A DNA stretch of 64,000 nucleotides, taken from Glandiceps talaboti. Taxonomy: Eukaryota; Hemichordata; Enteropneusta; Spengelidae. The position numbers and the translations under genes were made by a program. Within the stretch, counting starts at the first letter, position 1, and each line of letters begins with the position of its first letter. The notes beneath the pieces were generated by a model. The model did no database searches. It was not told the origin of the DNA and worked only from the letters and a program-made list of their open reading frames with translations. Positions 1 through 64,000 of this stretch are shown piece by piece. The stretch lies in NCBI RefSeq assembly GCF_964340395.1, contig NC_135568.1:3006001-3070000 (forward strand). The letters run 5' to 3'.

Positions 1-2007
1 TCTTACATCTCAGATGATCCTTGTTGATATTATCATAAATGGAAAGTGCAATCATTTGGAATTTATAATTTTACACTAATTGGTTTTACATTATTGGATT
101 GCGTACGTAGGGCAACGATAAACTGATAAACTAAGCAATCTCAATACTTGGTTTACAACTTCTAATATGCTAAAACATAGTATTTGAATTGATAAACTCT
201 ATGTAAGAAAAGCCAACTTCGAATAATTAATTTTGAAAGAGAAATGGCAGATTACAGGTTCTTTCGATTAATTCATTTGATATACAAAATTCAAGATTTA
301 CAAAACTCTCAGAAGATATAGTTCTTTTCAGAGGATCACATAAATCAGAGATTGTCCCGAGAATAAAATAGAAAAGAGTAAAACAATTGCATACCTTATT
401 GCATTTAAAACAAAAGATTTTCAGGAGGTAAGTTCCTCTTACACAGTAACTTGTTTGAGTGATGGTACGGTTTTAAACATCAAAATCGAGTACAAAAACA
501 ACAGAAATGATAGTCTTGAACTTTAACATGTAGTTATAGTTGTCTGAATTTAAAATATATAACGACTACATAGAATCCAGATGTGAGCATTATACCTAAA
601 GATGAAACATGAAGAAACTTATCGATTGAGGTACCTACATGTAAAATATAAACGGGATGGGGTGATCATTGTTAACTATTATTTGATCGGCTGAATGCTA
701 GTTGTAAAGTTAGTATATCGACATCGTTAGGCAGAACTAATAGAATAACACAAATCGTATTGTATGCCATGTTAATCATACAAAACTAACCTAAGGCTTC
801 TTTCTCGCAAGTTGTATGACATTCCTATGGTGCTGAGAAAGAGTCCTGACGGTACAGGTTTCCATAAATCTCTGTTTCTATGTTGTTTTTTCTAGTCAAG
901 AAATGATGAATCAGAAAGCTCCAAGTACATATGCCAGAAGGAAACACTCTCTGAGAATAGTGTCTTCTTTCATTAATTGACTACTTCACATATACTAGCT
1001 AAGGGGGCGATGAGAGAGAATAGTTGGGTGTTTTGTCATCATTTAATTGCTTAGCCGAAATTATAGTTGCACGAGTGACAAAGCTTGTTATGCAATTGAC
1101 CTATGTTAACTTCTGAGGTAGTGTGTCTATTATTACTGTCATTTCACTCCTATACAGAGTAACAATGATCGATGACAGTATACATGTTTATTTGCAGGGG
1201 CGCAGGCCCTTGGAGAGTTGTTATCTTTCACGTAACACATCATGCCAACAATACCAAAGGCAGGGCAATGTGTTTGAATCGACTACACATCATAACTTAA
1301 GGGGGACGAGCGGGAGGCGGGTTTTTCCTAACTGCATTTCTCATAATTAGGGCATCAGAAAACCAATTTTCATTAATATTTCATTGTGATAACTCTCTAG
1401 AAATAAAGTCACACAAATTGGCAAATACAGAAGAAACTTGCTGTATACTGGAGAGAAGCATTATGGGATACATCACCCAAGTGTACAGTATACTACTTCT
1501 GAGCTAACTTTGCCAATTTTCATAACTCTATGTTGAGAGAACTTGCAATACAGTGTCATCAGAAATAGCTCTTCTGTGTTCTCTAATCATAGGAAATGTA
1601 GCTAATTGGGAACTTGCAAACCCGCCATCTTGAATATTCCGAATATTACATCATGGGAAATGTTTTGACAAATGTGAATCAATCATTGTAAACAATGGTG
1701 TTACATTGTTTGGAACCACAAATACTCTAGTCATGGTTACCCCAACCTTTGTAGGAGGTTTATTCTATTTCTATGGATAGCTCTAGATTAGGTATTACTT
1801 TGTCTTTCACCCGAGTAAGATGGTATACGATAACGGTGACGTCATGGTTAAGTAAAGTACGTTGGATCACGGATGACCATTCAACTGTATCTAATTAAAT
1901 AGGAAAGTATTATATCTTCTGTACAAGAAAATGTAACTCTGTGGCAATTGGTATGGGTGTCACTGTGGTCATGATGAAGGCGTCAGTGGAATTCTTGGGA
2001 CAATGGA

Positions 2008-2060
2008 ACACTTTCAATTGAATATTTGATATACCGTCCATAATATTCTATTGAAAGTGT
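2008..2060. repeat. 19-bp inverted repeat (hairpin)
   Basis: The arm 2008-2026 is the reverse complement of 2042-2060 with one mismatch, separated by about 15 bases. The arms begin ACACTTTCAAT. This is a small foldback structure with no gene nearby; it could be a relic of a miniature transposon. Confidence 0.6.
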
Positions 2061-5000
2061 AACAGATGATTGTGTTAAAATGTCATCGAAATGTCACGAA
2101 CTACAAATATTTGTTTCATGTTTAATATTTTATGTTGTTTCTGTTTGTTTTCAAAGTGTAACATGTAGTTTGTTCTTTTGAACTTTTGCGATTTACAGTT
2201 TATTCATTCAGGAAAAGAGAACATTAGTTTGACAGAGTATATATAGGATGTCATTTTGGTAACCTTATCAATGTAATGAATTGACAGAACTTCATTCAAC
2301 AAATGTGTCAATTAATATTCAGAGAATATCCAATTTATCCAAGAGTACGTTAGAGAAAAGGCGGTCGGGCAGACAGACAGTCGTTAAAAACAAACATATA
2401 TACATGCAAGACAACTGATTCATTTATCGAAATGTCCTCACGTAATCTTGCCATCTCTGAAAGAAAAGCTAGGTAAAATATTCAGTTCTCCTTATAAATT
2501 CCTTTCACGTCACGGTCCTTTCTATATATCATCGGCAGTACGGCACTTGACACGAGGCATCCTGTCCAACACGTTGGAGATGTTTACGTAAGTTATGGCG
2601 TTGCATTTTTAAAGTTATTACTGCCACCGGTCAGAGAATCTCACCACAAACGTACAGCAACTTTAATCAGCTTCAATCTAGTTCAGTAAATGTAAAGACA
2701 CCTCCAGCAAAGTATGCATTAATTTACATGGGCTGCTCAAACTATTTACTATCTGTACTTTAAAGTTGCTCGGTGTTATTGATATATCTGACGTCACTTA
2801 ACATCTTTACAAATTTGAACAGAATGGGTCAAATCCTATTCCCGTAGGTTACCATGGTTTTGCTAGTTAGTAATTATACAGCAACAACCCGTCACTATTT
2901 GTAGTGATGATTCGTAAAAGAGTCCCTGATAACACGTGACTGTCTTCATACTTCAGTAAACACTTAGACTATGACGATCACACTGTAAGATGATGCATCA
3001 ACCAGGGGAACGGTGTGTGCATAATGATCCGTCCTACTGTAATGATTGTCCTTTTCGTGAACCATAAAACTCAACTGCCGCGTACATACTAACAATGTGT
3101 ACGTAGTTTGCAGACTTTCAAACATGTATTTGTATACCTATTCAGTAGTGAAATAAAAAAGACGCCACTTTCCTGTGTATACTTCAGTACACCTTCTGTT
3201 GATTAGTATGCAAAGTACACTAATAGCTAGTTCGGAGAAACACTTCTCATTGAAGCATTTATTGTTATCAAGGTGGATTAGATTTCAAGGTTGCATCCTT
3301 AATTAACCAGCAGATGTGATTACTCTTCCTTGTACAGCTTGCAGACATTTTGAAAGAACTCCTATCATGACTTTGCGTTTAAGTCTAATTCAAAAAAATC
3401 ACCAAAAAGAATAGATGGAGTTGTAACACATCCAATGTATGTGCTAATACAACCAACGACCAATTAGAGTGATGAAAAATAAAGAAAAACACGATATCGA
3501 TAATAGCTTACACGTCAACATTTTCAATATGATGAGGAATGCACTCGAGCTCTAGTATCACATTTCTGGTTTTGATAGGCACGGCACGCTCAACGGATTG
3601 GAAGCAAGGTAAAATTGTATAACGTAATGACACCTGTGTTGGCACAGGAGTAGAGAATGTCTGGGAATACAAATTACTCTGAACGATTATAGTGTCGTTG
3701 GTAATAGTTAATCTACAAATTTGTATTGTTTAACACGGAGATATTGTAATTGACGTCAGTGTCTATATACACTCTCAATTTTTTCCTCTTGTTGACTACG
3801 GCAAAGGGTTGGGACATTGATAATATGCCCTATTATCGTCAGTTGACAAGAGAAATCCGTAAATTCAGAGAAAAATGACAACTGTGTAATGAGTGATCAG
3901 ACGCTCAACACGAATATATACACACGAATAGGACAGGTTGTTAAACGGAATTATCGTATACATGTAGTTTATTGAGATGTACTGGTTTGAGAAGTAAAGT
4001 CGGATTAATTATGTGATTCTGAATAATATATCAGGTTGAAAGAATACCACATGAACATGCTGATTTCGTTGTCGGCCATTTTGTTTTCAACTGCAGAAGT
4101 ATTAATAAACTTACAGAGAAGTTTGAGATTGTTTGAGTTAACTAATTATTGACTTTGAAATAAGCACAGTAATCAGGTCATGATTACGTCATCTGTTCGT
4201 TAAAGTGTACATCTGCAGATATTCCCTATTGGAAAAAGATTATGTGGGTTACAACGCACGTCTTTTCCCTCAAGCTTTTATCAGTGATATTATCAATTTG
4301 TACACTGACATTTTACACCACAAGTTCTATCTCCAGTGGTTTCAATAGACGTGTTTACTCTGTGGACTGAAAACTTTTGGGGTTTATAACATGAATTTTT
4401 TGACGTTAATTGCTATTTTGTTAACTATACTCCTATATATCAGGAAATGTGTCATCCCTTCAGGATTAGGTACACATATTTGACGTTCCGTCGTTATTAT
4501 CTCTGTTCTTCAACTTTCACACAGTACCACAATTTTCCTTTATTCCATGTGAATGTTGCCTCATACTACTTATACAGTACTCTTTAATAATTTATTTACC
4601 TAACAACCTTCCTATCTAGCTATATATGTGTACGTGTGAGTGTGTGTTTGTGTTCATTTATTCAAAATTTATGTATTTTCATTTATGTTTGTGTGTTTAT
4701 GTTTCGATTTGTGTAATACATTTCTGTGTGGGCACTATAGGTTCATAAGAATTGCATGCTGCCATTATCATTCTAAAACCTTATAAGGGATTTGAAGTTC
4801 AATTGTTAATTACATAACTTATCTGACCGTTTAATGGTATAAATCTATATTATGGCAAATTTACCCTGTAAAGGTCATGGTATCATCTTGACTAATTTCC
4901 TTGTAGCTAATACTATATATTTCTCAGTACCACAAATTAACAGAGAGAAGCTATAATTGAATATATTATCTCAGAACAAAGGAAGCCCATCAGTGTACTA

Positions 5001-6848
5001 TATTGAGTACTGGCAGAAAGCTCAATGATAAACCTGAAGGGTAGGTTAGGGCTAAGTACTTCAACTACGATACATTCTAGCCTTAATGAGCCACGTTTGA
5101 TTGTCATCCTCCCTAGGTCGTCTGCAAGTTATCAGCAGACTGTCATCAGCTCGTAGCAAGTAACGCAAAATGCTAGTGTATGTTGTTTAAGAGCTTGTGA
5201 TATCAATGGAATCGAATATTTCCACCCTTAAGGGTTAACCTATCTGACCTTTCTATCTTACCACTTCAATAAAATACGTTCTTCGTCTACAAATAGACTT
5301 TGCGACACAACCTGTACAGCTTTTACAAACACTAGATGTATTTATCTAAAGATGTGTCACCAAACATCACTTTACGTGAACGTTTATAGTAATTCTAAAC
5401 GTGACCTTAAGGTTAGGTTTAAAGGTTAAGCTTTCATATCTTCATTATCACAAAAAGTATATTTAAATTTAACACTAAGAGCAAGCAGTGTGATAGATTT
5501 CCAATCCATTGAGATTGTTAGGAAAGACTTGTTTGTAAAATGCTGCCGGCTGTATCAGTGTGTTCCATTTGTTTTACGGTTCACGTCATCTTCCGAAAGA
5601 TAATATTACTTAGATTCAGATTTGAATCAGGATATGTATTTATGTTAAACCATGCCATTGCCATACGCTGTACATGTAACGACAAGTTGCATTGTTTACC
5701 AAGATGTGTATCAATATAGTTTTAATGCGAGATGGTTAATATCTTAATGTCCAATTACATCAACTTCTTTGCTTAGTCATGACTCTATTTCCAACCTTTC
5801 ATATTGGATTTTTTTCGACTTCGCACCCAAGTTTGTAAGCGACTACTATCCATTAACATACACCTTAACTGTATACGAAGTTCCACCACGGAGGAAGGAT
5901 TCTGACATTCTTAATTTGCAAAATAGCGGGCGTTTTTAATTTGTAATTTTCCATCTGATAAACTATATTTTCTATAAAATGTGGTACTGGGTACGCTTTG
6001 ATAAATTGATTTATTGTATTACGCAATTTCTCAATTTCTCAATTTGAATCATGAATAGAATGGGGACATTATTAAAACACGCCAAACAAGGCGTCGGATT
6101 AATATCGATTACAAAAACGAGAAAATAACAAATTTCCGAGAATTTAGGTATTGTCGAAATCACGAATTCAAACAAATCAAGTAAACATTTCGTGATTATC
6201 AACATTTGCTAAAAGGGACATGTACACACGTGCAGACAACGTTCTGTCACTGGATACCATTGAACAAATTGCAAATAGATTTCAATCAGTGAATTCATGT
6301 TATCATATTCCGTTAGTGATGCTTACATTTTGTGGTGAAATTGAAAACGCATTTGCTTGGAATGAAAGATGAATGCAGTCACGAGTTTTTAGGAAGAGTA
6401 AATATATGTTAACAGACAAAGTGCTAAGGAAAATATGAGTATTGCCGTGTAGAACGCATCTTGACATTTCATTTCTTTTTCATAATAGTTCTACACAATA
6501 TATTACTAGCCTTAATATAACCTATAACATTTAAGGCAATTGATGAAAGAAATGCTGAAAGCCTTGGCACTCGTGGGAACGGTGCCTCCTGAGACAAAAG
6601 GCTATTATGCATTGGTAGATTCTTTGGTATCCACACACGAATTAATATTTTTGAAATGTTATCCATACCTGATACACTAAACATATAACTTGTGATTCAG
6701 AAACAAATTGTAATCAAATTTCCTTATCAAGTAATGTAATTATTGAGACACAAGATATGCTGTATACATTGTACAATCTAGAAATTGTAAAGCCTCTCAA
6801 AATCTGCATGCCTATAGTTAACTTAATGTGCGTACATTCATACACACA

Positions 6849-6988
6849 TAATATACATACATACATACATACATACATACATACATACATACATACATAC
6901 ATACATACATACATACATACATACATACATACATACATACATACATGCATGCATGCATGCATGCATGCATGCATGCACGGATGCACGC

Positions 6989-7039
<51 letters not shown>

Positions 7040-7051
7040 GGCAGGCAGGCA
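6849..7051. repeat. Compound microsatellite (CATA)n-(CATG)n-(CAGA)n
   Basis: About 95 bases of ATAC/CATA repeats pass into a CATG block near 6945 and then into a CAGA block up to about 7040, ending in GGCA units. Long open frames on both strands come only from the four-base period. Confidence 0.95.
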
Positions 7052-8808
7052 GACAAGCTACACTTTGTTCAAATTTCAAATCAGTCAGAAAGATTTTCAC
7101 CAAACAAATGTAACACCGATCAAAACTATCATTTCTATTCGGCAACTAAGTCTTCGAACAAATTTCCCAATTGGGTTATATATTATATTGTATATCGAAT
7201 CAGATTACACACTGTAGGGTATATACTATATATACACACACGAATAAAGTTCCTTATTGTCCAGGGGGTTTACATATGTCTAATACTATTCCCTTGATCA
7301 TTAATTCCACATATTTTAATAAAGTGCGGAATACATAATAAACATATTTGGAAAGAGTAGCCATAGTCAGTCTATAATGATAACTTGTAACTGATCCGAT
7401 GACTTAAATCTCTGAAGTGAACCTTGGGACTCATTACTTATTCATAATACATTCTTCCAAGGAAATCTTCTTGACTTGCTCGTCTTAGAAGTGGAGACTA
7501 AATCCATTCTGTCTGGCTTCTTAAGACTGACGTCTGTATTCAATGATGTTATGGGGGTGTAATCCTGTATATTCAATGTCACTTTTTAAGTCACACTTTA
7601 CACACCGTTATATCTGGTAATAAATCACTCGAAATTAACAAAAACAATATCTTCATAGTTTGATCTTACCATTCTCGCCAGCCAGAGCACACAATTCTGC
7701 AGACGCAACGAAATATAAAGATCTGGTAGGCACGTTTTGGGTGGTATCGTAAAGGGGCCTATGGTTTGCGACGATGGATGTTTTACATGTATTTCATATT
7801 AAGATGGCAGAATATTCTATACTAAGCCAATGGTACTTGTTATATTTTTGTCAAACCTTTGAGTCAATAAAATGTATAGTGGGTATGCATAGTCCTATAT
7901 CTTGCTGGACTAAAGATTAATATTAACAATGATATGGGAGTTAACATACAGAAGAATTGTCAGAAAGACTTACGGACGGAGTAGAAAATACTTAAATGCA
8001 AACGCAAACTGACATACGGACTGTCATACAGTGAGAGTGGGCTATCCGTGTGTGAGTGCCTGCGTACGTACATTATAGACAAACAGACAGGCAACCTGGC
8101 AGTTACACACATACTCAGGCAAAATGATAGTTAACAACCCTAAATACTGAAACCGATAGAAAATGATTGGAACAGAGAGATGCAAAGGAAGAAAGAATTC
8201 CTTATTTGTAATAGAATACTGTAGACTTCCCATAGATTATCAACTGCGAGTTTGTCATAAAAGAGGATAAACTATGGCAACCAATCAAATCTCAAAATGA
8301 ATGTAAGAGTCTTCCTAGAGAGAGCCGAACAATGGTCACACAAAAGGACGGGTTTGCCAAGTCCAGAGGATACTGATCAAAAGTACAGTGCTCCTAATAA
8401 TTTTATCCCGTTGAGGGCAGCGCCAGTAAAGCACCCTCAGAGGGGGTAATTAGTCCAGGTAACTTTATTGTGAACTTTGACCCAGTTGAGTACTTTTCTA
8501 CCAGTCGAGTTAACCTGTTAACAAGCTCGTCTGGTTATGTTTAAATTTCGTTCAGTACTAAATAAGTACTGAACTGATAACAACTGACTGACAATTTCGA
8601 AACAAAATTGAATGCATATGCAAATTACTAATGAGGTTCAGAATATATTTTGACATAAATCACATTGTGATAATGTGGTACATCATGTTGTCACTGGCCT
8701 TTCAGGTTTCAGAAAGATGCGAAACGGGTGATGCAAACGAGGTCATTCATCATTTGAAAATCAATTAATTGACATTTTTTACCAACCTTACTTTGCTTCT
8801 TGCTTTAG

Positions 8809-11589
8809 CGATGGAATGATGAATATCTGAAATGGGATGAAACACAGTACCCTGACGTCAGAGACATAAAATTACCCTCGGAAATGATATGGCTTCCTGA
8901 TGTTGCTCTCTACGATAAGTAAGTTTTTAGTACATTTTTTTGTTCTTGTTTTTCAGTTTCATGAGTAGTTTTGTAAACTTGTTTTCTGGCTTCATTCAAG
9001 TCATAATACCAGTATAGATATTTTAAATGGAAACATTTCAGGTCTCAGTTAGGCAAAACAATGACCATCGATGAGACATCAATGGTTTGAGAAAACGGAC
9101 AACAAACAGAGGATTTTAAAATGTTATTTTTTTATTGAATCAAATGTTTGACAAAAATATAACATATGGGTTAGAATGAATTATCTTCCTTTTTCAGTGC
9201 CTACGAAGACCAACAGAATTTCCTGAAGGGTCAAATAGCCGTTGTTTATCCTAAAGGTGATATTATGTGGGCAGCACCCATTATACTGACCAGCAAATGT
9301 CAAATTGATGTCACCTATTTTCCATTTGATAAACAACAATGTCGAATGAAGTTTGGACCTTGGCAGTATGAAGGAACAGAAGTATCAATGACTGGAGGAG
9401 GTATGTGGGCTTCTATTAGAGCATGATAAAACTAGTTTTGCAGGCAGTGACCTTTCAATTTTTGTTCTCTTTTCAAGGGAAAGTGTGATGCATGACACTA
9501 ATAATTGCTGCTAATTTAGTTGTTTCTACTACTATACGCGTACGTTTAGAATGCTAAGACTGTAGAATGGAATAACATGTCATATTACATTATGTATACA
9601 ATCCGTTTAAAGTTACCGTTAACTAGCTCTGTTAAATTGATACAACTATGCAGAAATCAACAAGAAACTTTATATGTACATTTATACAGCAAGATCACAT
9701 TTTCTCGCTACATTATAATGTGTTATGAAATATACAATTTAAACACACTGCAAATACACGCCTACACGTGGGTGCCAGTGTTTTGACGTCGCAATTGATG
9801 TCTGCAGTGTGGCGTTTTTAGTTCTTTTTATATCCGTATTCATTTAATCACACTATCTTAATGTGTAGTATTTACAGTTTATTAGTGGTTTCTGTAAATT
9901 TGTGGAGCCGCTTTATGGTAACTTGAAAACGGTTGTGATTGTTTACAATTGATCATTTGGGTTTTGTTCTACTTATATTGCATCAGCAACAAACCTTCGA
10001 ATCTCTAACTAATATACCCTTCAGTTTAGCAATGAATTTGTAATTACACATTTTAGTTGACTGTTTTTATCAGTTGACTGCATGAGTTTTAAATGAGTGT
10101 TTGAGGTTAAATTGATTGAAGTTGGCAGTTGTTGTTTATTTGCTTGGTTGCTTGGTTGGTCACTTGGTTGCTTGGTTGGTTGGTTGGTTGGTTGGTTACT
10201 TGGTTGGTTGGTTACTTGGTAGAGGGCTTGGTTGGTTGTTTGGTATTCAGACTCCAAAGCCAATGAGCAGTTCTTCAGCACAATGTTCAATAATGTGTAT
10301 TTTCAATTTGCCATCACATATTTTTTGGCACTACCCCTAGCTTAAATCTATCATTTCTGCTATTGGTACCTTTCTTAATCAAGCAGGTAACACGTCTGTG
10401 TTTAAGAGTGACGGAGAATGGGAGATGGAATATCTGTCATCTGAGTCCAATGTCGAATTTTATCCAGATGCACCCGGAATACCATACACTGACGTCACAT
10501 ACACAATCTATCTGCGCAGACGACCAATATACTATGTTTTTAATCTTGTGACTCCATGTGGATTATTCTCGATCGTTACTATTTTGAGTTTCCTAATTCC
10601 TGCTGAGTCAGGTGAAAAAATTACTCTGGGTATCACCGTACTGTTGTCACTCACAGTCTTTCTGTTATTGGTAGCGGAAACAACGCCACCATGCAGTACG
10701 ATTCCTTTAATAGGTAAGGTATTTTTCAACGAATTCCTGAAAAGTGCCGTTGAAACTATCTGCCACATGTTATGTTTCTGTTTTCTTACAAATGCCAACT
10801 ATAAGCTTATCATGGAGACTGTATCACTATATCATGTATTTTTGACATTGAAATACTCGTTCATTACAAAATATATTCTCTGACGTTTATAGAACTGTTT
10901 CCCTGTTTTCTGAAGTCTGGACACCATTAACCGTAAATTGGGAGATATCTAATAGAATCTATTACAAATGTTGTCAGTTTTAATTGTCTGTAGATAATGA
11001 AATATACGTATTTCTCTCAATCTATCCAGGTCAATACTATGCTGCTACGATGGTATTAGTTACTTTATCATTGGGAATGTCCGTGACTGTTCTCAACCTT
11101 CATTATTGTGGTTCCGAGAGGGCGCCAGTTCCGCAGAAAGTGCGCAGACTCGTGTTCGGCCATCTTGAAAAAATCTTACGCGTGCGCAGTAAATATTCAA
11201 CGAAATGTCCGCCACTAAACAGGTTTACTACAGAAGGAGGTATATGCGTTATTCCAAGGATGTTAAAAGAATTGGACTGCTCCCTATTAAAGGCATGCGC
11301 GCTCCATGCCCACTGTTTGAGGAACAAACATTCAGCAAACTCACATCACCATCATGATAAAAGCAACAGAAATGACAAACAAATCAACAGTAGTTCAGAC
11401 GATCATCTCCTCTTTCATCTTCTGTATGAATTCAGAAAAATTTCGCAACACTGTGAAAACAGAAATAAAAGAGAGACTGCTACGAATGAGTGGAAGCGAC
11501 TGGCTGTTGTAATTGACAGGTTGTTCATGGTAGTTTACATAATAGGAACAGTGTGTACTATACTTATTATCGTTTGTCAGATTGGCTAA
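8809..11589 (+). CDS. Nicotinic acetylcholine receptor-like Cys-loop channel subunit (5' end not found)
   Basis: Four exons are supported: 8809-8918, 9198-9400, 10387-10713 and 11030-11589 (TAA at 11587-11589). They join in frame through GT-AG introns to 399 residues. Seen: the WLPDVALYD segment, a canonical Cys loop with 13 residues between the cysteines (CQIDVTYFPFDKQQC), the RRRPIYYVFNLVTPC entry into M1, M2 with GEK at its inner end and LLSLTVFLLLVAE, then M3, a cytoplasmic loop with a His-rich stretch, and M4. In the family this is one subunit of a pentameric ligand-gated channel of the plasma membrane. The Glu in GEK suggests cation selectivity. Loop C lacks the vicinal cysteines of alpha subunits, so it is probably a non-alpha type. 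About 60-90 N-terminal residues, including the signal peptide, are missing from the model. Confidence 0.9.
10130..10245. repeat. (TTGG)n-rich intronic microsatellite
   Basis: An imperfect run of TTGGTTGG/CTTGGTTG units lies in the intron between the second and third recognised receptor exons. It produces spurious open frames on both strands. Confidence 0.85.
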
Positions 11590-14500
11590 CAACTTAGAAG
11601 CCTAGAACCTATGAGTTCTCAAACATATACCGTAGTCTGTACTTTCTGCGACACACAATGCTCAGGTGGTCGTTGCATAAAAACAAGAGCCTTGGATATT
11701 GTGGCACTTGAAGGTGGCATCATTAAGAATGAACCAAAAGACAATCATCATATGCATAACAGCATCATGTCTGTTATTGACGTGCACTTTTGTGTGCCGT
11801 TGAAATTACGATCAGTAAAAGATGAAATGTTGAGCATTTTCAGACACTTCACGTCAGTGTGTTTTCATGCTCGAAGCGAATCAATTACAATGACGTTTTC
11901 AGTCAAGCTATATTTTTGTATATATTAGTTCTTGCGTCTTGTGTTTACATTACCGTCCGCTACGTTTAATTTATGAAATATTGACTCGTAATTATTAGAT
12001 TATATTTATGTATGATGTTATCAATATTATCGGTTGCTGTATCATATAATATCTGTAGCATGTTTCATATATTTTTGTTCAACGTGTGTACCAGATTTGA
12101 ATAATGTTTCAATTTGGCTTGCAGCCAGATACGTTTATTTATTTGGATCAATTGATTCTTCTGAATCTACAGCATAGTTTTCCTGACATAGAACGACGTT
12201 TTTGTGACTTGTACCAACAGGTAATCCTGTCATAATATATAATATATAGATGGTTGGTGTTGCCTGACCTTATCTGACCTGGCAATTTTAGGGTATGGTC
12301 ATACATTCACCCAAAATGATGACAATAACAAGATGACGAAATCAGACACAGTATGATATGACTCGAAATAATCCAATGAAACCCGACTGGTCACAAGTAA
12401 TTACAATTTTTAGCAATGTGAACTATTATCGATGTAATGTTACATAGATTGATGACGCCACCTCAGTTTATTTTAGGATTTGCCCGTCTGATTATTATAA
12501 CCTCGTATGACATTCATCCAAATATACAAACAGAAGTCATGTGATCAAGCTATACCAATAATGAAAACGTCATTCAGGATGTCATAGCTAACATTTATGG
12601 TATTACAGAGTGTTTTCAGGTAATACTAATGCTACGATCCAGTCCCTCAAAGTCTTTTTGAAGCTGTCCCAGTGGTTTCGATCTGACAATCAAAAATATA
12701 TTCACTGAAGATTGTTAAAATATCAATAATAAGACATTGCGCACGAAAATTAGAGGTCGATTTCATTCATAGGTAATAAAATAACAGGTTGAAATTGTGA
12801 TATCGTTGGAGGTGCGGAACCAAACATCAATTTGATTCGATTTATTTACAAAATAAATGTATAGCTAAACACAGGTACATGTTTACCCACATGCGATTCA
12901 ATACGTCTTCAGGATGTACGATACTATGAACAAGTCATCATATTTTACAAAACAGAAAATTGTGCTAGTTGCAGCTACTTCATCTTAAGCACAAAGAGTG
13001 ATCTCGAAACACCAGATGGCATAATCCTAAAACAGGAACACTGTATCAAAACTTGATTTACCAAGCTGATTAATGGTATTGATAAAGGTGTGAAATGTTA
13101 TGAGGATGAAACGACGACATCAAATCATCAAACTACAAGACTACATAAATGTCTTGAGTATGATAAAGTTAATATTTCAATCTGTCAACTTGAGATTTTC
13201 CATGTCACCATGGCAACGAATCTCAACGTGCAAAATACCAGGAACCATAAATTACTTTGATTATAATGAAAAATCATTTATAAATATTTACAATCACAAT
13301 AAACATTTTAATATTTAAAAGTAAGAAGCATTTCCCACTTGTCAAAACTAGTGGTTACAATTGTGTCATCATCGTTGAAGATTGGTTGATTGTTTTAGTG
13401 AAAAAATCTCACAAATGTATAATTATAAAATTTCTACGGATAGTAATAAGTGTGTGTATAAGCTGGTTTCATTTTGTTTTGTTTTGTTTGCATCTATGGT
13501 ATCTAGGGAATTGGTGTAAATAAAAAATATGGAAATATAATTTACTTCCAACGTCGTCTCCTTCGCTTGATTAACTCCAGATAAACACCCCATGCTACCA
13601 CTCTCACCCCGTCCTCCAGGCTTGAAAAACAACATCTTTGATCTATAGATAGATTATTCGATGAGATGGAGTATTTAGATGGAGAAGCCTAAGTGGTTGT
13701 ACCTGGGACTGTATTTTTTCACATTTTTCTTCTTACTTTAGACTTATGTTGTTTTACTTAATTTAGTATGGTGGCAAGTAGCTACCAGTTATTAAACTAC
13801 TTAACTTTAAAAATAATGTCAACATTTTTTACTTCGAAATTAGAGAAAAATAAAAAAACGAAGTAACATAGCTAAAATCAGTTGTCAAGGAATTCTGAAA
13901 CGTGATTTGCCAGACTTAGATTTAGTAGGCATAATTCCCACCAAATGGAGTCGTTCTAGATTTATTTCTTGCTTAACGATCCAAGCCTTGGGTCAGAAAG
14001 GTACAATCGGGCTCCCGCATGCCTTTTAAATTTAATATTTGTTAAGGTAGGTTGGCTTGTTCCTGGGTAATAACCTGTATAACGCCCCCAATGACCACAC
14101 TCTCCCATTCGTCAATCTGGAGTCTGTGTACACCATAGAAATGAGTCCTTTTTTGGAAAACATTATTCGAAAATAGATATCTGTATATTTGTGTGTATAT
14201 TTGTGTGTATATGTGAGTTGATTCCTTTCGGTAGAGGAATAGTTAAATTGGAAATTATATTTATTGATTTTTATTTCATAGCAATATGAAACAGTTGTCT
14301 GTATCAGTTGAGAGAGAGAAGAATACAAGAGAAGGGTTCAAGCTATTCTTTTCGATTTATTACATATTTTGTATGAACAATATCTTTGCAAATTGCTGAG
14401 CTGTACAATGGGTTACTGTGTCAACTAAAAAGTCTCGTATCATGTAAGCATTACAAATAAATAGGTCAAATTCAAACTTCAATATTGAAGACAACCTATG

Positions 14501-16507
14501 CCAAAAAAATTTCATCCTCGAAGGATGTTGTTCTGGTTTGTAAATGACTATTCAAACGATTGTGACGATCAACTTCCTAAAATGGAATTGTGCCAAATCC
14601 TGATCTTTATTGGAAATTATGGAAATTCATAATTACGCCATTAAACAATAAAAGTGTTTCTGGCAAAAACTTTTCGCTCAGGCTTTGCTGAGCTGCCTCA
14701 GTAGGCCCAATCCATCTCATAATGATTATTGCTTACGTCCAGTCACGTGACCCGAAATGGTAATCAGAACAGTTGCTATTGTTTGCGGTTTATTCCGTGT
14801 GTCGATTTTTTTATCCAGAAACTTTTCCATATGAGTCTGTATGATTTATTCTTCCATATTTTCGATTCCTATTATTTTGAAATCAGCAAAGCCTGAGCGA
14901 AACGTCTTGGCCAGAAACACTTTACTGTTTATTGTATATGTTCAATTGAAACTGCTTAGTGTGTATATAGCTAGAAATGATAAATCATCCAAAGATTGAA
15001 TTAGTGCATACATTCAGGAGTAAAGCAGTCACACACTCCGGTTCTTTCAAATTGTCTATATGTACACAGTGTATCTGCAATTTGGAAAGAAAAATATTGC
15101 ATTTTGTTTCAAGCGTGAATCCCCCTTTCCCCTCATTCCTTATCATCCCATCCCTTTCCCGTACACCATCGACTATCCCCTTCGCCCACTGCGCCATTAA
15201 ACACAGGGGTAGTCTAATATAAATCCATCAACTGTAGTCTGAAAAGTAAGGCACTGTATTGAGATAATATGATATATTTGATAGGAACAGAAGTAATGAT
15301 AGGCTATTTAAATTTTGTTCACCGAAACGTTGTACACATTGTAGGCAATTCACTCAATTGATATGTTATCAAGGGCAAGGACACACAGTCGTGTTTAAAT
15401 GTACCAAAGGTTCAGTGTCATCGTGTGCATATAAATGTCAAAGAACACAATGCATTAACTGGAAAAAATGTTCTTAAAGTTATCTAACAATTCAAACACA
15501 AGCCTATCATTAGCTCCGTTCCCGAATTCATTCAATAAACTCAACCACTGTGTAGGTCATTTAACCCCCGTGAGAGGGCGCTATTGAACGGCAACATAAC
15601 GTACATTGAATAACCAGAGACAGGTATAACTCGAAAAGGCAATCCCAGGGTCATTTTCGAATAAAAGTTCAATAACTCGACATTTTCTTGACTTGCACAA
15701 AAAACAAAGAATAAAGGAAATGAACATTTGCTGAAGAAGGAGTACAATATCAGACATCAATGGTACGTAGGAAAAAGAAATAGACCAAGTTTTTGGTACG
15801 ATTGAGATATAAAACAGGCAGTGTTATGCTTCAACATATAATGCTATAGTCTAAGAGTAATAAATACATACAACATATCAAGAACTCAAATGTCAATGTC
15901 TGGCTCCTCTGATACCGTTAAATAATCAATGGTACAACAAGACCCTGGGTAATTTGGTTTGCAATTTACAGAAAGCGTAGAGAAAATTAAAATGAAATAC
16001 CATACAAATTATGATCAGTTAAATATATTTTCCCAAGGGAAATATACCCAACATAATGATAGCACCTATCCTTTCTCCGACCAATTAATTAATAGTAATA
16101 TTTGAAATGAGTATTGCAATTGCTAAAACTGTAATATGGCTGAGAAAAACACTAGATAAATACATAAAAACTATGTTTTTGGTTTTACAAGAGTTATGTA
16201 CAGCTTGAGTTGTGTTCTGTGTTTTGTGTTGGTCGCTATATGTGTATGATTTATCCGATGATACTACAAAGATTTGGTAATCGAAACAAACACTGCTAAT
16301 AAGGTGATATATTTATCATTATACTTCTTGCATCTGTGAGCAATTGTAAATGTATAAATTAAGAATCGTAAAATGAATCTTTTTGCTTACTGTCAAAATA
16401 TCGATATTTTGCAACAATGCTGTCCGGTATACACAATTTCGATAATATATTACAAGTTTATAGATTGGTGGAGGAAGACTATATACCGCCCTCTAGAGTT
16501 CAAAGTA
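11590..16507. other. Spacer between receptor and ankyrin gene
   Basis: This stretch lies between the 3' ends of two convergent genes, so it holds both 3' untranslated regions. No reading frame with family resemblance was seen. The only clear structure is a foldback element at 14646-14935. I could not pick a convincing polyadenylation signal close to either stop codon. Confidence 0.55.
14646..14935. repeat. Foldback element with ~45-50 bp inverted arms (MITE-like)
   Basis: The left arm (14646-14691) and the reverse complement of the right arm (14883-14935) share AGTGTTTCTGGC and TTCGCTCAGGCTTTGCTGA, with a few mismatches and a small indel. The roughly 190-base centre has no coding potential. 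The size and terminal inverted repeats fit a miniature inverted-repeat transposable element; no target-site duplication was confirmed. Confidence 0.65.
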
Positions 16508-24904
<8,397 letters not shown>

Positions 24905-27900
24905 CTTGGACGTACTTCACTGACAGCTCTCTGTTTACCTGTGTAAAGGGAACACTAAATCATTTATAAACCTGCTTATCTGCGTGCGACAAGGTAACTG
25001 TTGTTGGGTGATACAAAATTAATAACTTTGTACAATATAGGTGATATCTACACTGAGCATTTAAAGAAAGGATTTAATAATTCAACAGTAACTGATCACA
25101 ACGGTAGTATAACGACTCACAAGTCATTCAACCTCGTCAATCCGTACTCTCAGTATCGGTCTGGGATGTAGAAATGGCTTGCAATATTTACTAGTAGTTG
25201 GTGAAATACACAGTGTACGTGGATGTATGTATTAGTATTACGGGCCTCGCGCTGCTACGCTTTACAATTGTGACGCAGACAATGTCTAATTATGTACTCA
25301 AATACAGTAGCTGAATCTTATTACTGTATTTCATAATATTCTCATAAAGTCGAGTAGTGTATGGATTTTAAGGGGTTTATCGTTTTACGTATAAGTAATA
25401 TACTTAAAGCACCATTCAAGAAATATGCTTCGAGTACCATTAATACTTTGAGTATTATTATGAAATCCATATTAGTTAATGATCTGAGGAAATATGATCT
25501 CATCTGCCTCTCTGAGTACATTTTTTACTGTTTCCAGAAGTCGTTAATGAAGTCCCAAAAATGTAATTAAATTCCAAGTATGATCATACATGGCCTTCGT
25601 TTTTAGTGATGGATTTTTCCCATGTTTATTTAATTCATTAGTGTAGCCTGTGATAACATTAGTAATTGTACAGGTAATTATCTCGTGTGCGTCGATTTCA
25701 TTAGACTTTACTAATTAGTCAAAACACTCATGTTATTGTGAAGGTTTCGTTACAGCTATTGTTGGGAGTGTTTTGAACTACAGTGACTGTAAAGTACTTT
25801 GCAATAGTCGTAAGTTGATTGACAAGTTGATTGACTAGAGAACATGTGGGATTAAGTAACGGTGCCAAAGGGTTTTCAACTACTGGGGACAATGCTCGAA
25901 TAAATTCGTACCTAGAGTCACGATAGCATATATGTTTCAGCAAAAGTTTTGCAATAAAAATGACAATGTTTTCTGTTGAATTGTGTATTACACATGTTCG
26001 AATTTTGTGATCGTTCTACACTTTGCCATCTATGAAGGCTGCTTCGCTATATGTGTGTATATAAATCTCCGACGGACTGATGAAGTCGACGAATTGATCA
26101 CATTTAGTACATTTGTTGGAATTTAAGATATCATGAATGAATAATTATCAAACCTTCTTCAAAGAAAATGTTCACAATGAAAGCATTGAATAATTACGGC
26201 AGTCGCGTCGCGACAGATCAGATTTATTTGCCTTCTGTAATCTTCACAAATCTGATTAACTCCTCTAAGTTTCTCGTTACATAACAAATTCAGAATAAAA
26301 GTTGAAAACACAAATTGTAGAGTTCTTTTTTAAGGACGGCCATCTTGAATACCTGTACAGACAACGTACTGTCTAAGGCTTGTAACAAATTATGAACATA
26401 CCCTATGTCGCAAACTCAAAGTTGAGCAGTAAAAGCGTTGACACAGTGCATTATACATGAAGGCTATTATTGGGCCGTTGCCCCCTAATGAATTAGAAGC
26501 AATTCAATGACCTGACAGTTGAACAATTACCCGTCCGCGGTCAGATGTCCATTAATTTAGTTGTAAATAACCATACTTGTGTTAATGGGTCGATGGTATT
26601 TGTTTCCAGGCGATAAAAATCGCCTATGACGGCTATTGGCGTTCGTATATTCAATGACGTCCCTTCAGATATATCAAACTTTGGTTTTTAAGCCCTCCGG
26701 GGTGAGAAGATTGCCATTGTTCTAAGTTCCACCATAGACCGTCCACCAACGTTGGAGGATGGTATATATGGTTCAACTAGGAGTTAACCAAGATACTTTG
26801 TCTACAGTAATGTGTTTCATTTAAACGTTCCATGGCCTCGAGAGTAGTATTGGTCCATCAGTAACAGTGTTAATGGCTGGAGTTTGACGTTATATCACGT
26901 CGTTCAGTGCGTGTATTGTTTCGATATATAATGCTCAGTCATTCGAACCTTTGGAATGCGATAGAGTTGAGTACAGCGCACACGCCGTTTTGAAGCCTGG
27001 GCATGGCAGCGACGTCTCAATTCACATCTCCATGACTCATGCCATGTATAATACAAGCATTACGAATTTAAAGAAGTGCAGTCGTTTGAACACAGCTTTT
27101 TCAATAATATGTCCTCACTGGGAAGTTTTACAACCACCTGTCTGTTTTGACATACAAACGGGTACCCTTATTATTTACATTTCAAACGGTTCATTCTAGT
27201 GAAACCCCCTTCTGAATAGACAGGAGTAACACCCGGCAAATACAGACGTTAAATAAGTTACTCGTCTTAATTTCTTTGATCGCCTGCACTTTGTTATAGT
27301 ATCACAGAGGAGACTGAGATCTGGTGATAAAATCAAGAACCCGTATATCTATGATATGATAATCTCGTTAAAACGTTGTGGTCAACTTGACTGTAACGGT
27401 ACTGGTGACTAAGACAATAATGACGAGGGGTGCAAAGACGTCAACTTCACCATATACTTCAAAGTCGTATTTAAGAACAGTATACCAGCTAAGATCATCC
27501 GTAATATTTGTACCACGTACCTTAAGACTATACAGTCAAACTCGATCTTCGTAAAAGAATGTACACGCCGGTATGGTTCGTGCTTAAACTCAGCAAGTAC
27601 GTACAACGACCATGGATTGATTACTTACGCGGATTAATCTGCATAACAATAGCCATACACCACGTCACCATGGAGTCTGTATACAAATGAACACAAAACA
27701 ACATTCATCAAAAGGGGACGGGTCTATACCATTCGTAAATATTACGTCAATTTACATCTCAATTCTAAACCTCTCTTTTAACAGAAGGATAATATAATTA
27801 AATTTGTCCTAAATGTGATCGACCGCCCACAACAACAGGTCAGTGTTGTATATCTAAAGTTGATTGTCCGATAAGATATCCGACCCTGCAAATTACAGAT

Positions 27901-29518
27901 AGTGGCCAACGATCACTCCCAAGTAATAGCTTGCTGAGATAAACGTTGAATGACACTTACAGTATTGTTTTTGCTACGGATACTTTTCATAACAAACAAA
28001 GAACGAGTGTAAGGAAAGAACCACGAGAAAATCATACAATGTCAGTCACGTGACATCGACTAAGCTATGATTTGACCCTGATCAACCTTGTATACCGCTG
28101 GTGACAGGCGTGACGCAAGCCTCCTCTCTGCAAGTCATATGTACTAGTATATGCTTTTCGTTTCAACCTTTCCAAAGTCATAACAGTGCATCACAGTGAA
28201 GCACACTGACAAATATTTGTTTACGTACAATGTGCACGAACCTCTTTTGTCTCAGAATGACGAAAGGTTCTTTGTTGAGTTTCAAGTTACACAGTATGCA
28301 CTTATGATAGGTTGTATTCAAACACAGATCACATTTTGTCGTGTTTCTAAAATTAAAATCCTTCTGAAATAGAAGATAAATTACTCCAAAGTTTATACGC
28401 ACCAGTCCGCATCCCTTCTCATCTGAATGCAACCATCAAATATTATTGTGTTATATTAAATTACGACATATTTACATGCATTGTTCTCTTTTATTGTTAT
28501 ACCAACGCTGTTTTTATTGAGTTTGTGATATTTATATCATCAAGGTTTGATCCACGAGGATAGACGGGGTTTTTGTATCTATCGTGGAGGTACTTCGTCA
28601 AAAGCTGAATACCAACGATCAATGATTCTCAGATTTTGATATGAACCATTCATTGCTACTGGGAAGGTAATGTTTACAAGATAAAATGAATGAACATAGA
28701 ACGAAACTCCAGTAAAATTAATGAAAATGTAATTTTAGCCAAACGTGTACAGTCGTCGTTTTTGTATTCATTAGAACAAATTGTGCCTGTAGTATCAGGT
28801 ACTAATGGAACGCTACTTACATATAATCACCTCTTGATATCCACGTAAATCAAAACTAGCATGATAAATGATTAGATGACATAATCTATGCGAACGTATA
28901 CTAAAATATGGTGGAAACCCATGTTGAACTATTCTAACTGTACTATAAATGTCATCGAAGGTATGCGTCGACATTGAAATAAAACATTATGCTAACTATT
29001 GACTAGAGCTTTATGTAAGTGTTCACTCGAGTGAAAATGCTTATGAACTCAACTTGTGTCCTTACAAATATCCTGCTGGTACATATTCAGGAAAAATAAA
29101 AGATTATATAATTTGGTCACTGGCGGCGCTGTTCCATGGCAGGTTTTTGATCGGGACTCGGTGACTTGAAAGTAGCCTTGCAGTAAGACCTTGGATCTGT
29201 GTTTTGGGTATTGCCCAATAAAAATGAAAGGTGATGAGGCCTAATGAAACAAAGTTGTTTGATTCCGGTCACCCGACCCCACCTAGTTTTTCACGCCGAC
29301 CCTGAACTATTCTTTAACGTATTCGAGAAAAAAGTAATAAGAACGCAAAAATTGTGAAGTCTCACGAGAAATAGTGGAAACGTAAACTGGCATCAACTTA
29401 AAAAGACAATATAAAACTGTTTTTCCAAAGTGACTTTTTTGTTCATTTGGCGTAAGTACATGCACGTTACGTAAAAACGTATGTCTGATGATTAAATTCG
29501 AAGAGGACAGGAAAGCCT

Positions 29519-29560
29519 TGTGTGTGTGTGTGTGTGCGTGTGTGCGTGTGTGTGTGTGTG
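29519..29560. repeat. (GT)n microsatellite
   Basis: GTGTGT with a few GC interruptions; it yields spurious open frames on both strands. Confidence 0.9.
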
Positions 29561-30762
29561 TACTTATGTGGAGGGTCGATTGGGGGGTTATAGTTGGGTG
29601 TATGTGGGTAATGGGATATGCCAACCTAAATGACATACACGAAACATGGGACGTGAAAGATAAATGGGGATAGGTGACACGCTATGAATATGGTGAATGA
29701 AACCTTAATTTCTAATTTCAACCGGACTAGGGGATTTAAAATTCTTTTTGGTGCACTTAAGGAGTTATATCCACTTTCATTTCTATTCTATACCAGTTGT
29801 ATTTGTTTGCCATGGTAACTGCAAAACAAAGATAATGCAAATATACAGTCGCCATATTGTACAAGGTGACCTATATTCTCATATACAGTGACACGAAAGC
29901 TTAACGTTGCCGCTACCTGTAGGTGTGTGATTTGAACGAGTGGTCTAATTAAGTGGTGTTGATATTGCTAATTTACATATATGTGAAATGTCGTTTATGT
30001 CATTGTAACTGTGAACAAATGGCTATCAGTACTAACTCATGCGTATAAACAGCTGGAACAGTATATACGGGTAAGTGACCTCAATTATTATTTCTGTACG
30101 TTGGATTTTAATAGTAAGTGCATAACCTCACCTGAGAGACAATACACGTTAGATTTCTAGAATCAGTAATGACGAAACCATATATGTGATAGGTCACATA
30201 TATACGGTATAGGCCTCATTAATGGGTAGTATTAGTACCTACTGTAGACGTACTTGACAACCGAATATACAGGGAGACGATTGTGACAGTTATCACGTGA
30301 CATTATTATATTAGTAAGAATTATACCTTTAAAACCTGTGTACAGCTATCCCATAATGTCTGTATTCTGGTGACCTTGTCTTCAGTTAGAGTAGCTAATA
30401 CGTGATTCAATTGTCTGTAAACTCGAGGTCTTAATCACGTGACATGCATTCCTGTCCTTGTTTAAGAATTTGTCGTTTCTTTTCGATGCCGGCCATGATA
30501 AGACATAGTGGAAGACGACATTGTGCATAGTCATTGTTGTCGAGTCATTCACTACAGTGCCTACGTCACTGATTGAAAACCCAAAATACCTGTAACAGTA
30601 CAATGGACAATTTAGTTTATCGTTTTCATTATAGCCTACAATGCCATACTGAACATAACACATAAATAACTGAACGTTACATGCAACTCACTGTATGTAT
30701 ATAAAGTGCACTACATATTGCCCAGAAAACATCATATGTCAAATTAAAAGTTGTCTAAGTCA

Positions 30763-31137
30763 TTTACGTGATTCGTGTATATTTAATTGGAGATAAGCTG
30801 TTGATAATCCCTGTATAGTTTGAGATTGATGACACCGAGTATACAAACGGTAATTTCATTCATTTTGTCATCGGTATAATATAATAACAATATGTAGCAA
30901 TTAATATTATCACAAATCAATATTTTGTGGGCATGCATTATACACTTAAAACAAAAATTTACGTGATTCGTGTATATTTGATTGGAGATAAGCTGTTGAT
31001 AATCATTGTATATTTTGAGATTGATGACATCGAGTATACAAACGGTAATTTCATTCATATTGTCATAGGTATAATACATTAACAATAGCAATTGATATTA
31101 TCCCAAATCAATATTCTGACACTTAAAACAAAAATGA
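30763..31137. repeat. Two direct copies of a ~195-bp unit
   Basis: The block starting at 30763 (TTTACGTGATTCGTGTATAT) recurs at 30958 with a few substitutions and a short deletion, and both copies end near ACACTTAAAACAAAAAT. The pair ends about 140 bases before the first recognised exon of the Death/TIR gene. It has no coding potential and could include regulatory DNA or a small non-coding repeat. Confidence 0.85.
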
Positions 31138-31309
31138 TTTGAATGTTATGACACGAGGACGACGTTTAATATTTCAGTGTCAGAGTCCAGTGAATTGCGA
31201 AATATCTTATGTTAACCTCAGAAATTTTAGACTGTACCCTTTCATGCTTTTAAAGTTTATACTGGTGTTATTTTCAGTGTCAAACTATTGTACATTGATA
31301 TCGGTAAAT

Positions 31310-33675
31310 ATGGAGAAGAAATGGGATAAGCAGATGCCTGATATCCTGGATCAGTTCAGAAGTATCACTGATGACGATATGTGGAGTTCTAACAAGAAAG
31401 CCAATAAATATAAAAATCTCGTGGAAGATGAGTTGACGGAGGATGCAAAAAAAAGGTGATGCAGCAATTATTGTTCAATACACTATAAAAATACAATACT
31501 CTTCAAAAGACAAAATAAAACAAAACAGTTTCTTGATAAGTGAATTGAAATTCGCAAACATTCAACACAGTCTGATTGAAATATTAAATTCTGATGATTC
31601 ACATGCACATGTACTTAATTAACATATTTTGACGTAAAGAAATAGTGAGAACTTAAATCGCATACACCTTATTAATAGAACAAGCTAACTTTTACCATTT
31701 CTCTATTCACCAGCAAGGGGTCGCTGTCTAAACACTTCATTGACATTATCTTGGTTTGCATGGAAAACAAGACACAGGGTCATTATGAAATTTTTCGCCG
31801 AATATGTAGTGCTACAAACATTCATTGGAAGGTAAGGCTCGAAAGAATATAAATAGAAATTAAATTTCTACAAATTTTACTGTGCTAGTGTTATGGTGAG
31901 GTAATGTGTTCATGTTTGTTGAATGGTGTATAAGTTAGTATGTATTACGGTGAGCGGTTTGTATCCATATTATCAATGTACATTTCAATTAAAATAGGGA
32001 TATTTTACCAAAAGAATCATAAACATTTATGTGTTTCATAAAAAAGTTATGTAAAAATAAAAAAAGTTAACATAGGTTACAAAATGTTACTACGTTAAAA
32101 TGTTAATTAATGTATGTTTCACTATCGATAATTTTTACTACAATATCTAGTTGGTACGTTATGGGTTGATTACTACGTCACATGTTAACACGGAACTATA
32201 TTAACCTATTTTGTCTCTTTAATTCTCTCGACATTTAGAAACATATCGACAGTGCTAATGCAATCACCTTGAAATGGATGGAGCCAATAGGACGCCCTCA
32301 AGAGACAGATAAAGGAATACTTAAATATTTAGCTAGAGATTTCCTTGATGATGTCGAAGAAGCTGCAAATAATCTGTTCGATAGTTTTGCGTATGTTTTT
32401 ACATTTTATGCTTTTCTACTGATTTTAAAGGCACATTTTATATTCTTTATTGACAATTTCAAAGCGTCACCGATTCAGATAAAGTTATTTTACTTGCGAC
32501 TTACTTTATTTGTGATATTCCTAACATCATCCAAAAATTAAAAAGGAACGGTTCTAAGTTAAAATCATCGATTCGGCACATAGAACCTACATGAATCTTC
32601 CTGAATATTATTGTGAGGTTGTCCGCCGAACATTTATTTCCCCCAAAGAATCACTAATATAATGTTTGGGAAAACATATTGGACAAGGCTTAAGTTTTTA
32701 AGCTTCTTAAGTTCTTTTCAAAAATGTAAACGATGACCCGTGATTTTAAACAACAAAAATAATATTTTTGAGGTGCATACTAGATTAATGTCAGCAACGT
32801 TATGCACTACCTTGTTGCAGACAACATACTATTCTGAAGAAAGTAAGTAGCAGTATGTGTGACGTCATAGAATATTGTTGTAAAGTTGACCAGGATACTC
32901 ACTATAGTGTATTGAATGGTGTATACCGAGTCAAGTTTCAGGTAAGTTTGTATCACTGCTTATATCAATGTTTGCATGACAGCATCTTACATGTACATCC
33001 TTTGTCGTCGATATGGCATGCGACTTTGTCATTTGTACCTGCAGTGGTTGAAATCATCGCAAGAGTAATACAGGAAAGAATGTTCCGTTAAACGTACCAC
33101 TTTGATGCGATTGGTGATACTAAATGAAGACTGAATACTCTTCGTGTTATTAATGTATGCCGAAAATAGGTGAATTTCGTTTTCAAAACTGGTTTTATCA
33201 AATTTCTGTATCATGCTTATGCTAGCGTCGTACACATTTATCACCAGTATATATAGTACAATCAGTTAACAGACTAAATACTTATAATATCAAATACAGC
33301 TACAAACAGTGTTCCATGTCATCCAAAACGAGTACGTTTCATATATTGTTTTCCCTAGGGTAACGAGAAGAAGGTTGCCGCCATCTTGGACGCCTACATC
33401 AGTCTTATCACTAAACCTGACTTTCAGACACACACAGATAAACGAACGCCGTTGGTTTATGTGGTTCAATACACATCTAGTTACGTGATGTAGGTTTATT
33501 TAAAAGATTGAACATACTTTCATATTTCGCTTGTATGTATGTATGTATGTATGTATGTATGTATGTATGTATGTATGTATATACATATATGTGTATGTAT
33601 GTATGTATGTATGTATGTATGTATGTATGTTTGTATGTATGTATGTATGTATGTATGCATACATATGTGTGTATG

Positions 33676-33707
<32 letters not shown>

Positions 33708-36653
33708 AGGATATTCACTGCATGTGTCTTCTTTTCAGTCTTCAGCGTATACAATAATTCGATGATTACATAATGTTAAAATAATTTTTTTCCATTTTGT
33801 TTCAGTGAATCTAATACTTTACATAAACATCTAGACCGTTTCATAGCAATCTGTGAGGAATGTTTGAAACATGATTTTATAGACGAGATTGGTGGTGTGA
33901 ATATGTCATTTTGGGGTGAAGTACTAAATATGGTTATATTGCAGATAGTACTCTGGGTAAGTATTTCTATAACATATATTTGTATAAACAATTATTTCAA
34001 AGTGAACTTTGTATGTATGTATGTATGTATGTATGTATGTATGTATGTATGTATGAATGTATATATGTATGTATGTATGTATGTATGTGTGTATGTATGT
34101 ATGTATGTGTGTATGTATGTATGTATGTATGTATGTAAGTATGTATGTATGTATGTATGTATGTATGTATGTATGTATGTATGTATGTATGTATGTATGT
34201 ATGTATGTATGTATGTATGTATGTATGTACATTCATTATCCTTATTTATCTTATCATCTGCAATCTTGATAACCAACAGGCACCAGGGAAACAGAAAGTA
34301 CATTTTATGCCCTACGTCATGAAATTATTATATTGTGATGTCGATGAATTAGAAGATACGGCACAGTCGGTATTTCCTTCGTTATCGATGAGTTCTGAAG
34401 TTACTTCCCCTTTCATAGATGAAATCATTGAGGCTTTTTTGAACGACAAACTATGTGTACTTCGTAAGTAATTGTGTCATTTATACGATCATTTAACATA
34501 TACTAAGCAATACCTAACATAAAATATAGTACAGATGAATTAAAACTTTAAAATGTGGAGACTTTCTCCTGCACAAAAATACTCGGATAATTCCTAGCTC
34601 AGTCTCGGGACTTGAAGCTGGATACGCGCACAATGTTACATTTTATCTCACTATGTACACAAACAGTTTTGTGTTTGAATCTTCAGTGTTTCATTGAACA
34701 GTGACGTCACAACTTGAGATAATATGTATCTTTGCATATGCATGCGTGCTCTCAGTATCTGCCTTTTGCTTCACGCAATTTGTAGCACAACAACTTTGCA
34801 CGAGATGTAAAAAACACTTCGTGTTATCTAATTGAAAGTCTATTGTCATTCTGGTTTGGGAGTAATAATTGTTTTCTATATTACTCTGAAGCTGGTATAA
34901 AGGCTGCATTCGGACAGAAAGATGAAAATATAATGGCTAGGTTTGATGAGATCGCAGACAAATTTGTTGAAGTGCCCGAGGGTGGACAACAGGCTGTCTA
35001 TCAACTCTACTCCGAGGTTGCAAAGAAATACCCAGAAGTAAGTCACAGGCAACACATATGGATATTTACAAGATCTTAGAACTCGGATGATTTATTTTAC
35101 TCCAAGGTTGCCAAAAATACAAATAAGTATGCCACAGACAAAGAAGCATATACATGTATGTAGAATGATATGTACTAACTCTATGATAAAAATATCCATA
35201 GCATAGGAAGTCAAGAGAAGTTACATAGGTTACATAGATGTAGAACTTGAACGTGTAACTAGTTTACGATGCCGAGAAACACTAACAAGTATGTCACAGA
35301 CATAGATATATTTTGTTACTCTAGCATCACCCATGTTGAAATTTATCATGCCTTACATTAGATTACTCAAATTGCTACACACCTGAGCAAAAACAAACCT
35401 ATCGTCTGCATTTTTGTAGTGATACCCACCCCATCCTTCCTTTAAATTCACATTTGTGATTACATGATATGCCTGATGTGTAACTCTTTCACGTATACAC
35501 ATTTATGTAGTTTAATATATGCCAAAGCTTAAATTCAAAGATATCTTCCTCAATATAATTGACAAATTATTTGAATGGCAAATCTCGTCCTTTTATTGCA
35601 GAGAGTATTACCATACAAAGACCAAATTATCGATGGATTGGAAGGGATATCAACGCAGTCATATGCTATGATGACATTAGTGTCTATAATACCAACTGAT
35701 CCAAAACAATTTGTAGATGACGAACTAATTGATAAGATGCTAGCAATACTCGACGGCAATCCATATATGATATATTATACAGACCAAGCGATTGCTCTTA
35801 TTGGTAGAATTAATAAGGTAGCTAAAAACATTATACTATTCCCGGGGAGACATCATTTATTATTTATCTAATATACTATTGAATGGTGATATATTTCTCT
35901 TTATCTTCAAGGAGAAGTTATTCATTCTCGTTTTCTGAGGCAGTTTGTTATTGATTTTGTTATTTGTAGTAATCCCATGCCACGTTACCCGTTGTATGTT
36001 GAACATGATAATGATAACTGAAGGGTTAATTGAAGTGACTGGCTCAGATCAGAGTCTACAAGTTACTGATTCGAGCCTCGCCACTTCTATTTATTTCTGA
36101 ACTTGAACCATCAATGTAACAACGGTCAATCAAACTGCATAAGTAGGGGACCTGGTAGGATAGAGGAAAATTTCAATTTTATGCACCTCACTGGTTGCAT
36201 GTATACTGTAATGAGGAGTCGTTGTACCTTTTTACTTCCATACAATAATTATTCATACATTGTTTTACTCTGCTCATACAGTTAGTCCTACACAATGTAA
36301 CGTTCCTGTATTCTACATAAGCATATTTTGTTATACATCTTGTATGCCTTTTTCTTTTATTACAAGGAAAAGGCAGAGCAGAGTATGAAAATAATGGCGG
36401 ATCAACTTAAAAACCCAACCTACGGCCAACAGGCCACAATGATTGTTATAGCCATGAAACAACTTGCCGGTAACGAATACATCGAAATCTTGACAAAGTA
36501 TAAAGATCTCATTTTGTCGTTTCAAAATAGTCCAGTGCCTGGAATAAAACAACAAGTTCAGAGCGCAATGGATATAATCGAGGGACGAAGGTAAGAAGCT
36601 TCCAATTTCGATAAATTTGGCTGGATACTTATTTGTAGTAGTAGTAGTAGTAA

Positions 36654-36703
<50 letters not shown>

Positions 36704-39700
36704 CATATATGGACATGTGATTATTACACACATACCTGGAATTTCTTGCAACTAGTGGTGTATGAATCTGGTGCATCATATTCAGTGCAGTACAAAATAT
36801 CTTTGCATATATATATGCAAATGAGCGCACGATCATTCTCTGAAGACGAAATCGTGCGAATGGCCAGACTAGCATTTCTTGCGAAAATTGCTTAGATACA
36901 TTGACACTCGTGAGTCATTAGGTTGCCATGTTATGGGCTTATCAACAGCAGCCAATTGCAACAATTTGCAGAATCTTGAATGTCTTGAAAGCAGCAAACA
37001 CTTTGTGACAAGCTTGTTTGTGTATCATTTTTAAGCAGCCAGGGCCCTACTCAAAGTTTCTTCGATTACCAAATCAAGCAAGAAAATATATGTTCCTGTG
37101 TTTCTCGTTATACATATTAATACTGGTGAAAACAGATTTTGAAAAAAGTGTTACATAATTTGATTTCTTTTTTTCAGTTTAGCAGCAGTTGCGGACCAGA
37201 TTGAAGATATACAAGATGACGTAGACGATCTAGATGACCGTGTGACGACTACTGAAGGCAATGTACACAAACTGAACCAAACTGTAGAAGAACAACAGAA
37301 TGATATCAAGACAGTCAAAGAAGATGTGAAAGAACAAGAAGAACGTATAGATCAACTTGAAGAGGTAGTAGATGAAACAGTTGAAAAAGTGGAAGAAATA
37401 GACCATAAGGTGATTTTATTTAATAATTTTACAGTAGATTTGTCAAAACTGTTCGAAGTAAATGTGTGTAAGAAATTATGCAATCGTAAATGGCTAGTTT
37501 TTCAATTCTGAGAAACGGTGTTACTTTATCTTTTAACGTATTGCCACCATCATATGGTGATCGACTACTATGTTGGTGGCAAGATTTACCAAATAGCAAA
37601 GACACGTGAACTCAATTTTTACTACATTCAGTTTTGATCTTGTTCCCTTCTCTGTTTTGTATTTGATGAATAAATAGACTCTCAGTGCTGCTCCAGCCTG
37701 GTCAAAAGATGTGTCTAACGTCCTGAATATAAACAGTGATTATGATTGGCGTTTTTTGGCAATACGACTTGGGTATGGCTCAGAGGATATCAGAAACTGG
37801 GCAACTGCGCATGACCCAACCATGTCCTTGCTAAGGTGGGTAGTAAGTGTCAATATGGTATAGATATTTTCACCGAACCCAGATCGATTAAGCCTTCATT
37901 TGATGATATCCCAATAGGCGAGAGGAAAGTTTGAAATCCATGGTATTTATATCGATGTAAGTTCAACAAAAGCATTTAGAAATATTTGTTTCTGGTCAAT
38001 TATCATGTTGTGTACATTAATATTGATTTGTATGTAAATTTACTATAGCAAAGATTCTTACAACCTGCATAGCAGCTTATTACTGGCGTAAATGCTTGGT
38101 TAAACACGAAAACAATGAACATGCATAATATAATGGGTGCTCTATTTTTCGCATTCATCAAATAACTGTAACTTACTTGGTTTAAAGTGTATATTTTGTA
38201 CTGCTATGAACTAGTAAGTAATATATAATATATTTGAGCTAATGAAACCGTCATGTAATTTTGTAGTGAATGGTATACAACACACAAAGGTGCTGATGCC
38301 ACGTATGCTGTTCTGACGTCACTCAAAGAAATGGGAAGGAATGACTGTGTTGATATTATAGAGAGTGCATTAAAAGCGGCAGGTATTATCATTATATTCT
38401 GAATTATTTATTTCCAACTCTCTGCATCAATTCATCTCTCTTACATGTATATCATACACATCGTACTTTAACACAAGTACAAAGATAAAGAGTGTGACAT
38501 GAGGAACAAAGAGCCAACCATGACAATTAGCGGGTGAGTTCCATCCTCTTTCAACTCTTTCAGAAGTATGAATCTATCCTTTATTTTGTCACATTATCAT
38601 CACATCATACAGTAATGAAGTATGATAATGACGTCTCAATACAGTGTCAAAGAAATAATATTCGTTTTCATTCAGATGAGATGATACCACAAGCGCCACC
38701 AGAATTGACACACCCACCACCTGTATTTATCAGTTATCAATGGGATCACCAATCTGAAGTGAAAATACTGAAAGAGTATTTAGGTAAAGCCGGGTATGAT
38801 TGCTGGATGGATATCGGACAAATGGGTGGAGGTGATCAACTCTATCAGAAAATTGATGAAGGACTTCGAGGAGCAAAAGTTGTCCTCTCCATGGTGACTA
38901 ATAAATATGCACAATCTAAAAACTGCAATCACGAGGTAAGTCGTTTTCAGATTGTAGATTGATGAATATATAGAGGCACAATTATATCGAAGACAGGTAT
39001 GAAGATAGCTTTGGGAATTTTTAAAGATAAATGAAAATGATAACATCTCATCTGTTTTAATATCAACTTTTGCTACTGACAGAAAATGATGAGGAGCATT
39101 TTATCGATTATTAATGTCTTATTTTCAATTTCCAAACACTATTTCATTTACTCTCTATTTCATCGAAAAGGTAAACCTTGCAAATCTATTGAACAAACCA
39201 ATCATACCATTGCTATTAGAAGACGTTGAGTGGCCTCCCCCTGGACCAATGAGCGTTCTGTTCTCTCAGCTACTTTACATCAAATTTTGTGCAGGGAATG
39301 AACGTAAAGAGGGAGAACCATTTTGGCAAGATTCCAACTTTGCAGAGTTACTTGGTCAGATTAATATCCACGTGGCTCCAAACTCTGACAAAATACCTAA
39401 TGGTAAGTTTTATGAATTCATGAAATTATATGACGTATTACACAAACCTGATATACTACTTCAGTGACAATAATTTGAGAATATAAAGTATTGTATGGTC
39501 ATTTCAACAGGAGAATCAGTTGAAGAAGATACATCTCAAACAAGGGATCAGGTGGAAAAGGTCAGCAATACCCAATTATAAACAGTAAAGTGTTCAAGTA
39601 TCTAAGTCAACAAGTCTTATTTACATACGAATAGGACATTTTGATAGGAAAAAAACAAAACAAATATTTTGTAAAGTTTAACTTAATGTAAAAAAATCTT

Positions 39701-39754
39701 GTTACATTGAAATACGTCTTATGTATTACAGACATACAGACAGGCAGGCTGGAG

Positions 39755-39822
<68 letters not shown>

Positions 39823-41024
39823 GGCAGGCAGGCAGGCAGACAGAAAAATCTCTGACAAAATAATGCCAGAATGACGTATAATTGTTTTATCTTCAGATTA
39901 TCAATGACTCCGAGGTGTTCATTTCATATCAATGGGACAAACAGCCACAAGTAAAGACACTGTATTCTCGTCTCACGTCACTGGGATACACCTGTTGGTT
40001 TGATGTTATGCAAATGGGAGGTGGTGATAACCTATATTCTCAAATTGAAAGGGGTATAAGGAAAGCAAAGGTAAGTCTAATGATGATACAAATGGATATC
40101 CAATAGTATTTATGCCCTTTATCTGTCATAATGTTGACACATTGTTTGACATGTACGGGATTAGCAGTCCTCTACCGGAGCTAATATTAAAGTTTGTGTA
40201 GCGGGTTATAATCAACTCCTTGTCTGAGTTGTTGCTGAAGTCTTATCAGTAATGGATAGTGTAAGACAAAGGGGGATTTAGAAGGTGTGAATTGGGTTGA
40301 CCTTTGTAGTTCAAGTAAAACCAGTCCAGCAAAGTCAGAAACCATATGCCTGCACATGGAAGTATATGGGAAGCCTCCATGGTCTCAAGAATGAAATGCA
40401 AGAGGACCAAAATTACGAGGAGAACTTAATTACAGAGAAAAATAGTTGTGGAGTAAAAATAAGTCATACTACTGTACCATGAATGGAGTAGTGACTGCAC
40501 AGTAAGGGTTTAAGGATGAAGGGCACAACTGTAACCATTCAAAAGAAACGGTAAACATTTAAAAAACGAATTTTACACAGATCTTCATATGAGCTACACT
40601 ATAACATAAGACACGTCTCGTTGTTCCTATCAGGGCTTGTGAATGTTGCATGGCTTATTTGTTTCGCCGTGAACACTGCATGCTGTGTGTGTCCCCATCC
40701 GAATGTGTACACTTTTATCTCAGTATTATCATCACCTAGCCTGGCAAGGGGTGAGACAGTGTGTACTTTATCTTAATCTAGTCTAGCAAGGGTGAGATGG
40801 ACTAATCCTGCTATCCTGTGAACTTGTCGGGCATAAGTACAATAGACACCGGTGGAAAGATAAACAACGCGGCTCCGCCTTGTTGTTTATCTTTCCACTG
40901 GTGTCTATTGTATACTTAGATACTATACCACCACATATATATGTAATACATACATACATACATACATACATACATACATACATACATACATACATACATA
41001 CATACAGGCATACATACATACATA

Positions 41025-41056
<32 letters not shown>

Positions 41057-42596
41057 CACACACACATACACACACACACACATACATACATACATACATA
41101 CATACATACATACATACATACATACATACATACATACATACATACATACATACATACATACATACATACATACATGCAAAATGGATGAACACAACTCCAT
41201 GGTCCACCAAAGGACAATATACTAGTATATAACACCGTTTCTCTGAGCAATATTGTCTACATTCTTTTTGTGTTTTGCATAATATCGAGTAATTCCATTC
41301 TGGATTCCTCAATACAAACTTTGATTAAGATATATTGATGTAATTGATTGACTCAAATTGGTTTATCATGTACAGTAATTAATCACACTTATTGATTGTC
41401 TATTGTAGGTGGTTATTTGCTGTTGTACTAGTAAATATGCCCTGTCTGTTAACTGTCGACGAGAAGTGAGTTCAGCCGATGCGTTGAAGAAGCCATTAAT
41501 ACCTGTCGTACTTGAGAACATGGCATGGCCGCCTGAAGGACCAATGGCCTTACCATTTACACAACTTTTATATATTGATTTCAGTAATGATGAAAGTCAG
41601 AAAAACTTTGATGATTCAAACTTTGAGGAATTACTGCAAAAACTTGGTAGTTATGTGCAACGTCCGGAAAATAATAACGGAAATACTAAATTGGATGAGT
41701 TCCAGGAAACCACGAACGAGGCTGAAGACAACTCCGTGCGAGATAATATTTCTGAATCCGTTATAACAACCAATTTGACCCTAAAGGAAGAACAAGCAAC
41801 TGAAGATTCACCGAAAACAACTTTAAACAGGGATGAAGTGGATGAGGACAACTCCGTGCGAGATAATGTTTTTGAATCCAGCATGGCTGAATCAACAACA
41901 GAAACCCACTTGCCCCCAATGGAAGAACAAGCAACTGAAGATTCCCCGAAAATATCTTTAAATACCGAATTGGATGTATCACAGAAAACCGCGAACGAGG
42001 CTGAAGACGATTCTGAGAGAGGCAGTGCTTCTCAATCCAGTATGGTCGAATCGATAACAGAAACCACCTTGCCCCCAAAGGAAGAACAACCAACTGAAGA
42101 TTCCCCGAAAATATCTTTAAATACTGAATTTGATGTATCACAGAAAACCGCGAACGAGGCTGAAGACGATTCTGAGCGAGGCACTGCTTCTCAATCTAGT
42201 ATGACTGAATCGATAACAGAAGCTAAGTCGCCTCCAAAGGAAGAACAACCAACTGAAGATCCAATGATAACGTCATTGCCTAAAACGTCAGAGTCACCAT
42301 TATCACCAGCAAGGAAACCATCCACGGAGTCAATAGTCGAGGAAAAAGATACCAAACCATCTGTTGAAAGTAAATCATCCGAGTCCCTGCAAACCAACTC
42401 AGCTGATTCAGCTGTTGAAGCTGTAATACTCCCAGACAAACAAACACCTCTACATGCTCAGAAAACAAAGTCAACTGAAACGACGGATGCACCATTGCCT
42501 GAAAATAAGACGCCCAAGTTGGAATCAAAAGTCAAGGTGCAGAAAGTTTCACAACCACCAGTTACAAAGCAATCGTGTGCGTGTATTATGTTATAA
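31310..42596 (+). CDS. Solenoid-Death-TIR-TIR protein with CaaX-like C-terminus
   Basis: Eighteen coding exons join in frame: 31310-31455, 31714-31831, 32239-32390, 32821-32941, 33359-33489, 33806-33956, 34280-34463, 34892-35037, 35602-35817, 36367-36590, 37178-37409, 37678-37835, 38267-38382, 38676-38935, 39171-39402, 39511-39560, 39897-40070 and 41409-42596 (TAA). The product is 1332 residues. Order: alpha-helical solenoid (1-530), acidic coiled coil (about 530-607), Death domain (608-698), TIR1 (about 714-850), linker, TIR2 (about 885-1015), acidic repeat tail, and the C-terminus SCACIML. The ATG is the first in an exon that begins at a TTTTCAG acceptor (31271-31277), so an upstream non-coding exon is likely. 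The solenoid shows a weak resemblance to the N-terminus of Melted/VEPH1, not tested. Probable role: innate immune or cell-death signalling at a membrane. Confidence 0.88.
33533..33704. repeat. (GTAT)n microsatellite
   Basis: A long GTAT array with small interruptions in the intron between exons 33359-33489 and 33806-33956. It is the source of several spurious open frames. Confidence 0.95.
34010..34227. repeat. (GTAT)n microsatellite
   Basis: A second long GTAT array in the next intron, between exons 33806-33956 and 34280-34463, ending about 50 bases before the acceptor. Confidence 0.95.
36637..36702. repeat. (AGT)n trinucleotide repeat
   Basis: About 22 AGT units with one AAT interruption, in the intron after exon 36367-36590. 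Confidence 0.95.
37178..37409 (+). other. Coiled-coil exon of the Death/TIR gene
   Basis: This exon encodes about 77 residues rich in Asp, Glu, Val and Gln with regularly spaced hydrophobic positions (VADQIEDIQDDVDDLDDRV, then repeated VKEDVKEQEERIDQLEEV). The pattern predicts a parallel coiled coil between the solenoid and the Death domain, which could drive oligomerisation. Confidence 0.8.
37678..38382 (+). other. Death domain (two exons)
   Basis: Exons 37678-37835 and 38267-38382 encode residues 608-698. The typical landmarks are present: WRFLAIRLGYGSEDIRNW (helices 2-3), DPTMSLLSEWYTTH (helices 3-4), then YAVLTSLKEMGRNDCVDIIE (helices 5-6). This is the same order of landmarks as in MyD88, IRAK and other adaptor Death domains, which join receptors to kinases or caspases through homotypic contacts. 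Confidence 0.85.
38676..39402 (+). other. TIR domain 1
   Basis: Exons 38676-38935 and 39171-39402. Box 1 is VFISYQWD (from residue 715). The BB-loop region reads GYDCWMDIGQMGGGD, and the third strand GAKVVLSMVTNKY. Then come CNHE and KPIIPLLLEDVEWPPPGP. The Glu of CNHE (residue 785) is the last codon of the first exon and lines up by eye with the catalytic Glu of SARM1 and bacterial TIR NADases. The chain resembles the SARM1/bacterial type more than Toll-receptor TIRs. Confidence 0.85.
39747..39844. repeat. (CAGA)n microsatellite
   Basis: A CAGA/GGCA array in the intron just before the first TIR2 exon; it ends about 50 bases before the acceptor at 39896. Confidence 0.95.
40838..40912. repeat. 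31-bp inverted repeat (foldback)
   Basis: Arm 40838-40868 is the reverse complement of 40882-40912 with one mismatch, separated by 13 GC-rich bases. It lies in the intron that splits TIR2, directly before a long CATA microsatellite. The near-perfect arms suggest a recent foldback element or a stable RNA hairpin in the pre-mRNA. Confidence 0.9.
40949..41176. repeat. (CATA)n/(GCAC)n/(CA)n microsatellite
   Basis: CATA arrays on both sides of a GCAC block (about 41024-41056) and a short CA block, in the intron that splits TIR2. All long open frames here are repeat artefacts. Confidence 0.95.
41690..42250 (+). other. Acidic imperfect protein repeats in the tail of the Death/TIR protein
   Basis: About four tandem units of roughly 47 residues follow TIR2. 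The best conserved parts are KTANEAEDDSERG, SSMxESITET and LPPKEEQxTEDSPKISLNTE (x varies). The segment is rich in Glu, Ser, Thr and Pro, has no hydrophobic core and is probably disordered. The repeat is also clear at DNA level, so it expanded fairly recently. Many Ser/Thr residues in acidic surroundings are possible phosphorylation sites. Confidence 0.85.
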
Positions 42597-42690
42597 AAAG
42601 TCCAACTTATCATCCGTGCCAATGAACAATTGTTTATGTGCCATGCCACGTGTCTCTGAATGTCTACCAATATAGAAATTATATTAAGAC

Positions 42691-42696
42691 AATAAA
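42691..42696 (+). terminator. Polyadenylation signal of the Death/TIR gene
   Basis: AATAAA lies about 95 bases downstream of the TAA at 42594-42596, the usual arrangement for cleavage and polyadenylation. Confidence 0.65.
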
Positions 42697-45600
42697 TTAG
42701 TCAGATATATTGAGATGACGATTGTCAGAAATAAGCTTACTTTTGATTAATGTGAGCTTTATAATCTATTAGCAAAACATTTTTTTAAAGATGAAGTTAT
42801 ATTTTGTAAAAATCATATTCAATGTAATAGAGACTCTCGCATAGACTGGTAGTCACGTGACTGTGATTAACTGTCAGTACGTTGCATTTACGATTAAATA
42901 GCTTTATGAGATATGTCCGACCTGGGAATCGATCAAATATCTTGCGCCCTCATCGGTAATTTACGTCTTCTCGTCGTAGTACAACTGGTGACTTGGAGCC
43001 TTATCGATAACAATTGTGATATCTGCTCAGGTAATAAAACGTCTGTGCAAATAATTGTTATTTCGAAATAAGCCGACAAGTATAGAAAGTTGATTTAGTG
43101 TTCCAAAATAATGAAATGTAACCACTACGTCATTTACAGAGATTTGCAAGTTTGTATTACTTATTGATGAACTATTTTTAAAGAGACTGTTACATATCCT
43201 TGATGTTACCATTCTTGTATAAATTTCCTTACAAAAAAAAACTTATACAGTAACTCTGTTTATGGGGTTGATGAACTTGATATTGGTTTTCAGCTTATGA
43301 ATGCTGTCAGGAGATGATTTTTCTGTTCAATAATTCTTGTAGATAACTCATTTTAGAGTGCTGACTGATTCAGTCAATGTGTAGAACCTGTTTTGATAGC
43401 AAGATAACAGGTGATTATGTTGAGCTCTTACCATTTACATATTGGTACATGGGCACCTGGTGTTTACAATTTAGTGTACGTTGACTGACCTAAGGGTTAA
43501 GTGAACTTTCAGTCACCAGGAAAATCTGCATACAACCAGTCAAGCATCTGTTGTTGTCACCGGTCAGACCAATCAGCTTATTAGAGGTCGCGGTAATGTC
43601 ACCAAGTTGGCTATAAACATGTTTTGACAGTTTCTGCCATGTGGACTTTTTACAACAGGCTATAAAGGCCAGAAGTTATGAACTTTCAGTGTCACAACTG
43701 ATTTACCCTGTAGCCAGTCTTATGCTACTTTGTAAACTGCTAGAATACAGCTATTGTGAGGACTCCAAGCTATCTACTAAGCCGAAGACTGTCATTTATT
43801 CAGCAAGTGCTCCATCACAACGATTCACTGTTTCTTTCTACTCAACGCGTCGCCAACTTCTGTGAAGTCTACAAGCAAGTCCCAAGCGTCGCTGCCAAGG
43901 TAGTCGCCGACGTTTACAAGTCAAGACAAGGGACTGTGCTCAACCAAGCTACTGTAGAATTTCTGTAAGTTGTGTAATTTTAGTTTTAGCAAAACTTTAT
44001 CTCTGTAGTGTAAACTTTTGCTCATTTTAGTTTTCAGTAATAATAGGGCTTTGATCAAGTTTAAGTATATTTCACTGTGTATGTGTGCATCTTTCTCTAT
44101 CACCATATTCCACCCTTCAACTTTTCGACCCGTTCCAAAGTAAGTCACAGTTGTGCCGTATTTTGGACCATCTTGTGACAAACGCCCTCAAACGACCATT
44201 CAATTACCACGTAAACTTCAAATTATTAAAGGGGGTTCTCATAATACTGATGATAACGAAGGACAGGACACAATATATGGGATTGAAAATGTAGACAACC
44301 CAGCACACTGCAATCATGATGTGTAACATAGAAGTTCACGCCCTAAGATCTTGTTATATTTAACACAGAGATTGGTTACTCGAAACACAAAACGCCTTCT
44401 GGAGCATTTTCTGGAGAAATGTATCATTCAGCACATGTACAAATGCATTATCAGTTATATGTAGTACTTTTTGAGAAAACGATACATGAAAGTATTTTTT
44501 CAGGATATATTATATTATTTTACTGTCAGTCAAAAATTAATTTAATTTGTAATTATGTAGCACAAATATGCGACCTTTGCTTTATGGAAATAAATAATGT
44601 TGTAAATTTCAATTACACATCTATACTAAATGTTCTTGTCTTTCCGTCATTCTGTTTTGGATTTTATAAGTAGTCGTCAACAACATGTTGTGTAATAATG
44701 ACACAATCTACTGACCCACCACCCCCGACCAAATTTACTGGCCAGTCTCCTAACTATGATTCAAAATGTCAGCTCGACGTCAGGGACTACACAAAATTAG
44801 TTCCAGAATTTGACTGTGTATATGCAGTAAGAGTTATTGAAGCGTGTGAGTGATTAAAGATCATAAAGGTGAACAGGTGAAAGGCCGTACAACCTCAGTT
44901 GACCTTAAAAATTCCATTTGTCCTCGGCTTTTGTCATACTATACATAACGCAGTGGTTTTCCCCAAGTGGTGCACGTTATACTGAGTGAAGTACCCCGTA
45001 TAGCTAGTAACATATATGCCCAGTAATTTACCAGGATTCCGAAACAAAATCGCTGTGTACATTATAAAAGTATACAATACCAGGGTTCCAAAATTTAGGC
45101 AAAACACTAGTCATACAGGTCTACAACAGTGCCCTGGCTGGCAGACGTGCAAACCAAACATATACCATATACAGTTGTATGTATGATGAAAGGGATGTGA
45201 CGTCACCAAGGGTGACAAAGTCGATTCCATATATGGCATAGAATTCAGACGAAATCTTTGTGAGTTGGGGAATTCCAATGCAGACTGCTTTGTAGAGCTA
45301 AGTACAGAAACTCGAGAACCATAACACAATTTATTGCCCCTTTGTCGATTTTTTTTATACTAGCGATCAACAAATTTATATAACAGAAAAAAGACCATGG
45401 CAGTACGACATGCATATCAAGTCTTAGCCAAGACCAAATTAGTGGTTGGCTAGTACGTTAAATTATGATAGTGAATGGCGGGAAATGAATGTTGTAGTAT
45501 TGAATACGATAGCGAGATTGGGTTGTTAATAATGCACTGTTTGTAATTATTCGAAATTTAAAGCCATTATGGCAAAAATACATTTTAGAAATTCCAACAC

Positions 45601-45744
45601 ATCAATCAAAGCCTTTGTATGCTATCAACAAAAGTCCATTTTAGCATCATGACTTCAGAATTGTTCTGATATCCTGAGTTAGTACATGTACAACATATTT
45701 AGAGATAAAGTAAATCACAGACGAGACATGGCTATCATTTAAAT

Positions 45745-46273
45745 ATTTTATTTTATTTTTGTTCTCAAATTTATATTTAAAACAAATAAATACAAACAAA
45801 TAAAAATAAAAAGTATTACAAATCACTCATAACTGACAATCAAATTCAAAATAAAAATCAATTAGGACTTCAAAAAATGACAATGTACCGAGTTTGTAAA
45901 TACAGAGGTTTCCAAAGCATAAAGTACTAATATAACAATGTAAGCATATAATATTATATAATATTAACAATATGGCAATAAAAGGGGGTTATGAAATGAT
46001 TCAAACCAATAAATATATTTAGATACTACTACTAGAGAGGCAGAGTGAATACAATACTTAGACTGAAGAATTAATGTTAGAATGTTAATATAGTACATTA
46101 CCCAATTTGGGTTACTCAAAGTGTCGAATAGATGCATAGCATAAACTTAAAGCAGACAGTATGAAAGTCTTCAAAATATAACCCTCATAGAGGATATACT
46201 TTACAAAGCTCTGTCTGCAACTAATAAGGAATTAAAGCACATACTGTGCCCGGTCTAGTGAGAGTTAGTCTTT
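45745..46273 (-). other. 3' untranslated region of PDZ/IL-1-like copy 1 (divergent type)
   Basis: Read on the minus strand this AT-rich stretch runs from the stop codon to AATAAA-type signals near 45747-45757. The first 130 bases resemble the other copies, but the rest differs, so copy 1 keeps its own 3' flank. It contains UAUUUAU cores (for example near 45785 and 46012), which in cytokine mRNAs act as AU-rich decay elements. In such AT-rich DNA this could be chance. Confidence 0.5.
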
Positions 46274-47347
46274 CTACAAGAATGAAAACCTTTTTGTTTG
46301 TTTCTTTGGTTTGATGGTGTGAACTTCAAACATTGCCTCGTTCGATAAATCATCAATGTTCTCTACACGTTTTACAGTAAGATTCTTTCCCTGCATACAT
46401 AGGTAGACATTAGGCATTGTCGCTGACTTGAAAACTGTTCTGTCAGTTCCTGGAGGTGATATTTTGTAGAACACCCGATCGTCAATCCGACGGACATCTT
46501 TTGGTTTAACGCCTTCACTTGTAACACGAGCGTATTGACCGCCAACCCTTGATGTACAACAAGCAATGTAACCTTTACTCGGACCAATGTCCATGATATA
46601 ATTACAAAGAAGTCCGTCTGTTGTTCCAATGCTTTTGTACATGTGAACTTTAACCTCGTGAAATCGTTCTTCCCCTTTCCGAATCGGAGTTGCTGTGACG
46701 TTATCGCCGACCTGTTTTAGACAACAGTCTGTTGCCATGGAATTCGAACATGAAACACTCTTGATAACTGCAGTGTACATCTTTTTATGTTTCAGCATAA
46801 CTTGTTGAGCTCCTACGGAGTCTATGGTGCACGATTTCACACGCTCTTGGAAAATAGGTCTTGATATGCTGATATGAACATCTCCGGACCCATCGTGATG
46901 ACTTGTTGTGTCTTTATTTGATCTCCTAACAATCAGTTCTGTTTCTTCGTCTATCATTCTAAACTGGTGTTTAATCTCGCCAGCTGATAGGCGAGTTAAA
47001 TCTACTCCGTTCAATGTAATCAGTTCATCGCCTTTGCAAAGTCCGAGTTCGTATGCGTAGCTATGAGGCATAATGTCGTATACTGTGTTCCTGCTACCGA
47101 TGATGGTTGCACCGAATTCCATTACTGGAAGAGTCGACAGGTAGAGTGGCACCACTTCTTCAGAAGCTGTAGGCTCGATGTCGACGCCGTCAACATAACT
47201 GTTAGGCTGTGAAATCTGTCTGAGGAATTTCTTAGAACCTGTAAACAGTCTTCCATGTAAATTTGAGTTGTCCTTGACTTTGCTCTTCTCGTTGACAGTT
47301 TCAGCAGAAGTCAGTTTCAATTTGTAAACAGTTGTTTCTTCAGGCAT
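46274..47347 (-). CDS. PDZ plus interleukin-1-like beta-trefoil protein, copy 1
   Basis: One uninterrupted frame of 357 residues with ATG at 47345-47347; the first Met follows a TATA-type promoter closely. No signal peptide. A PDZ domain spans about 64-143 (SYAYELGLCKGDELITLNGVDL is the clearest part). A beta-trefoil-like region spans about 168-347, starting KSCTIDSVGAQQVMLKHKKMY. Near its end, FKSATMPNVYLCM matches the IL-1 family pattern F-x-S-[ASLV]-x2-P-x2-[FYLIV]-[LI]-[SCA]-T except that the final Thr is Met. RVFYKI before it and NEAMFEV after it fall where IL-1 proteins have their last strands. Residues 249-250 (NY region) are an insertion relative to the other copies. The chain ends RFSFL, a class I PDZ ligand. 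An FGF-like trefoil is the main alternative. Confidence 0.8.
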   Translation of the reverse strand: MPEETTVYKLKLTSAETVNEKSKVKDNSNLHGRLFTGSKKFLRQISQPNSYVDGVDIEPTASEEVVPLYLSTLPVMEFGATIIGSRNTVYDIMPHSYAYELGLCKGDELITLNGVDLTRLSAGEIKHQFRMIDEETELIVRRSNKDTTSHHDGSGDVHISISRPIFQERVKSCTIDSVGAQQVMLKHKKMYTAVIKSVSCSNSMATDCCLKQVGDNVTATPIRKGEERFHEVKVHMYKSIGTTDGLLCNYIMDIGPSKGYIACCTSRVGGQYARVTSEGVKPKDVRRIDDRVFYKISPPGTDRTVFKSATMPNVYLCMQGKNLTVKRVENIDDLSNEAMFEVHTIKPKKQTKRFSFL

Positions 47348-47453
47348 TGTCGGTTCCCCTTTACCAAAAACGATGTGTAAGAACCTGTGTCTTGCTGTGA
47401 GCTCAGCAGTGCTAGCAATGTCGATGGTACTTTTCGTCTCGTGTAGTACCTAT

Positions 47454-47459
47454 TTTATA
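47454..47459 (-). promoter_or_regulatory. TATA box of copy 1
   Basis: On the minus strand GTATAAAATA lies about 105 bases upstream of the ATG, which predicts a 5' untranslated region of about 80 bases. The same motif lies at the same distance in copies 2 and 3. Confidence 0.65.
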
Positions 47460-47531
47460 CTACAATGTATGAACTTCCAGGCGATACTATTTTCTGATAG
47501 GTGTATACCACAACGTAATGTTACAGGGTCC

Positions 47532-47585
47532 GGGACTCCCGAGTTCTTCTGTAAACCCCGGATGACTAAAATAGACCTGACGTCG
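47532..47585 (-). promoter_or_regulatory. kappaB-like and CRE-like elements upstream of copy 1
   Basis: The palindromic GGGACTCCC at 47532-47540 resembles an NF-kappaB half-site pair. The adjoining block 47551-47585 (CCCCGGATGACTAAAA, then CTGACGTC) recurs upstream of the otherwise different copy 4 promoter, which argues that it is functional. TGACGTC is an ATF/CREB-type core. Confidence 0.45.
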
Positions 47586-48164
47586 ATGCCATTCACTCGG
47601 TGGTGTCTCTGACCTCTTGTATATGTGTGACCTAGGATGAACTACTCATATACTAATCACATGGTTGGTACATTTATCTAAGTTACAAATGTAGCTAGGG
47701 AAATGCCAGGGTTTGTTCAACCCCCGACTACGAATGAATATTCATACTGCAGACACAATTCATACATACAATATAATGCTGCTTTCTTATGATCTGGGTC
47801 TTGTTTCATCCACGAGGATTACTTTACAGGTATGGGGTCAGGGACATTATGTTGTTGAGGAAAATATGCAATTTCTTGTAGTCAATATCACGAGGGTGGA
47901 CATTATACATTCGGCCATGCACACGCGAGAACTATGTGTCCGACCGACCGACCTTCAAGTTATTGTTCGTATTTGTATAGTGTGGGTGGATGGTGTCTCA
48001 CATGCAATGACATCATACCTGGACTCAACAAATCAGCATGTGTTAAATACTTAATAGTTCTCGGGATTTTCCAAAGTAACACAGTAAGAAAAACGTTCAC
48101 TCGAAATTTCAGCGTAGTATGGAAATGTCCTTGCTCTAAATATAACGTGGCATGTTCCTCTGTG

Positions 48165-48245
48165 TAGTCCTGCTTGCAGACGATACACGGGTTTAGATTA
48201 TTGACATCGGACCCTCACGACTTACTCCGTATGCAAGCAGGACTA
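48165..48245. repeat. Inverted repeat with 14-bp arms
   Basis: TAGTCCTGCTTGCA (48165-48178) and its exact reverse complement (48232-48245) flank about 53 bases. Copies in the next two units carry single substitutions in the right arm. It resembles a very short foldback element that was present before the unit was multiplied. Confidence 0.75.
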
Positions 48246-48689
48246 GCCTACGTGAGTCACCTTTTTTTCTCAAAATACACCATTACGAAAATATTTGTAA
48301 ATATATTTACGTGTTTGTGTTTTGCTTTGAAGACGTAATCCCCAGGAATTATCATAATTTTAGTATGGTTACCTGTGTGCATGCTACTACAACTCTGACG
48401 TCGCCATGCGTTTTCTGAGGGGCATCCAACAATTAGTGTATTAGTCTGTGTTTATGTAGTTGACCTAAATACTCTGGTAGTGGTACCAATCTCATTGCTA
48501 CTATAGCTAGTGATGATAAGTAATTCAGCTTGAGTTTCAGGAAATGAATAATGGTTGAAATAAATTTTACAAAGAAAACTCAACTCAAATCCCATACAGA
48601 GCTAGTCTGGATGCCAACGTGCCAACCTTTGTTTTGTAATGTAAGTTATGTGTTAGGCTGTATATTGTTGTCTTTGTGTTTTCTGCCTT

Positions 48690-48892
48690 TTGATGTGATG
48701 TGATATGTGATGTGATGTGATGTGATGTGATGTGTTGAGTTCTTGTGTTGTGTTGTGTTGTGTTGTGTTGTGTTGTGTTGTGTTTTCTTGTGTTTTCTTG
48801 TGCCGTGTTGTGTTGTGTTGCTTTGTTTTGTGCTGTGTTGTGTTGTTCTGTTCTGTTATGTTATGTTATGTTGTGTTTTGTTTTGTTGTGTA
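48690..48892. repeat. (TGTGATG)n / (TGTTG)n array, unit 1
   Basis: Tandem TGATG and then TGTTG pentamers. Homologous arrays at 51900-52091 and 55101-55277 differ in repeat number. Confidence 0.92.
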
Positions 48893-48959
48893 GACTTGTA
48901 GACATGTAAATGAATTAAAATGACACAAAAATCCTATATTCTTCAAATATGTTCACATT

Positions 48960-49498
48960 TTTATTCGAATCATCTCCAACGATTAACTACTATGCTACAG
49001 AAAAAAATACAATATCTCGGGTTTCTTGCTAAAAATAACTTATCAGAGCAAATAAAACAATTATACTCATCTAGTGACATTTAAAAGTCTTCAGATGTAA
49101 AGAAATTTCCACTCTTTTTAGATATCAAAGGAACTTTTCTCTGTAAACTTAAGGTAAATATAAATGTGACTAAATAAAAATTAATATATAAAACTATCTT
49201 TTTAAGTTATAATATTTAAAAATACAAACATGTTAAACTCTACATGAGTACTGAGTACTCTAGAATAAATTATAAACCCAATTTGGGCAACTTAGAACAA
49301 CTTTTATCAAAACGGTGTCTTAAATTAAAATGGTTAGACTACACATACGAACCGTTTGATAAAGTTGTTCTATCGATGCATAGCATCAACTGCTAGCAGA
49401 CAAAATATTTTAAATCCTATCCTCACAGAGGACATACTTTGTCTGGAACTAAGAAATTAAGGCACATACTATGTCTGGTCTAGTGAGAGTTAGTCTTT
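48960..49498 (-). other. 3' untranslated region of copy 2 (shared type)
   Basis: On the minus strand the sequence from the stop to AATAAA at 48960-48965 is nearly identical to the 3' flanks of copies 3 and 4, and differs from that of copy 1. The length is about 540 bases. Confidence 0.6.
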
Positions 49499-50566
49499 CT
49501 ACAAAAATGAAAACCTTTTTGTTTGTTTCTTTGGTTTGATGGTGTGAACTTCAAACATTGCCTCGTTCGATAAATCATCAATGTTCTCTACACGTTTTAC
49601 AGTAAGATTCTTTCCCTGCATACATAGGTAGACATTAGGCATTGTCGCTGACTTGAAAACTGTTCTGTCAGTTCCTGGAGGTGATATTTTGTAGAACACC
49701 CGGTCGTCAATCCGACGGACATCTTTTGGTTTAACGCCTTCACTTGTAACACGAACGTATTGACCGCCAACCCTTGATTTACAACAAGTAATGTAACCTT
49801 TACTGGGACCAATGTCCATGATACAAGGAAGTCCGTCTGTTGTTCCAATGCTTTTATACATGTGAACTTTAACCTCGTGAAATCGTTCTTCCCCTTTGCG
49901 AATCGGAGTTGCTGTGACGTTATCGCCGACCTGTTTTAGACAACAGTCTGTTGCCATGGAATTCGAACATGAAACACTTTTGATAACTGCAGTGTACATC
50001 TTTTTATGTTTCAGCATAACTTGTTGAGCTCCTACGGAGTCTATGGTGCACGATTTCACACGCTCTTGGAAAATAGGTCTTGATATGCTGATATGAACAT
50101 CTCCGGACCCATCGTGATGACTTGTTGTGTCTTTATTTGATCTCCTAACAATCAGTTCTGTTTCTTCGTCTATCATTCTAAACTGGTGTTTAATCTCGCC
50201 AGCTGATAGGCGAGTTAAATCTACTCCGTTCAATGTAATCAGTTCATCGCCTTTGCAAAGTCCGAGTTCGTATGCGTAGCTATGAGGCATAATGTCGTAT
50301 ACCGTGTTCCTGCTACCGATGATGGTTGCACCGAATGCCATTACTGGAAGAGTCGACAGGTAGAGTGGCACCACTTCTTCAGAAGCTGTAGGCTCGATGT
50401 CGACGCCGTCAACATAACTGTTAGGCTGTGAAATCTGTCTGAGGAATTTCTTAGAACCTGTAAACAGTCTTCCATGTAAATTTGAGTTGTCCTTGACTTT
50501 GCTCTTCTCGTTGACAGTTTCAGCAGAAGTCAGTTTCAATTTGTAAACAGTTGTTTCTTCAGGCAT
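49499..50566 (-). CDS. PDZ plus interleukin-1-like beta-trefoil protein, copy 2
   Basis: A single-exon frame of 355 residues, ATG at 50564-50566, same domain order as copy 1. The N-terminal part is almost identical to copy 1 (one clear change, MAFGA for MEFGA in the PDZ loop). The C-terminal part follows copy 4 instead (LPCIMDIG, ITCCKSR, QYVRV). The IL-1-type motif FKSATMPNVYLCM and the C-terminal RFSFL are intact. All four copies are open, so there is no sign of pseudogene decay. Confidence 0.8.
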   Translation of the reverse strand: MPEETTVYKLKLTSAETVNEKSKVKDNSNLHGRLFTGSKKFLRQISQPNSYVDGVDIEPTASEEVVPLYLSTLPVMAFGATIIGSRNTVYDIMPHSYAYELGLCKGDELITLNGVDLTRLSAGEIKHQFRMIDEETELIVRRSNKDTTSHHDGSGDVHISISRPIFQERVKSCTIDSVGAQQVMLKHKKMYTAVIKSVSCSNSMATDCCLKQVGDNVTATPIRKGEERFHEVKVHMYKSIGTTDGLPCIMDIGPSKGYITCCKSRVGGQYVRVTSEGVKPKDVRRIDDRVFYKISPPGTDRTVFKSATMPNVYLCMQGKNLTVKRVENIDDLSNEAMFEVHTIKPKKQTKRFSFL

Positions 50567-50669
50567 TGTCAGTTCCCCTTTACCAAAAACGATGTGTAAG
50601 AACCTGTGTCTTGCTGTGAGCTCAGCAGTGCTAGCAATGTCGATGGTACTTTTCGTCTCGTGTAGTACC

Positions 50670-50804
50670 TATTTTATACTACAATGTATGAACTTCCAGG
50701 CGATACTATTTTCTGATAGGTGTATACCACAACGTAATGTTAAAGGGTCCGGGACTCCCGAGTTCTTCTGTAAACCCCGGATGACAAAAATAGACCTGAC
50801 GTCG
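50670..50804 (-). promoter_or_regulatory. Promoter of copy 2: TATA, kappaB-like and CRE-like elements
   Basis: The TATA box (minus strand) is at 50673-50678, GGGACTCCC at 50751-50759, and the CCCCGGATGAC...CTGACGTC block follows it. Order and spacing match copy 1. Confidence 0.45.
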
Positions 50805-50819
50805 GCGCCATTCACACGT

Positions 50820-52699
50820 TGGTGTCTCTGACCTCTTGTATATGTGTGACCTAGGATGAACTACTCATATACTAATCACATGGTTGGTACATTTATCTAA
50901 GTTACAAATGTAGCTAGGGAAATGCCAGGGTTTGTTCAGCCCCCGACTACGAATGAATAGTGCAGACACAATTCATACATACAATATCATGCTGCTTTCT
51001 TATGATCTGGGTCTTGTTTCATCCACGAGGATTACTTTACAGGTATGGGGTCAGGGGCATTATGTTGTTGAGGAAAATATGCAATTTCTTGTAGTCAATA
51101 TCACGAGGGTGGACATTATACATTCGGCCATGCACACGCGAGAACTATGTGTCCGACCGACCGACCTTCAAGTTATTGTTCGTATTTGTATAGTGTGGGT
51201 GGATGGTGTCTCACATGCAATGACATCATACCTGAACTCAACAAATCAACATGTGTTAAATACTTAATAGTTCTAGGGATTTTCCAAAGTAACACAGTAA
51301 GAAAAACGTTCACTCGAAATTTCAGCGTAGGATGGAAATGTCCTTGCTCTAAATATAACGTGGCATGTTCCTCTGTGTAGTCCTGCTTGCAGACGATACA
51401 CGGGTTTAGATTACTGACATCGGACCCTCACGACTTACTCCGTATGCAAGCATGACTAGCCTACGTGAGTCACCTTTTTTTCTCAAAATACACCATTACG
51501 AACATATTTGTAAATATATTTACGTATTTGTGTTTTCCTTTGAAGACATAATCCTCAGAAATTATTATAATTTTAGTATGGTTACCTGTGTGCATGCTAC
51601 TACAACTCTGACATCGCCATGCGTTTTCTGAGGGGCATCCAACAATTAGTGTATTCTGTGTTTATGTAGTTGACCTAAATACTCTGGTAGTGGTACCAAT
51701 CTCATTGCTACTATAGCTAGTGATGATAAGTAATTCAGCTTGAGTTTCAGGAAATGAATAATGGTTGAAATAAATTTTACAAAGAAAACTCAACTCAAAT
51801 CCCATACAGAGCTAGTCTGGATGCCAACGTGCCAACCTTTGTTTTATAATGCAAGTTATGTGTTAGGCTGTATATTGTTGTCTTTGTGTTTTCTGCCCTT
51901 TGATGTGATGTGATATGTGATGTGATGTGATGTGATGTGATGTGATGTGTTGAGTTCTTGTGTTGTGTTGTGTTGTGTTGTGTTGTGTTTTCTTGTGTTT
52001 TCTTGTGCCGTGTTGTGTTGTGTTGTGTTGTGTTGTGCTGTGTTGTGTTGTTCTGTTATGTTATGTTATGTTGTGTTTTATTTTGTTGTGTAGACTTGTA
52101 GACATGTAAATGAATTAAAATGACACAAAAATCCTATATTCTTCAAATATGTTCACATTTTTATTCGAATCATCTCCAACGATTAACTACTATGCTACAG
52201 AAAAAAAAAACAATATCTCGGGTTTCTTGCTAAAAATAACTTATCAGAGCAAATAAAGCAATTATACTCATCTAGTGACATTTAAAAGTCTTCAGATGTA
52301 AAGAAATTTCCACTCTTTTTAGATATCAAAGGAACTTTTCTCTGTAAACTTAAGGTAAATATAAATATGACTAAATAAAAATTAATATATAAAACTATTT
52401 TTTTAAATTATAATATTTAAAAATACAAACATATTAAACTCTACATGAGTACTGAGTACTCTAGAATAAACTATAAACCCAATTTGGGCAACTTAGAACA
52501 ACTTTAATTAAAACAGTGTCTTAAATTAAAATGGTTAGACTACACATACGAACCGTTTGATAAAGTTGTTCTATCGATGCATAGCATCAACTGCTAGCAG
52601 ACAAAATATTTTAAATCCTATCCTCACAGAGGACATACTTTGTCTGGAACTAAGAAATTAAGGCACATACTATGCCCGGTCTAGTGAGAGTTAGTCTTT
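50820..52699. other. Intergenic part of tandem unit 2-3
   Basis: Near-identical to the first intergenic unit. It contains the inverted-repeat relic (about 51380-51460), the pentamer array at 51900-52091 and the 3' untranslated region of copy 3 (from about 52160). No additional gene. Confidence 0.7.
51900..52091. repeat. (TGTGATG)n / (TGTTG)n array, unit 2
   Basis: Same composition as the array at 48690-48892 with different unit numbers. Confidence 0.92.
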
Positions 52700-53767
52700 C
52701 TACAAGAATGAAAACCTTTTTGTTTGTTTCTTTGGTTTGATGGTGTGAACTTCAAACATTGCCTCGTTCGATAAATCATCAATGTTCTCTACACGTTTTA
52801 CAGTAAGATTCTTTCCCTGCATACATAGGTAGACATTAGGCATTGTCGCTGACTTGAAAACTGTTCTGTCAGTTCCTGGAGGTGACATTTTGTAGAACAC
52901 CCGATCGTCAATCCGACGGACATCTTTTGGTTTAACGCCTTCACTTGTAACACGAACGTATTGACCGTTAACCCTTGATTTACAACAAGTAATGTAACCT
53001 TTACTCGGACCAATGTCCATGATACAAGGAAGTCCGTCTGTTGCCCCAATGCTTTTATACATGTGAACTTTAACCTCGTGAAATCGTTCTTCCCCATTTC
53101 GTATCGGAGTTGCTGTGACGTTGTCGCCGACATGTTTTAGACAACAGTCTGTTGCCATGGAATTCGAACATGAAACACTTTTGATAAAAGCAGTGTACAC
53201 CTTCTTATGTTTCAGCATAACTTGTTGAGCTCCTACGGAGTCTATAGTGCACGATTTCACACGCTCTTGGAAAATAGGTCTTGATATGCTAATATGAACA
53301 TCTCCGGACCCATCGTGATGACTTATTGTGTCTTTATTTGATCTCCTAACAATCAGTTCTGTTTCTTCGTCTATCATTCTAAACTGGTGTTTAATCTCGC
53401 CAGCTGATAGGCGAGTTAAATCTACTCCGTTCAATGTAATCAGTTCATCGCCTTTGCAAAGTCCGAGTTCGTATGCGTAGCTATGAGGCATAATGTCGTA
53501 TACCGTGTTCCTGCTACCGATGATGGTTGCACCGAATGCCATTACTGGAAGAGTCGACAGGTAGAGTGGCACCACTTCTTCAGAAGCTGTAGGCTCGATG
53601 TCGACGCCGTCAACATAACTGTTAGGCTGTGAAATCTGTCTGAGGAATTTCTTAGAACCTGTAAACAGTCTTCCATGTAAATTTGAGTTGTCCTTGACTT
53701 TGCTCTTCTCGTTGACAGTTTCAGCAGAAGTCAGTTTCAATTTGTAAACAGTTGTTTCTTCAGGCAT
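52700..53767 (-). CDS. PDZ plus interleukin-1-like beta-trefoil protein, copy 3
   Basis: A single-exon frame of 355 residues, ATG at 53765-53767. It is closest to copy 2. Private changes include KVYTAFIKS for KMYTAVIKS in the first trefoil strands, KHVGDN for KQVGDN, RVNGQYV for RVGGQYV and YKMSPPG for YKISPPG. It shares GATDG and PIRNGEE with copy 4. Private changes cluster in the trefoil, not the PDZ domain. The end RFSFL is kept. Confidence 0.8.
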   Translation of the reverse strand: MPEETTVYKLKLTSAETVNEKSKVKDNSNLHGRLFTGSKKFLRQISQPNSYVDGVDIEPTASEEVVPLYLSTLPVMAFGATIIGSRNTVYDIMPHSYAYELGLCKGDELITLNGVDLTRLSAGEIKHQFRMIDEETELIVRRSNKDTISHHDGSGDVHISISRPIFQERVKSCTIDSVGAQQVMLKHKKVYTAFIKSVSCSNSMATDCCLKHVGDNVTATPIRNGEERFHEVKVHMYKSIGATDGLPCIMDIGPSKGYITCCKSRVNGQYVRVTSEGVKPKDVRRIDDRVFYKMSPPGTDRTVFKSATMPNVYLCMQGKNLTVKRVENIDDLSNEAMFEVHTIKPKKQTKRFSFL

Positions 53768-53869
53768 TGTCAGTTCCCCTTTACCAAAAACGATGTGTAA
53801 GAACCTGTGTCTTGCTGTGAGCTCAGCAGTGCTAGCAATGTCGATGGTACTTTTCGTCTCGTGTAGTAC

Positions 53870-54010
53870 CTATTTTATACTACAATGTATGAACTTCCAG
53901 GCGATACTATTTTCTGATAGGTGTATACCACAACGTAATGTTAAAGGGTCCGGGACTCCCGAGTTCTTCTGTAAACCCCGGATGACTAAAATAGACCTGA
54001 CGCCGGCGCC
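53870..54010 (-). promoter_or_regulatory. Promoter of copy 3: TATA and kappaB-like elements, CRE-like core altered
   Basis: The TATA box is at 53874-53879 and GGGACTCCC at 53952-53960. The CRE-like core reads TGACGCC instead of TGACGTC, so this copy may respond differently. Confidence 0.45.
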
Positions 54011-54019
54011 ATTCACACG

Positions 54020-55886
54020 TTGGTGTCTCTGACCTCTTGTATATGTGTGACCTAGGATGAACTACTCATATACTAATCACATGGTTGGTACATTTATCTA
54101 AGTTACAAATGTAGCTAGGGAAATGCCAGGGTTTGTTCAGCCCCCGACTACGAATGAATAGTGCAGACACAATTCATACATACAATATCATGCTGCTTTC
54201 TTATGATCTGGGTCTTGTTTCATCCACGAGGATTACTTTACAGGTATGGGGTCAGGGGCATTATGTTGTTGAGGAAAATATGCAATTTCTTGTAGTCAAT
54301 ATCACGAGGGTGGACATTATACATTCGGCCATGCACACGCGAGAACTATGTGTCCGACCGACCGACCTTCAACTTATTGTTCGTATTTGTATAGTGTGGG
54401 TGGATGGTGTCTCACATGCAATGACATCATACCTGGACTCAACAAATCAACATGTGTTAAATACTTAATAGTTCTCGGGATTTTCCAAAGTAACACAGTA
54501 AGAAAAACGTTCACTCGAAATTTCAGCGTAGGATGGAAATGTCCTTGCTCTAAATATAACGTGGCATGTTCCTCTGTGTAGTCCTGCTTGCAGACGATAC
54601 ACGGGTTTAGATTACTGACATCGGACCCTCACGACTTATTCCGTATGCAAGCAGAACTAGCCTACGTGAGACACCTTTTTTTCTCAAATTACACCATTAC
54701 GAAAATATTTGTAAATATATTTACGTATTTGTGTTTTCCTTTGAAGACATAATCCTCAGAAATTATTATAATTTTAGTATGGTTACCTGTGTGCATGCTA
54801 CTACAACTCTGACATCGCCATGCGTTTTCTGAGGGGCATCCAACAATTAGTGTATTCTGTGTTTATGTAGTTGACCTAAATACTCTGGTAGTGGTACCAA
54901 TCTCATTGCTACTATAGCTAGTGATGATAAGTAATTCAGCTTGAGTTTCAGGAAATGAATAATGGTTGAAATAAATTTTACAAAGAAAACTCAACTCAAA
55001 TCCCATACAGAGCTAGTCTGGATGCCAACGTGCCAACCTTTGTTTTGTAATGTAAGTTATGTGTTAGGCTGTATATTGTTGTCTTTGTGTTTTCTGCCTT
55101 TTGATGTGATGTGATATGTGATGTGATGTGATGTGATGTGTTGAGTTCTTGTGTTGTGTTGTGTTGTGTTGTGTTTTCTTGTGTTTTCTTGTGCCGTGTT
55201 GTGTTGTGTTGTTTTGTTTTGTGCTGTGTTGTGTTGTTCTGTTCTGTTATGTTATGTTGTGTTTTGTTTTGTTGTGTAGACTTGTAGACATGTAAATGAA
55301 TTAAAATGACACAAAAATCCTATATTCTTCAAATATGTTCACATTTTTATTCGAATCATCTCCAACGATTAAGTACTATGCTACAGAAAAAAAATACAAT
55401 ATCTCGGGTTTCTTGCTAAAAATAACTTATCAGAGCAAATAAAACAATTATACTCATCTAGTGACATTTAAAAGTCTTCAGATGTAAAGAAATTTCCACT
55501 CTTTTTAGATATCAAAGGAACTTTTCTCTGTAAACTTAAGGTAAATATAAATATGACTAAATAAAAATTAATATATAAAACTATTTTTTTAAATTATAGT
55601 ATTTAAAAATACAAACATATTAAACTCTACATGAGTACTGAGTACTCTAGAATAAATTATAAACCCAATTTGGGCAACTTAGAACAACTTTTATCAAAAC
55701 AGTGTCTTAAATTAAAATGGTTAGACTACACATACGAACTGTTTGATAAAGTTGTTCTATCGATGCATAGCATCAACTGCTAGCAGACAAAATATTTTCA
55801 ATGATATCCTCACAGAGGACATACTTTGTCTGGAACTAAGAAATTAAGGCACATACTATGCCTGGTCTAGTGAGAGTTAAGTCTTT
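54020..55886. other. Intergenic part of tandem unit 3-4
   Basis: Third copy of the intergenic unit. It contains the inverted-repeat relic, the pentamer array at 55101-55277 and the 3' untranslated region of copy 4 (from about 55340). No additional gene. Confidence 0.7.
55101..55277. repeat. (TGTGATG)n / (TGTTG)n array, unit 3
   Basis: Third and shortest copy of the pentamer array. Confidence 0.92.
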
Positions 55887-56933
55887 CTACAAGAATGAAA
55901 ACCTTTTGGTTTGTTTCTTTGGTTTGATGGTGTGAACTTCAAACATTGCCTCGTTCGATAAATCATCAGTGTTCTCTACACGTTTTACAGTAAGATTCTT
56001 TCCCTGCATACATAGGTAGACATTAGGCATTGTCGCTGACTTGAAAACTGTTCTGTCAGTTCCTGGAGGTGATATTTTGTAGAACACCCGGTCGTCAATC
56101 CGACGGACATCTTTTGGTTTAACGCCTTCACTTGTAACACGAACGTATTGACCGCCAACCCTTGATTTACAACAAGTAATGGAACCTTTACTGGGACCAA
56201 TGTCCATGATACAAGGAAGTCCGTCTGTTGCCCCAATGCTTTTATACATGTGAACTTTAACCTCGTGAAATCGTTCTTCCCCATTTCGTATCGGAGTTCC
56301 TGTGACGTTATCACCGACCTGTTTTAGACAACAGTCTGTTGCCATGGAATTCGAACATGAAACACTTTTGATAACTGCAGTGTACATCTTTTTATGTTTC
56401 AGCATAACTTGTTGAGCTCCTACGGAGTCTATGGTGCACGATTTCACACGCTCTTGGAAAATAGGTCTTGATATGCTGATATGAACATCTCCGGACCCAT
56501 CGTGATGACTTGTTGTGTCAGCATTTGATCTCCTTATAATCAGTTCTGTTTCATCGTCTATCATTCTAAACTGGTGTTTAATCTCGGCAGCTGATAAGCG
56601 AGTTAAATCTACTCCGTTCAATGTAATCAGTTCATCTCCTTTGCAAAGTCCGAGTTCGTATGCGTAGCTATGAGGCACAATGTCGTATACCGTGTTTCTG
56701 GTATCAGTGATGATCGCACCGAATTCCATTACTGGAAGAGTCGACAGGTAGAGTGGCACCACTTCTTCAGAAGCTGAAGGCTCGATGTAACTGTTAGGCT
56801 GGGAAATCTGTCTGAGGAATTTCTTAGCACCTGTAAACAGTTTTCCATGTAAATTTAAGTTGCCTTTGTTCTTCTCCATGATTATTTCAGCAGAAGTCTG
56901 TTTCAATTTCAAAATAGCTGTTTCTTCAGGCAT
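55887..56933 (-). CDS. PDZ plus interleukin-1-like beta-trefoil protein, copy 4 (divergent N-terminus)
   Basis: A single-exon frame of 348 residues from the ATG at 56931-56933. The frame is open nine codons further upstream but has no ATG there, and this Met matches the start of the other copies. The N-terminal 145 residues differ at many positions (MPEETAILKLKQTSAEI, no DGVD insert, IITDTRNTVYDIV in the PDZ domain). From about residue 148 on it is almost identical to copies 2 and 3. Private changes include NVTGTP and GSITCC. It keeps the IL-1-type motif and RFSFL end. Its upstream DNA is unlike that of copies 1-3, so it probably retains an ancestral promoter. Confidence 0.8.
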   Translation of the reverse strand: MPEETAILKLKQTSAEIIMEKNKGNLNLHGKLFTGAKKFLRQISQPNSYIEPSASEEVVPLYLSTLPVMEFGAIITDTRNTVYDIVPHSYAYELGLCKGDELITLNGVDLTRLSAAEIKHQFRMIDDETELIIRRSNADTTSHHDGSGDVHISISRPIFQERVKSCTIDSVGAQQVMLKHKKMYTAVIKSVSCSNSMATDCCLKQVGDNVTGTPIRNGEERFHEVKVHMYKSIGATDGLPCIMDIGPSKGSITCCKSRVGGQYVRVTSEGVKPKDVRRIDDRVFYKISPPGTDRTVFKSATMPNVYLCMQGKNLTVKRVENTDDLSNEAMFEVHTIKPKKQTKRFSFL

Positions 56934-57040
56934 TTTCGATATATTGTTTCTTCTTATCAAATCGATTCGTAAAATTTTGTTTGGTACTTTGAGCTGGGCT
57001 TCGTAGTCAGGCTGATGACTGAACTAATGTTGTGATTAGT

Positions 57041-57051
57041 CTTTTTATATA
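57041..57051 (-). promoter_or_regulatory. TATA box of copy 4
   Basis: TATATAAAAAG on the minus strand, about 110 bases upstream of the ATG, at the same distance as the TATA boxes of the other copies although the surrounding sequence differs. Confidence 0.6.
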
Positions 57052-57113
57052 TTCGTTCCTATACTATTTTTATACAGCTGGCAATTCATGACGTAAATGT
57101 GACCTACTGTACT

Positions 57114-57150
57114 TAAAAACCCGGATTACTAAAAATAACACTGACGTCAT
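57114..57150 (-). promoter_or_regulatory. Conserved promoter block of copy 4 (CRE-containing)
   Basis: AACCCGGATTACTAAAAATA followed by CTGACGTCA aligns with the block at 47551-47585 upstream of copy 1, inside otherwise unalignable promoter DNA. It holds a full TGACGTCA CRE/ATF site. No GGGACTCCC site is visible here. Confidence 0.5.
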
Positions 57151-57151
57151 C

Positions 57152-58135
57152 TACGTTAGTAACTGTACGGCCCCGGATATTTACCCAAGCTTATCAATTA
57201 TTCGCCAAGTTGGAATGTGAAATGGGAAATGTCAAGATGTTTTCGACTAAGATAAACAGACCTAGGCATCGAAATATTACGGGGAAGGTTTTGCCATCGA
57301 AATATATTAATATCATACATGGCCATAATATTCGAATGCACATCATGCATGCATATCGTTGAAGGCCTTCATGTTAGCGCATCCAGCGAAATGTTAAATA
57401 TTTGTATATACAAGCATGTAGCTATGTGACCAGTGGGTGGGTGTATTTTCAAAAAAGCGGAATTACCTTTTAGGTATATTTGTTTATATTATATATTGAA
57501 CACTTCCAACTACTAACAGTAAATACACATTGGCTGAGAGATTTATTGGATGCCGGACAAGTACACCTTCGTCACATGGTACTACCTGTATGGATATACA
57601 TACACTGAAATGCACGGGGAATGGGACTCCTTCAGGAAGAATACACCCCCCCCCCCCCATTAGTGATTTGGGATGGCCACTGAGCAGGTAACGCCGTCTA
57701 TTCCGATTTCGTATTCTTTCCTTACGTCTCATGCAAACACAAAACTCAGAGAGTGGCATATTTGTTTTTGTATTTTTTTTAAATATTTCATCCTAGAATA
57801 GTATTATGTCTCAAATATTCTGAAATATATGTAATAATTTTGAAATATACGTAATAATTCTAAGATATTTAATAATTCTGAAAAGCTAGGTTAATTTTTT
57901 TGGAACATATTTTTCTTCCAAAGACCACCACATAATGTTGAAAGTTATCAAAGCGTCTGTCAGTTACCACATACAACCCTATGCTAAAATGGTTTCTGCC
58001 TTGTATGTCACGTGGTAGTATAGAAATACGGAAGTATATATGGCATACGTCACTGGATAGTTAAGCTATACATGTATGGTCAAAAAATCCACTTCTTCAA
58101 GCAGTGTGGGCTGTTACCCTTTTAGAGTCAAAGAC
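57152..58135. other. Spacer between copy 4 and the amidase gene
   Basis: The genes on either side are divergent, so both promoters lie in this kilobase. It contains a C run at 57649-57658 and an AT-rich AATATAYGTAATAATT-type repeat around 57820-57890. No open frame shows family resemblance. Confidence 0.55.
58035..58040 (+). promoter_or_regulatory. Possible TATA box of the amidase gene
   Basis: GTATATATGG lies about 100 bases upstream of the ATG at 58136. TATA-like words are common in this AT-rich DNA, so this is only a candidate. Confidence 0.3.
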
Positions 58136-60977
58136 ATGGCGAGTTTTACCATAATTGTTTTGGTTTTTACGTCTATGTTGGCTGTATGTTTGGGTACGTA
58201 CTATTTATTACGTTATTCGAGGAGACGTGCCACACTTTCCGGATGTATTTAACGACGGTTGGGATTGTAATGCGTTAATAATGTAGTCTAAGCATCCCGA
58301 AACTTGAAACGACTCTATACCTAGGCATACTGACTTGATTTTACATACTGGTCACATTTATGCTATCTTGATCATCCAATTGAATAGTGATGATACATAC
58401 TTGATTAATTTGTGAGAAAACTCGGATGCAAAGTAGAAAATATCCACAACCGTTATTGTATTTGCAAATAATAACTTTAAATTTCTTTAGTACAAATTGC
58501 TCCAAATATTGGACAAAGTGTGAATTAAACTGATCAATTCGTTCAGAAGTGTCAACGATGTCAATGTTTAAATGAGTGAAAGTTTGTGAATATTATCCCA
58601 TTCCACTTTCACTTTCGATGCATCTGTGTTGACTGCACTAAGTACCCTGGGACATAGTCCATAACATGACAATACGAAAATCAGCTCAAATTTCACTGTA
58701 TCTTGTGGGGTTGCCACTATTTTGCACAAAGGCCTGTAGACAAGTAGCAACAAAATTACATTCAAAATTAATTTCAATTCCCCACAAGCAGTGTACATTG
58801 ATTCGATGGACTTTCCATTGAAGGGTATTACCCTAATACTCATAGCCGCGATGACGTATAGCTACGAGCAGACCGTTCCCCCCAACCCGCTCGTGATTAT
58901 CAAATACGCCCTAGTTTACAGCATAAATACCCAATGGGCCCTTTGTACAAAGATATGAGTGGTAAAGTGGTATTTAAGAACTTGAATGTATATTATTGTT
59001 ACAATGCATATATAGGATGTTGAAGATTACATTATTTGTTGATGATAAAACTTGCTTTAATACGTCAAATAAATTAGTTTCACGCAGACTTTTCTATCAA
59101 CTCGTTCTTTGCAGGACGTGTAAGTCAGACTTTATCCTAGTATGCACTACACAATATAGAATGTCATGGATTAACCTCGCCATTGTTTTGTTATATATAT
59201 CTAGCCGATAGATGGCGCAGTGATGGTCGATGTGGTCCTGACTCGGCATTGTCATCAGGTTTAGCGGCAGAGTGTGATCCGTACAGCTTGTATCCATGCT
59301 GTTCATTGGATGGTTGGTGTGGTAACACATTGTCACACTGTGAATGCAATGGTTGTGTTGACTTTCGAATGAAACTAGCAAATGGATCAAATGTTATCGA
59401 GAAAGGTACAACAAATACGACCATGTAAATTTGTTCATTTTTCGGCTGTGGATATAATGGAAAAAAATGATTACAGTTCACTGGTATTGCAACTTGACTG
59501 TCAAGTATGCACTGAACGCAACATCAATGCTTACAACACGCATGTTTTAAACAAAAATATTTCAACTGTTATATTATAATCAAGAAACATTTTATTTGTT
59601 TCCAGGTGCTAATGGTTGGCCAAGTTTCTCAAAGTTGTGGGGTAACTACCCACAAGACGCTTCCCGAGCTCTTATTAAGAAATGCAAACTCCCTGATTGG
59701 TTGATTGGTCAGAATTCATGTGCCATTCGTGTAAGCTATTCCTTGATTACATCAGGTAAAGGTTGAAAACTTGTTCCATGGTTTTCAAACATATTGCTGT
59801 TTTCTATTCATTCCGAATTTTAGGAACCTCTAATTCTCCTTCCAAATTTCCCCATCCCCTTAGATTCTCCGTATTGATAATTCCCTGATGTTTTTTTTTC
59901 TTCTAACTATTCTATTTCCATATGTTGTATGTTCAATGTCCTCAACCCACAGTCTGTCCTTTTCATTCTTTCTTTTTCTTTTTTCTCATCTGCCCATCTC
60001 CTTTGATCCCGTCTGTGATTCCAAAGTCTCTTAATTCATCCTTTCAAGTTTAATTTAGTAATATGGACACAATTTTGTTACCAGACTACAAGTGCCAATG
60101 ATGTTGACAAAATACAGTAACTATACATGCTTAAGTTTCCACCAAATGATGTGTGTTGTTCTGCATCAATGATGTCACACTTGTAAGTATGGTCCCTGAT
60201 CATTTATCCATCTTGTCTCAGCAACAGAGTTTGAACACTTAGTTAATTTCATAGTTCCTGCATACTTAGCTTCCATCATGGCGATCATTTTCAGGCTACT
60301 TGTGCAAGGTTTTGTCAACAGCAGAAATGGATTTTTTTCTTCCAGGTCAAAAACTAAATGACATACAGAAAGGAGAATGCAATTGGGCACAAGTTGTCAA
60401 CGGAGACGGAGATAAGTATATCATTCGAGTCGCCACCATGCGGTGTTATTTGGAAAGTCGCAAAGGTTCGGCTGACATTGTCTCTAGCAGTAAAACTTCT
60501 TTTCAGGTGAGAATGAATTATCGAAAGTAAAACGAAATGCATTGTGATAGGTTTTTCCCATGTCGACATCTCTCAGTTACAGTCTTTTGGCAATCCTCCA
60601 ACATTCTAAACACCCACATGATAATGAGCACTGGAAGGGTATCTAACGCATTAAAAGATTGACAGGCGATTTATTCGTTTGGAAATGAACTTTCGAACAT
60701 ATGTATCATCATTGAGGTTTAAAGAGAACTTGTGTATGTACGAACACACACACACACACACACACACGGTATAATAATCATCTGTGACACTTGAATGATT
60801 TATATTACATCATGGATTTGTTTATTTTTCTGAATATAGGGTTACAAGGGAATTATCGTTTTCCAAAGTTGTAAATTCCAGACTGCGACTGGTCATGTTG
60901 ATCTATGGGATGGCAGCAAATGTGCTGGCACCTGTTATTTCGACTCTTGTAAAGACATGAGACTGTTCATATTCTAG
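58136..60977 (+). CDS. Secreted Tae4-type peptidoglycan amidase with hevein-like domain
   Basis: Five exons join in frame: 58136-58193, 59205-59405, 59606-59755, 60346-60506 and 60840-60977 (TAG at 60975-60977), giving 235 residues. Residues 1-20 (start MASFTIIVLVFTSMLAVCL) are a signal peptide. Residues 21-75 hold eight cysteines with CCSLDGWCGNTLSHC, close to the hevein-type chitin-binding signature. Residues 88-235 match the T6SS amidase effector 4 (Tae4) pattern: WPSFSKLWGNYP, the nucleophile Cys 125 in NSCAIRVSYSL, and His 209 in ATGHVDLWDG. The bacterial family cleaves peptidoglycan peptide stems. Animal homologues are known as domesticated amidase effectors (dae). The product is probably an exported antibacterial enzyme that binds N-acetylglucosamine polymers. 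It contains introns, so it is not bacterial contamination. Confidence 0.88.
60746..60768. repeat. (CA)n microsatellite
   Basis: A short CA run in the last intron of the amidase gene. Confidence 0.9.
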
Positions 60978-61084
60978 TACATATTCTAGTTCACAGAAAA
61001 AAAAAATGCACATATAGAGACATACATGTATAATTGCTTTATTCAGAACGTTTGCAGAAAGTTTGAACTTCACTGTATGTTGCA

Positions 61085-61405
61085 TGCACTGTTCTGAGTG
61101 TACTGTCTAATCACTGTACTCTGTGTACTGTATTATACTCCAGGACTGTACTGTTACAGTATGTACTGTACTGCATGTATTGTAGTGAATTACACAGTCA
61201 TGTACGTAGTGTAGGGTGCAGCACTGTAATGTGTTACGCTGTAAATGTACTGTACTGTACCACACTGCACTGTACTGTATTGTACTGTACTATACCACAT
61301 TGTACTGTACTGTACTGTACTGTACTGTGCTGTACTGTATTGCAATACAATGCTTTGCACTATACTCTGTTGCACTATGCACTATAATGTACTGTACTCT
61401 GCATT
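61085..61405. repeat. Degenerate TGTACTG / TACTG repeat
   Basis: About 320 bases of imperfect TACTG-type pentamers. They start about 110 bases after the amidase stop codon and end just before an AATAAA, so they probably lie in its 3' untranslated region. Open frames on both strands reflect the repeat. Confidence 0.88.
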
Positions 61406-61426
61406 CAACATTCTAACTTTGGCGAA

Positions 61427-61432
61427 AATAAA
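61427..61432 (+). terminator. Possible polyadenylation signal of the amidase gene
   Basis: AATAAA about 450 bases downstream of the stop codon, after the TACTG repeat. Confidence 0.4.
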
Positions 61433-62320
61433 TGAATTAAATACAAAAGTGGTGTGTAGAAATGTACAAACAACATTTTAATAATATCCAATTATACCCT
61501 ACATTTACAGGTTGAAATTCGTTTTTTTGTAATGACTATTGTTGGTATTAGCATTACAATACTATTTCTTCCTTAATATCACCGATGTGGCGAGGAATAT
61601 TCCAACATATACTTTCAAAAGCTGAAAAATCACATGCTCTTAACACCACACACCCTGAAGTGTATCATTTGTATTTGTTTCTGTGATTTTCTTATTCTGT
61701 ATAGAACTATGTTATTTTTGTGTTCAACTAACAAAATTGGTGAACTTCATTGATAATGATAGTAATGTTCAATTACAAACTTCACACTTCAAAGGATACA
61801 CTAGTATGATAACACTGAAAACCAAGTAAACAAAATTGACATTTATTTTCTTGTTATTTTCTTCAACCTCTTTTTCAGGAACGGAAAAAGGGTCAATATG
61901 TTTTCTCTATAATTGTAATTTTAAATTTTGCAATAAAAACGTGTCTTACATTTACGAAATATGCTCAATAAATAAATGCTGTAAAGCTAATTTCATATGT
62001 GTCATGTTAAATTGTATGAAAAAAGGAGTAGTATTACTCTAGCTGATAGTCGTCAAGTCACAGCTTATAATTGTAATGTTAACTGACCATCACATCAGAA
62101 TACACAGTGAAGATAACATAAATTATACCATGCACTAGCCAGGTTCAACAAAACACATGGAATATATACTCTGGCTACGTCACGACAGCGCGTCTCTACG
62201 TCACTGTTACCACTGTGTTCGAAATATGAGTCAAAACGCTTAAAATTATCATTACTTTCCCCGATTTTTTTAATAATAACACTGACGGTGGTATAATTAT
62301 ATTATTCCCCAATCAATATG

Positions 62321-62436
62321 TTCTTCATTCAGTCAGATCAAACACTTTTGACCTAAGGGTTGTCACTACTCGTCTAGCGACTCGTAGTGACAATGGCCCC
62401 TTAGGTCACTCGTATTTACCTTGGCTGAATGAAGAA
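62321..62436. repeat. Nested inverted repeat (foldback element)
   Basis: Three arm pairs nest about one centre: TTCTTCATTCAG (62321-62332) with 62425-62436, GACCTAAGGG (62350-62359) with 62398-62407, and TTGTCACTAC (62360-62369) with 62384-62393. Outer AT-rich flanks (ATAATTA) are also partly symmetric. This fits a small non-autonomous transposon. Confidence 0.85.
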
Positions 62437-63042
62437 AAATATCTAATTATCACATTGGTTAAAATAGATGTAAAGAAAACGTACAATGTATAGATCTTGT
62501 ATAAAGACAAGCGATAGACGTATAAAATACACAATAGAAGTATGTATAGTGGACAAAATATTCATAATGAATGTGTACAAAATGATAAACTCATGTAACG
62601 TACATAGGTGTACAAACTAATGTTAGTAGTATAGACAATGATACAGTAAAAACTACTTATATGAATGTACAAACGATAAATATATGTATTGAACAAACTA
62701 TTTATATGATTGGCCAGAAATGTTCATTGTAAAAATTACTCCAGACTGGTGATGTAGCCAACAAAACTCCTGATAGAAGCATATACAAAACGCACGTAAT
62801 GCGATTTATTGTACAAGCTATACTATTTACATATATTGATTAACATTAATATATCATTTTTATAATTATATCATGTTCAGACTGCTATTGTATTTTGAGT
62901 ATTTAGGGCAAACATCATTTATTTAGTCCAAGGCAAAGCTGGAGAATTATAATAGTTGTGTGTTTGTCAAAAGTGTCCTGTTAAATTTATTATACCGACG
63001 GGAAACCTTACCATTGCTATCAGTTAAAGATGTACAGTTTTT

Positions 63043-63082
63043 ACCTCAGACCACTAAAAGAATTCATTGAGTGGTCTGAGGT
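63043..63082. repeat. Perfect 13-bp hairpin
   Basis: ACCTCAGACCACT (63043-63055) and its exact reverse complement (63070-63082) flank a 14-base loop, about 105 bases beyond the stop of the polycystin-like gene and therefore possibly in its 3' untranslated region. Confidence 0.85.
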
Positions 63083-63188
63083 TTTACTAAGTTTTTACTA
63101 TGATATCAAATGAACATTGATATAGTTCAACACAGTTAATAAACCTCACGATTGTTACAATCAGCTTGGTCAATCTACAGTGGAGATT

Positions 63189-63304
63189 TCATCGGAATTC
63201 ATCAGTATCGTCGGCCCTTTGGGGTTTTTTCAACAGCATGAATATTAAGGCCATAACAAAAGACAAAACAAGCGCCTGTAAGGGTGTGAAAACAAAATAT
63301 TAAT

Positions 63305-63350
<46 letters not shown>

Positions 63351-64000
63351 AAAAATGAAATGTCTCACCTCGCCTCTTCTCTGAAACCATCTTTCCCTGT
63401 GTTTTTACACGTTTAGCATGTTCCTTGTTTGATATGTCGGGTATTCGAATTTATTCATGGAAAGATACACATGTCATTTTGCTCTTTCTACTTGATCGAA
63501 ATGATATTCTTGATTTTTTTCTCTGTATAGGCTTATTTTTCTTTTCACGTTTGATATTATGTTCAACGATACATTTTACTTGTTACTATAATTATTCTTT
63601 AAAATTGATAAATACCTACCTTGGCTGGATCAACAATAATAATAGAGTTGAATGTTGAAATACAGTATGTTGTAAGCCATGTCTTGGATACTTCAGGACC
63701 CCACTCTAAACTGTACAAGACGACAAAGAAACAGGACAAAAATGCCGACGTAAAAACAATGCACCATCCCAAGATACAATAGCAGCAATTCAAGATAGGA
63801 TTCGGTGGCTTAGTAGAATTCATATCGTTATTCTCTGTTGTGTCATGTTCTTGTGCAGATGTTACTGAATTGGAACGTCTCGACTTCAGGAAAAGTATCG
63901 GCATCAACATGGTCGCTGGCATAGTGATCAAGGAGCTAATAAAAGCGATGTACAAAGTACCGAGTGAAAATATGAATGGACCTAGGGTGACCACCTTTGT
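63189..64000 (-). CDS. Polycystin-1-like membrane protein, 3' end (5' part outside window)
   Basis: Two exons on the minus strand: 63620-64000 (continues beyond the window) and 63189-63275 (TGA at 63189-63191), joined at phase 0. They encode a TM segment (GPFIFSLGTLYIAFISSLIT), a charged loop with SRRS, then CYCILGWCIVFTSAFLSC and VVLYSLEWG, then TWLTTYCISTFNSIIIVDPA followed by K and a last TM (ALVLSFVMALIFMLLKK). The order F-VLY-WG-S-WL-SF-SI-V-P-K-L is that of polycystin-1/PKD1L/REJ proteins between the PLAT domain and the channel part. The protein stops 13 residues after that TM. There is no polycystin (TOP) domain and no TRP-like channel segment, so it is a short form, or the stop exon is an alternative 3' end. 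Confidence 0.75.
63276..63619. other. Last intron of the polycystin-like gene, with (CT)n repeat
   Basis: The intron separates exons 63620-64000 and 63189-63275 and holds a CT microsatellite at about 63307-63348. In the transcript this reads (GA)n and lies about 30 bases before the acceptor. Confidence 0.7.

Follow-up and report, generated by a model that had tools for sequence, protein, structure and literature searches.

The window analysed here, a stretch of 64,000 nucleotides of Glandiceps talaboti DNA, carries on its minus strand four open, single-exon ORFs in tandem, each encoding a PDZ domain followed by an interleukin-1 (IL-1)-like sequence (Table 1). The four tandem genes had been proposed in an initial annotation, and ORFs, Pfam matches and alignments confirm them. 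Together with their paralogs on other chromosomes, they are probably hemichordate homologs of the IL-1 superfamily that have the PDZ-plus-trefoil domain order of fish nIL-1F, and an nIL-1F-like pro-cytokine in an invertebrate appears to be the best reading of the sequence comparisons.

Table 1. Genes and domains of the tandem array (positions within the window)
Feature	Positions	Strand	Basis
Gene A46: PDZ + IL-1-like trefoil protein, 357 aa, single exon	46274..47347	-	ORF, Pfam, alignment
A46 PDZ domain, residues 64-143	46919..47158	-	Pfam PDZ_6 at 89-142
A46 IL-1-like trefoil region, residues 164-347	46307..46858	-	Pfam; alignment
Gene B49: PDZ + IL-1-like trefoil protein, 355 aa, single exon	49499..50566	-	ORF, Pfam, alignment
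B49 PDZ domain, residues 64-143	50138..50377	-	Pfam; PDB profile search
B49 linker motif HDGSG at the PDZ/trefoil junction, candidate caspase-type cleavage site	50102..50116	-	Alignments; putative function
B49 IL-1-like trefoil region, residues 164-345	49532..50077	-	Pfam, PDB, profile-profile comparisons
Gene C52: PDZ + IL-1-like trefoil protein, 355 aa, single exon	52700..53767	-	ORF, Pfam, alignment
C52 PDZ domain, residues 64-143	53339..53578	-	Pfam
C52 IL-1-like trefoil region, residues 164-345	52733..53278	-	Pfam; PDB profile search
Gene D55: PDZ + IL-1-like trefoil protein, 348 aa, single exon	55887..56933	-	ORF, Pfam, alignment
D55 PDZ domain, residues 57-136	56526..56765	-	Pfam; PDB profile search
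D55 IL-1-like trefoil region, residues 157-338	55920..56465	-	Pfam, PDB, profile comparisons

The repeat unit of the array is ~3.2 kb long; reference stretches of 300 bases are 95-99% identical to their copies, except for a simple-repeat stretch (62-96%). Alignment with the B49 protein gives 99, 98 and 92% identity for the other three copies, D55 (whose length is counted from the ATG common to the copies) being the most divergent, while A46 is distinguished by a 2-residue insertion in the trefoil region. Non-synonymous differences are fewer than synonymous ones in all six window pairs (one-sided P 0.001-0.042, the pairs not being independent), and the window copies are under constraint. The alignments also reveal a linker, HDG[ST]G, which paralog E has in common with all four window proteins. 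A signal peptide, the lack of which had already been remarked, is not indicated in B49, the one protein examined, by a crude hydropathy test: of the 15-residue segments beginning at its first 40 positions, the most hydrophobic reaches only -0.13.

The N-terminal half, annotated initially as a PDZ-like domain at about residues 64-143, is a PDZ domain as judged from its sequence. It matches Pfam PDZ_6 (E 3.5e-5 to 6.9e-5) and PDZ (E 6.6e-4 to 1.5e-3), in both cases just below the curated cut-off, and a profile of three PDZ sequences compared with the PDB retrieved exclusively PDZ-type entries, as classed by their printed molecule names, among its 20 matches at E <= 0.01.

The Pfam searches recommended in the initial annotation matched the IL1 family to the C-terminal half of all four window proteins (E 2.6e-4 to 0.042), and to the paralogs G (E 3.2e-5) and F (E 0.1); gene E, a clear paralog, gave no IL1 match. 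The curated IL1 cut-off of 25 bits, which is a detection criterion and not a biological one, was reached by no single protein, the best being G with 24.0 and, among the window copies, C52 with 21.1. The signature F-x-S-A-x-x-P-x-x-Y-L-C is present as annotated, beginning at residue 304 of B49, and ~1e-4 occurrences of this 12-residue core are expected per protein of such composition. By eye, the core is found also in the other window copies and in E, with F deviating at one and G at two core positions. The T that follows the core in the full PROSITE form of the IL-1 signature is missing. A shorter form of the signature is printed in PMC7144542. A chance motif match was ruled out by the permuted controls described below and by reversed trefoils of B49 and G, neither of which gave any Pfam match at E <= 1.

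Comparison of the family profile with the PDB yielded 32 distinct chains at E <= 10, of which 30 are IL-1-family molecules, mostly IL-18, IL-1beta and IL-33 variants (best IL-33 8.9e-4, IL-18 0.003), and none is an FGF. The remaining two, RsgI5 (0.012) and arabinofuranosidase B (0.8), are likewise of trefoil type. Their presence, as well as the lack of an IL1 match at the cut-off level, would be in line with another beta-trefoil (e.g. of the arabinofuranosidase B sugar-binding type) or some other fold with convergent residues attached to the PDZ domain, which would make the protein an intracellular scaffold and not a cytokine. We regard this as very improbable, given that the IL-1 alignment spans the whole domain and that the Pfam scans of seven family proteins (E <= 10, with filters that drop most weak matches) listed no trefoil family besides IL1 and, for G, FGF. 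In a PDB search with a single query, the top matches were synthetic trefoil designs (Symfoil, 1.1e-6, as the sum of three weak repeats), which we take to be derived from FGF1, and natural IL-1beta reached only 0.16.

For the comparison between IL-1 and FGF, likewise suggested by the initial annotation, a profile of five family trefoils was aligned with profiles of six human IL-1 proteins and of seven human FGFs of similar diversity; the human sequences were entered by hand, and FGF was the sole non-IL-1 trefoil family included. The family scored 46.4 against IL-1 (P 8.7e-7, probability 91.5), with a local alignment to IL-1beta residues 23-153 and a global-mode alignment covering residues 1-153, and 29.2 (25.9) against FGF, while 300 column-permuted controls reached maxima of 18.0 (IL-1) and 27.0 (FGF). 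When the IL-1 sequences were dropped one at a time, the probability stayed at 64-93. Against single human sequences the scores were weak (IL-36RA 31.5, IL-18 28.1, FGF2 25.0, IL-1beta 24.6).

The FGF-like alternative of the initial annotation can be worded more broadly, as a divergent FGF-type trefoil, or a branch predating the IL-1/FGF split, that was fused to a PDZ domain and is not specifically IL-1. It draws on the fact that against FGF both the whole family and the E+F+G subset (32.7, probability 50) score above the permuted maximum, on the synthetic trefoils found with a single sequence, on a phase-1 intron discussed below, and on a weak match of G to Pfam FGF (E 0.0096, 16.3 of 24 bits, i.e. 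below the cut-off; the same scans, whose filters drop most weak matches, gave no FGF entry for E, F or any window copy). We nevertheless consider it unlikely: the IL-1 score was the higher one for the full set as well as for each of seven subsets (8/8 comparisons), FGFs are absent from the 32 PDB profile matches, and genuine FGF genes exist separately in the genome, with 15/15 matches at E <= 0.01 located on C9 and C16. Membership in the FGF family as such was rejected, and the sequence profile lies nearer to IL-1.

The window array is part of a wider family, which includes three divergent, intron-bearing paralogs elsewhere in the genome, E and F on chromosome C12 and G on chromosome C10. Contamination with vertebrate DNA was rejected, because the copies are spread over four contigs, each 21-29 Mb long. 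When the genome was scanned with Pfam IL1, two matches emerged, one of which is G; the other contains two internal stops and was taken as chance. A database protein from the same species, P0001, corresponds to paralog E and agrees with it in 332/332 residues from EPSAPTTES onward, but as it differs at the first two residues, exon 1 of gene E is unconfirmed as modelled. P0001 was also the only relative retrieved by protein-database searches, with none found outside G. talaboti; these searches require shared 5-residue words and therefore do not demonstrate absence elsewhere.

Introns provide a further comparison. E, F and G share a phase-1 intron before strand 4 at one common codon, aligned to V40 of IL-1beta; which codon the human IL1B intron interrupts is estimated from its presumed exon lengths. 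As 3/3 hemichordate FGF genes inspected by eye have a phase-1 intron where strand 4 begins, this position alone is not decisive. In gene E, for which five coding exons were found, phase-1 introns flank the first trefoil exon on both sides, which would correspond to the first two of the phases I, I, 0 of the trefoil exons in the IL-1 superfamily, and the second of them occurs also in F and G. A further intron of gene E, of phase 2, lies inside the PDZ domain, in the R of GLR. PMC4880838, which lists phases only, gives those of the IL-1beta introns as (II,0,I,I,0); the last, phase-0 intron is missing in E, F and G. The profile alignment to IL-1beta shows 17% identity. The likeness to IL-1beta, IL-18 and IL-33 lies in the leaderless form and in a profile match across the whole mature domain; that to FGFs, in the beta-trefoil type, as predicted from sequence, and in the strand-4 intron.

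IL-16 is a PDZ-containing cytokine not known to have a trefoil, and IL-1beta, IL-18 and IL-33 are not known to carry a PDZ domain. The premise of the initial annotation that PDZ domains are not part of IL-1 proteins was nonetheless mistaken: according to PMC7144542, lumpfish nIL-1F (for novel IL-1 family member; accession MN689249) combines a PDZ and an IL-1 domain in 352 aa and has seven coding exons. Fish nIL-1F and nIL-1Fm are described there and in PMC4929537 as devoid of a signal peptide, with predicted caspase-1 and thrombin sites, and in these sources nIL-1F is reported from jawed fishes only. The core suggestion, an IL-1-related protein family of an invertebrate in which a PDZ domain is built in, gains support from the profile and PDB comparisons, with the corrections that the array is only a part of that family and that the combination has a precedent. 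It is less likely, yet a serious option and partly compatible with the nIL-1F-like reading, that the proteins are IL-1 homologs whose PDZ fusion arose independently of the fish one and that may now act intracellularly. The five coding exons found in E, compared with seven in lumpfish, would fit such a history, whereas the same domain order, the similar length (348-357 aa in the window) and the lack of a signal peptide in either, compared by description, argue for a common origin.

The published record, as far as the available parts of the sources go, places IL-1 among vertebrates: IL-1beta, IL-18 and IL-33 are described from vertebrates only, no IL-1 ortholog is known outside them although IL-1R-like receptors are, from which it would follow that the receptors are older than their ligands (PMC9020223), neither invertebrates nor jawless vertebrates have IL-1 (PMC9382457), and IL-1beta is given an age of ~425 million years (PMC5861070). 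PMC9020223 also refers to earlier accounts of IL-1-like activity in invertebrates, and among the matches listed in open-licence PubMed Central none describes an invertebrate or hemichordate IL-1 gene. A hemichordate IL-1 homolog with the nIL-1F domain order would, if true, date the ligand back to early deuterostomes, supply the IL-1R-like receptors of invertebrates with a candidate ligand, and point to a PDZ-anchored pro-protein as the starting form of IL-1. A bolder scenario, about which we are close to evenly divided and lean slightly against, has fish nIL-1F directly descended from the PDZ-trefoil form, IL-1beta, IL-18 and IL-33 derived by loss of the PDZ domain, and ligand and IL-1R-like receptors co-evolving long before jaws.

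As for function, the leaderless pro-protein may be kept in the cytosol, with the PDZ domain docked on the C-termini of partners, until a caspase-type protease cleaves after the D of the conserved HDG(S/T)G linker. The released C-terminal trefoil would then be secreted non-classically and act on an Ig-TIR (IL-1R-like) receptor, either as an agonist or in the antagonist role reported for fish nIL-1F. The most likely origin of the four genes in the window is an E-like transcript that was reverse-transcribed into an intron-free copy, which was then amplified in tandem. A frame-broken copy is located on C5, where ~1.75 kb around D55 also occurs.

The four genes on the minus strand of the window (C22:3006001-3070000 in the 590 Mb, 47-contig genome searched) of Glandiceps talaboti, an acorn worm (Hemichordata, Enteropneusta) and thus an invertebrate deuterostome, form an array with a repeat unit of ~3.2 kb and encode proteins of 357, 355, 355 and 348 amino acids, three of which align with the second at 99, 98 and 92% identity. 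The initial annotation's description of a PDZ domain followed by an IL-1-like region holds for all four: the former matches Pfam PDZ_6 (E 3.5e-5 to 6.9e-5) and PDZ (6.6e-4 to 1.5e-3) just below the cut-off, and a profile of this part retrieved only PDZ-type entries from the PDB (20/20 at E <= 0.01), while the Pfam IL1 profile, a check it had proposed, matches every protein, also below the cut-off (E 2.6e-4 to 0.042). The copies look constrained, because synonymous differences exceed non-synonymous ones in all six pairs (Ka/Ks 0.20-0.53; one-sided Fisher P 0.001-0.042, the pairs not being independent). Three of the four genes are preceded, on the opposite strand, by an uninterrupted ORF of 111-113 codons, which may be chance within a young duplication. 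All four proteins end in S-F-L (46274-46291 and equivalents), an ending that resembles a class I PDZ ligand; paralog E lacks this end, and by eye the usual class I His is apparently missing from the window PDZ.

To assign the trefoil a single sequence was insufficient, since synthetic trefoil designs top its PDB search (1.1e-6, three weak repeats) and IL-1beta reaches 0.16. A six-sequence family profile retrieved 32 distinct PDB chains at E <= 10, of which 30, including many variants of one molecule, belong to the IL-1 family (best IL-33 8.9e-4, IL-18 0.003, IL-1beta 0.2; only the first two chains fall at E < 0.01), with EBI-005 taken by us to be IL-1. The other two, RsgI5 (0.012) and arabinofuranosidase B (0.8), are presumably sugar-binding-type trefoils, and FGF chains are absent from the 32. 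In profile-profile comparison, with human sequences entered by hand, five family trefoils score 46.4 against six IL-1 proteins and 29.2 against seven FGFs (maxima of 300 column-permuted controls each, 18.0 and 27.0), and the global alignment covers IL-1beta residues 1-153. Comparisons with single human sequences are all weak (IL-36RA 31.5, IL-18 28.1, IL-1RA 25.1, FGF2 25.0, IL-33 24.9, IL-1beta 24.6, FGF8 22.5, IL-1alpha 19.3, other FGFs below). The FGF-like alternative raised initially thus fares poorly: IL-1 leads in 8/8 profile-profile comparisons, and genuine FGF genes lie elsewhere (all 15 matches at E <= 0.01 on contigs C9 and C16), yet the divergent paralogs E, F and G together score 32.7 (probability 50) against the FGF profile.

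Beyond the window the genome holds at least three such paralogs and at least one near-copy on contig C5, 98.5% identical to the region of the fourth gene (D55) over 1.75 kb, with its frame broken by a 4-base deletion. In whole-genome searches a window protein recovers F at E 5.4e-5, and G recovers the window proteins at E 2.2e-6. The partial PDZ of F gave no Pfam match, and a possible PDZ remnant upstream of the G trefoil matched no Pfam family. Among NCBI proteins the profile found one relative, uncharacterized protein LOC144442661 [Glandiceps talaboti]; from EPSAPTTES onward (332 residues) E equals its NCBI model P0001. Introns are absent from the window copies and number four in E, the simplest reading being a reverse-transcribed copy that then duplicated in tandem; we infer this origin, because neither a poly(A) tract nor a target-site duplication >= 7 bases was seen at the C5 copy.

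In order, the introns of E comprise one of phase 0, one of phase 2 within the PDZ, and two of phase 1, the first immediately preceding the trefoil and the second preceding strand 4. The last is common to E, F and G and, by eye, interrupts one shared codon when the three are aligned; the split codon and nine further residues reach the S of YKS or YRS. In the profile alignment this codon falls on V40 of mature IL-1beta, whose codon is also the one split in human IL1B provided that the coding exon lengths there are 47, 52, 202, 165, 131 and 213. According to an excerpt of PMC4880838, IL-1beta has intron phases (II, 0, I, I, 0) and its trefoil in the last three exons; the last of these, of phase 0, is missing from E, F and G. 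Of three FGF genes from this genome inspected by eye, all carry a phase-1 intron where strand 4 begins, followed in two of them by one of phase 0, so the strand-4 intron is better evidence for the IL-1/FGF trefoil group than for IL-1 by itself. The additional intron of phase 1 that E has before the trefoil fits IL-1, the FGF genes having been compared at and after strand 4.

Table. Features in the window and family members elsewhere in the genome
Feature	Position	Strand	Evidence
Cys-loop ligand-gated channel exon	10341-10883	+	PF02932 E 1.6e-17
TIR-domain exons	38618-42200	+	TIR_2 E 1.9e-17 (38618-38962), 1.6e-7 (41409-42200)
Opposite-strand ORFs	47713-48054, 50932-51267, 54133-54468	+	
Weak chitin-recognition exon	59141-59428	+	PF00187 E 0.006, below cut-off
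Polycystin-type membrane protein-like exon	63599-63997	-	by eye; no Pfam match over cut-off
C5 copy (L012)	C5:16557923-16558965		near-copy of D55 region; abrupt end
Paralog E	C12:3115435-3106339		five coding exons, PDZ + trefoil
Paralog F	C12, about 3098830-3095431		trefoil + second half of PDZ (alignment)
Paralog G	C10:25944615-25945496		trefoil

The initial premise that PDZ domains are not part of IL-1 proteins does not stand, since the fish novel IL-1 family member nIL-1F likewise joins both in one protein (excerpt of PMC7144542), and the domain order is therefore already known. Excerpts of other papers state that IL-1 has no orthologue beyond the vertebrates (PMC9020223), that IL-1 is missing from invertebrates and jawless vertebrates (PMC9382457) and that IL-1beta originated about 425 million years ago (PMC5861070); that of a sea cucumber transcriptome study lists four cytokine families, IL-1 not among them (PMC7161275). 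With this order known and no report of it in a hemichordate among the open-licence papers listed in literature searches, the family is filed as a probable divergent IL-1-superfamily homologue and not as a proven cytokine.

The window proteins appear leaderless, judged by the hydropathy of the second of them and in line with the lack of a signal peptide noted initially, and HDG[ST]G is kept between them and E in the alignment, within an otherwise gapped linker. Together with the PDZ these features suggest a pro-protein that would stay cytosolic, docked through the PDZ, and would be cut by a putative caspase-like enzyme. For comparison, IL-1beta is cut at D116-A117 (excerpt of PMC7144542), and excerpts of PMC7144542 and PMC4929537 describe predicted caspase-1 and thrombin sites in lumpfish nIL-1F, and antagonism of IL-1beta by nIL-1F in trout and grass carp cells.

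The TIR-domain exons adjoin the array in convergent orientation. Beside them, from about 31 kb, further exons appear likely by eye, with a Pfam domain in none of the three scanned. IL-1 receptors, too, signal through a TIR domain.
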